This document shows, in pieces, positions 1-64,000 of a DNA stretch of 64,000 nt. The stretch lies in contig NC_012878.2 of the NCBI RefSeq assembly GCF_000003195.3, positions 44,460,116 through 44,524,115 on the forward strand. Direction: 5' to 3'. The position numbers were made by a program, and so were the translations under genes. Position 1 is the first letter of the stretch. Every line of letters starts with the position of its first letter. The stretch is from Sorghum bicolor. Its lineage: Eukaryota; Streptophyta; Magnoliopsida; Poales; Poaceae. Below the pieces are notes generated by a model that did not search any database, was not told where the DNA came from, and saw only the letters and a list, made by a program, of their open reading frames with translations.

Positions 1-332
1 TATGAACTTAGATGAAGAACAATTATATGCTAAAATAATAATACACAACATGATCTACAACTTTATAGTTGATAAACTTTTGATTCAAAAATTATTTAGA
101 ATTTCACTTGGCGTTGACAACGATATGGCATGGTGGTTCAGGCCTCGGGGTAATGGGGATGCGCTTGCGGGAGAGGGAAATTTCGTGTGGGAGATGGAGG
201 CGCATGCAGGAAAGATCCGCAGGGCCAAGGATGGCAAGTGACGGTTGGTTGGCAATTTTACCGATCGATTTTCACTAGATACTCGATAGAGGTATGAAAA
301 AAAGAACAAGAAAGAAAGAGACATTTCGACGC
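1..332. other. AT-rich flank outside the CACTA terminus
   Basis: This stretch lies outside the putative CACTA terminus at 333 and is shared with 28716-29047. It starts AT-rich and then becomes GC-richer around 130-240. The short open frames here have no recognisable domain and I see no gene. It may be remnant of another element. Confidence 0.5.
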
Positions 333-536
333 CACTGTTACAAGGTGAAATCCATTTATAGTCCCGGACTGTGAGCCGGATTAAGGTTTCGGTACTAAAT
401 ATCCCACCTTTAGTTTCAGTTGGCAGACCCGGGACCAAAGGGGACCTTTAGTTCTGGTTGGCAATACCAACCAGAACAATAGGGCTCACCAGCCCCTTTT
501 AGTCTCGGTTGGTATTACACACCGGGACTAAAGGTT
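333..536. repeat. CACTA terminal and subterminal inverted repeats
   Basis: Several short inverted repeats share the CTTTAGTyyyGGTTGGyA core and its complement (about 355-380, 445-475 and 497-533). Examples are a pair around CTGGTTGGCAATACCAACCAG and a pair around CTCGGTTGGTATT/ACACCGGGACTAAAG. Such arrays are the usual transposase-binding ends of grass CACTA elements. Confidence 0.75.
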
Positions 537-1074
537 TTTTTTCCTTTTCCTTTTCCTTTTCAATTCATTATTGATTTTGGTTTTATAATTATATTTGTTT
601 TCCAATTTATTTTTCGCTGCTATTATCCGTATACGTTGCACCTATACAAGAGCGTTATTATTGTACACAAATAAAGTATGAAACTATATATATTATAGAG
701 CTCTACATATACGTACATACACATTACATTTACAATAATATACAAGTAATCAAGTGTTCGGCCGCCGGTTAAAGGTTGTACAAATGTTTGCTCTCCACTC
801 AAAGCTCATACAAGTGTTCATCCTTGTTTGCACTATTCAATCCCAACCTAGGGTTGTAGTGGAACTCGGCGTCTTCCGGGATGACATGATCATTGATGAA
901 ACCTGCAATCGTCTCCTAGACTGCGACAAGTATTGTGTGGTCGAACACTTGTTCTTTCAATTCCCACTCCTTCCATTTGCATTAATTAAAGGAAAATATA
1001 TTTAATATACATAAGATTTATCTTGTTTCAACAAAAAAATAAGATATGAATTTAATGTATACACATGTTACTTA

Positions 1075-2028
1075 CTTTGAGCATCTGTTCAGAAGGTGTA
1101 AATTTGGTACACCGCATGTACTCGCAAACGTAGTATCCACATAAGTTGGTACTATATGGCTGTCTAGGCACCCACCTATGTAGAATAGGAGCGGAAAGTG
1201 GCGCTTTCAGATTCGTACGATATCTTTGTACGAATCAAGCCGAAGCCTTGCCCAATAAATCGGTCGTTGATTAGGTATAGCATAGTAAAGTTAAATAGCA
1301 TGCCCGATATTTAAAGAATGATATAACATACCTCTAGATCATGTCTATTATGTCTTGGTACATTGCCAGCTCTTTTCTCATTGAGTCCCAGACACATATA
1401 CATTGGTTCTTGAACTTAATCTCAATGAGTATACAGTGATCCCTGCATTTGTTTATAGAGTCAACTTATATATATATATCTTAATGCTGGATTCACTAAT
1501 ACATGATATAACACAACACTTTACCCCATATTATAAGGGAAGAGTATCAAGTCCTTGTGCGTTTGGTTATAAAAGAACCTCTAGAGGTTCTTCTCCATTT
1601 CCTTAGACCTCAGATTGAATGGATCGTCATTCTTGGTGTCCTTGTACACGACATAGAGATCAATAAAACCAATTCAATCGTCTTGTTTCAATCTGAGTTC
1701 TCTCATCATGTGTCTGCACATCATGAGCATATTAATTATGAATACGTACATATGCTAGAGTGGAATTATTGATTAAAAGGAAGAATCACTTACAAATAGT
1801 AGCAGCTCATGAGAGATTTGTCGAGATCATCCATATAGAGAAGCTGGTGTACTTCACTAAACTGTACCCACATGACGTCATCTCCACGGAAGTAGTGACG
1901 GTCTCTGACTTGGACGCCAATATATTGTTCAAGTACTTGTTGTCGATAGAAACTCATGTAGTACTCGTGCAACTTGTACATTTGTGTATGAAGTTGTTTT
2001 AAATTTGCAGGGTTGCATAGACTCCTAC
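1075..2028 (-). pseudogene. CACTA second-gene remnant with Ulp1-like cysteine peptidase
   Basis: Read on the minus strand, the segment at about 1790-2028 encodes NPANLKQLHTQMYKLHEYYM followed by a DRHYFRGDD-type motif. This is the conserved block preceding the Ulp1 domain in the TNPA-like protein of grass CACTA elements. A GT donor follows at about 1790. Further down are peptidase-like pieces: IGFIDLYVV and LILFPYN near 1500-1700, VWDSMRKELAMYQDIIDMI near 1330-1430, and CGYYVCEYMR near 1100-1150, where the catalytic cysteine region is expected. In-frame stops interrupt these pieces, so the gene is decayed. The N-terminal side continues at 3609-4127 beyond the solo LTR. A role in transposition or deSUMOylation is family knowledge only. 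Confidence 0.7.
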
Positions 2029-2386
2029 CATATTGAAAGTGCATTTGCCCCCTATGTGGGTTTTGGTGTATTGATGACATCCAATTTGGGGACTAATGCA
2101 TTTTATTTGAGATTTGCTACCGCTACTATTCTCATGAAAGATTCAAAGGTTTGACTTAATATGAAATGGTGTCTCCCAATCTTCGATCTTGAGAAAGGCA
2201 TTGGAATCAACCTAGAGCTTAATTGTTTATCTATTCTACTTTGGGTTTAGGCATGCCGTACTATCAAGAGGGGTTTAAAGGTTGTTGGTTTGGGGAAGAT
2301 AGAGTGCTCAAGTCTTTCAACTAAAACTTATTAGAGACACTCTAGCACCTCACATGCATGTAGATACCTTTTCTGTGTCCACTTGT

Positions 2387-2637
2387 GTCGGAAGTCCCGA
2401 CGTGAGTCGGAACTGCCGACGTGCTGCGCGGAGACTGTGGTCGTCGAAAGTCCCGACGTGAGTCGGAACTCCCGACGCCAAGTTCTGCGCGCGCACATGT
2501 CAGAAGTCCTGACAATCGTCAGAAGTCCCGACGGCAGGTCTCCGGCAGACTTCTGTCTCGCTCAAGCGCCAGCAGTTCCGACCTCGGTCAGCAGTGCTGA
2601 CACGTCGGAAGTCCCGACGTACGTCGGGAGTTCCGAC
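2387..2637. promoter_or_regulatory. Array of paired 15-bp palindromic motifs in the LTR U3
   Basis: The motif is close to GTCRGAAGTCCYGAC, an imperfect 15-bp palindrome. Ten copies occur as five pairs with starts exactly 19 bp apart (15 bp plus a 4-bp spacer): 2387/2406, 2443/2462, 2499/2518, 2568/2587 and 2604/2623. Pair 5 is nearly a hairpin, because the second arm is almost the complement of the first. The array ends about 120 bp upstream of the TATA box, consistent with an enhancer-like function, which is inference. Confidence 0.75.
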
Positions 2638-2756
2638 ATTAACTTTGCGCGCTGTCTTTGTCTGTCTCTTGTACAGTGTTTCCAGTGTGTGTCGAAAGTC
2701 CTTGGCTCTATGTCAGAACTTCCAACATAGATCTGAGCAGACTTTTCTCCCAGTAG

Positions 2757-2764
2757 TATAAATA
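2757..2764 (+). promoter_or_regulatory. TATA box of the copia LTR
   Basis: TATAAATA lies at the expected U3/R position in the LTR, in a CAGTAGTATAAATAGC context. Transcription would be predicted to begin roughly 30 bp downstream. The duplicate copy has the same box at 31472-31479. Confidence 0.7.
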
Positions 2765-3440
2765 GCTCTCTCTGTGATTCTAACCGTTACCCACTCATTC
2801 ATTGCGACCAACTCTCAGACAAAACAACTCTCAAGCATTCAGGACTCCTCTCTCCTCTTCCTCTTTGCTCTTAACTTCGATTCACCCAAGATTTAGAGTG
2901 ATTTGGAGAGTGGATAAGTGAGAGTAACACTTTGAGAAGCTTGAGCACTTGATCTCTTCGTCAAGCCAGCAAGTTTTGAGTTTATTACTCTTGGGTTCTT
3001 GGAACCCTAGCCGGCTAGGCGTCATCCAAGAGCTTCCATCTTGTGGAAGAGACTTGGAAAGTTTGTATTACCCTATTTTTCTTAGTGGAAAGCTCGAGTG
3101 ACCTTTGTGGTTACTTTGAGGGAGGCAAGGAGGTCAAAGAGACTCCGACCTTGGTGGTCACCTCAACAACGAGGACGTAGGAACTCCTTAGTGGGGTTGC
3201 CGAACCTTAGGGTAAATCCTTGTGTCACTTGTGGTTGTTGTTCTTAAGATCTACTTGTATTACTTGTATTTGCTTGTATACTTCAACCTCCTTTTAGGGT
3301 TTGGTCTCGATCTACGGTTTGGGGGACTCTTGGTGTCAAGGAAGGCTCTCAACATCTTCATCTAACCACTAGACAGTGATGTTATAAGTTGTGGATCTCA
3401 CAAAGTTCATTTAAGCACTTACAGTTCATTTCCCGTAGGT

Positions 3441-3517
3441 GTCGAAACTGCTGACAGTTTGCGTTGGAACTTCTGACAACGTCAGAAGTTCTGACCCAAA
3501 CTGTCGGGACTTCTGAC
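3441..3517. repeat. Second cluster of the 15-bp palindromic motif, near the LTR 3' end
   Basis: Four more copies of the GTCRGAAnTTCYGAC-like motif start at 3441, 3463, 3481 and 3503, within U5. The third is the cleanest: GTCAGAAGTTCTGAC, a perfect palindrome around its centre. The family therefore keeps the motif on both sides of the transcription start. Confidence 0.65.
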
Positions 3518-3603
3518 AGTTGCTGACAAGTGACTTTGACTTTTGTGTAGAATTTTTAGATACACCTATTCACCCCCCTCTAGGCATTGTTTAGATCCTT
3601 TCA

Positions 3604-4127
3604 CATATCTATACTGTCGTCGCCATTCATCAACAACTTTGGCTTCTTTAACAGACTCTTGATGCATAAGTTGTTCTATGGAGAGCCCAGTCGCATTCAT
3701 CCACTAGGCGACTTCATCTATGTTCACAGCGTCAGGTATTGCCATTTGTAGCATGTTCATGTTGGAACCATATTGATTCTGAACCACTAGTGGCGGCACT
3801 GATTGCTGCGCTTGTTGGCCGAGCTGTGCAACCTCTTTCACGGCCTTCTATTTTCTTTTGTCTGCCTTGATTGTTGTTCTAATAGTATGCTCATAGTCTG
3901 GCAGTGGTGGTGCTAGTTTTTTACTAACGACAAGCTTCTCATCTTACATAGCCTGTACCACTTGCCTCAACTTTGAGCAAGGATACATTAGGAATGGCTT
4001 CTCTTGCTTTGCTCGTGTGGCAGCTTTGGTTTTTTGAAGAACGCTTGCACATCTAACTTCACTAAAGCCTCAAATTCTTCATTAGTCTTCTCATATGAAA
4101 GCTTGGTCATCTTCGGGATCTTTGTGA
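3604..4127 (-). pseudogene. CACTA second-gene remnant, upstream part
   Basis: Minus-strand translation from about 3753 down to 3604 gives MLQMAIPDAVNIDEVA, a TAG, then MNATGLSIEQLMHQESVKEAK and a WRRQY motif. This leads into the GRSLCNP segment on the far side of the solo LTR (1790-2028). It belongs to the TNPA-like gene of grass CACTA elements. The Lys-rich segment at about 4020-4125 corresponds to KMTKLSYEKTNEEFEALVK in the duplicate. The copy is cut at 4127. Confidence 0.65.
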
Positions 4128-6452
4128 TCGGGTGCAAGCCTTCAAGTTAGGACGACCAGCACCAAAGGTATGTAGCAGATTATTTTGTTTTAGCATTCGT
4201 ATATCGTCGGCAGCTGACTCATCTTTGTTGCTTTTGCAGATCGGCGATGTCGACCGGTGCACAGTGTATGTATCACTGGCACCGGGGATGGAAAATCCTG
4301 CGGGAGAAGACCCGCCAGAGGAGGACACTGCTCGGTGTACTCATTACACCAGCAGTGAAGAGGACCAAGCCCGCCCCGTCCCGACCTCCGAGGAGAGGGT
4401 AGCGGGGAAGAGGCCATTGCCGGCAGATCCTTTGCCGACACCGGAGCTGCCGGCAGATTTACCGGCGGAGAGCAGCCAAGCACCGAAGCGTCGTCGGCTC
4501 GTGCGGATCGTTGACGACGACGACGACGAGGAGGAGGCTGCGCCGTCGTTGGTCCGACGGCCCCGGGGTCGCCCAGATAATGCGCCGGCCGCTACTGATC
4601 GAGTGGCCAGCGACGCCCCTGCACCGCAAGTTGTCGAGACGGGGGCGCAGGTGCCGACCGGCCGGGCGAGGAGGAGGTTCACCGCCACCCACCGTCGATC
4701 AGACCTGTAAGTGTTCGACTTACGTATTTTGGACTCCTCTTTGATTTTTTTTTTTGAAATTACACTTTTGTTCCTGTAGTGCGGCGTCGGATGTCGACCC
4801 CGGCCAGGCTGCCAGCCAAGGGACAGGCGAGCCAGTCCATGCTGCTGAGGATACGGTCCCCCAGACCACAGAGCAGCCAACAGCTGCAGTCGCGCCTGGG
4901 AGCACCGAGGGGCTCCCGTCCGCGGCACCGACTACGACAGGCAGCCCGACCAGGGCTGGAGAGGCTCCCCCAACTGGCTTCTCAGAGGAGGGAAGATCTC
5001 CGACCGCTCCTCCTGCCGGGGGGAGTGAAGTCCCCACGCCGCCCCGAGCAGAAGCCTCTTCGGCTGCGGGCTCCCCAGGTCTGGTCCGAGGACCAGTAAT
5101 ACCTGGGACCACCACCGGGGGTGACGCAGCACAGGAGGAGGAAACCCGGGCGGCCTCCGATGATGAGGTGGAAGAGATTGAGGGTCGTCCCCGTGATGGC
5201 CGCCAACACGTGTATGTGTGGCGCCAACGCGGGGATCACTTTATCGGGCATGAGGAGCTCGCCGAGACCGAGGAGGCCGCCAGGGTGGAGCGCGCGGCCA
5301 AACGCCTCATCGACGAAGTCAAGGTAAGCGACTTTTTGTACTGCTGTACATTCTATGCCGTGTTTTGCATGGTCGTTATATACTCGCTTTGTAGGGCGTA
5401 ATGAAAACGGCAAAGTACCGGAAACGGTGCTTTGACCAGATAGAAGGCATCATGGCCGAGAACAAGGCCCTTGCCGCGGAGGTAGACCGGCTGCGTTCGG
5501 AGGTCGGGGAGAAGGTGGCCGAGATGAGTGCCCAGGAGGAGCGTCGTCTCGACCTCACTCGTCGCTTGGCCGACCAGTACCGGCAGCGAGAAGGTTAGTC
5601 ACACGCTCCGAGCAGCTTTGCGTACTTGTGTAGTTTGCTTTACTGACCAGTTTATGGTTCACACAGACTTGGAGGAGGAGGTGGCGCGCCTCCGACAAGA
5701 GAAGGAGCAGCTCAGCCAACAGCTCGCCGGTGCGCTGGAGTCCGGGCGGCGAGCAGGAGAGGAATTGGGCCGAAAGGACCGGGAATTATCTGGTAATGGG
5801 TGCCGCCTTGTCAGCTGCTGCTTGTCGCCCCTTTGTTTGTTTAGTATGCCGAAAATAACGCCTTGTTTCGTTTGCAGTGCTCAAGGTGAACGCCAAGAAG
5901 CACCTGGATGATCTGATCAAGGACCGGGACTCCTGGAAGGTCAACTGTTGCAGGATCTGGAAGGGAGTGTCCCCGGTCCTAGACCTGATCAGTCCCGAGC
6001 TCCCGGAGAGCCAGCCCCGCGCGCCGCAGTTGACCCCGGTCGAGAAGGCGCAACGGGCATGGGACTGGCTCCAGCAGTTTGTGAAGGACGCTGGGGAGTT
6101 TGCCGGTGCGCACGTCCTCAGCATGGTGCGCGCCCACTACCCCCTGGTCGACTTGAGCAGGCTGGAGAAGGGGTACCCGAAGGAAGTCGGCCCTCAGGAA
6201 GCGGACGAACTTCGGGGTAGTCTGCTGGACTTGTCGTCGACGGTGATCGGCGACATCAATCTGTGCGGAACGGCCACTCCTCCAGACCAGCCGAGTTCAG
6301 ATAGGTCGGCCAGGGAGTTGTCGGGCGCGTCCGTTGCGGGAGATGGGCGGTCGACGCCTGCGGTCTCGACCAGCCAGGCGCCGGTGGCCCCGACCCCTTC
6401 GTCCGGGCAGCAGGGCCAGGCGGGTGATCAGCCCGAGCAGCTAGGCCAATAA
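4128..6452 (+). pseudogene. Antisense spliced gene of Tat element T, C-terminal exons
   Basis: A spliced gene opposite to gag-pol, truncated on its 5' side at 4128. GT-AG boundaries can be placed by eye to give exons at about 4128-4167, 4241-4706, 4780-5323, 5395-5593, 5667-5792 and 5878-6452. The product starts with an acidic, Pro/Ala-rich low-complexity region (a run of Asp at about 4511-4530) and continues into charged heptad-like coiled coil (for example EEEVARLRQEKEQLSQQL at 5670-5730). A globular C-terminal exon (HLDDLIKDRDSWK, FVKDAGEFAGAHVLSMVRAH) ends in TAA. AATAAA occurs at 6448 and 6524. Comparison with element Y suggests that the missing exons would encode a Transposase_28-like domain. 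The function is unknown. Confidence 0.7.
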
Positions 6453-6729
6453 AGTAGTCTGTAGGAATAGACTAGTGTCTGCCCGTCAGGGTATTTATTG
6501 TAAACTTTGTGTGTAAAGTTTGTAATAAAGTTTGTTTTTTGTCATGACTGTTGTTTTGAGCGCTGTAAGAATATCTGAGTGACGTGTCACCGTATTCGTC
6601 TCGGTAGTCGCTAGGAGCATCCATTGCAGGAGTTTTGCCGAGTGCTGTGTGCGACAAGGTATAGGCAAAAAATAGAGAATTTCATTATCAAAAATTATAA
6701 GATACTTACAGAGGAAAGTTATCAAAACT
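6453..6729. other. Spacer between convergent 3' ends in element T
   Basis: This short AT-rich stretch lies between the antisense-gene stop (6452) and the integrase stop (6730). It holds a polyadenylation-like AATAAA at 6524-6529 on the plus strand. Nothing else was recognised. Confidence 0.5.
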
Positions 6730-9700
6730 TTATGGATAGAAACGTCGCAGTTTGTCGATGTGCCAAGAGTTAGGCACTCGTGTTCCGTCTGGGTATGCCA
6801 ATCTGTAGGACGTGGGTCGTGTGACCTCGGTCACCACGAAAGGTCCTTCCCAGGGAGTGGATAGGTTGTGCATTCCCTCCTGGCTTGTTTTCCATCGAAG
6901 TACCAGATCGCCGACCACAAAGGAACGGTCTTTGACGTTCCTGTTGTAGTATCGCCTGACTGCCGCGAGATATTTTGCTGTTCGGAGGCAAGAATCTAAA
7001 CGTTTTTCCTCCATGCAATTGATTTCGAGTTCTCTGGCGTTGTCGGCGGTCGCCTGGTCGAAGTGTTCGATTCTAGGGGATCCGAAGTGTATGTCGGACG
7101 GCAGGACCGCCTCTGCACCGTACACCATGAAGTAAGGAGACACCCCTGTGTTTCGACTGGTCTGAGTTCGGAGGCCCCAGACCACTGCCGGCAATTCTTT
7201 CATCCATCGACCGGGTGCTCTGTCGTTTTCGGTGTACAACCTTTTCTTTAGGGCGTCAACGATCATTCCGTTAGCACGTTCAACTTGACCGTTGGCACGT
7301 GGATGCACCACTGACACGTATTTTATGACTATGCCTCTGTCATCGCAGAAGTCCCAAAAGGTGGTGCCAGTAAACTGAGTGCCCAGGTCAGTGATTATGC
7401 TGTTCGGGATGCCGAATCTGTGTATGATTTGATTGAGGAACTCCACAGCCTTCTCGGAGGTTGCCTTGACTATGGGCATGTATTCAATCCACTTGGAGAA
7501 CTTGTCGATTAACACGAAGACAAACTTGAAATTGCCCGGGGCTGGTTTAAATGGTCCGATCATGTCAAGCCCCCAGCAAGCAAAGGGCCAAGACGACGGG
7601 ATGGTTTGAATTTCATGGGCAGGTACGTGGGTCCTCTTAGCGAAAAACTGACATCCTTCGCAATGTCGAACCAGTTTTTCTGCGTCGCCGACCGCGGTTG
7701 GCCAATAAAAACCTGCTCGGAAAGCCTTTCCGACCAACGTTCTAGATGCGGCGTGATTGCCGCAGGATCCAGCATGTATGTCCTCTAAGAGCTTGATACC
7801 ATCATCTTGGGGTATGCACTTGAGCAGTACTTCGGAGCTTGCGTTTTTCCGCATGAGTTTTCCGTCGACCAGGATGTAGTTCTTTGATCGTCGGATGAGG
7901 CGCTCGTTCTCTGTTTTGTCCTGAAAACCTGTCCCGTCTGATATGTATTTGATGAACGGGGTACGCCAGTCACGCCCACCGGTTGTCAGAGTGGCGTCGT
8001 CTATGAGCATTGCCTCGGTGGGTTGCTTGTCGACCAGGGAGGAGCCTACGCTCGGCTCATGGATGTCCTGGACGAAAATACCCCGCGGGATTTGGGCCCG
8101 AGATGAGCCTAACTTTGACAACGCATCTGCTGCTTGGTTCTTATCCCGGACCACGTGGATGTATTCTATGCCATAGAAGTTGGTTTCCCATTTGCGAATT
8201 TCTTTGCAGTAGAGATCCATCTTCTCGTGGGTTGCGTCCCACTCCTTGTTGAGCTGGTTGATGACCAAAGCGGAGTCGCCATAGACATAGAGGCGCTTGA
8301 CCCCCAGTTCAACGGCTAGTCTTATGCCATGCAAGCACGCTTCGTATTCGGCGACGTTGTTTGACGCCGGAAAAAGGATCCGAAGGACGTAACGTAGTTT
8401 GTCCTTGTTGGGTGATACGAACAGTACCCCAGCGCCGGCACCGTTGATGTTTAAGGACCCATCAAAGAACATTGACCAGTGGTCTGAGACATCGGGAACG
8501 GGAGGCTCATTGAGATCCGTCCATTCAGCAATGAAATCGACCAGGGCCTGAGACTTGACCGTAGTTCGGCTCTAGAACTCCAGCGAGAATGGGCACAGTT
8601 CCATCGCCCATTTCACGATTCTGCCATTGGCGTCTTTATTGCGCAGGATGTCCCCGAGAGGGAAACTGGTTGTCACCAGGACTCGATGGCCGTTGAAGTA
8701 GTGCTTCAGCTTTCTTGATGTTATCAGAATGGCGTATATGAGCTTCTGTATTTGTGGATACCTAGCCTTGGACTCGTTTAGGACTTCACTTATGAAGTAA
8801 ACGGGTCTCTGGACCTTGTAGGCGTGACCTGGTTCATCTCGCTCGACCACTATTGCCGTGGAAACAACCCTGTCGGTTGCAGCAATGTAAAGAAGTAGGT
8901 CTTCATTGGCTTGAGGCGCTGTGAGGACAGGTGACGAAGTGAGGAAGGTCTTAAGCTGAGTGAACGCAGCGTCGGCTTCATCTGTCCAAGAAAATATTTC
9001 TAACGCTTTCAATAGTTTGAAGAAAGGGAGGCCTTTTTCTCCCAGCCTTGAGATGAAACGACTGAGGGCGGCCATGCATCCGGTTAGCTTCTGAATGTCC
9101 TTGATGTTCTTCGGTGGTCGCATGTCGAGTACGGCTTTGACTTTTGAAGGGTTTGGTCGTATGCCGTCGCGACTGACGACGTTGCCGAGCAGTAGACCGG
9201 AAGGAACGCCGAAAATGCATTTCTTGGGGTTGAGCTTCCACTTGTACCTATTGAGTGCCTTGAAGGTTCGATCTAAGTTGTCGATTAGGGTGCTCGCGTC
9301 CCTTGTTTTTACGACCACGTCGTCCACATAGGCCTCGACGAGGTCATCGCGAATCTCGTCGTGGAGGCATTGCTGGATGGCTCTTTGATAAGTGGCCCCG
9401 GCGTTTTTGAGTCCAAAAGACATGGTCGTGTAGCAGTATGCGCCGAAGGGTGTGATGAAGGATGTTTTGATCTGATCTTCCTCCTTTAGCGAGATCTGGT
9501 GATAACCAGAGTAGCAGTCTAGAAAGGAGAGGAGTTCGCATCCGGCCGTTGAGTCGACCACCTCGTCGATGCGAGGAAGACCAAAAGGATCTTTAGGACA
9601 GTGTTTGTTAAGATCAGTGTAATCAACGCACATTCGCCATTCATTATTCTTTTTGCGTACAAGAACCGGATTGGCGAGCCAATCGGGGTGATACACTTCT

Positions 9701-9915
9701 TTTATGAATCCGGCTGCTAGAAGCCGTGTTATTTCTGCCCTAATAGCCTCCTTTTTGTCACGAGCGAACCGTCGCAGTTTTTGCTTGATTGGTCTTGCGG
9801 TCTTCGAGACATTTAAGGAGTGCTCGATCAGGTTTCGTGGGACACCGGGCATGTCTGCGGGTTTCCATGCGAAAACGCTCACGTTGTCCCTTAGAAACCT
9901 GACGAGCGCGTCTTC
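6730..9915 (-). pseudogene. pol: Element T pol: reverse transcriptase, RNase H (two domains), integrase
   Basis: One reading frame runs from just after the amber codon at 9916-9918 to the TAA-side end at 6730, broken only by a TAG at 8572-8574. RT motifs are CVDYTDLNKHCPKD, FLDCYSGYHQI and YVDDVVVK. The first RNase H has YIAATDRV where the catalytic Asp is usual. A second RNase H follows with FFDGS, an SNNVAEYEA segment and GDSALV. Integrase shows an H-H-C-C zinc region (HAGSCGNHAAS, CEGCQFF) and a DDE core (GLDMIGPF, ITDLGTQF, NGQVERANGM). It ends with a WEGPFVV segment without a chromodomain. The TAG is compatible with CAG to TAG change. Confidence 0.85.
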
Positions 9916-11640
9916 CTATTTTGGATCCAGGTTGGCCCCGATGAGGGCTGTCTTCTCGGGGTTGCCTTCGACCAGCTGCACTTCTTTGTACTCCTTGGAT
10001 TTTGAGTTTTTCCTGGCTGTCGCCTGTTCGGGTAATCGGAGCTGATCGGGAGGTAGCTGTGCGGCTTGGTTTGCTGTTTCCGCCATGCGGATTGAGAGGT
10101 CGATTGCCTCGTTGATCTTGAAGCTTTCTTCTTCGCAGGTGTACGCAGTGTAGACGTTGCCTCTGACGGTTAGGACGCCCTTCTCCGTGGGCATCTTAAG
10201 GACCAGGTATGAGTAGTGCGGTACTGCCATGAACTTTGTCAGCGATGGGCGGCCCAGTATGGCGTGATAGGTCCCGTCGAAATCCGCGACTACGAAGTTG
10301 ATGAACTCCGTCCGGAAGTGGTCGGGTGTGCCGAATTGGACAGGCAATGTTATCTGTCCAAGGGGCACTGAACTTTGACCTGGCAAAACCCCCCAGAATT
10401 GGGCGTCGTAAGGTTTTAGTTGTGCCGATGATATCTTGAGGGCGGGCAGGCTGTTGCGGAAGAGGATGTCGATGGAGCTTCCCCCGTCCACGAGCACGCG
10501 CTCGAATCTGATGCTATTGATGCAGGGGTCAAGAATCAGTGGGAAACGACCCGGCTCTGGGATAGCGGCCCACTGGTCCTTCCTGCTGAACGAGATCTCC
10601 CTGTGGGACCACGCGGGAAATTTCGGATCTGCGATCAGCCCGTCCGTGCTGTCTATGTTGAGGCAGGCTCTCTTTAACAGCTTTCTTTCTCGCTTGGACT
10701 CAGTGGAGACCTTGCCCCCGAAAATGGAGTGGACCACGTCAGTGGGGCTGACGTATTGGTGTCGGGGGTCCCTATCTTGGTCCTCATCCTCATCTTCGTG
10801 GTCGTGCCCGTCGCGCTTGTTATTTTTCTTGGCGGAGTCCTCTTGGGCGGCCCGCCGTGTATAGATACTTTTGAGGACGCGACACTCTTCCATGGTATGG
10901 TTGGACTTTGGGTGTAGCTGGCACGGTCCCTTCAATGTTTTGTTGTAGTCGTCTTGGTAGTCCCGTCGTCCATTGGGACGTTTGACCGTATTTACTTCGT
11001 GGTCGTAGTCGCGAGGGCGCTTTCCTCTGAAGTCGTCGCGGCTGTCGCGCCGCCGATCCCAACCCTCTCGGTGATCGCGGTTGTCGGAGCGGCGGTGATT
11101 TCTGTTGTCGTAGCGACCACGACCGTCATCTCGCCGGGAAGGCTGGTCGGGGCCTCTCGCATCGTCTCGGATTAGTTTTTCTGCGTCATCGGCATCGGCG
11201 TAATTTTTAGCCGTGGCGAGGAGCTCTGCTACCGTTGATGGGCGCTTACGCAACAGCTTGTTCCTCAGCGCTTCATGGAAACGCAAGCCCTTGATAAAGG
11301 CTGAGATGGCCTCATCATGAGAAATCTTCGGGATTTTGAGGCGCATATCCGAGAATCGTCGGATGTAGTCGTGCAGAGGTTCATTCTTCCTGTCTCTTAT
11401 CCTTTCAAGGTCATACTTGTTTCCGGGCTGCTCGCATGTGGCGATGAAGTTGTCGATGAAAGCCTGGCGTAGCTCTTCCCAAGAGTCGAAGGAGTCCTCG
11501 GGCAAGCCGAGAAGCCACTGATGACCAGCCTGGTCGAGGACTACGGGGAAGTAGTTAGCCATGACGTGCTCATCTCCTGCCGCTGATCGGACGGCGATTT
11601 CATAGAGAGTGATCCAGTTCTCTGGATTTTCCTTGCCGTC
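9916..11640 (-). pseudogene. gag: Element T gag-protease, N-terminus lost
   Basis: Open frame containing a retrotransposon Gag domain (WITLYEIAVRS through VAELLATAKNYAD) and an Arg/Asp-rich linker. A CHHC knuckle CQLHPKSNHTMEEC and an aspartic protease core LVDGGSSIDILF follow, with a later LGRPSL. The frame continues upstream to 11799, but residues before about MAQDGK are antisense reading of the neighbouring Tekay LTR, so the true gag start is gone. It ends with LDPK then TAG at 9916-9918, in frame with pol. The same TAG context occurs in element Y, which argues for programmed readthrough and against decay. Confidence 0.85.
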
Positions 11641-14233
11641 TTGGGCCATAATCAAGCGGGCCGGCCGCGTAGCACAGTGTGCTTTCTCTTTTTCCTTTTT
11701 GTTTAAAAATGCTTGATATATGAAATTGTGTAGAAAATTGGTTACTGATTCAAAAATCAGGGAAAAATTTTTATAGGTTCCATAAAATGAGTAGAACACA
11801 GGAAAAATATCAGGTTCTATTTTCTTGTTGTCTGCATGTATCTAAAAATTGCCTATTTTTATTGGTAAATAAAACTTCCATTAATTTTTAGTAATTTATT
11901 AGTATGCCCAAAAATCACCAAACTTTGTGGGGAGTCTCTGAATTTTATTTCCAGGTTTCACACAAAATTTGGTGACATTTGGATAATATTTGAATAAAAT
12001 ATTATTAAACCCTTATTTAATATTTAAATAATAATTCTAGAAAAATTAAATAATAATTAGTAATTGCTCAAAATTAGGATTTGAGTGATTTTGGGATTGT
12101 GTGATGACCTGAGGTCATTAACCTTAATGACCTTTGGCATTTAATTATTGTTTGGCATTAATGCTTAATTATTGTCATTAATAATTAATTAAGAATTAAT
12201 TAAGATAAAAATGATTAATAATTAGTTAATTTAAGATAATTATGAATTAAGAGAAGTCTTAATTTACAGATGCAACCTCTTGGGTAAAGACACTAAGATG
12301 TTAAATAATTTTAATTATTGTTTATTCTGTGTTGCACCGAGGAGGCCAGTTATACTCAACTTGGTCCTTTTTGCATATTTGTCATACGCATATCATGAGC
12401 ATTCATCATTTTGCGTATAGTGCACGTGACCGAAGGAGCGCCCGTTGAACCGAACCCCGAGGTCGGTGCTCCGTTTGAGGAAGTAGGACCCGAGACTTGG
12501 AAAGTCTCCGAGGGACCCTCTCTGCCCTGCAACCAAGGCAAGCCCCGGATGCATTAACCCCTCCTTGAATGTTTTAAATCTTTTATCACTTATGAATTGA
12601 AAATGCTGCATTAGGTAGTTGAGAATTGGGTTAACCTACTTGCTGCATTTACTACCTTGATATTTGTTATCCTGCCCTTGGCACCTGTTTTATTTTAAAA
12701 TTGCGTAGCGATGCTTAGCCCTGCTACTAGATAGGTTTTCAAACAAAGTTTGAAGGGTTGTTGTGGAATACACTTATGATCAATGATGTTTCAATTTGAG
12801 ACCGGTCGGTGGACTTGCTTTAAGAATGGAGTCTTAAAGTAGTGTCTCCAACTGTGTCGGTTAAGGACCGGTCCGTTGATGGCCCGCTGGGTTGAGAATT
12901 TATAGTACTAGCTACTTGCCCTCGGTAAGCCCGATCTTGTGATCCCTCGATGCGAACAGCTACTCGCGCACTGGGCGTGGAGCGATGGCGAGAGTAGTGT
13001 GTACCCACCTTACGGATCTGAGATGACCGGGAAACGTCTAGATCGGCTGTAGGATGGTGAAGTACTGTGCTCTCGGGTGCCGCGAACCTGGTCAAATTTG
13101 GGGAGAGCTTGATTTGGGTTGACATATGCAAGATCTGGTTCTACATATGTTGGGTGGTTAGGAACTCCAACTGGATTGCTAAGCGGTTCGAATCGTCGTT
13201 GCTCCCTGATTGGGAGACTCAATCCACTGACCCTCATCGTAGTTAATTATGCAACTAAGTGATAAAATGAGAAAAGGGAAAATGTCTCATGAGGTTCGGA
13301 TCCCAATTCCCGGACTCAGAGTGACATGAAGCTATGGCCGTTGGATAAATAATGCTTTAATTTAGGACTAAAAACTCACAGACTTGTCTGTGGGAGACAA
13401 CTAGTTAGACTGTCCTCGAACTCCTCGGCCTCTTAAGGAGAGGAATTCGTGGGTAAAACTTGAAAGTAAGGATGCACTATTAGTAAGCTTTTCTGCAAAA
13501 CACTTTGGCTCCTTGCTCAGCCACTCCTTGTCTACCCTAAGCCTGCATTCCTGTTTTCTCCTCTTTTTCCACCGGGTAAGTCTTGTTGAGTACTCCCGTA
13601 CTCAGGGTTTCATAACCCCTGTTGCAGGTGAAGCTCAGGAGCCGACTTGTTTCGGACCCTGTTGTGTGACCGTCGTCGAGGTTGACGACGAAGAAGAGTG
13701 AGCGTGACCCATGGGCAGGGTCTGTAAATTTGTAATCTGTATACTAAAGTTTAAGTTGCTCCGCTGGACCTGGCTTGTAATAACACTCTACTATTTGGAA
13801 GAACTCCTTTTGTAAAATAAGTTATGTAATACTTCCGCTGTTTTACTCTGAAATATTATTTTGGTCATATGTCGTTTGTGATACTGCAATGTCTTCGCAA
13901 CGAATGATCCTGGTGTTAAGGTGGCCACTTGCTATCCTGTAAGGGCGAGAAGAAGAAGTTCTCGTTAATTGACCATCACCAGTGGTCAGGACGAGCCTGC
14001 TTAGTACACCACAGGTAGCAGTGGAATGAGCGTCCAGCGATGCTCATCGGACTTCTAAAGTGGGAGGATCCCCGGCATCACCGTCAGAGGTCCTTAGGAC
14101 AATGACAGTGGAATGAGCGTCCAGCGATGCTCATCGGACTTCTAATGTGGGAGGATCCCCGGCATCACCGTCAGAGGTCCTTAGGACAATGACAGGTGTC
14201 GGTGGGCCCAAACACTTAGGGGGTTCTGCCACA
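11641..14233 (+). repeat. 5' LTR of element M, 5'-truncated
   Basis: The stretch matches 21821-22516 and 23912-25640 of the 3' LTR. It begins at about 11641 (TTGGGCC shared with the flanking gag sequence) and ends in GCCACA at 14233, immediately before the primer binding site. About 160 bp at 12345-12504 are present here but replaced by an insert in the 3' LTR. The segment around 11820-12330 is very AT-rich; no gene is seen. Confidence 0.88.
14019..14192 (+). repeat. 87-bp tandem duplication in the 5' LTR
   Basis: Two adjacent 87-bp units start at 14019 and 14106 (CAGTGGAATGAGCGTCCAGC...). They differ at one position (TAAAGTGGG versus TAATGTGGG). The same two-unit array is in the 3' LTR at 25426-25599, so it predates the insertion. 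Confidence 0.9.
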
Positions 14234-14235
14234 GC

Positions 14236-14247
14236 TGGTATCAGAGC
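14236..14247 (+). promoter_or_regulatory. Primer binding site of element M (tRNA-iMet type)
   Basis: TGGTATCAGAGC lies two bases after the 5' LTR end. It matches the 3' end of plant initiator methionine tRNA, the usual minus-strand primer for this lineage. Confidence 0.85.
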
Positions 14248-14605
14248 ATTCGTTGCTAAGATGACTGTTGTATCCTTTGAAAAACTTCAAAATCATTTGG
14301 ATCCAATGCTATAAACTGGCCTACTTTGAGTCCAAGTGCTTTAGTCCTAACTTACCCCTGTCCGTAGGCTTTCTTAGAATTTTTGAAGTGGTGTGGAGGA
14401 GCAACATTAAGTATTGCCCTATGTTGTAAAAATTTGAAGTAATACCGTTATGATTTGTTGATAGGAAGCGTAAGTTCGTGCATGCATCATGATCTATCAC
14501 TTGGTTAAATTCCTTCCTCCTTGTTTGGGTTGGGTGAGTAGAATCAATCCTATTCTTGCTAACCTTTAAGGTCTCCCTTACTAATCTAAACTTACCCTCT
14601 ACAGG
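14248..14605 (+). other. Untranslated leader of element M
   Basis: This lies between the primer binding site and the pre-gag ORF and has no coding signal. A CTCTACAG|G just before the ATG at 14606 resembles a splice acceptor, so the pre-gag ORF might be reached by splicing. That is inference. Confidence 0.4.
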
Positions 14606-15310
14606 ATGGCTCGCTGGAAACAGACCCCGCGCAAGAGGACTGGTCCAAAAGGGGTCCCCAGACATCAGTTGGCCCCACGCAGCGATCAAGCAAGCAGTAG
14701 CCGTTCACCGCCTTAGCAGGAGGTGGACAGGTTGTCCGCCGAGTTGACCGAAGTGATGAGAGAAAGGATGTACAACGTCATGGAGATCGGCGAACTTAAA
14801 GCTCAACTAGCCAAAGAAAAACAAGCTACCGAGAACTGTGAGGCCATGTTGTCCCGTATGGTGGAGGAGAGGAATGCCGCTATTTCCCGAGACGAAGAGG
14901 CCAGGAGCACACACAGGCACGAGCTGACTAGGATGAATGCGAAGCTGGGCAAGGCCAGGTACCTTAAAGATCTGTACGTGAAGATGGCGGCCACGGTCAC
15001 CGCGCAGCGGGATGTCGCGTGGCAGCGGGAGGACCAGCTCCAGTTAGAGAAGCTGGAGCTGGCACATCATTTAGATACCGTCATTGACTTGGCAATGCAA
15101 TATCGTGATATTGCATTTGACCTATATCATCAGCTCCATCCACCTCCAGGCGAAGGAGAGATGGATACGGATGGAGAGTTGGCGGACGATGGGGAACCCG
15201 ATCAAGGCCTCAGTGATGAAGAGGAGTCCGACCCCGATGACAACAACCCGGGGGGTAATCAGGATGATGGCAATGACGATCCGGGCTATAGCTCTGGCCA
15301 CACCGACTAG
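14606..15310 (+). pseudogene. Pre-gag ORF of element M with histone H3 tail-like N-terminus
   Basis: The frame begins ATGGCTCGCTGG and reads MARWKQTPRKRTGPK, continuing GVPRHQLAPRS. Aligned to the histone H3 tail (ARTKQTARKSTGGK..), the residues at K4, Q5, T6, R8, K9, T11, G12 and K14 are kept, and PR-x-QLA also aligns after a one-residue insertion. An in-frame TAG lies at codon 37 (14714-14716). Beyond it the frame stays open for about 198 codons. That part is a long charged coiled coil (about residues 40-150: VDRLSAEL, LKAQLAKEKQ) followed by an acidic Asp/Glu/Gly tail ending PGYSSGHTD. It lies upstream of gag in its own unit. I do not recognise a named protein family. The stop could be CAG to TAG decay in this copy. 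Confidence 0.7.
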
Positions 15311-15523
15311 TTCGGTGAAGCCGCGGGCAACGTCGTTGTAGGATCCCTAGTTTACCGTAGTGGGGTCGGGTTTGTAATATAAAGTTTTCTTTCAGTTTGA
15401 GAAGTTGTACTCGTTTGTTCTTGGTGTGTTGAACTGATGTTTAATAAATAAATGGAAGTATGTAAGATACGTTCCAAGTTATGAATTCCATGTGGTAACA
15501 AGTACCTATGACTCTTGTAGCAG
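15311..15523 (+). other. Spacer between pre-gag ORF and gag
   Basis: AT-rich spacer with no open frame of note. It ends with TTGTAGCAG|ATGCC, which resembles a splice acceptor directly before the gag ATG. Gag may therefore be expressed from a spliced transcript that removes the pre-gag ORF; this is inference. Confidence 0.35.
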
Positions 15524-16700
15524 ATGCCGATGCGTACACGAGGATCTGATGGAGCCGGGACATCTCAGGGAGGGGATGATATCCCCAACCCTCCACTTGC
15601 TCCACCTTCTTTGGCTGATGCCATTGCTGTTCTTTTGAGTGCCACTACCGACAACGCTCGCTTGCTGCGCGAGTTAGCACAACGTCAACCACACCCCGCC
15701 CCAAACTTCAGAGCACTGCACAATGGGGACGGAGAAGCTCGGTACGTGGACTTTACCGAGACAAGGCCCCCGGTATTCACTAAGGCTGATGAGCCGTTAG
15801 AAGCGGATGACTGGCTCCGGACCATGGAGCACAAGTTTAGTTTGATTCAGTGTTCAGAAACTCAGAAGCCCCTGTTCGCAGCTCAGCAGCTTCGGGGAGC
15901 TGCAGGTGCCTGGTGGGAGAACTTCCTAGCTATCCAAGCTCCGGGACACCATGTCACCTGGACCGAGTTTAAGGACGCATTCCGCGCCCATTACATCCCT
16001 GAAGGGCTCATGGCCATGAAGGCCGAAGAATTTCTCGCCTTGCAGCAAGGCGATAAAAGTGTCATGGAGTACGTGGCAAAGTTTAATCATCTTTCTCAAT
16101 ATGCCACAGACCATGTAAACACGGACAGAAAGAAGAAAGCCTGCTTCATGCGTGGTCTAAATACCAAACTTCAGACCATGATGACCATCTGTCAAAATGC
16201 TACCTTCTACGAGGCGGTAAATATTGCCATCGCCTCAGAAGAAAAGAATAGAAAGCACAAAGAAGCCAAGAAAAAGGCTGCTTCTTCCTCCTTCTCTGGT
16301 CGCGGTCAAAAGCGCCAGAGAATCATTTATCATCCGCAGGGCCACGGACGCTTTCAAGCGCCATCACCTTATCGTGGTCCCTTTTCCCCACCACAATATA
16401 GATGAGGGCAGCAGGTATACCCTCGACCTACTGCCATCGCCCTTGCACCACGCCAGCCGAACGCCCCAGGTCTTCGCCCCACTGCTCCGCCCAGCCACAA
16501 TTACCCTTGTTTTAATTGTGGTAAGCCAGGGCATTTTTCCAAAGAATGCCCTTATCCCCGCCAAACCAACCCCACCTTCCAAAGGCCACCTATGGGCCAA
16601 CCCCAGCCGGGCCAATTCAGGACTGGGGTTCAGAAAGGACAAAATGTGCAAAAGGGAAAACCAGCAAAGAAAGTGGGACAAGTCTTCCATACGGAGGTGG
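15524..16700 (+). pseudogene. gag: Element M gag, with one in-frame stop
   Basis: Starts at MPMRTRGSDGAG. The retrotransposon Gag domain spans roughly residues 85-200 (VFTKADEPLEADDWLRTMEHKF, then GAWWENFLA and EFLALQQGDKSVMEYVAKF). A basic linker precedes a TGA at 16403-16405. Downstream, in the same frame, a CCHC knuckle [14 protein letters not shown] begins near residue 329. The frame then continues into protease without a gag stop, so gag and pol form one polyprotein in this element. The TGA is compatible with methyl-C decay of CGA. Confidence 0.85.
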
Positions 16701-19700
16701 AGACGATCCCGGAGGGTGAACCAGTAATGATGGGTACGTTTCCTGTCACGAAACATCCTGCTTTAATGCTTTTCGATTCTGGTGCATCTCATACATTCAT
16801 CAATCGCACCTTTGTGTTAAAGCATGGCATACCCATTGGGGAAACACAAGATCATTTTTATATACAGTCGCCAGGAGGGCGACTGAGTTCTAAAGAAATG
16901 GTTCACCAGGTACCCATCGAATTTGGTGGGCATAGTTTTCCCACTAGCATGATTGTTCTTAAGGACCACGAGATTGATGTCATACTAGGCATGAACTGGA
17001 TGGCACAACGAGGGGTTGTGCTAGACACTTTGCATCGAACCATTAAAATCCCATTGCCCAATGAGAATTCTTATTTGCTAATTCAATTAGTTACTCCCAA
17101 GCGGACAATTGGGCAAGTTCATGCCACTAATGTGTCTGCAGTCAAATATATCCCGGTAGTTCGAGATTTTCCGGACGTGTTTTCTGAAGACCTACCAGGT
17201 CTGCCACCGGACCGGGATGTACAATTCAGTATAGAATTGAAACCAGGGACGACCCTAATATCTCGAAGGGCCTACAGAATGGCACCAAAAGAGCTGGCCG
17301 AATTAAAAACCCAACTACAAGAGCTATTACAGAAAGGTTTTATTCAGCCCAGTTCTTCTCCATGGGGTTGCCCAGCCTTATTTGTGAAAAAGAAGGATCA
17401 AACATTAAGGCTGTGTGTCGACTATCGTCCCCTAAATGAGGTGACGATTAAAAATAAGTACCCATTGCCCCGCATCGACTTACTGTTTGACCACCTAGCC
17501 GGGGCCAAAGTATTCTCAAAAATTGATTTGAGATCGGGGTACCACCAAATTAAAATTAGGCCGGAAGATGTGCCCAAGATAGCTTTTACAACCCGTTACG
17601 GGCTGTATGAATACTTGGTAATGTCTTTTGGGTTGACCAATGCACCGGCCCATTTCATGTACCTGATGAACTCTGTCTTCATGCCAGAACTAGACAAATT
17701 TGTAGTCGTCTTTATTGATGATATTTTAATCTACTCCAAGACTAAGAAAGAACATGCTGAACATTTGAGAATCGTGCTGACCCATCTTAGGGAGCATCAA
17801 CTATATGCCAAGTTCAGCAAATGTGAGTTCTGGCTGGACAAAGTTCATTTCCTGGGTCATGTGTTATCAGCGGAGAAAGTCGCTGTAGACCCAGGCAAGG
17901 TAGAAGATGTGTTGAATTGGAAACCCCCGACTACGGTACATGAGGTCCGTAGTTTTCTGGGTATGGCGGGATATTACCGTCGTTTTATCCCGGACTTTTC
18001 AAGAGTCGCCAAACCAATCACGACCTTGCTCAAGAATCAAACAAAATTTGTTTGGTCACCTCAGTGTGAGCAAGCCTTTCAGACTCTGAAAAGGTTATTG
18101 ACAACTGCACCTGTCTTAGCCCAGCCAGATATTGAAAAACCCTTTGATGTGTATTGTGACGCATCAGGGATTGGGATAGGCTGTGTGCTAATGCAGGAGG
18201 GTCGCGTAATTGCATATGCTTCCAGACAGCTTAAACAACATGAGGAGAATTACCCGACCCATGATCTTGAACTAGCCGCCGTGGTACATGCATTAAAGAT
18301 CTGGCGCCATTATCTGTTGGGGAACACATGTCATCTATACACCAATCACAAAAGCTTGAAGTACATCTTCACTCAAGCTGAATTAAATATGCGCCAGCGA
18401 AGGTGGCTAGAGTTAATCAAAGATTACGACCTTGAGGTGCATTATCACCCTGGCAAGGCAAATGTTGTAGCTGATGCCCTCAGTCGTAAGGCTCACTGTA
18501 ATTGCTTAATAGTGACGCCTAGAGATATAACTTTGTGCCAAGAGCTAGAGAACTTGGGGATAGAAATGATTTCCCAAGGAAGCCTTGCCAATCTAAAGAT
18601 TGAGTTTAATCTCGAAGTTCAAATCATAGAGGCACAAAAAGAAGACAAAGGCATGAAACATCTTAAAGAGAAAATTTCTAATAGAGCACCCACAGACTTT
18701 GAGGTGGATGGTGCAGGAGTAATCTGGTTCAAGAACCGGTTAGTGGTTCCAAAGGTACCTGAGCTACGTCAACAAATCCTGGATGAAGCTCATACCACGA
18801 GGTATTCTATTCATCCGGGAAGCAATAAGATGTATCAGGACCTAAAGCAAAGGTTTTGGTGGACAAAAATGAAAATAGAAATAGCCCGCTATGTGGCCAA
18901 TGTGACACCTGCCGAAAAGTCAAAGCTATTCATCTCAAATCTGCTGGAGAGTTGCAACCTTTGCCTATTCCAGCGTGGAAATGGGATGATATTAGTATGG
19001 ATTTCATAGTAGGATTGCCCAAGACGACCAAAGGCTTTGATTCTATTTGGGTCATTGTGGATCGTCTCACCAAAACAGCACACTTCTTACCTGTAAAGAC
19101 ATCGTATCATACTTCCACCTATGCTCAGATTTATTTTGATCGTATACTAAGTCTGCATGGGGTGCCAAAGACAATAGTGTCAGATAGAGGCACACAATTT
19201 GTCTCCCAGTTCTGGAAATGCTTACATGAATCCTTGGGCACCAAACTTTTATACAGCACAGCCTACCACCCTCAAACAGGTGGGCAAACTGAAAGGGTGA
19301 ATCAAACCCTAGAAGATCTATTAAGATCTTGTGCCCTGAATTTTCCAGATAAGTGGGATGACTGCTTACCTCTAGCAGAGTTTTCCTACAACAATAGCTA
19401 CCAAGAAAGTATTAAAATGGCTCCCTTTGAGGCGCTATATGGTCGACGATGTCGAACTCCACTACATTGGTCGGAACCTGGAGAAAGGTGGTTCTTTGGG
19501 GTTGACTTAGTGAAAGAAACTGAGGACAAAGTTAGACAAATCCAAAATAACTTGAAGGTTGCTCAGTCCCGACAGAAAAGCTATGCCGATAAAAGACGTC
19601 GACCCTTAAGATTCGCCAAAGGTGACCATGTATATTTGAAAGTGTCCCCAATGAAAGGAGTAAATCGTTTTGGTGTTAAAGGCAAGTTAGCGCCCCGTTA

Positions 19701-20055
19701 CATTGGTCCATTTCCAATCATTGACCGATGTGGACAGGTAGCTTACCGCCTTAAACTGCCCGAACGATTATCCGGGATACACAATGTGTTCCATGTGTCT
19801 CAACTGAAAAAGTGTCTTCGGGTACCAGACCAAGTCCAAGATATTGAAGATGTGGAACTTGAACCGGATTTAACTTATTCGGAGTATCCTATCCGAGTAC
19901 TGGACCAAAGAAATAGAGTTACTCGAAGAACAACTACCAAGTGGTACAAGGTACAGTGGAGCCAGCACTCTGAAGAGGAAGCCACGTGGGAATCTGAGGA
20001 TTATCTGCTGGAGAATTTTCCTGAGTTCCACGCTTCTCTTCAGGACAACATCTGA
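16701..20055 (+). pseudogene. pol: Element M pol: protease, RT, RNase H, integrase, chromodomain
   Basis: Domains in order: protease [11 protein letters not shown] near 16770; RT with [22 protein letters not shown] and [10 protein letters not shown] (17400-17740); RNase H with [13 protein letters not shown] and [10 protein letters not shown] (18140-18490). Integrase follows with its zinc region interrupted near 18897, where the frame shifts by one base. Its core resumes with [21 protein letters not shown] and HPQTGGQTERVNQ. The C-terminus (VLDQRNRVTRR, KVQWSQHSEEEATWE) is a chromodomain, which in this lineage can direct integration to H3K9-methylated chromatin. The single-base deletion separates integrase from RT, so this copy is non-autonomous. 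Confidence 0.88.
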
Positions 20056-20260
20056 TAAATAGGGAGTGTACTCTAGTGAAGGAAAAGAGTAGCCAAAGCC
20101 ATGTACTTAGTGTACATATATGTTTATAATTGAGTAATCTTCCCCAACTTCTTGCTTTATGAGAAAGTTGAAGATGAAAGAGTTTTGACAAATTTCCTTT
20201 TCCATTACTTACCCTAAGGCTTTAAATCTCGGGGACGAGATTTCTTTAAGGGGGAAGGGC
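20056..20260 (+). other. 3' untranslated spacer with polypurine tract of element M
   Basis: The interval between the pol stop and the 3' LTR ends with AAGGGGGAAGGGC at 20248-20260. This is the polypurine tract that primes plus-strand synthesis. The preceding GGGGACGAGATTTCTTT is common upstream of this tract in Tekay elements. Confidence 0.8.
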
Positions 20261-22516
20261 TGTAACATCCTCGATGTTACGGTTACTGAAATTTGGATCA
20301 TGGCATCATCAGCATTGCACAGCTTATTTGTTAAGCACACCTTGATGCATCAACTTAAAATGAGTTTAATTTGGTTGAATGTGTTCAGGGAATTAATGTG
20401 TGATTATCTTGTATATCGATGCTTGTGTTGGTTGCTAAACCCCTAGGATGAAAGATTTCCGAAAGGCTTAGGGGGGGGAACCCTGATATTTGAACCCCAG
20501 ATTTGCCCCCTTTTGCACAATTTAAAAACCAAGCAAAATTTGAGGTTGAGTTCAAAAGCAAAGTTGTAGATCTTGTCAAGATGTACAACTTTAGTGTTTT
20601 GAGTTTTTGAAGTTTCAATATAAAATTCAAAGTAATTTTGAAAATACAGATTTCCAGGAAGTGTCCCCTTTTCCAATTTAAACCTCCAATTCAAAATCTA
20701 TGTGGAATTTTGAAAAGTGACCAACATGAAAGTTGTAGAGCTCAAAACTTTGAACAACTTTCATGTTGGGAGTTTTTCAAGTTGTTTAGGAAAAACAAAA
20801 GTAATTTTGGAAATTCTGATCTGCCCCAATTCAAAAATTTGAATTTTTCCCAAATTGAATTTTGATTTGCAAACTGTTTTGGCAAAATCACCATGTTCCA
20901 CTCAAAATTGGCTTTGGTCACCAAAACATGTTTTGTAGCTTACAAAATTCTGTACGACTTTCATTTTGGTGAAATTTTGGCTCCAGTTCAAATTTTGGGT
21001 GAATTTGGCAAAACTACAAACTGAGTGGATTGGGCTTGCTACAGTGTTCGGGCAGGGGGGGTGCTCTGCCGCCGGGGCAGAGCCGCGGCGTCCAGCGTTG
21101 CCACGCGCCTGGCCACGCAGCTGCTTTCTGCTGTGCCTCGCGCGGACGTCCTCATCCGCTACCAGTTCAACGCTGCAAGGATAAAGCCTCGAGCCGCCGT
21201 GGAAAATTTCTTTTCCCTCTGCACTCCAACGCCGACGAGCTCACTGCGCCCATCAAATTCGCGTTCCTTGCTCCCTTTCCAAGCCACCCGAACACGCCAA
21301 CAGCTTCGCCAAGAACTCCGCCACCGATTGCACCCCCTAGCGCAAGCTCTAATCCCCCATAAGCCGCAACCGAGCCGTTCTCCTTCGACTCCGGCCGAAG
21401 CACCGCCACAAGCACTTCACCGCGGCCAGCTCATCTCCGGGCTCCTCAACCGTCGCTCGCTACCTTGTCGAAGTTGCGGTGAGCCCCTGGTACTCCCACG
21501 CCCCTTCCCTCGCTCTCTAACGGCTCTGGATGCTCGGGGTTTGGCGCCGAAGTGTTTCCGGCCGCCGGAGCCGTGGCCGGGTAGCTTCCGAGCTCTCCGT
21601 GATCACATTGAGCACGCTAGGCCACTCAAGGGGTCAAGGCGAACCTACTGGAGTGATTGGTTAGCGCCGGGGAAGTCTCATTGGCGGCTGGGTGATCGCT
21701 GGAGCTGCGGCGCGAGGAGGAAGACGAAGCTGACGGGCGGGACCCGCCCGTCAGTGGCTGCGTGAGACAGGCAGCGCCCGCGCGCGACGCGGGAGAGCTC
21801 TCGGGCCGACTTGGGCCGTAACCAAGCGGGCCGGCCGCGTAGCACAGTGTGCTTTCTCTTTTTCCTTTTTGTTTAAAAATGCTTGATATATGAAATTGTG
21901 TAGAAAATTGGTTACTGATTCAAAAATCAGGGGAAAATTTGTATAGGTTCCATAAAATGAGTAGAACACAGGAAAAATATCAGATTCTATTTTCTGGTTG
22001 TCTCCATGTATCTAAAAATTGCCTATTTTTATTGGTAAATAAAACTTCCATGAATTTTTAATAATTTATTAGTATGCCCAAAAATCACCAAACTTTGTGG
22101 GGAGTCTCTGAATTTTATTTCCAGGTTTCACACAAAATTTGGTGACATTTGGATAATGTTTGAATAAAATATTATTAAACCCTTATTTAGTATTTAAATA
22201 ATAATTCTAGAATAATTAAATAATAATTAGTAATTGCTCAAAATTAGGATTTGAGTGATTTTGGGATTGTGTGATGACCTGAGGTCATTAACCTTAATGA
22301 CCTTTGGCATTTAATTATTGTTTGGCATTAATGCTTTATTACTGTCATTAATAATTAATTAAGAATTAATTAAGATAAAAAGGATTAATAATTAGTTAAT
22401 TTAAGATAATTATGAATTAAGATAAGTCTTAATTTACAGATGCAACCTCTTGGGTAAAGACACTAAGATGTTAAACAATTTTAATTATTGTTTATTCTGT
22501 GTTGCACCGAGGAGGC

Positions 22517-23911
22517 TGTTGACGGTCCTTAAGTACTAAAATTAATAATCAAATAAATATGAAAAAGGATCAATATGAAACAAACATCTAGAATTAGGGT
22601 TTTATCTGACAGAATTCCACGAGCTTTGGTGTTTATGTATTTCTGCAGGGGTTATCAAGAATTATGGAGAGAAGGCCCACATGTCATGTTTACAACGAGA
22701 TAATTACGTGCCGCGCAATTTTTCTCAATCTAGAAGAACCCAGAAGCCACGGGAACGAACGAGAGCACGATCGGGCTCGGGGGCAGGGCGGCCGCCTACC
22801 CCCCTTGGGCGCCCGCCCAGGGTTGGAGGCCAATCGGGACTCTGCTTCGGAACTACGCTCCACCGACCTAAAGGATCAATCTAAACCATACAATCTATGT
22901 CGGTTTGATCCAATGGCTCACGTTCACTTGAGGGGACTATAAAACCAAGGCCAACCCCCCCTGGAGGGAGGAGAAGAGAAGAAATCATTATGCAGAGGTA
23001 GCCATCAAAGTTAGGGTTTAGAGCTTCTCTCCCACAGAGAATTAGAATTAGCTACTCCCTAATCCTTCAAGTTTAGAGGTTTGATTAGATAGCAATTAGA
23101 GAAGTAGAGCACTACGCTCTGGATTCGGATCTTCGGTAATAAAGATTGGTATTATTCATATCTTTCTCTAATTCTTTGTTCTAATTGCATTATGTCTCTA
23201 ATTATTATGTTCTTAGTTTGTTCTAGTTCTATATTTGATATAGTTCTAATTGATAATGAGTTTATGTATAAGTTTGCAAAGCGCTTAGCTCTTGACGCGA
23301 GGGAGTTAGGTGATAGATCACATGTGAGCGTGGTGCTTAGATGTTATTTATCTGCAAATGTATCCTATTGGCCGGGTCGTGTGGTAGTTCGCGATAGTGA
23401 CAACTTCGTTGATTCTTATATAGTCCACCCTCCGTTGATAGGACAGGCAGAACCGGTATTGTGGAGTAAGTCATGCGATGCTCTGATTTACTTTATCAAT
23501 GTTCCTTATACATGAATGAAGAGTCTTTTACGCTATATATGATCTTGTAGATAACTAGAGTAGATTATGACTTAGTAGTTAGTAGATAACTTAGAATCCA
23601 TTCTCTAGCTAATCCGACATCACCTACATATATGAGGAGTAGTCTATTTTCTAATCGCTGTGTTATCTACCCATGAACTTATAATTCATTATCATTATCT
23701 TTATGGTTTACCCCCCTGCTAAAGTAAGTGACTGTGTGACGAGTTTCTCATTAGTAATCATGTTCTTGCAAGTTTATCTCTAGTCTATGCCTTGATAGAT
23801 TTTGCCCCTTGATTTAATTTCATTTTCTTTAGATCCCTTGAGCAAAATTATAAATAACGATACCTGGAATACTTATCCTGGTGAAATGCTACAATGAGGT
23901 GTTTTATCTAT
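22517..23911 (+). mobile_element. Foreign LTR fragment inserted in the 3' LTR of M
   Basis: Begins TGTTGACGGTCCTTAAG directly after GAGGAGGC, a typical LTR start. It contains a TATA box TATAAAA at 22938-22944 and an AT-rich transcribed-region-like part. It ends in a GTGAAATGCTACA-type tract common in grass LTRs. A proper CA end and a target duplication are not visible. About 160 bp of host LTR (the equivalent of 12345-12504) is missing at this point, so the insertion was followed by deletion. No coding sequence is recognised. Confidence 0.65.
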
Positions 23912-25425
23912 TCTCCGAGGGACCCTCTCTGCCCTGCAACCAAGGCAAGCCCCGGATGCATTAACCCCTCCTTGAATGTTTTAAATCTTTTATCACTTAT
24001 GAATTGAAAATGCTGCATTAGGTAGTTGAGAATTGGGTTAACCTACTTGCTGCATTTACTACCTTGATATTTGTTATCCTGCCCTTGGCACCTGTTTTAT
24101 TTTAAAATTGCGTAGCGATGCTTAGCCCTGCTACTAGATAGGTTTTCAAACAAAGTTTGAAGGGTTGTTGTGGAATACACTTATGATCAATGATGTTTCA
24201 ATTTGAGACCGGTCGGTGGACTTGCTTTAAGAATGGAGTCTTAAAGTAGTGTCTCCAACTGTGTCGGTTATGGACCGGTCCGTTGATGGCCCGCTGGGTT
24301 GAGAATTTATAGTACTAGCTACTTGCCCTCGGTAAGCCCGATCTTGTGATCCCTCGATGCGAACAGCTACTCACGCACTGGGCGTGGAGCGATGGCGAGA
24401 GTAGTGTGTACCCACCTTACGGATCTGAGATGACCGGGAAACATCTAGATCGGCTGTAGGATGGTGGAGTACTGTGCTCTCGGGTGCCGCGAACCTGGTC
24501 AAATTTGGGGAGAGCTTGATTTGGGTTGACATATGCAAGATCTGGTTCTACATATGTCGGGTGGTTAGGAACTCCAATTGGATTGCTAAGCGGTTCGAAT
24601 CGTCGTTGCTCCCTGATTGGGAGACTCAATCCACTGACCCTCATCGTAGTTAATTATGCAACTAAGTGATAAAATGAGAAAAGGGAAAATGTCTCATGAG
24701 GTTCGGATCCCAATTCCCGGACTCAGAGTGACATGAAGCTATGGCTGTTGGATAAATAATGCTTTAATTTAGGACTAAAAACTCACAGACTTGTCTGTGG
24801 GAGACAACTAGTTAGACTGTCCTCGAACTCCCCGGCCTCTTAAGGAGAGGAATTCGCGGGTAAAACTTGAAAGTAAGGATGCTCTATTAGTAAGCTTTTC
24901 CGCAAAACACTTTGGCTCCTTGCTCAGCCACTCCTTGTCTACCCTAAGCCTGCATTCCTGTTTTCTCCTCTTTTTCCACCAGGTAAGTCTTGTTGAGTAC
25001 TCCCGTACTCAGGGTTTCATAACCCCTGTTGCAGGTGAAGCTCAGGAGCCGACTTGTTTCGGACCCTGTTGTGTGACCGTCGTCGAGGTTGACGACGAAG
25101 AAGAGTGAGCATGACCCATGGGCAGGGTCTGTAAATTTGTAATCTGTATACTAAAGTTTAAGTTGCTCCGCTGGACCTGGCTTGTAATAACACTCTACTA
25201 TTTGGAAGAACTCCTTTTGTAAAATAAGTTATGTAATACTTCCGCTGTTTTACTCTGAAATATTATTTTGGTCATATGTCGTTTGTGATACTGCAATGTC
25301 TTCGCAACGAATGATCCTGGTGTTAAGGTGGCCACTTGCTATCCTGTAAGGGCGAGAAGAAGAAGTTCTCGTTAATTGACCATCACCAGTGGTCAGGACG
25401 AGCCTGCTTAGTACACCACAGGTAG

Positions 25426-25599
25426 CAGTGGAATGAGCGTCCAGCGATGCTCATCGGACTTCTAAAGTGGGAGGATCCCCGGCATCACCGTCAGAGGTCC
25501 TTAGGACAATGACAGTGGAATGAGCGTCCAGCGATGCTCATCGGACTTCTAAAGTGGGAGGATCCCCGGCATCACCGTCAGAGGTCCTTAGGACAATGA
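25426..25599 (+). repeat. 87-bp tandem duplication in the 3' LTR of M
   Basis: Two 87-bp units start at 25426 and 25513. They match the array at 14019-14192 in the 5' LTR. Confidence 0.9.
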
Positions 25600-25640
25600 C
25601 AGGTGTCGGTGGGCCCAAACACTTAGGGGGTTTTGCCACA

Positions 25641-28207
25641 TCCCATCCTCTTTTATCCTTGAACTGTGCCTTTGTTATCTTAGTTGATACCTTAGAAGCC
25701 AATGGAGCAGCCACCTGTTCTTGCATGGTAACACCTGCAGATCTCTCCATCTCGATGGCATTTACCTCCATAGCAATCTGACTAGGAGCAGTTTCTTGTT
25801 GAATGGCAAGCTTCTGTGTAGGATCAAAAACTTTACCTGAATTTTCCGGCAACTTAGAGAGTTTAACTGCTGCAGTAGTGCTGATTTCATCGACCTCCAG
25901 AAAACCCCAGTCAGCCAAAGACTCTGTTTGATTGATCTGTTTTGAACCATTTGCCCCCAGGATAGAGCTATTTTGCACTTTCTCTGCTAAGTCCTTAATT
26001 TCCTGCAGTACATCCACTACAGCAGTGTTCTCACCATATGAGTTACATTTCTCCATCAACTGGGATTTGCCCTTTGATTCTCCCATCAACATTCCCTCTT
26101 CTGAATTGTCATTTGCCCCTAAATACAATTCTTTATCCACCTCTAAAATGCTTGATTGCCTACCCTGATAGTTAGACGGTCCAGAGCCATGACCAGACCC
26201 TTTTGGAGGGGATTTACCAGTCTCAAGCCACCCATGACTGTCCTGTGACTCTGGGTCTTCTTCATCTGTCACTTCACCATCATCATTGCCAAAATCATCA
26301 TTTTCAGGTTTGGAAGGAGGGTATTGTGGTAGTTTGTCAGAGTAGAACCATGAAATTATTTTGCCTTTCTTATTGATAAAAACTTCAGAAGCTCCACATA
26401 TCTTGTATGGGTCCTTACAGGAGACTTTAATCCAGATAGCTTTCCACTGCAGAGAAGGCAGATGAACTTCTTCTGGGTCTCCTACCAGCTTAGCCAACTC
26501 CAGCACAGCAAACTCAGTTCTAGCAATTTTGGGAATTCCCACAGCTCTAACCCAGACTGTCTGCAAGATTTGGAAAGTATCAGGATCTCGGTCAGTTTCC
26601 TCTATTACAGCCACCACATCAGATGTAATGAATTTGATCTTGTTCATCTTTGCCAGCAAACTCATGACAGCCTTAGAAGGAATATTTACAATGAAATCAC
26701 TCCCAGAAATGCGCTTCACATCCCAATTCCATTCTGAATCCACCAAGTATTGCAGCTCAGTTTTGATTCTAAATTTTGTGCCTCTTCCCTCCAGCACTGA
26801 AACAATAGCTCTAATTGCTTCATCAGGTATCTCTTTTTCTTCCTTCTTAATTTCAGGCAAATTCAGTGCATAGAACAACTGCCCCGACATACCCGTGGCA
26901 CAGAGAGTAAGCCCCTTGTTTGCACGCAGGCTAGGACAGTTTGAAGATTTATGTCCTGACTCTCTACAGCTATAGCAGAATGGGGGTTTTTTGCATACCG
27001 AGATGTGGTGACCAACATCATTGCAATTGAAGCATCTAATAGAGGAACCAGCAGCCTGACCTGACTCTCTAGCATGTTGGCTCTGCGGTTGGTATCCCCC
27101 TTTCTTCCGTTCTTCTAGCTTGTGGCGCAGATCTTCCTCTGTCATGCGTCGAACATCTCTAACTTCTTGGCGGTCACTTTCTCTCTTCCTGTTCTGATTT
27201 GCCTCGTGATCCCATCCGCGGAGTGACGTCTTCGGCTCATCCTGGTAGTACCGATTTCCACGACCTTGAAAGCTCTCATGCCCTTGGCCTGGAAACCCAC
27301 TTCTCCCGTCTCTATTCTCCTGAAACCCATCCCGGCCCTGCCGGTCCTGGTCAGGAAAGGCATCTCTCGTCAAGCGGCCTTCTCGGAACCTCTCCCCATC
27401 TCTAACATCTCTAAGGTCTCTCCCTTGGTACGCTTTCCTCTCCATCTTGTTTCTTGCAACTTTGATGAAGGATCTTCCGTCTAGAGTCCGAGGATGAACT
27501 CGACAGATATGTTTAGCCTGAGCTCCAAATCTAATGATCTCTTGCGCAGTAGCTGGGTATCGCTCCACCGCTGTGTCCCAAACCCTAGCGGTAGGGATCC
27601 AGAACCATCACGAAGTGGGTGGGGAACGAAAGCTAGGACAAGGGGATTTCTGGCTGGGTGGATAAAAGGAATGAGCAAACAGGTCCTCAACTGACAGCCC
27701 AAAACTGCTCGGCCCAAATTCCTTTTCCGCCTTTCTGGCCCATTCTGTTCCCCGACCTTGTCTCCAGTTTGCCCCCACCTCAACCCCCTGTTTCGCTTGT
27801 CCCTGTAAAAGCAAAGTTCCAGTATTGTTCAACTCCTCAGCTATCTCCTCAACCTCATTCTCCTCAATATCACTGGCTTTACTGTTCTACATGAACTTGA
27901 TAGGCAAGTCACCAACCAGAATTGAATTAGATCCAATTGCCGCAACTGGAGGGGGTCTCTGATCATGTAAACGCTCATGCCTTGTTTCATTTGTTGGCTG
28001 CGAATGTTTAGGCAAACCAAATGAAACAGATGGCTTCCCCTGACCTGGAGTGAGTGGTGGAAACTTATCATAGCTCAACCAATCTTCTAGCTCCACCATC
28101 TCTAGTTCATGATCCATTCTTCTAATCATTCTCGGAGATATTCTCATTGGGGTAGGAGAATAGGACCCTGGAGGCTTTAATCTCATTCTCAGGTAATTGG
28201 AGCTCAT
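25641..28207 (-). pseudogene. LINE ORF1-like nucleic-acid-binding protein
   Basis: One minus-strand frame from MSSNYLRMRLK at 28207 to the LTR junction, with stops at 27887 (TAG) and about 27610 (TGA). The longest open part (27568 to 25641) has an Arg/Asp-rich region (RDGERFREGRLTRD), then two CCHC knuckles, CFNCNDVGHHISVC and CYSCRESGHKSSNC (about 26950-27040). A DUF4283-like RNA-binding domain follows (GTKFRIKTELQYLVDSEWNW, FIVNIPSKAVMSLL), and then an acidic Ser/Glu-rich tail. This order is typical of plant LINE ORF1, which coats the LINE RNA. A related cellular zinc-knuckle protein cannot be excluded. The last residues of the open frame are LTR-encoded. Confidence 0.72.
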
Positions 28208-28690
28208 CCCGGTGAATAGAAAATGGAAACTGCCAACGTGAATCTTCGATTCCTCGTGATCAACAACTCAAAACACCAACAACTCCAACCCAAAACAGAG
28301 CAACAAACGGAGACACAAAGCTTCTAGAACCTTCTCAAAACAGAGTAAAACTCGGAACCCGGCCACTGACCCCTGCTGAGAAGATACGGCAAACGACTCG
28401 TAGGGCGAAAGCAAGTCGCGCCCACAGCGGCAACTTCCCTTTGACAAGGGATCACCAACCAGGAAACAACCCCAAGAAGCTTCTAGATGCAAAGTAGGAA
28501 CTCAACCGAGCGAGAGAGGGAGACGAGAGAATACCCCGATAGGGAGATGCCGCGTCGTCCTGCGAACCGATTCTCCTACAAATCGGCGGGGATCAGCCCA
28601 GGGGATCGGTGGTACGGCTCGCCGGAGTTGGAGCGCACGGAGTTCGCCTAGTCCCTCTCTCCTCGCGTTTCCGCTGCGACAGCGGCAACT
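25641..28690 (-). mobile_element. L1-type LINE, 5' part, cut by element M
   Basis: The minus-strand element starts at about 28690 (GTTGCCGCTGTCGCAGCGG), has a GC-rich 5' untranslated region to 28208, then ORF1 down to 25641 where the LTR end of M interrupts it. The ORF2 endonuclease/RT and the 3' tail are not in the window. The 5' end is inferred from the abrupt change to AT-rich sequence at 28691-28715. Confidence 0.72.
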
Positions 28691-28715
28691 TTTCCAAATA
28701 ATCATAACTTTTCTA
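28208..28715 (-). other. LINE 5' untranslated region and junction with CACTA flank
   Basis: GC-rich sequence with no long open frame from 28208 to about 28690, then 25 AT-rich bases leading to the start of the duplicated block at 28716. It is consistent with a LINE leader. No target duplication can be assigned. Confidence 0.45.
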
Positions 28716-29047
28716 TATGAACTTAGATGAAGAACAATTATATGCTAAAATAATAATACACAACATGATCTACAACTTTATAGTTGATAAACTTTTGATT
28801 CAAAAATTATTTAGAATTTCACTTGGCGTTGACAACGATATGGCATGGTGGTTCAGGCCTCGGGGTAATGGGGATGCGCTTGCGGGAGAGGGAAATTTCG
28901 TGTGGGAGATGGAGGCGCATGCAGGAAAGATCCGCAGGGCCAAGGATGGCAAGTGACGGTTGGTTGGCAATTTTACCGATCGATTTTCACTAGATACTCG
29001 ATAGAGGTATGAAAAAAAGAACAAGAAAGAAAGAGACATTTCGACGC

Positions 29048-29251
29048 CACTGTTACAAGGTGAAATCCATTTATAGTCCCGGACTGTGAGCCGGATTAAG
29101 GTTTCGGTACTAAATATCCCACCTTTAGTTTCAGTTGGCAGACCCGGGACCAAAGGGGACCTTTAGTTCTGGTTGGCAATACCAACCAGAACAATAGGGC
29201 TCACCAGCCCCTTTTAGTCTCGGTTGGTATTACACACCGGGACTAAAGGTT
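29048..29251. repeat. CACTA terminal and subterminal repeats, right copy
   Basis: Duplicate of 333-536: a CACTG terminus, then inverted repeats around TTTAGTTCTGGTTGG and CTTTTAGTCTCGG/CCGGGACTAAAG. CGC precedes the terminus and could be one half of a 3-bp target duplication, but the other end is not available. Confidence 0.72.
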
Positions 29252-29789
29252 TTTTTTCCTTTTCCTTTTCCTTTTCAATTCATTATTGATTTTGGTTTTA
29301 TAATTATATTTGTTTTCCAATTTATTTTTCGCTGCTATTATCCGTATACGTTGCACCTATACAAGAGCGTTATTATTGTACACAAATAAAGTATGAAACT
29401 ATATATATTATAGAGCTCTACATATACGTACATACACATTACATTTACAATAATATACAAGTAATCAAGTGTTCGGCCGCCGGTTAAAGGTTGTACAAAT
29501 GTTTGCTCTCCACTCAAAGCTCATACAAGTGTTCATCCTTGTTTGCACTATTCAATCCCAACCTAGGGTTGTAGTGGAACTCGGCGTCTTCCGGGATGAC
29601 ATGATCATTGATGAAACCTGCAATCGTCTCCTAGACTGCGACAAGTATTGTGTGGTCGAACACTTGTTCTTTCAATTCCCACTCCTTCCATTTGCATTAA
29701 TTAAAGGAAAATATATTTAATATACATAAGATTTATCTTGTTTCAACAAAAAAATAAGATATGAATTTAATGTATACACATGTTACTTA

Positions 29790-30743
29790 CTTTGAGCATC
29801 TGTTCAGAAGGTGTAAATTTGGTACACCGCATGTACTCGCAAACGTAGTATCCACATAAGTTGGTACTATATGGCTGTCTAGGCACCCACCTATGTAGAA
29901 TAGGAGCGGAAAGTGGCGCTTTCAGATTCGTACGATATCTTTGTACGAATCAAGCCGAAGCCTTGCCCAATAAATCGGTCGTTGATTAGGTATAGCATAG
30001 TAAAGTTAAATAGCATGCCCGATATTTAAAGAATGATATAACATACCTCTAGATCATGTCTATTATGTCTTGGTACATTGCCAGCTCTTTTCTCATTGAG
30101 TCCCAGACACATATACATTGGTTCTTGAACTTAATCTCAATGAGTATACAGTGATCCCTGCATTTGTTTATAGAGTCAACTTATATATATATATCTTAAT
30201 GCTGGATTCACTAATACATGATATAACACAACACTTTACCCCATATTATAAGGGAAGAGTATCAAGTCCTTGTGCGTTTGGTTATAAAAGAACCTCTAGA
30301 GGTTCTTCTCCATTTCCTTAGACCTCAGATTGAATGGATCGTCATTCTTGGTGTCCTTGTACACGACATAGAGATCAATAAAACCAATTCAATCGTCTTG
30401 TTTCAATCTGAGTTCTCTCATCATGTGTCTGCACATCATGAGCATATTAATTATGAATACGTACATATGCTAGAGTGGAATTATTGATTAAAAGGAAGAA
30501 TCACTTACAAATAGTAGCAGCTCATGAGAGATTTGTCGAGATCATCCATATAGAGAAGCTGGTGTACTTCACTAAACTGTACCCACATGACGTCATCTCC
30601 ACGGAAGTAGTGACGGTCTCTGACTTGGACGCCAATATATTGTTCAAGTACTTGTTGTCGATAGAAACTCATGTAGTACTCGTGCAACTTGTACATTTGT
30701 GTATGAAGTTGTTTTAAATTTGCAGGGTTGCATAGACTCCTAC
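29790..30743 (-). pseudogene. CACTA second-gene remnant with Ulp1-like peptidase, right copy
   Basis: Same sequence as 1075-2028. Minus-strand motifs are TQMYKLHEYYM, HYFRGDD, IGFID, LILFPYN and CGYYVCEYMR. The stops are shared with the left copy, so they predate the duplication. Confidence 0.7.
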
Positions 30744-30748
30744 CATAT

Positions 30749-32318
30749 TGAAAGTGCATTTGCCCCCTATGTGGGTTTTGGTGTATTGATGACATCCAAT
30801 TTGGGGACTAATGCATTTTATTTGAGATTTGCTACCGCTACTATTCTCATGAAAGATTCAAAGGTTTGACTTAATATGAAATGGTGTCTCCCAATCTTCG
30901 ATCTTGAGAAAGGCATTGGAATCAACCTAGAGCTTAATTGTTTATCTATTCTACTTTGGGTTTAGGCATGCCGTACTATCAAGAGGGGTTTAAAGGTTGT
31001 TGGTTTGGGGAAGATAGAGTGCTCAAGTCTTTCAACTAAAACTTATTAGAGACACTCTAGCACCTCACATGCATGTAGATACCTTTTCTGTGTCCACTGG
31101 TGTCGGAAGTCCCGACGTGAGTCGGAACTGCCGACGTGCTGCGCGGAGACTGTGGTCGTCGAAAGTCCCGACGTGAGTCGGAACTCCCGACGCCAAGTTC
31201 TGCGCGCGCACATGTCAGAAGTCCTGACAATCGTCAGAAGTCCCGACGGCAGGTCTCCGGCAGACTTCTGTCTCGCTCAAGCGCCAGCAGTTCCGACCTC
31301 GGTCAGCAGTGCTGACACGTCGGAAGTCCCGACGTACGTCGGGAGTTCCGACATTAACTTTGCGCGCTGTCTTTGTCTGTCTCTTGTACAGTGTTTCCAG
31401 TGTGTGTCGAAAGTCCTTGGCTCTATGTCAGAACTTCCAACATAGATCTGAGCAGACTTTTCTCCCAGTAGTATAAATAGCTCTCTCTGTGATTCTAACC
31501 GTTACCCACTCATTCATTGCGACCAACTCTCAGACAAAACAACTCTCAAGCATTCAGGACTCCTCTCTCCTCTTCCTCTTTGCTCTTAACTTCGATTCAC
31601 CCAAGATTTAGAGTGATTTGGAGAGTGGATAAGTGAGAGTAACACTTTGAGAAGCTTGAGCACTTGATCTCTTCGTCAAGCCAGCAAGTTTTGAGTTTAT
31701 TACTCTTGGGTTCTTGGAACCCTAGCCGGCTAGGCGTCATCCAAGAGCTTCCATCTTGTGGAAGAGACTTGGAAAGTTTGTATTACCCTATTTTTCTTAG
31801 TGGAAAGCTCGAGTGACCTTTGTGGTTACTTTGAGGGAGGCAAGGAGGTCAAAGAGACTCCGACCTTGGTGGTCACCTCAACAACGAGGACGTAGGAACT
31901 CCTTAGTGGGGTTGCCGAACCTTAGGGTAAATCCTTGTGTCACTTGTGGTTGTTGTTCTTAAGATCTACTTGTATTACTTGTATTTGCTTGTATACTTCA
32001 ACCTCCTTTTAGGGTTTGGTCTCGATCTACGGTTTGGGGGACTCTTGGTGTCAAGGAAGGCTCTCAACATCTTCATCTAACCACTAGACAGTGATGTTAT
32101 AAGTTGTGGATCTCACAAAGTTCATTTAAGCACTTACAGTTCATTTCCCGTAGGTGTCGAAACTGCTGACAGTTTGCGTTGGAACTTCTGACAACGTCAG
32201 AAGTTCTGACCCAAACTGTCGGGACTTCTGACAGTTGCTGACAAGTGACTTTGACTTTTGTGTAGAATTTTTAGATACACCTATTCACCCCCCTCTAGGC
32301 ATTGTTTAGATCCTTTCA
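30749..32318 (+). mobile_element. Ty1/copia-type solo LTR, right copy
   Basis: Duplicate of the LTR at 2034-3603, with the same TGAAAG/CTTTCA ends and CATAT target duplications at 30744-30748 and 32319-32323. One substitution relative to the left copy was noticed (31099). The paired 15-bp palindromes lie at 31102-31352 and the second cluster at 32156-32232. The LTR was inserted before the duplication. Confidence 0.9.
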
Positions 32319-34180
32319 CATATCTATACTGTCGTCGCCATTCATCAACAACTTTGGCTTCTTTAACAGACTCTTGATGCATAAGTTGTTCTATGGAGAG
32401 CCCAGTCGCATTCATCCACTAGGCGACTTCATCTATGTTCACAGCGTCAGGTATTGCCATTTGTAGCATGTTCATGTTGGAACCATATTGATTCTGAACC
32501 ACTAGTGGCGGCACTGATTGCTGCGCTTGTTGGCCGAGCTGTGCAACCTCTTTCACGGCCTTCTATTTTCTTTTGTCTGCCTTGATTGTTGTTCTAATAG
32601 TATGCTCATAGTCTGGCAGTGGTGGTGCTAGTTTTTTACTAACGACAAGCTTCTCATCTTACATAGCCTGTACCACTTGCCTCAACTTTGAGCAAGGATA
32701 CATTAGGAATGGCTTCTCTTGCTTTGCTCGTGTGGCAGCTTTGGTTTTTTGAAGAACGCTTGCACATCTAACTTCACTAAAGCCTCAAATTCTTCATTAG
32801 TCTTCTCATATGAAAGCTTGGTCATCTTCGGGATCTTTGTGACCAGAACTTGTTTCTTCGGCATAGGTTGGACCAATCTTTGTGGGCCGGCGGGCCTCTT
32901 GTTTCTTGATAAACCAATTGGTGCCGATGAGGCGGCCGGTGTCGACATTGGAAGAGGCGACGGCGGCGCAGTTGGAGCTTGCTGTGGTGGAGGAGATTTG
33001 GCCACTAGTGGTGTTGAAGTCCATCGTGGAGGAGATACAACCGGCAGTGGGGATGCAGCCTTATCTTGTATGAAATCATCCTCGTTGTCGTGTGCCACAA
33101 CACTATGGTCATGTTGTGAATGGATACACAAACTTAGGTTGGGGGAGGTCCTGATGTGAAAAAATAAACAAGGTATATACATGAGTCAACCATAATGTAA
33201 CACAGTAAATAATTAGTGAAAAGAAATTGCGTTCACATTCATCCGCACCTAGGGCTCGGTTGTTGCTGAGGGGGAGGAAGTGACGGCACCCTAGGAATAA
33301 TGATGTACCATTTCTTCCAACATATGAATGTCTTCTCCACTTCACCTAGGGTCTTCTCCCCATCACCACATTCGATATCTAGAGGCACATTTTCATGGCC
33401 TTTGACCACTCTATCCATCAAGACACTAGCATATCCAGGTGGTATTATGATCGTGTGGATCCTTGGTGTCTTTGTGGGGTCAATAGGAGATACAACAACG
33501 GTAGCCACCTTGACTGTGGCATTCCCCTCAGGAATATGTAGCTCATAGGACGTCAATAGAGCTGTGATGTCATCCACCAGAAAGCGCAACCCTACATCAT
33601 CTTGCCTCACAAGCACCTCTGTAGAAGCACAAGTGCTTTTCAACTGACAAGAGCCGGAGCTGATGTTGGCGGCCGGCTATGACAAGCTCTGGAGGCGAGA
33701 ACTTACAACTTCCTCCATGGCCTTTCTGATTTGCTCATTCATAGTGGCCTTAAGGGCTTCCTCCAGCTCTATTGCCTTACGATCCTATTCACTGGCCTTC
33801 ATAACAGCCTCCTCCAACTTTCATAGCCGTTCCCTGTCATCTTCCTTCTTTCTCTGGCGGCTTCTATATGTTTCTCTGTCTTGAGGGAAGGCATGCTCCC
33901 ACAACACGGAGCCATAGCCTCTCGTCCATTCACCATGCTCAAGGTTCCCTAGGGTGTATGTCAGCTCATCTTTATCTCTATTTGGCTGCCACTGTCCACT
34001 TTCTGCGATAGAGCGAGCTTCATGAAATCTTTCTACTACAGCTTGGATGCGTTCCCCATACATGACCTTTCCGGTCTCTAGGTCCAAGCTACCCTCATGA
34101 GCAAAAAAACCAGTGCTTGGCGCGCTCAGGCCAGTCGAAGGATTCTGGCACCAACCCCCTATCAATTAGCTCTTGCTCGG
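32319..34180 (-). pseudogene. CACTA second gene (TNPA/Transposase_24-like), N-terminal half
   Basis: Minus-strand pieces in order are: ETGKVMYGERIQAVVERFHEA, ELTYTLGNLEHGEWTRGYGS and DRETYRSRQRKKED (34165-33821), characteristic of the plant Ptta/En/Spm transposase family. Next comes a block VGLRFLVDDITALLTSYELHIPE and LGEVEKTFICWKKWYI (33643-33240), the beta-rich domain before the Ulp1 part in CACTA proteins. A Pro/Ser-rich linker (SPPPQQAPTAPPSPLP, 33070-32960) and KMTKLSYEKTNEEFEALVKLD (about 32750-32830) follow. Frameshifts and stops occur throughout. It continues beyond the solo LTR at 30743-29790. Confidence 0.75.
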
Positions 34181-34984
34181 CTTTTTCCCACTTAGGAATG
34201 GCACTAGGGTAGCCACCTGATCCCATCCTATAGTGGTAGGTCTTGTGTCGGGTATTCTCTGGAGTCTTGTTCTTCTTGATATAGTCATTATATAGATGCT
34301 TCTTCTAGCACTAGAATTTTGTGGCCATCTTCTTCATAGACCAATCCCAAACTCTATCCTTCAACTCTGAATTTTTTGTGTCTAGCATGAAATGTTGCAA
34401 CACGTCACCCTAGACTAGTTCCTTGTCATGCTTAGAGACATAACTGATTTCAGGGTGTTGCTTATTTTTCTTCCATTCACGGGCATTCATCGGGAGCCCA
34501 TCCCGAGCAAGGTACCCTAAGTGGTTGACAAAGGCCCTTGCATGGGGTCCATGTGGCTAGCCTGTTGCCACGTCAAAATCCATGATAACCAACCAGCCCT
34601 CCATCGACTTCTTCGGGCCTCGTACTTTTCTGCTGGTACCTGTGGTTGTCGTCGAGCCAGAGGGCTATGTAGGCAGAAACAAGACAAATAATAAAGGGAA
34701 TTATTTTGAATTTCATGTATATAAACATAGAAGGTTGCATATTATAGACTTGGCCAGCATTGTCTTCCGGTACGCCTTCGAGGGCCAAGTATTAAGAACC
34801 ATCATCGATGCCTCGAGGGTTCTCATTGCATTCGCGATCGTCATAACGAACTTGTTCATCGCCATCATGGATCATGTTCATCAATATTTCTTCATCATCT
34901 CTCGGGTCGGCCATTTCTACAAAAATATGTGTATATGTGATGTTAATTATAGATGCCAAACCCTAGACCCTGGACGTTAATTAT
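34181..34984 (-). pseudogene. Upstream remnants of the CACTA second gene
   Basis: Decayed minus-strand sequence between the Transposase_24-like part and the telomere-like repeat. Short pieces such as GLPMNAREWKKNKQHPEISYVSK (34440-34500) fit the family's conserved start. WLDDNHRYQQK and similar frames near 34570-34790 are not recognisable. No intact ORF. Confidence 0.45.
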
Positions 34985-35005
34985 ATGGTACGTAACGTTT
35001 ACGGT

Positions 35006-35136
35006 GTAGGGTTTACGACATAGGGTTTAGGGTTTATGGCTTAGGGTTTAGGGTTTACGACGTCGGGCTTAGGGTTTAGGGTTTACGCCGTAGGGCTTAG
35101 GGTTTAGGGTTTACAGCGTAGGGTTTAGGGTTTAGT
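35006..35136. repeat. Telomere-like TTTAGGG minisatellite
   Basis: Degenerate tandem units of about 21-28 bp, each containing TAGGGTTTAGGGTTTA plus a variable ACGACG-type tail. The plant telomere heptamer TTTAGGG recurs on the plus strand. It lies inside the CACTA spacer, so it is interstitial and not a chromosome end. Confidence 0.8.
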
Positions 35137-35600
35137 GTATGTCATTTCATTATGAACATCATTTGCTAACAAAAGTGGAATCAAGTGTATCTCTCATAAA
35201 TAAATAGATTAAGTAAATTACAAGTAAATTTACTATTTTATATCACTAATTATAAATATACCACTAGTAGTGTATGTCATTTGATTATGAACATCATTTG
35301 CTAACAAAAGTGGGATGATCAAGTGTACTGCTTACAAATAAATAGATTAAGTAAGTTTCAGGTAAAATTTACTAATTTATATCACTAATTATAAAGTCGG
35401 TGATGCTTTTAGACCTCGAAACTTTGAATTCTAGCTAGATAATAAACACAATAGATGAATTATAGCTAATTGAACACTAATTGATTATTAAACATCATTT
35501 ATACACAATATATGCATTCTAGCTAGATAAATAGATGAATCTCTAGACATACCTATATTTTGAAGCCGGTGATGCTTTTAGACCTCGAAACTTTGAATCT
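35136..35600. repeat. Direct repeats in AT-rich CACTA spacer
   Basis: A segment of about 125 bp starting AGTGTATGTCATTT at about 35135 recurs, diverged, at about 35269. A second short repeat, GATGCTTTTAGACCTCGAAA, occurs at about 35402 and 35569. The rest to 35930 is AT-rich with TATA and TGTG runs. No gene is seen. Confidence 0.65.
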
Positions 35601-35936
35601 GCAGTTCTGCACTAGAAAAATAAAATTGGTTAATACATATGAAATATTATTGACAACTAATATCACTAATGCATTTTTAATGTGTGTGTGTCATAATATA
35701 TAATTATATATACATATATATTATGAATTTTTCATTTACATTTAATATTAAATTTATAATATATATACATATTTTTATATTATCACTAATTAATATATAT
35801 GTGTTAAGGGGTGTGTGTGTTTTAAATTTATAATTCAATTTTCATTTTCTCCAAATTTATAATTCATTTTTCATTTTTCATTTTTTATAATTCATTTTTC
35901 ACATTGGTTTGAAATTTATAATTCAATTTTCATTTT

Positions 35937-36270
35937 TTATTTTTTCCTCATCCCTCTAAGGGGAGGAGATCGAGGGGCGACGGCCGACCGGCGGGTGGCC
36001 TGTGGGCCGGCGCCGCGCGGTCCGCACGACCGCTCACCACCACCGACGAGCCAGGCCGGAGGCGCGCGGCGGACAAACGACGGGGCTGGGGTGGCAGCGG
36101 CGCGGATAGACGCGACGTACATGCTCAGCGGCGCGAATCAGGTGGCGGGTGGACGACGATCGGCGGCGGTGCGGGGAGGGCACGACGGCGGTTTTCTCTC
36201 AGGCGCGCGGCAGATCGAAATAGGGTTTGGGAGGGAAGGAAGAAGAAGGGGCTGCCAGCTTTATACAGGA
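35937..36270 (-). promoter_or_regulatory. GC-rich promoter/first-exon-like block in CACTA
   Basis: An abrupt GC-rich island in AT-rich DNA. A 61-residue minus-strand frame (MYVASIRAAATPAP.., Ala/Arg/Pro-rich) is open but has no domain. On the minus strand the adjoining TATAAAG (about 36259-36265) lies just upstream, which fits a promoter plus 5' leader for the second CACTA gene. Coding status is doubtful. Confidence 0.45.
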
Positions 36271-36274
36271 GAGG

Positions 36275-36345
36275 ACCTTTAGTCCTGGTCCTAGTTACGC
36301 ACCGGGACTAAAGCCCTTTTAGTCCCGGTCCGTAACTAGGACCGG
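36275..36345. repeat. CACTA-type inverted repeats between the two genes
   Basis: Two inverted repeats in tandem: CCTTTAGTCCTGGTCC..GCACCGGGACTAAAG and CTTTTAGTCCCGGTCC..GGACCGGGACTAAAGG. They have the same core as the terminal repeats at 29060-29251. Normally such repeats mark an element end, so their internal position is unexpected. Confidence 0.7.
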
Positions 36346-36960
36346 GACTAAAGGGTTTTCACCAAATCTCTGGTGCCACTCTAGGCGCCAAAATTTGGTT
36401 TTTCTATTTTTTCACTTATTCTTCTTGTTAAATACATACTAAATTAAATGTTAATGAAAAAATTTTAAAAAAATATGCATTATTTTTCTATGCCTCATAT
36501 GTGCATTAAAAATTATTTATGATGAAATATTTTTCATATGTTTTATAATATTCAACATAGATGTTATTTATATTGAATATTATGTTAATGCAAAAATATA
36601 ACGCCAAATTAAAATATCTAAAATTGTTGGCTTTCGACAGAAACTTTGTTTTTGCATCATCTGGACGTTGGTTCTTCAATAATTATTAACCAAATATGCG
36701 ACATTGATTGTCTAAATTTTAAACTTTAAAAATTTCAGAGCTCCACATCGGTTTTTGAAACCCTAGATTGTCTCAACTGGAAAAGTCATGAATACAATTT
36801 TTGTTACACTCATCACGTTCTACATTTGGTCTAATGGTCAACTTTTCATTTGGAAAAGTTTGAACCACTCAATTTTGAATTTTGAAATAATTCATAGCCA
36901 CACACCAGTTTTCAGAGTTTCAACCACTTAATTTTGAATTTTCAACACATAAAGTTATAA
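36346..36960. other. AT-rich spacer in CACTA
   Basis: AT-rich sequence with several TTTTGAATTTTGAA-like stretches and no open frame of interest. It lies between the subterminal-like tract and the 3' end of the transposase remnant. Nothing further can be supported. Confidence 0.5.
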
Positions 36961-38757
36961 TTATATTACACAAGATGTCAAATACACATTATTATCAGCT
37001 ATATCAAGCAGGCACAGTGGTAAACTTCTTCTTGATGTAATGCCCTTGGTTATGATCATTCCATACCCATAGAGTGTCCTTAGCAGCAAGCATGATGCTT
37101 GGGTCTTTGGCCACACAGAAGGGTGAGATTCATTCATCTTTTTAATAATCCTCTGACATGTCTGACTTGTCTTCAATTCCCACAATGTTTCTTTTCCCTG
37201 TAAGAACTATATGGTGTTTTGGCTCGTTAGTTTTTTTCTCGTCGTGTTTCCCTCTCTTGGGTTTTGTAGACATGTCTTTCACATAGAACACCTGATTCAC
37301 ATCAGCAGCAAGGATAAATGGATCATTTCTATACCCAATATTGTTGAGGTCCACTATTGTCATTTCGTACTCCTTATCGACTGATACCCCTCCTCCGATC
37401 ATCTTCACCCATTAGCATCGGAATAGAGGGACTTTAAAATTATGTACATAGTCTAGTTCTCAAATCTTCTCTGTGCGACCATAATAAGTGTGTATGTCCC
37501 CATTTGGTTCTATGGCATCCACGCGGACACCACTGTTTTGGTTGGTACTCTTTTTATCTTGGGATACGGTGTAAAATATATTTCCATTTATCTTGTACCC
37601 TTTGAATGTGAGGACGTGCCACACTGGTTGCCTAGCCAACAAATATAATTCATCTCCAATATTTTTGTCACCCTGACATTTTTTCGCAACCAATCACCGA
37701 ATATTTCCATGTGATGACGCATAATCCAAGCCTCATTCCTCCCAGGATTCTTGGATCGTACAAAATCCATGTATTCCTCAATATACGGTTCCACCAGAGT
37801 GGAGTTTCGAATAACTGTGTAATGCACTTTATTGAAAGAATCATCACCCTGGCTGATATATGTTTTCTTTCCTAGTGTACCCTTTCCACCAAGTCTCCGC
37901 TCATACCGTGATTCAGGGAGACCAATCGGGTCAAGCTTAGGAATGAAGTCCACACAGAACTCAATGACCTCCTCTGTCTCGTATCCCTTGGCAATGCTTC
38001 CTTCTGGCCGACCCCGCTGGTGAACAAAATTTTCAGTACACCCATAAATCTCTCTAAGGGAAGCATGTTGTGTAGGAACACAGGACCCAAAATATTAATC
38101 TCTTTAACCAGATGAACTAGGAGACGTGTCATGATATTAAAGAAGGATGGAGGGAACACCAACTCAAAGCTGACAAGACATTGAACCACATCATTATGTG
38201 GAGTAGCTAGATCCAAAGGATTGATTGCCTTCTGAGAAATTGCATTGAGAAATGCACACAGCTCCACGGTGGTAAGACATACATATGGAGGTAGAATTCC
38301 TCTTAAGGCAACCGGAAGCAGTTACGTCATAATCACGTGGCAGTCGTGCGATTTTAAGTTTACAAATTTCTTCTCCGACACATTTATTTTACGCTTTATA
38401 TTGGAGGAGAACCCAGATAGGACCTTAATGCTACTTAGGCACTCAAACATGCTTTCTTTTCTCCTCATTGCTAAGAGTGTAGCTAGCAGGTCTTAAGTAA
38501 TGGCGTCCATCATCTATCTTCTCTGGATGCAGGTTGTCTCATTCTTTCATACGCTTCAAGTCCTCTCATGCCTCAAGGGTATCCTTAGGCTTTCCATACA
38601 CACCCATGAACCCTAGGAGATTGACACAAAGATTCTTCGTCAGGTGCATCACGTCGATCGAGTGGCGGACCTCAAGGTCTTTCCAATATGGTAGCTCCTA
38701 AAATATTGACTTCTTTTTCCACATTGGGGCGCGCCCCGAAGCGTTTTTTGGAACAGG
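36961..38757 (-). pseudogene. CACTA TNP2-like transposase (Transposase_21, DUF4218, DUF4216)
   Basis: Minus-strand order: DLEVRHSIDVMHLTKNLCVN and NLHPEKIDDGRHYLRPASYTL (38680-38490), the end of Transposase_21. Next is the DUF4218 block ELCAFLNAISQKAIN, LLVHLVKEINILGPVFLHNM and PLERFMGVLK (38267-38040), then DFIPKLDPIGLPESR and RLGGKGTLGKK (37953-37850). Last comes the DUF4216 block NGDIHTYYGRTEKI, NNIGYRNDPFILAADVNQVFYVKD (37500-37250). Many stops and frame changes interrupt it, so the element cannot make this transposase. The 5' part and its catalytic RNase H-like core are cut off at 38757 by a copia LTR fragment. Confidence 0.85.
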
Positions 38758-39116
38758 TGAAGGGTCGAGATGGCAGACTAGAGGGAGGGTGAATAGTCCT
38801 TTCTTAAAACTTATTGCGCCGGCTAACCGAAACAAATGTGGAATTAAAACTATCGGTCTAGCCAAGACTGCACCCCTCTATCTAAGTTCTCTATCACCTT
38901 GTAAAAGATCCTAAACAAGCAAATAAGGTGCTACCTTAGCAAGAGCTCACCTAACCGATTCTAGGAGTAAGGTCACACAAACCTATGCCACTAGTACTTT
39001 GCAAACCGGGAGAGCTCCTACACAACTAGTAAGCAAAAGCACAAAGCTCCTAAGCTCACTAGAAAAGCTCAATAACAAGGCAACCAATGCCAAATTAGAG
39101 AGCGCAAATTACTTAG
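38758..39116 (-). mobile_element. Ty1/copia LTR fragment
   Basis: Begins TGAAGGGTCGAGATGG followed by CTAGAGGGAGGGTGAATAG. This is the complement of the CTATTCACCCCCCTCTAG end of the solo LTR at 3603, so it is the 3' end of a related LTR in minus orientation. It is interrupted at 39116 by the insertion of element X. Confidence 0.7.
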
Positions 39117-39810
39117 TGTTGACACCGTTTTTGGGCACATGTCTAGGATGGCAGGATAAGGTGGCAGTACGATGTTTACAAAGTGGGTTGCCGATGAGGA
39201 TGGTTGCCGATGAGGGAGAAGTTGAGCGTGACCAAGTCCACAGGCAGTAATATTGTGCCGATGGCTAGATAAGAAAGTCTGCTGATGACTATGGCAAAGG
39301 GTCTGCTGATGATGCAAAGAGGGAGTCCGGAAGCTGCCGGTCGTTATGTGGAGGAGTTTCGGTTTGTCACGAGGGATAGTTTTGTTATTTCCTTAATTAT
39401 TTACATCGTTTTGTATACGGATTCCGTGTAATTTGGAATTCGAATTCTAATCGTGTCTGGTTGTAGCTCTTTGAGCAGGGTATAAATATAGACCCTAGGG
39501 CCTTGTAATGAAAAATCAATCAATCAAACACACGTTTTTACTCATATTCCAGCATCTACTTTTCAACGACTTCGTCATATTTTTTTCCTTTTTGTTACGA
39601 GTTCTTAGGAATTCGTCGACTTAAGCTCGGCGTGTTCTCAAGTTCCGCGTGAGTACCTCTTAGCCGTGACATCCGGGCGCATCGCTGTTGTCAGGACTAA
39701 AGTATTCGAGTTATCACCTTTGCCGATAGCAAGGTCAAATCGGCTGGCACGCCTTAACGTTTGAATCGGGTATTAGCCCTTTGTGTTTGCAGATCAGTTT
39801 TGCATCAACA
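39117..39810 (+). repeat. 5' LTR of element X
   Basis: A 694-bp LTR from TGTTGA to TCAACA, a 6-bp perfect inverted end. It contains GGTATAAATATAG (TATA at 39481-39490) and an A-rich ATGAAAAATCAATCAATC stretch about 30 bp further on. It inserted into a minus-oriented copia LTR. Confidence 0.85.
39481..39490 (+). promoter_or_regulatory. TATA box of element X LTR
   Basis: TATAAATATA in the 5' LTR at the expected position about 330 bp before the LTR end. Confidence 0.7.
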
Positions 39811-39815
39811 CATCT

Positions 39816-39834
39816 TTTGGCACGCCTGGTGGGA
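39816..39834 (+). promoter_or_regulatory. Primer binding site region of element X
   Basis: TTTGGCACGCCTGGTGGGA lies five bases after the LTR end. It has the form common to Tat-lineage primer binding sites (TGGCRCGCC...). The primer tRNA was not assigned. Confidence 0.65.
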
Positions 39835-39857
39835 CAAGATTCAAGATCAAGATCAAC

Positions 39858-42800
39858 ATGTCGATCTCTGACCTCGATCAAGAGAACGTCATCCCCGTGA
39901 CGGAGGCCAACCTCAAGGATGAGCAGAAGCAAGCTATTGCCCAAGCCATGGAAGAGTTCAAGCAGCAATGCCTGAGGTCTTTCAGCATAAACAGGAGCGG
40001 CGAAGTGGTCCAGAAAGATGCACTGCCGGCACCACGGCAGGTTACCTTTGACGCCAATCCTGACAAGCTTCAAGATATGGTTGACAATGCCATCAATCGA
40101 GCGTTGATTAACCAAGCTGGTGTACTGTCTAATACGGTTTTCAATGCCGTGGCAAGAACTTTCAAGGAAGGACAAATCCCACCAGATTATGTGGGCCCCT
40201 CCCATCATCAGCCAACGGCACCAGAGGTCACGGCTCCATCGGCTGCTTTGACGACTGCAAGTGCACAATCTGTCGTCCCTCCAAGTACATCGGGGACTAC
40301 TGGTGCACTATCTATGCCGATGACAACCAACCCACAAATTTCAGTTGGGCAGCATAAACTGACAACAGATATGTTGGCATCGGCAATGTCAGGGTTGACT
40401 CTTCCTCCCAACTGGTGGGGTTACGGTATGCCTCCAGAGTTGACACCGGGAACATCACAAATAACTGACATGAGGGGCAAAACTCCTATGACATCGGCAC
40501 CTCCCAATGCGCTGGTGAACCAGAGTCCTCGGTATACCACAACTACTACTGCAAGGCCTCACACTGGAAATCCTCAAGATTCAATGTTCCAGATGCCCAA
40601 CGCATCGGCAGAGTCAATCCTGATGCAACAGAGGTCTATGGCCCAGTCGGGGTATGTCAATTCAACGACGGTACCCAATTGCCAATCATCGGCAGCACCT
40701 ATGCCGATGAACGCTAATAATGGATGGCTTGGACAGCAAGCCTTTCCACAATCGCCCCAGCAGAGTTACCAGACTACAGGGTTCCAGCAAGGGCAAGTCT
40801 ATCCCGGGTTCCAAGGTCAGGGGATTCCCAACCAGCCAATGAATTTTGGACAGCAACCCGGGGGACAGCAACTCGGAGGACAGCCAATCGGTGGACAGCA
40901 GTTTGGTGGTCCGCAGATTGGAGGACAGGTGATCAATCCAATGTTCCGTGCAGATCACGTCCCGAACAGACACGTGGAGGTTCGCCACCAAGTGCCAGAT
41001 CCGCAGCCGCCTCATCGGCAAGATGCCGATGCATATTGGGCCGATAAGATTGCTGAAGTAATGAGGGAACAATTTGGGATAAAACCCAAAGTCAACACTT
41101 ACTCTTATCGAACACCGTATCCTCCCGCGTATGATTTGATCCCGCTTCCACATCGGTACAAGGTACCGGATTTTACAAAGTTTTCCGGGCAGGACGACAC
41201 GTCAACCATGGAGCATGTCAACAGGTTCATCATTCAATGTGGAGAGGCTGGTAACAGGGACGAATTGAGGGTTCGTCTATTTTCATCATCATTGTCTGGA
41301 TCGGCCTTTACTTGGTTCATATCATCACCTCCCAACTCAGTAATCACTTGGGCCGATCTAGAGAAACAATTCCACAAATACTTCTTCTCGGGGGTTCATG
41401 AGAAGAAGATCACCGACTTGGTCAAGTTGAGGCAACGTAATGATGAGTCGGTTGAGGGTTTTGTGCAGAGGATACGAGAGGTCAAGAATAAATGCTATAG
41501 CTTGGTTCTGGATGATCGGCAGCTAGCCGATTTGGCTTTCCAGGGTTTGTTGCCACATATGAGGGATAAGTATGCCTCTCAGGAGTTCGAAAGTTTAAGT
41601 CATTTGGTGCAGAGGATTTCTGATCAAGACATCAAGCCTTTCGAGCCTAAAAGAGCATGGAATAAGAAAGTGTCATTTGTCGATGAAGCAACAAGCTCAG
41701 ATTCTGATGAAGAACCAGTAATCGGCTTGGCAGAGTGGGTAAAAAACAAGAAGCCGATGTCTTGTCCTTTTGGGCAGAAGGAACCAGAGAAGTTTGCTTT
41801 TGACACCGCTAAGGCTGATAGGATATTTGACTTTCTACTTCAGGAAGGTCAGATCAAACTGTCACCTAACCATGTGATCCCATTGGCAGAAGAGTTGAAG
41901 AGGATGAGATATTGCAAGTGGCATAATGCAACTTCCCATGACACCAACGAGTGCAAAGTATTCAGACAGCAGCTGCAATCGGCTATAGAGTCAGGGAGAA
42001 TCAAGTTTGACAGTTCCAAAGCCCAGAAGCCGATGAAGATAGACCAACATCCTTTCCCGACAAACATGTTGGATGCTAAGGGGAAGGCTAAGGTCTTAAC
42101 ATCGGAGACAGCTGAGAAGAGTGCATCGGTAGATCCTCAGCATCAAGTTACTACTGCCGATGCAAGAAGTAATGGCTTGGTCCAGGAAGGAACTAGCTCA
42201 GGAAGGCCTCCTCGATCTGGTATCGTCATAACTCATAGAAGGCCTCGAGAAAATTGGCAACAACGGGAAGATCGGTATCGGCGCCAGCAGGAAGATTATC
42301 GACGGGAAGAAGAAAGACGCCGACAGGAGTGGAATCGGCACAGGGATCATTGGAATTGTCCATTCTTCATCCATTGTTGGGAGGAAAATATCAAGCTTCC
42401 TACTGTCAGAGACTGCCCTGAGTGCAACGGTTATGATCGGTACGATAGGACCGATCGGCATTATCATGAACGGCGATCTAATGGGCCAATCAGAGGAAGG
42501 GTGTCAGTTCATGACCGGCTGGGGGGCAGATTTAGTGGGCACGACAGACTTAGTGACCGTGTCCAGTATTTTCCCAGGAACCAAGAAGAGCTCGAGGAAA
42601 TGGCTGATGCGTGGGTTCCCGATGAATTCATATTTTGCAGGGATGCTAACACGCATCGTATGGAGTCAAGGGAGAACCGACGCCCGACGGCAAGGCAAAG
42701 GCCACTTCCTCCATGGTGCCCTGGAGGATTAACCAAGACACAGAAAAGGAGATTGCAACGTGAAAGGCAAGAGGAGCTAAACAAGGGAGAGAACTCTGGA

Positions 42801-43514
42801 AGTTGGCAGCCGTCAGACACTAAGAGGGAAGGTCCATCGGCAGGCGTCAACATGGTCTTCATGTTGCCGATGGAGTTTCTTGCACCAGCCAGTGATGATG
42901 AGTTGGAATTTTCTGATCAGATAGCTCAGTTGGCTCTGGATCCGATGACGGCTATCTTCGAGAAACCTGCCGATGACGAGAGGCAGCATCTTAAAGCTCT
43001 GTTCCTCAAAGGAAGGGTTGATGGGCAGCCAATGACCAAGATCCTAGTTGATGGTGGAGCTGCTATTAATATTATGCCGTATGCAGTATATCGGAAGCTT
43101 GGGAAAGGGGATCAAGATTTGACCAAGACCGATATGATGCTCAAAGACTTTGAAGGAAACGTGTCTCCAGTCAAGGGGGCGATATGTGTAGAGTTGACCA
43201 TCGGCAGCAAAACCTTGCCGACAACTTTTTTCGTGATCAGCGGAAAAGGTGCTTACAACTTATTATTGGGAAGAGATTGGATTCATGCCAATTGTTGTAT
43301 CCCATCTACAATGCATCAATGCTTGGTTCAGTGGGTAGGTGACAAGATTGAGATTGTCCCAGGAGATTCTTCTTATGTTATCGCATCGGCAGAAGCGGAT
43401 ACTTACGAAAGGACCAGGTGCATTTCAGGAGAAGTTTGGGACAAAGATTTTCTCAAAGTTGCCGATTATGAGATTCCGCCGATCCAAGCAGTCGGTTCTG
43501 ACGACGGTTTTTAA
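39858..43514 (+). CDS. gag: Element X gag-protease
   Basis: Translation from MSISDLDQENVIPV at 39858 gives about 1218 residues with no stop, the longest intact ORF in the window. The first third is low-complexity, rich in Gln, Gly, Pro and Met, with GGQQ(L/F)GG repeats at 40850-40935. The Gag domain follows (KVPDFTKFSGQDDTSTMEHVNRF, FTWFISSPPNSVITWADLEKQF, 41160-41640). A CHHC knuckle CKWHNATSHDTNEC sits near 41914, then an Arg/Glu-rich stretch and a second Cys/His cluster (CPFFIHC..CPEC, 42358-42425). The protease has LVDGGAAINIMPYAVYRKLG (43046). It ends with TAA overlapping the pol ATG (TAATG at 43511-43516), in the -1 frame relative to pol. Confidence 0.88.
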   Translation: MSISDLDQENVIPVTEANLKDEQKQAIAQAMEEFKQQCLRSFSINRSGEVVQKDALPAPRQVTFDANPDKLQDMVDNAINRALINQAGVLSNTVFNAVARTFKEGQIPPDYVGPSHHQPTAPEVTAPSAALTTASAQSVVPPSTSGTTGALSMPMTTNPQISVGQHKLTTDMLASAMSGLTLPPNWWGYGMPPELTPGTSQITDMRGKTPMTSAPPNALVNQSPRYTTTTTARPHTGNPQDSMFQMPNASAESILMQQRSMAQSGYVNSTTVPNCQSSAAPMPMNANNGWLGQQAFPQSPQQSYQTTGFQQGQVYPGFQGQGIPNQPMNFGQQPGGQQLGGQPIGGQQFGGPQIGGQVINPMFRADHVPNRHVEVRHQVPDPQPPHRQDADAYWADKIAEVMREQFGIKPKVNTYSYRTPYPPAYDLIPLPHRYKVPDFTKFSGQDDTSTMEHVNRFIIQCGEAGNRDELRVRLFSSSLSGSAFTWFISSPPNSVITWADLEKQFHKYFFSGVHEKKITDLVKLRQRNDESVEGFVQRIREVKNKCYSLVLDDRQLADLAFQGLLPHMRDKYASQEFESLSHLVQRISDQDIKPFEPKRAWNKKVSFVDEATSSDSDEEPVIGLAEWVKNKKPMSCPFGQKEPEKFAFDTAKADRIFDFLLQEGQIKLSPNHVIPLAEELKRMRYCKWHNATSHDTNECKVFRQQLQSAIESGRIKFDSSKAQKPMKIDQHPFPTNMLDAKGKAKVLTSETAEKSASVDPQHQVTTADARSNGLVQEGTSSGRPPRSGIVITHRRPRENWQQREDRYRRQQEDYRREEERRRQEWNRHRDHWNCPFFIHCWEENIKLPTVRDCPECNGYDRYDRTDRHYHERRSNGPIRGRVSVHDRLGGRFSGHDRLSDRVQYFPRNQEELEEMADAWVPDEFIFCRDANTHRMESRENRRPTARQRPLPPWCPGGLTKTQKRRLQRERQEELNKGENSGSWQPSDTKREGPSAGVNMVFMLPMEFLAPASDDELEFSDQIAQLALDPMTAIFEKPADDERQHLKALFLKGRVDGQPMTKILVDGGAAINIMPYAVYRKLGKGDQDLTKTDMMLKDFEGNVSPVKGAICVELTIGSKTLPTTFFVISGKGAYNLLLGRDWIHANCCIPSTMHQCLVQWVGDKIEIVPGDSSYVIASAEADTYERTRCISGEVWDKDFLKVADYEIPPIQAVGSDDGF

Positions 43515-44668
43515 TGGATAGATTCGCCGATGATGGAAAATTAGGCCAAGGATTCACATCGGCCGATGATTTGGTAGAAGTAGATATAGGTAGTGGTGAT
43601 AAGCCTAGGCCTACTTTTATTAGTGCTAAATTAGATCCTGAGTGTAAGCAACAATTGACTAGTTTGTTAAAGGAATATAAAGATTGCTTTGCTTGGGATT
43701 ATACCGAGATGCCTGGTTTAGACCGATCAATTGTTGAACATCGGTTACCCATCAAGTCTGGATTTCGGCCACATCAGCAACCAGCCCGCCGATGTAATCC
43801 TAACATTCTACCTGATATTAAGGCCGAAATCACCAAACTTATTGAAGCTAAGTTTATTCGGCAGTGTCGGTATGCCGAGTGGATTTCCAATGTTGTTCCG
43901 GTTTACAAGAAGAACGGGAAGCTCCGGGTGTGCATTGATTTCAGGAATCTCAATAAAGCTACGCCGATGGATGGATACCCAATGCCTGTCGCCGATCTAC
44001 TGGTTGATGCTGCGGCTGGTCATCAGGTCATCAGCTTCATGGATGGTAATGCAGGTTACAATCAAATATTCATGGTGGAGGAGGATATTCCAAAAACCGC
44101 ATTCAGGTGTCCTGGTCATGTTGGGCTATTTGAATGGATAGTCATGACTTTTGGGTTGAAGAATGCTGGTGCTACTTATCAAAGGGCTATGAATTTTATA
44201 TTTCATGAGTTCATCGGCAAGCTCGTGGAGATTTATATTGATGATGTGGTGGTTAAGTCTGGAGATTTCTCAAAGCATCTCGCCGATTTACAAAAAGTGT
44301 TAGAGTGCACAAGGAAGCATGGATTGAAGATGAATCCCAACAAGTGTGCATTTGGTGTATCGGCAGGGCAGTTTCTTGGTTTCATGGTACATCAGAGGGG
44401 CATTGAAATTAGTCGAAGATCCATTGATGCCATCAATAAAATAGTGGCCCCTACCAACAAAACCGAGCTCCAATCCTTGATCGGCAAGGTAAATTTTATC
44501 AGGAGATTTATATCGAATTTGTCTGGTAAGATTCGTGCTTTCAGTCCTCTTCTTAAATTGAAAGTCGATCAAGAGTTTATTTGGGGAGAAGAATAGCAGT
44601 TGGCTCTGGATGAAATCAAGAAGTATCTAGTAAATCCTCCAGTTCTAGTTCCACCTCAACAAGGGAAG
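43514..44668 (+). pseudogene. pol: Element X pol, N-terminal part (reverse transcriptase)
   Basis: Starts MDRFADDGKLG at 43514, sharing bases with the gag stop. RT motifs are VCIDFRNLNKATPMDGYPMP, FMDGNAGYNQIFM, FGLKNAGATYQRAM and YIDDVVVKS. A TAG at 44594-44596 interrupts the frame in a context compatible with CAG to TAG. The frame then continues for 24 codons to the insertion point of element Y. The rest of pol is at 58929-61007. Confidence 0.88.
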
Positions 44669-45656
44669 TGTCGAGGGTATCAACAAGGGGTACCCTCACC
44701 AATGCGTATAACGAGACCATCCGTACACACGCGCGGCCATCGACGGTCGCAACCTCGAAGACGGAAATAGCGTCGAGCGAATCGGTCAGGGCTCGAGCGA
44801 CAACTGCCGTCGAATACGGAAGCGGGCTCGAGCGAACCGAGAGGCGTCGAGCGCAAGGACACTGTCCGCCGCCTGACGCGCGCACGAGAGCCAGGGCATT
44901 TAATGCACCTGACGCTTCCCCACCTAACACACGGGTCACGGGAGGCTTCTGTCCCATCGTTCTTTTTGCAGCCTTCCCACCGAACGACCCAGGGCGTGTC
45001 AGGACGCGGGAAACAAGGATGGAACGTCTAATCGGGACCCCCTCGAGACACCCAGGGTCAGCGCTCCAGACATCGACACCTCGTACGGCGTCCGACCCTC
45101 GACTTCACCAGGCTCCTTCCTGGAGACGAGTCGGGCGTCGACTGACCACGCCGTAACCGCTCCGCCGGATTTGCCGCCGAGCCATATAAGCGTGCATCCG
45201 CCGAACCAATCCAAGACGGCGCGCAGAGCAGAATGCGGGGGCACGCGTGATCATCACCAGGCTATTAAGACGGGACGGCTCGAGGTCATGCCGGTACGGA
45301 AACCTCGAGTAGGTCAGCGCTCCATGCTGCTATCGACTCCAATTCCTACACCTATACATGTACCCTAGGACCTTCCTTGGAACTATAAAAGGAGGGACTC
45401 AGGAATAGAACAGGATCACGACACAAGACCACGCTCATACGTAGTAGAGCTCCACACTTCATACCACGCTTGTATTCGCCCCTGTACAAGCACTTGGGTG
45501 CAAGATAATACAAACTCTCTCCCCCCGCTGGACGTAGGGCCTTCTCTTGCCCGAACTAGGATAAATCTCTGTGTCTTCTTGCATCACGATCTGGGAAAGG
45601 GAGCACGCATACAAATTTACTCGTTGGTGTGACCCCCCCGGGGGAAAACACCGACA
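44669..45656 (+). repeat. 5' LTR of element Y
   Basis: TGTCGAGGG to ACCGACA. TATA box TATAAAA at 45384-45390. A C7G5 tract lies near the end. Confidence 0.95.
45384..45390 (+). promoter_or_regulatory. TATA box of element Y 5' LTR
   Basis: TATAAAA in GGAACTATAAAAGGAGG. The 3' LTR has the same box at 58648-58654. Confidence 0.75.
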
Positions 45657-45657
45657 G

Positions 45658-45676
45658 TTGGCGCGCCAGGTAGGGG
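45658..45676 (+). promoter_or_regulatory. Primer binding site of element Y
   Basis: TTGGCGCGCCAGGTAGGGG starts one base after the LTR. It is the Tat-type primer binding site; the tRNA was not assigned. Confidence 0.75.
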
Positions 45677-45715
45677 TCCTGCGTGTTTTTTCATCGATTT
45701 CCCACTCCTTTCCGG

Positions 45716-48700
45716 ATGGCTACTCTTGCCTCGCCATTTCCGCGCTCCACGGTGATTTGGTTTGGGAGTCTCGAGTTCATGTCTACGGGCTCCGGCTACG
45801 ACATGATCTTGCTCTCAGTCAAAGGACCAGGAGGAGCCCGCGTTACGCCAGCACGGTTGAAGGCCCCGAGACGCCCTCACCACCACGCCTCCCCGCCTAA
45901 GAAGAGGCGCGGACAGCACCACCGCGGCCCCTCTGCTTCAGCACGACCAACAACTCGTGCGAGGCAGGACGTAGGCCACAAGTCGGCAGCACCGTGTGAC
46001 GGAGCAGCAAGCGCGACGACTCAGCACCGCGCGACGACGGGAGGGGACGCGTCTCGCGCGCTCTCCCCCACCGCTGCTAGGCTACTTCCACACGGGTTGT
46101 CCACTCCAAGAGCGGCACTGCCGTTCGGATTGGACAACGCCACGGCGTCGCTCGCCAGGGCGGCATGCCCAAACGCCCAGACGTACGTAGAAAGACCAAT
46201 GGTCCTCCCACATAGCTCTGAAGCACGGCGGCCGGCGTCCGAGCTGCCGGACCTATCCCGAGTACAAGGCCTCCGTCGTCTAGGCCCCGGACGATACTCG
46301 ATCACCTCCCTCAGGCAACGATTGCTGGAGGAAGGACGTGGGTGTTTCTACGCCGCCGAACCGGACTCCGACTCCGAGACAGATAGCTATGACCCTACGA
46401 GGGAATGCTATCACATCGATGGGGCGGTAGAAACTACCGACGAGACACGGGATGCAGCTGCAGGTGGTCGAGCCCCCGTGGCGCGAGAAGACCCCAGGAC
46501 GCCTGGGGACGACGGACAGGTCGACCCCCCTCCTCAGGAAGACAGAACCGCGCAGCTTGCGCAGCTGCGGGAGCTCAAGATGAAGCTCGACGAAGACCGC
46601 AAGCGCCTCGTCCTGCTCGAGCAAATCCTCGAGCAAGACCTGCCCTACCCGCCGGGCGGAAGTGTCCGCAGACGCGCTCGAGAGGTACATCGACTGATCG
46701 TCGGCGACGCGGAGCCAGAGCAACTTGTCAGCCGTTTCCCTCAAGCAGGCCAGAATGTAGTGGCAGCGACGATGCTGCTACGTAACATGCCAGTGCCGTC
46801 GAATTCCCAGGCCCGACGCATTCGAGATGAGGTACAGACATTGCTCCAGGTGGCGGTGGTTCAACAAGCCGAAAGTTCGGCATCTCGACGACGAGGAGCT
46901 GCCATAGAGAAGCGCGACGAACAGCCTCTAAACGAAGAGGAGGTGTCAGTCCATCAACAACCTCCCCCTCGAGGTAGAAAGACCGCTCTCATCCTCCCCG
47001 TCGACAATCAACGTCGACACGACGCGCGGCACGACATCAAAGAAAATCGACGCCGCCGGCACGGAGACGCGGAAGAGCGCGGTTGTAGCGCGCATCGCGG
47101 TGGGAGATACGACAGCGACGAGGACCGGGTGGCCCCCGAGCCACCAGGCCCACGGGTGTTCAGCAGGGCGATCCGCAGCACGCCCCTGCCCAATCCATTT
47201 CGACCCCCGACCAGCATCGCGAAGTACAATGGAGAGACCAAACCAGAGTTGTGGCTGGCCGACTTCAGGCTGGCCTGTCAGCTAGGTGGCGCTCGAGGTG
47301 ATGATCGAGCCATCATTAGACAGCTACCCCTTTTCCTCTCCAACACCGCCCGTCGATGGCTCGAGGAACTCCCTGCCAATCAGATCCACAACTGGGTTGA
47401 TCTGGTCAGAGTCTTCGAGGGTAACTTCAAAGGGACCTACATACGACCAGGGAACTCATGGGACCTCAGCAAGTGCAAGCAGAAGTCAGGAGAAACTCTT
47501 CGGGAGTATGCTCGACGCTTCTCGAAGCAGCGCACTGAGCTGCCGCACATCCCTGACCACGACGTCATCTTGGCCTTTGTCTCGGGCACCACCAGTCGAG
47601 ACTTGGTGCGGGAATTAGGTCGCAATCGACCTCAGACCGTCGACGAGCTGATGGACGTAGTAGCCAACTACGCGGCAGGGGAGGAGGCAGTCGGCGCCTT
47701 CTTCAGCTCAGAAGGAAGAAAAGGCAAGCAGCCCGTCGAAGAAGATGGGACCCCTAGTCGAGGCCTCAAGAAGAATAAAAAGAAGCAGAAAGTGCGGCAG
47801 TTCCACCGGGAAGATTCCGATGACAACCTTGTTGCCGCCATGGATCGAAAGAAGCCTCGAGGCCCTCCGGATGGAGGCATCATTGACAAGATGTTGGAGG
47901 AGCCGTGCCCTTACCATAAGGGAGGCGCCAACCACAAGCTCAAGGACTGTGGTATGCTGAGAAAGCATTTCGATGGTCTGGGGTTCAAAAAAGATACGCG
48001 TGATGACTCGAAGAAAGAGAAGGCTGGCAGCAAGGAGGACAACAAAGATGACGACGGCTTCCCCGCCGTCCACGACTGCTACATGATCTATGGCGGGCCC
48101 TCGACTCAATTGACCATGAGCCAGCGCAAAAGGGAGCATCGTGAAGTCCTTGCAGCAAGAATGGCGGTGCCCCAATACCTTAGCTGGTCAAGCACTCCTA
48201 TCACTTTCGACCGAGAAGACCACCCCGACAAGGTAGTCGCCCCAGGCGTCTACCCGCTCGTCGTCGACCCCATCATCGTCAACACCCGGCTCTCGAAAGT
48301 GCTGATGGATGGCGGTAGCAGCCTCAACATCATCTACCTCGAGATCCTTGACCTCCTTGGCATAGATAGAGGGAAGCTCCAACCAAGTGCTGGCGGGTTC
48401 CATGGCGTCGTGCCAGGAAAAAAGGCGCTGCCAGTAGGTCGAATTGACTTACCGGTCTGCTTCGGCACGGCGGCCAACTTCAGGAAGGAGACCCTCACCT
48501 TCGAGGTGGTTGGGTTTCGAGGCACGTACCACGCCATCATCGGGCGCCCGGGCTACGCCAAGTTCATGGCTATACCCAACTACACCTACTTGAAGCTGAA
48601 GATGCCCGGTCCCAAAGGCGTCATCACTGTCAGTTCCTCCTTCGAGCACGCGTACGAGTGCAACGTCGAGTGCGTCGAGTACGGGGAGGCGGTCGAGAAC

Positions 48701-48868
48701 TCCACCGAGCTCGTCGCGAAGCTCGAGGCCCTAGCCGCTGAGGCTCTAGAGCCTAAGCGCCACGCGGGCAGCTTCGAGGCGGCGGAAGGAACCAAGAAGA
48801 TCCCGCTCGACCCCAACAACTCCGACGGCAAAGTGCTGACGATCAGCACCGACCTCGACCCCAAATAG
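45716..48868 (+). CDS. gag: Element Y gag-protease, ending in TAG
   Basis: Translation from MATLASPFPRSTVIW gives about 1050 residues without a stop. The N-terminal half is basic, Arg/His/Pro-rich. The Gag domain is at about 47210-47690 (LWLADFRLACQLGGARGD, FKGTYIRPGNSWDLSKC, DELMDVVANYA). A Lys-rich KKNKKKQK stretch follows, then the knuckle CPYHKGGANHKLKDC. Protease LMDGGSSLNIIYLEILDLLG is near 48302, with IIGRPGYAKFMA further on. It ends LDPK-TAG at 48866-48868, and pol follows in the same frame. The sequence context matches that in element T. Confidence 0.9.
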   Translation: MATLASPFPRSTVIWFGSLEFMSTGSGYDMILLSVKGPGGARVTPARLKAPRRPHHHASPPKKRRGQHHRGPSASARPTTRARQDVGHKSAAPCDGAASATTQHRATTGGDASRALSPTAARLLPHGLSTPRAALPFGLDNATASLARAACPNAQTYVERPMVLPHSSEARRPASELPDLSRVQGLRRLGPGRYSITSLRQRLLEEGRGCFYAAEPDSDSETDSYDPTRECYHIDGAVETTDETRDAAAGGRAPVAREDPRTPGDDGQVDPPPQEDRTAQLAQLRELKMKLDEDRKRLVLLEQILEQDLPYPPGGSVRRRAREVHRLIVGDAEPEQLVSRFPQAGQNVVAATMLLRNMPVPSNSQARRIRDEVQTLLQVAVVQQAESSASRRRGAAIEKRDEQPLNEEEVSVHQQPPPRGRKTALILPVDNQRRHDARHDIKENRRRRHGDAEERGCSAHRGGRYDSDEDRVAPEPPGPRVFSRAIRSTPLPNPFRPPTSIAKYNGETKPELWLADFRLACQLGGARGDDRAIIRQLPLFLSNTARRWLEELPANQIHNWVDLVRVFEGNFKGTYIRPGNSWDLSKCKQKSGETLREYARRFSKQRTELPHIPDHDVILAFVSGTTSRDLVRELGRNRPQTVDELMDVVANYAAGEEAVGAFFSSEGRKGKQPVEEDGTPSRGLKKNKKKQKVRQFHREDSDDNLVAAMDRKKPRGPPDGGIIDKMLEEPCPYHKGGANHKLKDCGMLRKHFDGLGFKKDTRDDSKKEKAGSKEDNKDDDGFPAVHDCYMIYGGPSTQLTMSQRKREHREVLAARMAVPQYLSWSSTPITFDREDHPDKVVAPGVYPLVVDPIIVNTRLSKVLMDGGSSLNIIYLEILDLLGIDRGKLQPSAGGFHGVVPGKKALPVGRIDLPVCFGTAANFRKETLTFEVVGFRGTYHAIIGRPGYAKFMAIPNYTYLKLKMPGPKGVITVSSSFEHAYECNVECVEYGEAVENSTELVAKLEALAAEALEPKRHAGSFEAAEGTKKIPLDPNNSDGKVLTISTDLDPK

Positions 48869-51800
48869 GAAGCTGTGCTCGTCGACTTTCTCCGTGCAAA
48901 TGCCGACATGTTTGCATGGAGTCCCTCGGACATGCCAGGCATACCGAGGGAAGTCGCCGAGCACTCCTTGGAGATTCGAGCCGGTTCCAAGCCAGTGAAG
49001 CAGCGGTTGCGCCGATTCGACGAGGAGAAGCGCAAGATCATTGGCGAGGAAGTCCACAAGCTTTTGACGGCCGGATTCATCAAGGAGGTTCATCATCCTG
49101 ACTGGTTAGCAAACCCTGTATTAGTTAAGAAAAAGAATGGGAAAATGAGGATGTGTGTCGATTATACTAGTCTGAATAAAGCATGTCCAAAAGTTCCCTT
49201 TCCATTGCCACGCATTGATCAGATTGTCGATTCTACCGCGGGATGTGAAACCCTTTCTTTCCTTGATGCATATTCTGGTTACCACCAAATAAAAATGAAG
49301 GAGTCCGACCAGCTCGCGACCTCTTTCATCACGCCTTTTGGGATGTATTGCTACGTGACCATGCCATTTGGGCTTCGAAACGCGGGAGCCACGTATCAAC
49401 GTTGCATGCTCCACGTGTTTGGCGAACATATAGGGTCCACGGTCGAGGCCTACGTCGACGACATTGTCGTCAAGTCAAAGCGACGAGGAGACCTGATCCA
49501 GGACCTCGAGATTGCCTTTAGCTGCCTATGCACCAGCCGGATCAAGCTCAATCCCGAGAAGTGCGTTTTCGGTGTGCCTCGAGGCATGCTCCTAGGTTAC
49601 ATCGTTTCGCAGCGCGGCATCGAGGCCAACCCCGAGAAAGTCTTGGCCATCATGAGAATGGGGCCGATCCGAGACATCAAGGGTGTACAGAGAGTCACGG
49701 GGTGCCTGGCGGCTCTGAGCCGTTTCATCTCGAGACTAGGAGAAAAGGCATTACCATTATATCGACTCCTAAAGAAGGTCGAGCGTTTTTCATGGACCCC
49801 CGAGGCCGAGGAAGCACTCGAAAGGCTGAAGAAGACGCTGACCTCGGCACCAGTCCTGGTTCCACCTCAACCTGCAGAGCCGCTGCTCCTCTACGTCGCG
49901 TCGACGACCCAGGTCGTCAGCGCGGCGGTGGTGGTCGAAAGACAAGAGGAAGGTCATGCGCTGCCGGTCCAAAGGCCAGTCTATTTCGTCAGCGAGGTGC
50001 TTTCGGAGACCAAGGCGCGTTATCCCCAAATCCAGAAGCTGATCTACGCCGTAATCCTTGCCCGCCGCAAGCTGCAGCATTACTTCCTCGGTCACCCCAT
50101 CACGGTGGTTTCGTCTTTCCCTTTAGGAGAAATAATCCAGAGCAAAGAGGCCACGGGAAGAATAGCAAAATGGTCGGTCGAGCTCATGAGTGAGACTCTC
50201 ACTTACGCGCCTCGGAAGGCCATCAAATCGCAAGCCCTGGTAGACTTCGTCGCGGAATGGACGGACTCCCAGCTTCCCCCGACTCAGGTCCAGGCGGAGC
50301 TGTGGACAATGTATTTCGAAGGGTCACTCATGAAAACTGGGGCCGGGGCCGGCCTGCTGTTCATCTCACCCTTAGGCGTCCACATGAGGTATGTAATCAG
50401 GATTCATTTTGCCGCATCTAACAATGTCGCAGAATATGAGGCCCTGGTCAACGGTCTCAAGATCGCTATCGAGTTAGGAGTCCAACGCCTCGACGTCCGA
50501 GGTGACTCCCAACTCGTCATCGACCAAGTAATGAAAACCTCGAGCTGCCACGACCCAAAAATGGAAGCGTACTGCAAGGAGGTCCGTCGACTCAAAGACA
50601 GGTTCCACGGTCTCGAGCTTGTCCATGTCGCTCGACGCTACAACGAGGCAGCCGACGAACTCGCCAAGATCGCATCGACCAGAGGCACGGTGCCGCCTGA
50701 TGCATTTTCAAAAGACCTTCACGAGCCATCCGTCGACCTAGGCACGGGGGCTGGCGTCGACGCCACCACCGCCCAACCAACCAATGCTGTCGATACGCTC
50801 TTGATGGTGGAAGAGTTGATGGAGATAGAACGGCGACCAGGTCGACCATTCGATTGGCGCACACCGTTCCTCGACTGCCTTATCCGCGGCGAGTTGCCAG
50901 AAGACAGGTCAGAAGCTCGTCGTATCGCTCGACGGGCCAAATCATATGTGGTCTATGGCGAAGACAACGAGCTATATCGACGGAGCCCGACGGGGGTCTT
51001 ACAACGTTGCATCACTATGGAAGAAGGCTGAAAACTCCTCGATGACCTGCACTCGGGGGCTTGCGGTCACCACGCCGCTCCACGGACCCTTGTAGGGAAC
51101 GCTTTTCGACAAGGCTTCTACTGGCCAACGGCCGTGGCGGACGCCATCGAGCTCGTACGATCATGTCACGGGTGTCAGTTCTACGCCAAGCAGACGCATC
51201 TGCCTGCCCACGCTCTTCAGATGATCCCCATTACCTGGCCGTTTGCGGTGTGGGGGCTCGATTTAGTAGGACCTCTACAAAAGGCGAAAGGAGGATTCAC
51301 CCATTTGCTGGTGGCCATTGACAAGTTCTCCAAATGGATCGAGGCTTGACCCATCACCAACATCCGCTCCGAGCAGGCCGTCCTTTTCTTCACCGACATT
51401 ATCCATCGGTTTGGGATCCCCAATGTCATCATCACCGACAACGGCACCCAGTTCACCGGCAAAAAGTTCTTGGACTTCTGCGATCGGCATCACATCCGTG
51501 TGAACTGGTCTGCAGTAGCCCACCCTCGAACTAACGGTCAAGTCGAGCGTGCCAACGGCATGATTTTGCAAGGACTCAAGCCAAGGATCTACAATCGATT
51601 GAAGAAATTCGGCAAAAAATGGGTCGAGGAGCTTTCCTCAGTCCTATGGAGCCTTAGGACAACACCAAGCAGGGACACAAAATACACCCCGTTCTTCATG
51701 GTCTACGGCTCTGAGGCTATCCTCCCCACAGACCTCGAGTATGGGTCACCTCGACTCAAGGCCTACAACGAGCAATCGAACAAAGAGACTCAAGAAAACG

Positions 51801-52096
51801 CGGTCGACCAACTTGAGGAGGCTAGAGACATGGCCCTCCTCAACTCTGCCAGATATCAGCAAAGGCTTCGACGCTACCATGACAAGCATGTGCGCAAGAG
51901 GGACCTCAACGTGGGCGACCTAGTCCTACGACGCCGGCAAAGCAATCAGGGACGCCACAAGCTGACTCCGCCCTGGGAAGGTCCGTACGTGGTAGCCGAG
52001 GTCCTGAAGCCGGGAACGTACAAGCTGGCGGACGAAAAGGGCGCAATTCTCACCAACGCATGGAACATCGAACAGCTACGTCGATTCTACCCCTAG
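48869..52096 (+). pseudogene. pol: Element Y pol: RT, two RNase H domains, integrase
   Basis: In frame with gag after the TAG. RT: CVDYTSLNKACPKVPF, FLDAYSGYHQIKM, YVDDIVVKS. The first RNase H has YVASTTQV, lacking the usual catalytic Asp. The second RNase H (50280-50670) reads YFEGSLMKTGAGAG, with Glu where T and X have Asp. Integrase: HSGACGHH and CHGCQFY zinc ligands, GLDLVGPL, ITDNGTQFTG and NGQVERANGM, then WEGPYVV. Two in-frame TGA codons (51029-51031 and 51347-51349) interrupt it, each fitting CGA to TGA. There is no chromodomain. Apart from these two changes the frame is intact, consistent with a young copy. Confidence 0.9.
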
Positions 52097-52591
52097 AAGT
52101 TCTAAACTTATGTTCCTGCTTACGTTTTGTACCAAGACTTTGTAAACGAATGAATGAATAAATAAAGTCTTTCCCTCGAAACAATTCTTCTTTCTTTGCG
52201 CCGAGAAGATTAATAAGTCACGATCTCGACGTTAAAAGGGGGCGCCGACTATGACCCATCATAGTCAGCACCCCCTCGGGGGCTACCAGGGGGACGACAC
52301 CCCCCCCGAGTATCGAAAAAACCAAGAAGTTTTCTTTTCTTACGTAGTAAACCTTGCACGGTTCGAGTAGCTAAGGCACCTCGAGCCCCTCAAAGGCCGA
52401 GGGACAACGAGCTGGAGAACTCCTGCGCCCCCGAGCTACGGAAACTCTACTCGCTTCCCCACCATTGAAGTGATCGAGGTGGTCTTTTACGAAAAATCGA
52501 GCAAGGGATACAAACGTAGGCGCAAAGAGAAACGAAAGCATCAAGCGGAAAGACAAAATAAGCATCTAACAATTACGAAAGTGATACAGCA
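52097..52591. other. Spacer between convergent pol and antisense gene in Y
   Basis: Contains an AATAAATAAAG stretch (about 52155) compatible with sense polyadenylation. It also has a C/G-rich tract with CTCGGGGGCTAC at 52275-52286, identical to the polypurine-tract sequence at the 3' LTR. No ORF. Confidence 0.6.
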
Positions 52592-55500
52592 TCAGTTACC
52601 CACAGAATTAACAAAGTATTGTACAAGGGGCCTCAGGCGCCCTGAGCAGGCTCGCAGGCCTCGGTCCGCGGCACGATCCTCACCGCCCTCGCCTCCGCCC
52701 GAGCTAGCCTCAGGAGGGAGCACCTCAGGCTCGAAAAGCTTGGCCAACCTTTCCCCAGGAGCCTCCGCGTCGTCGATCAAGGCATGGAGCCTCTCCTCGT
52801 TCTCCACGTCGGTCTTGGAGATGTCGGTGACGAAGCCATGGGACACCACCTCCATGTCGTAGGAGAAGCCCGAGCAGACAACCGCCATCGCCCGCTTCAC
52901 CCCGATGTGGAGGGCGTCCCGCACCCGATCTCGCAGCGTCGCGCCCATGTAGCACAACTGGTCGACCAGGGCGTCGCCTCGAGCGTCCTCCCTTGACTCA
53001 TCCATAGGCTCGACCTCCCAAGAGGTTGAGAGATCACTTATCGCCGTCCGTACTCGACGGTTCAAAGCAACCTCCGCCTCGAGCTGAGCCTTGGCGTTGC
53101 GAGCCTCGGCTTGGGCGGCCAGGAGTTCATCCTTGAGCCCTGTAAAAGCCAATACAAAGAGACCTTAGGAAAAACTAAGCACACCTCGGAAAAAGAAATC
53201 TGATAGAGGAAACATACCGCGTACGGTCTCCTCGAGGGTCGTGTTCTCGCCGACCAGCCTGGTGTTGGCCCCCTCGATCTCTTTGTTGGAGCGTGCCAGC
53301 TCGGTGTTGGCAACGCGGAGATCCTCGATTGCCTTGCCAGCCTGAGCAATGGCCCCACTCTTCTCCAGCAATTCTCCCTTCAGACGCTCGACGTCGTTAG
53401 AGAGACTGCGGGATCGAGCCCGCTCCGCCTCGAGATCTTCGAGGGCCTTCTTCTTGGCTTCCTCCGCGGCGCCCCTGGCGACCTCGCCGTTCACATGCTC
53501 CACCTTCATCTTTCGGAAGGACTCTCGGAGAGAGTCCAGGTCGGATTTAAGGAGGCCCTTCTCCTTGTCCAGATCCGCGATAACGCTCTTGTAGGACAGG
53601 GCCTCCTCCCGGGCTCTGGACGCGGCCTCCTCGACCGTAAGAGCCCGCTCCTGTAGCTGCATCGTCTCCTCCTCCGCCTTCTTCGAGACCTCTCGGGCCT
53701 CAGCCAAGGCAGCCTCCCTCGCCTTCTTCTCCTCCTCGAGTGCTATGAGATCTTTGTAAGCTTTGAGGAGCTTCTCCTGCGACTCGAGGAGTTGATCCTT
53801 GAGGAGGGGGAGCTGCTCCCAACCGCCCCTCGTGGCGTGTATGAAGCTGGACTTGATGCGGGAGGTCTCTTTCATATCCTGCGAATCAAGGGTCGGATGG
53901 ATTAGAATACGGAAACCAGAAAGCACCATGAGGATTGGAGTTCGAGAAACACTTACGAAATAAGCCGGGCCGAGCCCGTTGTTGATAACGTCCGAGAGGA
54001 GCCCCACCACATGCTTCATCCAAAGGCGGAGCTCCTCGACGTGTTCCCACTTCTCCGCCTCCTTCCGATCGTCGAGGAAGATGTCGGGCTCAGACGGGTC
54101 GTGGGAGGCCCGGATACGGATGCGATCGGGGCACCAGTGCTCCATCTCCCGGTCAGCCCGCGCCTTAACGCCGCAGATGAGGCCCTCGACGGTCTCGAGG
54201 GAGCCACCATGGCGCAGGAACAGGTCGACGAGACATGGGAATCGTCCGTCGTCGTCCACCGTCTTCCAGGTTCCATCCTTGGTCCCCGGTGCCCCAATTT
54301 CATCCTCCTCGGAAGGAAAGCGGTCCTCCCACGCCCGACGTTCCCGGAGGAACCCTGGGACGATCCCGTCCATGCCGTAAATTGTCCTCTTGATATCGGA
54401 CTCGGGGTCGGGGGGCGTGCGCTTCAGGCAGGCGAGTGCCACCACTCCATCCGCTCGCCCCGGCTCTGCCCGGATCGCGGCAGGTGCCCCCGGGAGGAGC
54501 CACGCCGGGGTTGGGGGGCCATACACCGGCAAGTCCTCCTCCTCGCCGAGCTCTTGCGGCTCCGGTGGCACTGGCTGGGCCGGACCTTGGGGCGGAGGCT
54601 CGAGCGGTCCCTCCTCTTGGCCCGCCTGCTGCTGCTGCTGTTGCTGCTGCGGTGGTTGCGGCTGCTGCTGCTGCGGTTGCTCCTGCGGTTGTTGCTGTTG
54701 CTGCTGCCGCTGTTGCTGCTCCTGCTGTTGCTGTTCCTCCTGCTGTTGTTGCTGTTGCTGCGCCTCATATTCCTGCGCCTGCCGCGCCGCCTCGCGCTCC
54801 CGCTGTTCATCCTCCTCCCTCTTCTTCTTCTGCTCCTCGAGGGTGCGGAGGCCGGCGGGCCACGGAGTCGATCCCGCGACGTTGGGGGTCGACGCTTCCT
54901 CCTCCATAGGGCGGGCACCCCCAGACGCTCTGTCACCATCAGACGTATCGCTGATGGTGATGGGTTCCCCCTCGACCCCCAATCGAGGGGGCTCGAGGGC
55001 TCCCTCTGACGCTTGCGTCCGGGGCGCCTCATCACGAGTCGGCGGCGACGGGGTAGGCGCGGGACGAGACGGAGCCCTCTCGACGCCGGCTGGAGGTTGG
55101 GGGCTGGAGGAGCCTACGAAACAAAGGGTAAGGGTCAGACGTTATGATAACCGACACAAGAACATCGCAACGCCCAGAAATAAACTACGAACCTGGTTCC
55201 TTGGAGGCGGCACCCGTTTTGAGCCTCTTTGCCATGGACGGTTGGGCCTGCTCAAGGGTCCGCTTTAGCCTGAGAAAAGGTTGGCATATGAGGAAAGGTG
55301 GAAGAATGGGAAGACAAAAACCGCAACATCAAAAAGGCTTACCCCACAGGGAGAACGGCTCGCCTCCTGCCACCCCGACCAGTGGGCCTCGAGCCACCCC
55401 GCGTCAGGGCTCCAGGCCCCTCGAGGGCAGGCACTGGCTTAGGCGCGTCGGTCCCCGCCTGGCGGGCGCCGGGACTGGCGCTCCTACGGCCGGCATCTCC

Positions 55501-57006
55501 TTTCTCAGAGGCCGCAGCGCGACCACGAGTTAGTGGCCCCGACGCCTGGGGCCTAGCCAGACCGCTCTCCCTAGGCACCGGGGGAGGGCGCGGTGCGTCT
55601 TGGCCCGCCTTGGGCGCGGGAGGGGTGTCGGCCCGGGGGCGACGAGATCCGCTCGGACCCTCCTCTGGCGCCTCCGTCCGGGGGGCGTCGACGTCACCTC
55701 GAGGCGGGCCCTCGAGAATCCGATCGAGGCGCGACGCCATCCCCTCGGAGTTGTCGCTGTCCTCGTCGTCATCGTCATCATCGTTAGGGGATTCTTCCTC
55801 AGGCTCCGCCCTCTGCCTGGATTTGGCTCGACGCGCCTCTAATGCTTGGCGGTCGAGGTTCTTCTTCTTCTCCCCCTTCTTTGCAGAGTCCTTGGCAGAC
55901 TTTAGCTTTTCGGCAGATTGGCGCCGTTTGTCACGATCGACCTCGTCCTCCTTTACCGGAGGCCTCGAGGACCAGACATCAATCCGACCCTGCCAAAACA
56001 AAGGTAGACTTAGAAAAAAGAGAGGGGAGAAAGGAAACCCAGAATCGAGGCTGCGCGCAAGAAGAAAGCGTACCAGATCGATCGAGCCTGCGTCTGGCCT
56101 CATGGGGAAGCCGTTAACGTGCTCCGGCTGAAAATCACCGGCAATTGCAGCCCTGACTCGGGCCGCGACTTCGTCGTCCACCGGAGCCTCGTTGGACATC
56201 CGACACGCCTCGAGGTCCCGAGATGAGACGCCAGGGCCCATCTCGTCCATCCTCAACGGTCGAGACATCAAAGGGAGAACTCTCCGGTGATGGACGGCCG
56301 AGAGGACGAGAGCGGCGGTCAAACCCTCCTGGCGAAGCTTCTTCAGGGCGTCGAGGAGGGGGTCGAGCCGAGATTGATGAGCTTGGACGATGCCGTATGT
56401 CCAATCAGCTGGACGCTCCATGATCAGACGGCCCGAGTAGGAAGGCAGGAGGTTGTCATCGTTCCGCAGGTAAAACCACTGGGAGTCCCAGCCGGCGTGG
56501 TTGGTCGATAACCCTACCGGGATGTACTCCCGCGGCCTGTCCGTCTTCCCCGTCTTCTGCACCAGATTGAGGCATCCCGCCCGCACGGGCTTCCTTACGC
56601 CCGTGGTTCCGGTGGGGGCATGGAAAAGCTCGCCCCTGTAGAGGTGGAGCCACAGCTCCCAGTGCGGCATCATCCCCAAGTAGCCCTCACACATGGCGGC
56701 GAAGACCGCCGCTACGGTGATGGCGTTCGGAGAGAAGTGCTGGAGCTCCACCCCATAATGGAAGCAGAGAGCCCGCATGAAGCAGCTCGGGGGCGCGCCC
56801 AGACCGTGGCGGTGGAACTTGGCGAACGACACCACGTAGCCCTCGGGCGGCTGAGGCCCCCTGTGACTCGCCGGCGGCGCGATCCACTCTGGCGACGATA
56901 GCGAGGTACGGCGGCGCAGCAGTCCCTCTTTCTCAAGATCTAACAACCGGCGCTCCGTCATCGACGACGGGCGCCAGTCGTCGGCAGCGACAAGTCTTAC
57001 AGGCAT
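52592..57006 (-). CDS. Antisense spliced gene of element Y (Transposase_28-like plus polyQ and coiled coil)
   Basis: Starts MPVRLVAADDWRP at 57006 with a TATA box 133 bp upstream. Exons placed by GT-AG signals are about 57006-56074, 55989-55343, 55269-55193, 55113-53957, 53879-53218 and 53141-52592. The boundary of the last exon is approximate. Exon 1 encodes the 'putative gypsy type transposon' (Transposase_28, PF04195) domain: PEGYVVSFAKFHRHGLGAP, FHYGVELQHFSPNAI, CEGYLGMMPHWELW. Then come a Lys/Glu then Pro/Arg-rich linker, a polyglutamine tract (54605-54765), a globular part (FLRERRAWEDRFP), and a long coiled coil (EKEGLLKSDLDSLRESF). Exon count and C-terminus match the truncated gene in T. 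The family's role is unknown; retention through a young insertion suggests it may be functional. Confidence 0.72.
54605..54765 (-). repeat. Polyglutamine-coding CAG/CAA tract
   Basis: On the minus strand, runs of CAG/CAA code for Gln runs interrupted by Glu, Pro and Arg (about 50 residues). Both CAG and CAA are used, so it is not a pure microsatellite. Located in exon 4 of the antisense gene. Confidence 0.85.
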
Positions 57007-57138
57007 CTCGGCTAGAGGGACGGTAGATTCACTACAGCTCGAGGAGGCGTGTGTGCGTGAGACGGCGAGAAAGCAAAGGCAACGAGAGAATAAAAGCGAG
57101 AAGGCGGAAGGGAGAGGAACGGCGGCAACGCCACGACG

Positions 57139-57146
57139 TATTTATA
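57139..57146 (-). promoter_or_regulatory. TATA box of the antisense gene in Y
   Basis: TATAAATA on the minus strand in GCCTATAAATACGTCG, about 133 bp upstream of the ATG at 57006. It gives the antisense gene its own promoter, independent of the LTRs. Confidence 0.7.
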
Positions 57147-57932
57147 GGCAGCAGTCCGCCAACGGACAGATCCGAGAAATAAGGTAACTCCCTCCCTTAA
57201 ATGCGCCACCTAATCGTCTCTCTCCTCACAGGCCAGACGCTCCGAATTCCCCGCCGATACAGTGTCACAACGTCACTTACCTCAAAAGGTGCGCCCAACG
57301 GGCAGAAAGACGAACCGGCACGGCAACTTCCTTACTTCGCAAGCCAAGGTATGCGCCCACGATAGTCTCGAGAGGTCGATGGCTGGCCCGTCGAAAGGGT
57401 TCGACAGCCGATCTCGAGCACCAAGAGTCAGGGATCCCCAGCGAGTGGTCGAAAATCGAGGCCCGCCTCGAGGACTCGCTGGCGATGTCCGAGGTAGGGT
57501 CGAGACAGTCGAGAGGAATCCCCCCGAAGCGAGGCATCGAGCCGCTGGACTCTATCGAATGAGACCGGTATCCCCGACCACGTCGACCCTGCTTTATGAG
57601 GACGCCTCCGGGCTACAGCTGACCCCCTCGAAAGGGGCACAGGTTCTCACTTGGACTACCCGCTAGGAACTCAATCTGGGGTGGAAGACGCTCGCTCTAT
57701 CGAGAGTACGTCGAAACTTCCACGCAAGGCAAAGCCGAACAGAACCTTCCACCACGGGTGTTGACAGCGTTTCTGCAAATTTGGCAAAATAATCCTCGAA
57801 GGAGTTAAATACTCCCTCGAGGGCTCGGGGGCTACCCCCACGGGGTCGCTCGCGCGCCCCCGTGGAAGCTCGACCGTAAAAACGAAAGTCTCCACTCGAG
57901 CGCCAGCGCTCGAATGAAGACTCGGGGGCTAC
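57147..57932. other. Antisense-gene upstream region and polypurine tract of Y
   Basis: No gene-like ORF with a known domain; short frames are artefacts of GC content. CTCGGGGGCTAC occurs at 57824-57835 and again at 57921-57932 directly before the 3' LTR, where it serves as the polypurine tract. Confidence 0.65.
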
Positions 57933-58923
57933 TGTCGAGGGTATCAACAAGGGGTACCCTCACCAATGCGTATAACGAGACCATCCGTACACACGCGCGG
58001 CCATCGACGGTCGCAGCCTCGAAGACGGAAATAGCGTCGAGCGAATCGGTCAGGGCTCGAGCGACAACTGCCGTCGAATACGGAAGCGGGCTCGAGCGAA
58101 CCGAGAGGCGTCGAGCGCAAGGACACTGTCCGCCGCCTGACGCGCGCACGAGAGCCAGGGCATTTAATGCACCTGACGCTTCCCCACCTAACACACGGGT
58201 CACGGGAGGCTTCTGTCCCATCGTTCTTTTTGCAGCCTTCCCACCGAACGACCCAGGGCGTGTCAGGACGCGGGAAACAAGGATGGAACGTCTAATCGGG
58301 ACCCCCTCGAGACACCCAGGGTCAGCGCTCCAGACATCGACACCTCGTACGGCGTCCGACCCTCGACTTCACCAGGCTCCTTCCTGGAGACGAGTCGGGC
58401 GTCGACTGACCACGCCGTAACCGCTCCGCCGGATTTGCCGCCGAGCCATATAAGCGTGCATCCGCCGAACCAATCCAAGACGGCGCGCAGAGCAGAATGC
58501 GGGGGCACGCGTGATCATCACCAGGCTATTAAGACGGGACGGCTCGAGGTCATGCCGGTACGGAAACCTCGAGTAGGTCAGCGCTCCATGCTACTATCGA
58601 CTCCAATTCCTACACCTATACATGTACCCTAGGACCTTCCTTGGAACTATAAAAGGAGGGACTCAGGAATAGAACAGGATCACGACACAAGACCACGCTC
58701 ATACGTAGTAGAGCTCCACACTTCATACCACGCTTGTATTCGCCCCTGTACAAGCACTTAGGTGCAAGATAATACAAACTCTCTCCCCCCGCTGGACGTA
58801 GGGCCTTCTCTTGCCCGAACCAGGATAAATCTCTGTGTCTTCTTGCATCACCATCCGGGAAAGGGAGCACGCATACAAATTTACTCGTTGGTGTGACCCC
58901 CCCCCCGGGGGAAAACACCGACA
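57933..58923 (+). repeat. 3' LTR of element Y
   Basis: 991-bp copy of 44669-45656 with about six substitutions and three extra C residues in the terminal C-run. Followed by the GGAAG target duplication. Confidence 0.95.
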
Positions 58924-58928
58924 GGAAG

Positions 58929-61007
58929 CCCTTCAGATTGTATTTATCTACCGATGGATCGGTTATCGGTTCAGCTTTAGTTCAAGAATTTGAAGGGAAA
59001 GAAAGGGTAATTTATTATTTGAGTAGGAGGTTGATTGATGCTGAAACCAGGTATTCGGCCATTGAGAAACTATGCTTATGCTTATATTTTTCATGTATCA
59101 AGCTGGGACATTACCTGTTATCGGCCGAATGCGCTGTTGTTTGCAAAGATGACGTGGTCCGATACATGCTATCTATGCCGATTATGAGTGGTAGGATCGG
59201 TAAATGGATTTTAGCGCTGTCGGAGTTCGATTTGCGTTACGAATCGGCTAAGGCAGTCAAAGGGCAGATTATGGCCGATTTTGTGACTCAGCATTGCGGT
59301 ATAGTGGAAACCTTGGAAATTGTACCCTGGACGCTCTTCTTTGATGGATCTACCTGTGACCGGGGGGCAGGAATCGGCATTGTATTAGTTTCCCCTAAGG
59401 GGAGGAAGTATGAGTTTTCCTTGCCGATTGTTGCCACATCAACAAATAATCAGGCTGAGTATCAGGCTCTGATCAAGGGATTGGAGTTGTTAAGAGAAGT
59501 TTGTGCTGATGCTGTTGAAATATTCGGGGATTCTATGTTGGTTATAAATCAATTGGCCGGAAGCTATGAATGCCGAAGTGAAGTTCTCATAACTTATTTC
59601 GAGAGAAGTATGCAACTGTTAAAGGAATTCAAGGATTTCCGATTGGAGCATGTTCCCCGATTGCATAATGAAGACGCTAATCGGTTAGCTCAGCATGCCT
59701 CGGGATATCAACCAATGATTAGTGCAATATCGGTAGTCGGTGCCGGTGATTGGAGGAAAGAAATTATTGATTATCTAAAAGATCCATCCAAAAAAGTTGA
59801 AAGACGGGTTCGATTTCAAGCAACCAAGTATGTGCTCCTTGAAAATGAATTGTATTATCGAACTATCGACGGAATTCTTCTCCGATGCTTGGGTGATGAT
59901 GAAGCTAGAAATTTGATGGGGGAAATCCATGAAGGAGTGTGTGGAGCGCATCAGTCAGCTTTTAAGATGAAGTGGATGATTCGAAGGAATGGATATTTTT
60001 GGCCAACCATACTTGAGGATTGTTTTAAATATTTCAAGGGATGTCAAGGTTGTCAAAAGTTTGGTAATATCCAGAGAGCACCCGCATCGGCTATGAATCC
60101 TATAATAAAGCCTTGGCCGTTCCGGGGATGGGCCATCGATCTGATCGGCCAGATTTGTCCACCATCTAGCAAAGGGCATAAGTTCATTCTAGTTGCCACT
60201 GATTATTTCACTAAGTGGGTTGAAGCTATTCCTTTGAAGAAAGTCACATCGGCCAATATGATTGATTTTGTGAAGGAGCATATTATTTACCGATTTGGGA
60301 TTCCCCAAACGATTACTACCGATCAGGGCACCATGTTCACATCGGGGGAGTTCAATGAATTCGCAATCGGTATGGGAATTAAAGTGTTGAATTCTTCTCC
60401 TTATTATGCTCAAGCCAATGGGCAGGCCGAAGCGTCTAACAAAGGAATTATCAAGCTTATTAAACGAAAGATTGAAGAAAATCCTAAGCGGTGGCATACA
60501 TTATTAAATGAAGCATTGTGGTCTTATCGGATGGCTTGTCATGGATCGACCAAAGTATCACCCTATCAATTGGTGTATGGACATGATGCGGTGTTGCCTT
60601 GGGAAATTAAGGCTGGATCTAGGCGATTATCTTTTCAAGATCAATTAACTGCCGATGGTTATGCCACTTTGATGACCGATGAATTGGACGATCTAGCAGG
60701 GCATCGGTTAAAAGCTTTAATGAGTATAGAAGAAAATAAGAAGAGAGTTGCTAGATGGTATGATAAGAAAGTGAAGGCTAAAGAGTTTGCCGATGGGGAT
60801 TTGGTATGGAAATTAATTTTACCAATTGGGACCAAAAGTTCGAAGTTTGGAAAGTGGTCTCCTAATTGGGAGGGTCCTTATCGGATAAGTCGATCGGCTC
60901 CTGGCAATGCCTACATTCTAGAAACCCTCGAAGGAATTGAATTTCCCAGAGCATTAAACGGCAAATATTTAAAGAAGTACTACCCCAGTATATGGGTCGA
61001 TGCATAG
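58929..61007 (+). pseudogene. pol: Element X pol, C-terminal part (RNase H, second RNase H, integrase)
   Basis: Continues X pol from the target site of Y. First RNase H: LYLSTDGSVIGSALV and ETRYSAIEKLCLCL. Second RNase H: WTLFFDGSTCDRGAGIGIVL, NNQAEYQALI and FGDSMLVINQLAG, the extra archaeal-like RNase H known in the Tat lineage. Integrase: HEGVCGAHQ and CQGCQKF zinc ligands, AIDLIGQ, ITTDQGTMFTSG and NGQAEASNKGI for the DDE core, then WEGPYRI. It ends at TAG after SIWVDA. This part has no stop; only the Y insertion and one upstream TAG break the gene. Confidence 0.9.
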
Positions 61008-61160
61008 AAGTTTAGGTGCCGATAACACTCCTATCGGCTGGATCCAAATGTTTGGGGACAAGACTTGGTGTTCCAAAAGTTTAGGTGCCGATAACAGTCC
61101 TATCGGCTAGACTAAAAGCTAAGGAAGCAGGAAAGCGCAGATATAATGCCGATGGAAACT
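61008..61160. repeat. Twin hairpin repeat after X integrase
   Basis: Two copies of AAGTTTAGGTGCCGATAACA start 69 bp apart (61008, 61077). Each holds GCCGATA and TATCGGC separated by 7 nt: 61018-61024 with 61032-61038, and 61087-61093 with 61101-61107. They lie between the convergent stops of pol (61007) and the antisense gene (61161). Confidence 0.8.
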
Positions 61161-64000
61161 CTATGTGTTAAGTAGCGTCTGGATTGCCGATATAGCGCGT
61201 AGCCGAATTTGGTTGGCTGCTTCTATCTCCTTGATGTCATCATCGACAGAACCTTCTATCGGCTTCAGCTTCTTCTTCAGCTGAAGTGCCTTGCGACCAT
61301 GAGCATTTCGCTCGTGCTCAAGAAGCCTGATGGTCTCTGGCAATTGGCTCTCTTCCTGTTGGGCTTGGGACAGAGCGTTCTCTACTTCCTTGAGCTCCGC
61401 CAACAGGGATTCTTTTCTTGCCGATAGATCGGATATCTTCTGCTTCAGCGCGTCTCCAGAAGATCTCAGGATACCGATGTTCTTGTGCTTCTCATCGGTC
61501 AAAAGCTTCTCTTTCCTCATTTCATCGGAGAGTTGAGTCTGAGCGGCTCTATCGGCAAGACGCCGAGAAGCTCTCTGGTACTGCAGCTGGCGACTCTCCA
61601 GATGAGCGGCTTGGAACAGGATTTCTTCAACATCGGCTGGGATTTGGCCTCTGAGAGTTCTGAACAGGGTCTTGGTAGGGTCGGAATCATCAACCAATTG
61701 CGCTGTGTCCTGGTGAAGGAGAGCTGACAATTCTTCCAGCCTGACCCTGATCTCTGCCGATGTGATGCCGACTGTCTGAGAAGAGCTTGCTTCTTCACCT
61801 TCTTCTCCAGAGAGATCGATGGCGAAGGAGAACAGGCTATCGGGAGAATCTTGTTCCTGGGAGGGAAAGCAAAATTAGCTCATATTCAGAGAATCGGCAA
61901 ATAGTGCTAACGGTAAACGGTGACTTACTTGCTTCAAGGCGATCTCTTGTCTTTGACTGAGAAGTGCTGACGGAGCTGCAGGCTGATCGGCCAAAGATGC
62001 CGATGGAACTACAGGTTGATCGGCTGAGATTGCCGATGGAACGATATCAACTGGAAGAAGACAAAAGGAGTTACGAGACTAAATGAGAATAAGTTCATCG
62101 GTAGCGATATTGTTAAAGTATGTTACCTGGAGGAGGAACAACGGTTGTCTGAATCGGGAGAACTGCCGATGGTATAACTGGACCCACCGGGCCAGTTGTT
62201 TGTTCACCCATGTCAGCTAATGTATCTTCTGTTTGGGATCCTTCCTGCTGGGGTTCTTCTATCTGTGGTGCTTCCTGCATAGGTGGGGGAGATGGTGCTT
62301 GCTGTGGCTGGGCTTCTGGAGAAGAAGGAGAAGACTCCACCGGAATTGGAGATACCGGAGGAGGAGGGGGAGTTGCTACCTTCTGGCGCTTTGTTCCAGT
62401 CTTAGCACCCGTGGTGCCCTTTCTCTTTGGTTGGCTAGACTGGGGGGCATCGGCACTCTCACGCCTGGCTTTCGCCGATACGCCGGTTTGCTGCAATAAT
62501 GAACAAGAGTTTATAAGCATAAATATAGTCGATATAAAGATAGTCAGCATAAAGGAAAAGATTTGACAAATTGCCTTGAAAGCCCGCGCCAGAGTGGGAG
62601 CAGCTACCGTTGGTGATGTCTGGGTTCTTCTGGTGGTGACTTTCCTGAGGCGTACACCCCGATGCACGATGGAAGCTAGAGTGGGAGCATTGTGGCCGAT
62701 TGAGGAAATCGGGCCTGATGGAAACAAGTCGATCGGCCTGCCACTCCTGCTAACCAATGGAGGGATATTGTCAACCTGCAAAAGGAATACAAGGGTAAGC
62801 TGCCGATGGAAGTAATATTGAGAAAATGAAACATTGGTTTGAGTTACTTACAGTGTCATCGGGAACTTCGTATTCGGAGTCAATCATGCCGCGGTATGAA
62901 AGTGCCGATCTGCGGAATAGATGCTCTTTCCATTCTGCCCACCATAACTTGTATGCCTGAGTGATAAAAGCAGCCGGAACCCATTCTGACAGATCTACAT
63001 CTGTATCGGCGTTTGGTGGTAGTTGGGCTACTCGAGTCCACTCAAGAAGGTTGTTGATGGTTTCTCTGGGTTTTATCACATCGGCATAAGGAAGTGCAAT
63101 CGGCAACTGGCCGAAAGCTAACTGGCGAGCTAATGCCGATGGAGTGTAAAATTCGTAAGTCTGAGGGGAGGTTTTTGTGCTACCAAAGAAATTCACTGGA
63201 ATGATTCTGGGAGTCACAATTGCCATCATCGCCTCATTGTCCCTGTCGAGAGCTTCATCAAATGGATTGAAGGTCAGAGGGAGCATGCTATCTGGGTCAT
63301 CATAGGCCAACCATGGTCGTTCGTCTATGGCCAAACCCTCATACAGAGTCTGGAAGAATCGGCCGATCTGATCTGGATTACCCCCTGAACCAGGCAGAAC
63401 TATGACAGCTTCGCCAAAGTTCAAGGGGGCGCGTGTTGCCGATTCCTCTTCACCCAATACATGGTTTTCAGCTATATCTCTTGGGAAACGCTGTGTGAAC
63501 AGGTTGAAGTTGAGACGCTTGTGCAGATGCAGATTGAGCCACATGTTGACAAACCACCAGGGACCTCCCAAGTTGCCAGTGGATTGGCCGAGCAGAAGTT
63601 TCTGGGCTACTTGATGGAGAAGGTGGTAAGCAGCGCCAAGCAAGTATCGGCCGAGAGGGAATCGGCCACCGTTAGCCAGTCTTTCTGCTGCCGATAGGTA
63701 GACAGAAGTCGGTCCTGCCGATCGACCACAGAATACAAACTTGTCCAGCCACATGTTCAGAAAGGTGGTTTGTTCCTTTATGGTGACAGATCCTTTCCCA
63801 CGGTACTTCTGGATGTACCCCGACCAACCGCCGATAGCGCGAGTCTCCACTTTGGCACTAGGGGCAGTATCAAAAAAGTGGGTGCTATCGGCAGAAGATA
63901 TATCTAGACCAGTAAGCATGGCTACATCGGCAAGAGTAGGAGAAGCAGGGCCGTGGCCAAAGGCAAAAGCATTGAGGGTGTCTGACCAAAAGTAGGATGC
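61161..64000 (-). CDS. Antisense gene of element X with plant-mobile-domain-like region (5' end outside window)
   Basis: Encoded opposite to pol and running past the window edge. The first visible exon (to 62852) reads GGWSGYIQKYRGKGSVTIKE, VSTEQTTFLNMWLDKF-like segments, ERLANGGRFPLGRYLLGAAY and GPWWFVNMWLNLHLHKRL. This resembles the plant mobile domain (aminotransferase-like PMD) found in MAIN/MAIL proteins and in transposons. A 76-bp GT-AG intron (62851-62776) is followed by a basic then Pro/Ser/Gln-rich segment. The C-terminal exon is a coiled coil (SDLSARKESLLAELKEVENA) ending at 61161. A further intron near 62494-62580 and others near 62060 and 61870 are likely. Placement mirrors the antisense genes of T and Y, with a different N-terminal domain. 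Function unknown. Confidence 0.65.

Follow-up and report, generated by a model that had tools for sequence, protein, structure and literature searches.

The window, that is, the whole stretch of 64,000 nucleotides of Sorghum bicolor DNA analysed here, contains an LTR retrotransposon whose features are listed in Table 1. Its Pfam domains follow the order gag, protease, reverse transcriptase, RNase H and integrase, with PF00385 last at the integrase C-terminus, and the architecture is that of a chromovirus of the Ty3/gypsy type. The sequence TGGTATCAGAGC just inside the 5' LTR is presumably the primer site for initiator-Met tRNA. Between the 5' LTR and gag lies an additional ORF of the same sense, here termed ORF0, as is the case for the 5' additional ORF of Tekay and Retrosat-2. 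Chromodomain type and 5' ORF together fit membership in the Tekay clade, the chromodomain type alone being no proof of it since type II chromodomains occur in other clades too. Tekay elements are known from seed plants only, according to the available extract of PMC6317226.

Table 1. Features of the ORF0-bearing element, in window coordinates.
Feature	Position	Strand	Basis
5' LTR, part common with 3' LTR	12505..14233	+	99.1% identical to 23912-25640
Primer-binding-site-like TGGTATCAGAGC, just inside 5' LTR	14236..14247	+	sequence
3'-splice-site-like pyrimidine tract and CAG, directly before ORF0 start	14591..14604	+	sequence; in-frame reading LTLYR
ORF0	14606-15310	+	between primer-binding-site-like site (14236) and gag (15524); the element is Ty3/gypsy with a chromodomain
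H3-tail-like N-terminus of ORF0, codons 1-25	14606..14680	+	translation, H3 searches, alignment
In-frame TAG, ORF0 codon 37, window copy	14714..14716	+	translation; close relative P0001 open throughout
Long helix of ORF0, probable coiled coil, residues 36-177 (P0001 numbering)	14711..15136	+	AlphaFold model of P0001, 22 sequences
Acidic disordered C-terminal tail of ORF0, residues 178-234	15137..15307	+	translation; low pLDDT in P0001 model
gag (capsid part)	15524..16405	+	Pfam PF03732 E 2.9e-21, PF19259
Protease, reverse transcriptase, RNase H, integrase zinc-binding part	16592..19009	+	Pfam PF08284, PF00078, PF17917, PF17921
Integrase core, SH3-like domain, C-terminal chromodomain	18856..20055	+	Pfam PF00665, PF24626, PF00385
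Chromodomain, residues 347-390 of the ORF at 18856	19894..20025	+	PF00385; aligned to solved chromodomains
3' LTR, matching part	23912..25640	+	99.1% identity; LTR start may be TGTTGACG at 22517

A repeat of 712 bases with 97.5% identity (11635-12346 and 21805-22516) precedes both LTR parts, from which it is separated by 158 bases on the 5' side and 1395 bases on the 3' side, and TGTTGACG at 22517 resembles an LTR start. Such a layout points to a tandem or a truncated LTR more than to a simple element. In the stretch from the LTR end to ORF0 there are six upstream ATGs. The region 14543-14605 contains a branch-point-like TTGCTAAC, pyrimidines and a CAG that ends one base before the ORF0 start, a combination that resembles a splice acceptor. 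A CAG also directly precedes the start of gag (15480-15524), and pieces of the leader recur in relatives of ORF0, namely NPILANL in P0102 and LTLYR before the Met of P0044, P0089 and P0111. Given these sequence features, a spliced leader may precede ORF0 in the transcript from which it is translated.

Translation reproduced the ORF that had originally been predicted, including its start and the TAG at codon 37. ORF0 begins with MARWKQTPRKRTGPKGVPRHQLAPR and is closed by an acidic stretch at 15310; two in-frame stops lie close upstream of 14606, with no same-frame Met in between. Allowing for one inserted residue, 16 of 22 positions (Met plus residues 1-21) are identical to histone H3. The matches named in the original prediction (A1, R2, K4, Q5, T6, R8, K9, T11, G12 and K14, followed by PR-x-QLA) are all present, with P16, R17, Q19, L20 and A21 making up the latter motif and the inserted residue located before it. 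When H3(1-41) was compared with the whole window in six frames by tblastn (word size 2, composition correction off), the ORF0 start was the top match with an E value of 4e-5, the runner-up reaching 0.12. None of 20000 shuffled ORF0 tails scored as high as the real one. A phmmer search of ORF0 residues 1-36 against PDB (177635 distinct sequences) gave a best E value of 0.015, and the best 60 of its 115 matches (E up to 10) were all H3 or CENH3-type chains. A profile built from 12 tails of the family likewise found H3 in PDB (best E 1.1e-7), with the best 60 of 140 matches all being H3, CENH3 or fusions thereof. The resemblance of the ORF0 start to the histone H3 tail is thus confirmed to go beyond chance, which is ruled out by the shuffled tails and the profile match.

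Homologues of ORF0 were collected in three protein searches, of which 56 of 56, 120 of 549 and 120 of 2039 matches were examined, amounting to 259 different proteins. The total number of homologues is at least 2039, the largest search having scored the 7997 candidates that shared most words; as these words came partly from the tail, a homologue combining a decayed tail with a strongly diverged remainder would escape. Among the 259 proteins, 163 reach the tail region and all of these carry the H3-like tail: 150 in full, 12 that are predicted to start inside it, and P0089, whose tail is present although it was missed by the search pattern. The other 96 are predicted to start downstream of the tail and are hence uninformative in this respect. 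Intact relatives lacking the H3-like start would have spoken against the proposed mimicry, and no tail-less homologue with a sufficient N-terminus was found among the 259, where 12 of the 163 reach the tail only partly. A nucleotide search for related loci in viral and genome contig collections yielded no confirmed relative, and the place of ORF0 upstream of gag, which was read from the window copy, is assumed for the distant relatives.

A close relative with an open frame, P0001, is 95% identical to the window ORF0, and homologues as distant as P0047 and P0116 (32% and 30% identity to P0001 over the whole alignment) belong to the same family. P0116 starts with MARTKQTARKMTGPKGVPRHQLA and matches H3 at 18 of 22 positions, more than the window copy, P0049, with an overall identity likewise near 30%, starts with MAKTKITARKSTGPHGVPRHQLA and matches at 16 of 22, and P0043, the weakest of 22 representatives, still matches at 11 of 22. 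When ten divergent members are reduced to a majority consensus, its start reads MARTKQTARK, which is identical to H3 over the first 10 letters. The resemblance therefore does not disappear in the family consensus, which is more H3-like than the window copy, and the tails of the relatives exclude that the H3 matches are confined to that copy. In 5 of the 150 full tails the Met is out of register (one residue earlier in four, preceded by a longer leader in one), so that an exact free Ala1 is not always kept. Several homologues (P0002, P0004-P0006, P0012, P0015-P0018 and P0022) are predicted to start at or adjoining residue 40, just past the codon-37 stop of the window copy. This reflects either a habit of the gene caller or a stop common to many copies, and in the latter case a free tail peptide of ~36 residues could result.

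In order to compare the tail with the remainder of the protein, 22 representatives with <75% identity were chosen, among which the largest cluster weighs less. The mean majority fraction was 0.82 over the first 25 positions and 0.42-0.58 in 25-residue windows from position 33 onwards, and the H3-like tail is the most conserved part of ORF0. Pairs whose remainders are <20% identical (28 pairs) have on average 61% of the tail in common, and pairs at 20-30% (100 pairs) 71%; 230 of the 231 pairs were long enough to be counted.

Residue counts were based on 129 distinct tails, leaving out the 12 partial tails, P0089 and the 96 downstream starters; since a single cluster accounts for 91 of the 150 full tails, these counts do not represent independent events. 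Most strictly kept are the position of H3 K9, with Lys in 126 tails and Arg in none, T6 (Thr in 124) and the PRxQLA positions (P16 Pro 125, Q19 Gln 122, L20 Leu 127, A21 Ala 126). The R8 position holds Arg in 113 tails and Lys in none, and 14 of the other 16 have His or Cys, for which CpG decay could be the source. The lack of Lys at R8 was dropped as a special argument because Arg columns outside the tail show likewise little or no Lys. Other positions are more permissive, including K4 (Lys 75, Arg 53), R2 (Arg 88, Lys 19), Q5, and A7 (Ala 56, Pro 27, Gln 24, Thr 16), which is Pro in the window copy. The lysines that are acetylated in H3 are mostly lost: K14 is Lys in 29 tails, K18 is His in 128 and K23 is Arg in 117. 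What the tail preserves is thus PRxQLA and the R8-K9 context, whereas most acetylation lysines have disappeared. Of the 22 representatives, 21 have Lys and none has Arg at K9, 20 have Arg at R8, and at K4 there are 15 with Lys and 7 with Arg. Of the K4, K9 and K14 contexts whose conservation was originally put forward for checking, the one around R8-K9 is strongly conserved, whereas K4 is frequently exchanged for Arg and K14 is seldom retained.

Four departures from H3 are as strict as the H3-like residues: G13 is replaced by Pro in 122 of the 129 tails, A15 by Val in 126 and K18 by His in 128, and the inserted residue is Gly in 121. Some of the constraint consequently goes beyond H3 likeness and serves something absent from H3. 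In a tree computed without the tail, the H3-like residues Q5 and A7 occur on both sides of the midpoint root, which suggests a more H3-like ancestor, bearing in mind that the deep forks are weak (76/90), that the root is a midpoint root only and that some branches exceed one change per column.

An AlphaFold model was computed from 22 homologues with P0001 as the first row. Residues 1-35 are without structure (pLDDT 52-62 across the first four blocks of ten), and the tail would accordingly be accessible. A single helix spans residues 36-177, with pLDDT >90 over most of its length, and the acidic end is disordered (pTM 0.41). The charged coiled coil and acidic tail that had been proposed to follow the H3-like start are matched in the model by this helix and the disordered end, while the coiled coil itself is deduced from the helix. 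Judging from its length, the helical rod is probably a coiled-coil oligomer that displays the tail. ORF0 is not a true histone, as the model of P0001 is one long helix without a histone fold. Pfam scans of P0001, P0042, P0045, P0047 and P0056 gave no histone match up to E 0.1, and all matches of these five proteins were below the cut-offs.

The chromodomain at the end of Pol, which was part of the original prediction, is real (PF00385, E 1.8e-6, above the Pfam cut-off). Its alignment to solved chromodomains is weak (best E 0.013; plectin is matched as well). At the positions of the methyl-lysine cage, this alignment keeps the middle Trp, places His at the last position and has no aligned aromatic at the first, so that at most one of three cage aromatics is retained. 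The element's own chromodomain thus seems to be without a methyl-lysine cage. Type II chromodomains are described as lacking the cage residues and as having no known ligand (PMC6317226, in extract), and the same lack of cage residues and of a known partner is stated for this chromodomain type elsewhere (PMC12786077, in extract). The missing aromatics and these published statements leave the proposed pairing of the H3-like tail with an H3K9me reader of the same element unsupported in its simple form, and an H3K9me-reading chromodomain as first proposed was rejected on the cage alignment.

Our best overall reading, towards which the balance tips modestly, is that ORF0 is a selected H3-tail mimic that would engage host H3-tail-binding proteins. 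Its N-terminus (up to about residue 22) is disordered, exposed and H3-imitating, and is followed by a long rod of helix and then by an acidic end that is disordered. The tail would descend from the captured 5' end of a host H3 gene and would have been retained because host readers or writers of the H3 tail bind it. Protein conservation makes it highly probable that the tail is a genuine, selected H3 mimic. That it acts by binding H3-tail-binding proteins appears reasonably probable, and we posit only tentatively, at somewhat less than an even chance, that its partner belongs to the H3K9 pathway. Plants silence such elements largely via H3K9 methylation and linked DNA methylation. The near-invariance of K9, T6, PRxQLA and, less strictly, R8, along with the loss of most K14, K18 and K23 lysines, favours this pathway over acetyl readers, and the likeliest target would be a SUVH-type methyltransferase or a K9me reader. 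As K4 and A7 vary, it is less likely that one classical reader of the PHD or HP1 type serves the whole family. HP1-type readers bury A7 of H3; this residue is often replaced in the family, in the window copy by Pro, so that recognition of every member by a classical chromodomain is hardly conceivable. The tail might act as a substrate-like competitor or as a docking peptide, presented in several copies by the helical rod, and the outcome would be altered silencing of the element or altered integration by it.

A rival explanation would be that the basic N-terminus is merely a nuclear import signal, possibly copying the importin contact of H3, by which ORF0, and perhaps the particle as well, would enter the nucleus. 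The tail is indeed rich in Lys and Arg, the two are commonly exchanged at K4 and R2, and the 5' ORF proteins of Tekay elements are predicted to be nuclear (PMC11728184, in extract). Import would however require neither a Lys so strictly kept at K9 nor T6, G12 and PRxQLA, whose conservation is roughly that of the basic residues, and we consider this explanation unlikely. K14 and K23, the lysines used by the importins of H3, are moreover mostly not Lys in the tails. Comparably unlikely, in our view, is that the captured H3 tail serves as a methylatable decoy or handle whose K9 would be methylated by the host and which would compete for K9 methyltransferases or readers and/or be the ligand of the element's own type II chromodomain. 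If this were true, the element would carry a counterfeit chromatin mark together with its reader.

That the tail docks onto the integrase chromodomain of its own element, and thereby helps to assemble or steer the pre-integration complex, seems rather improbable. Tail and chromodomain are encoded by the same element and the ligand of type II chromodomains is not known (PMC6317226, in extract), but the chromodomain retains the middle cage aromatic only, and sunflower Tekay groups without the 5' ORF still have a chromodomain (PMC11728184, in extract). It is quite improbable that the tail goes back to a single capture from a host H3 gene and has since been passed on by descent with no current H3-related role. 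Capture as such would fit the unbroken likeness over 22 residues from the Met and the A2 consensus being nearer to H3 than most members, and a changed role would fit the conserved departures P13, inserted G, V15 and H18. A functionless relic would yet decay at least as fast as the remainder of the protein, and the 61-71% of the tail that is shared between members whose remainders are <20-30% identical speaks against it. Constraint could also act on the nucleic acid, be it for splicing, packaging or priming, with the H3 likeness as a by-product or chance. The splice-acceptor-like sequence directly before the start codon and the leader parts recurring in other families would fit this reading, but it is most improbable given the alternation of variable codons (6, 8, 11 and 15) with near-invariant ones, a pattern of protein constraint, and given that a match to H3 at E 1e-7 in a search of all of PDB is not chance.

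An ORF0 has been described in Retrosat-2 and its relatives, with a Ka of 0.2574 against 0.0783 for ORF1, whereas Ks differs little (1.6471 and 1.3298); the rice and sorghum versions are only about 10% similar (PMC3485330, in extract). In sunflower, 500 of 523 elements of Tekay group 2 have a conserved 5' ORF that is predicted to be nuclear and has no amino-acid similarity to the grass ORFs compared, as stated in the available part of PMC11728184. The Tekay-clade ORF0s (Retrosat-2, RIRE3, RIRE8, maize and sorghum Tekay, sunflower Tekay 13-2) resemble the window ORF0 in being extra ORFs 5' of gag-pol and in being predicted nuclear, partly helical and disordered, and fast-evolving; unlike for the window ORF0, no histone likeness is reported for them in the extracts of PMC3485330 and PMC11728184, this comparison being one of descriptions only. 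The word 'histone' has 0 occurrences in the main text of these two papers and likewise 0 in the extract of a review of additional ORFs (PMC7264820). No description of H3 likeness in a retrotransposon ORF was found among the open-access papers listed in literature searches, and three tail motifs searched as text gave 0 occurrences; an earlier mention elsewhere is possible.

Histone mimicry itself is known, and the retrotransposon would be a new kind of carrier; the known cases that come nearest are influenza NS1 and the SNAG domain. The H3 likeness of influenza NS1 covers only a few residues. NS1 is, like the window ORF0, an H3-tail mimic in a parasite protein, with its likeness at the C-terminus (PMC12937675, in extract), whereas that of ORF0 is N-terminal, spans about 22 residues and is carried by retrotransposon-type proteins. 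The SNAG domain of GFI1 and SNAI1 is an N-terminal H3-tail mimic that occupies the substrate cleft of LSD1 (PMC5896174, in extract); it belongs to animal transcription factors and is likened to ORF0 by description, not by sequence. ORF0 copies the H3 tail from residue 1, unlike the ARKS/ARKT mimics. These G9a/GLP-type mimics are short internal motifs of non-histone host proteins that copy the R8-K9 context.

As a histone mimic, ORF0 would have no described precedent in transposable elements, as far as the open-access papers listed in the searches show, and it hints at a previously unnoticed way for a jumping gene to handle host chromatin. The role of the extra 5' proteins of Tekay elements is an open question (PMC11728184, in extract), to which the conserved copy of the H3 tail provides a concrete candidate answer, as it does for the ligand of the chromodomain. 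The tails would also provide natural peptides to probe plant readers and writers of the H3 tail.

The window contains further repeats. The segments 1-4127 and 28716-32842 form a repeat of 4127 bases with 99.98% identity, perhaps a very recent LTR pair reaching the window edge. A direct repeat of ~990 bases (44669-45657 and 57933-58924, 99.1% identity) possibly represents the LTRs of another element, and gypsy-type gag and reverse transcriptase ORFs lie between its copies at 45683-51031. An ORF on the reverse strand at 55339-57006 contains the Pfam domain PF04195 ('putative gypsy type transposon').
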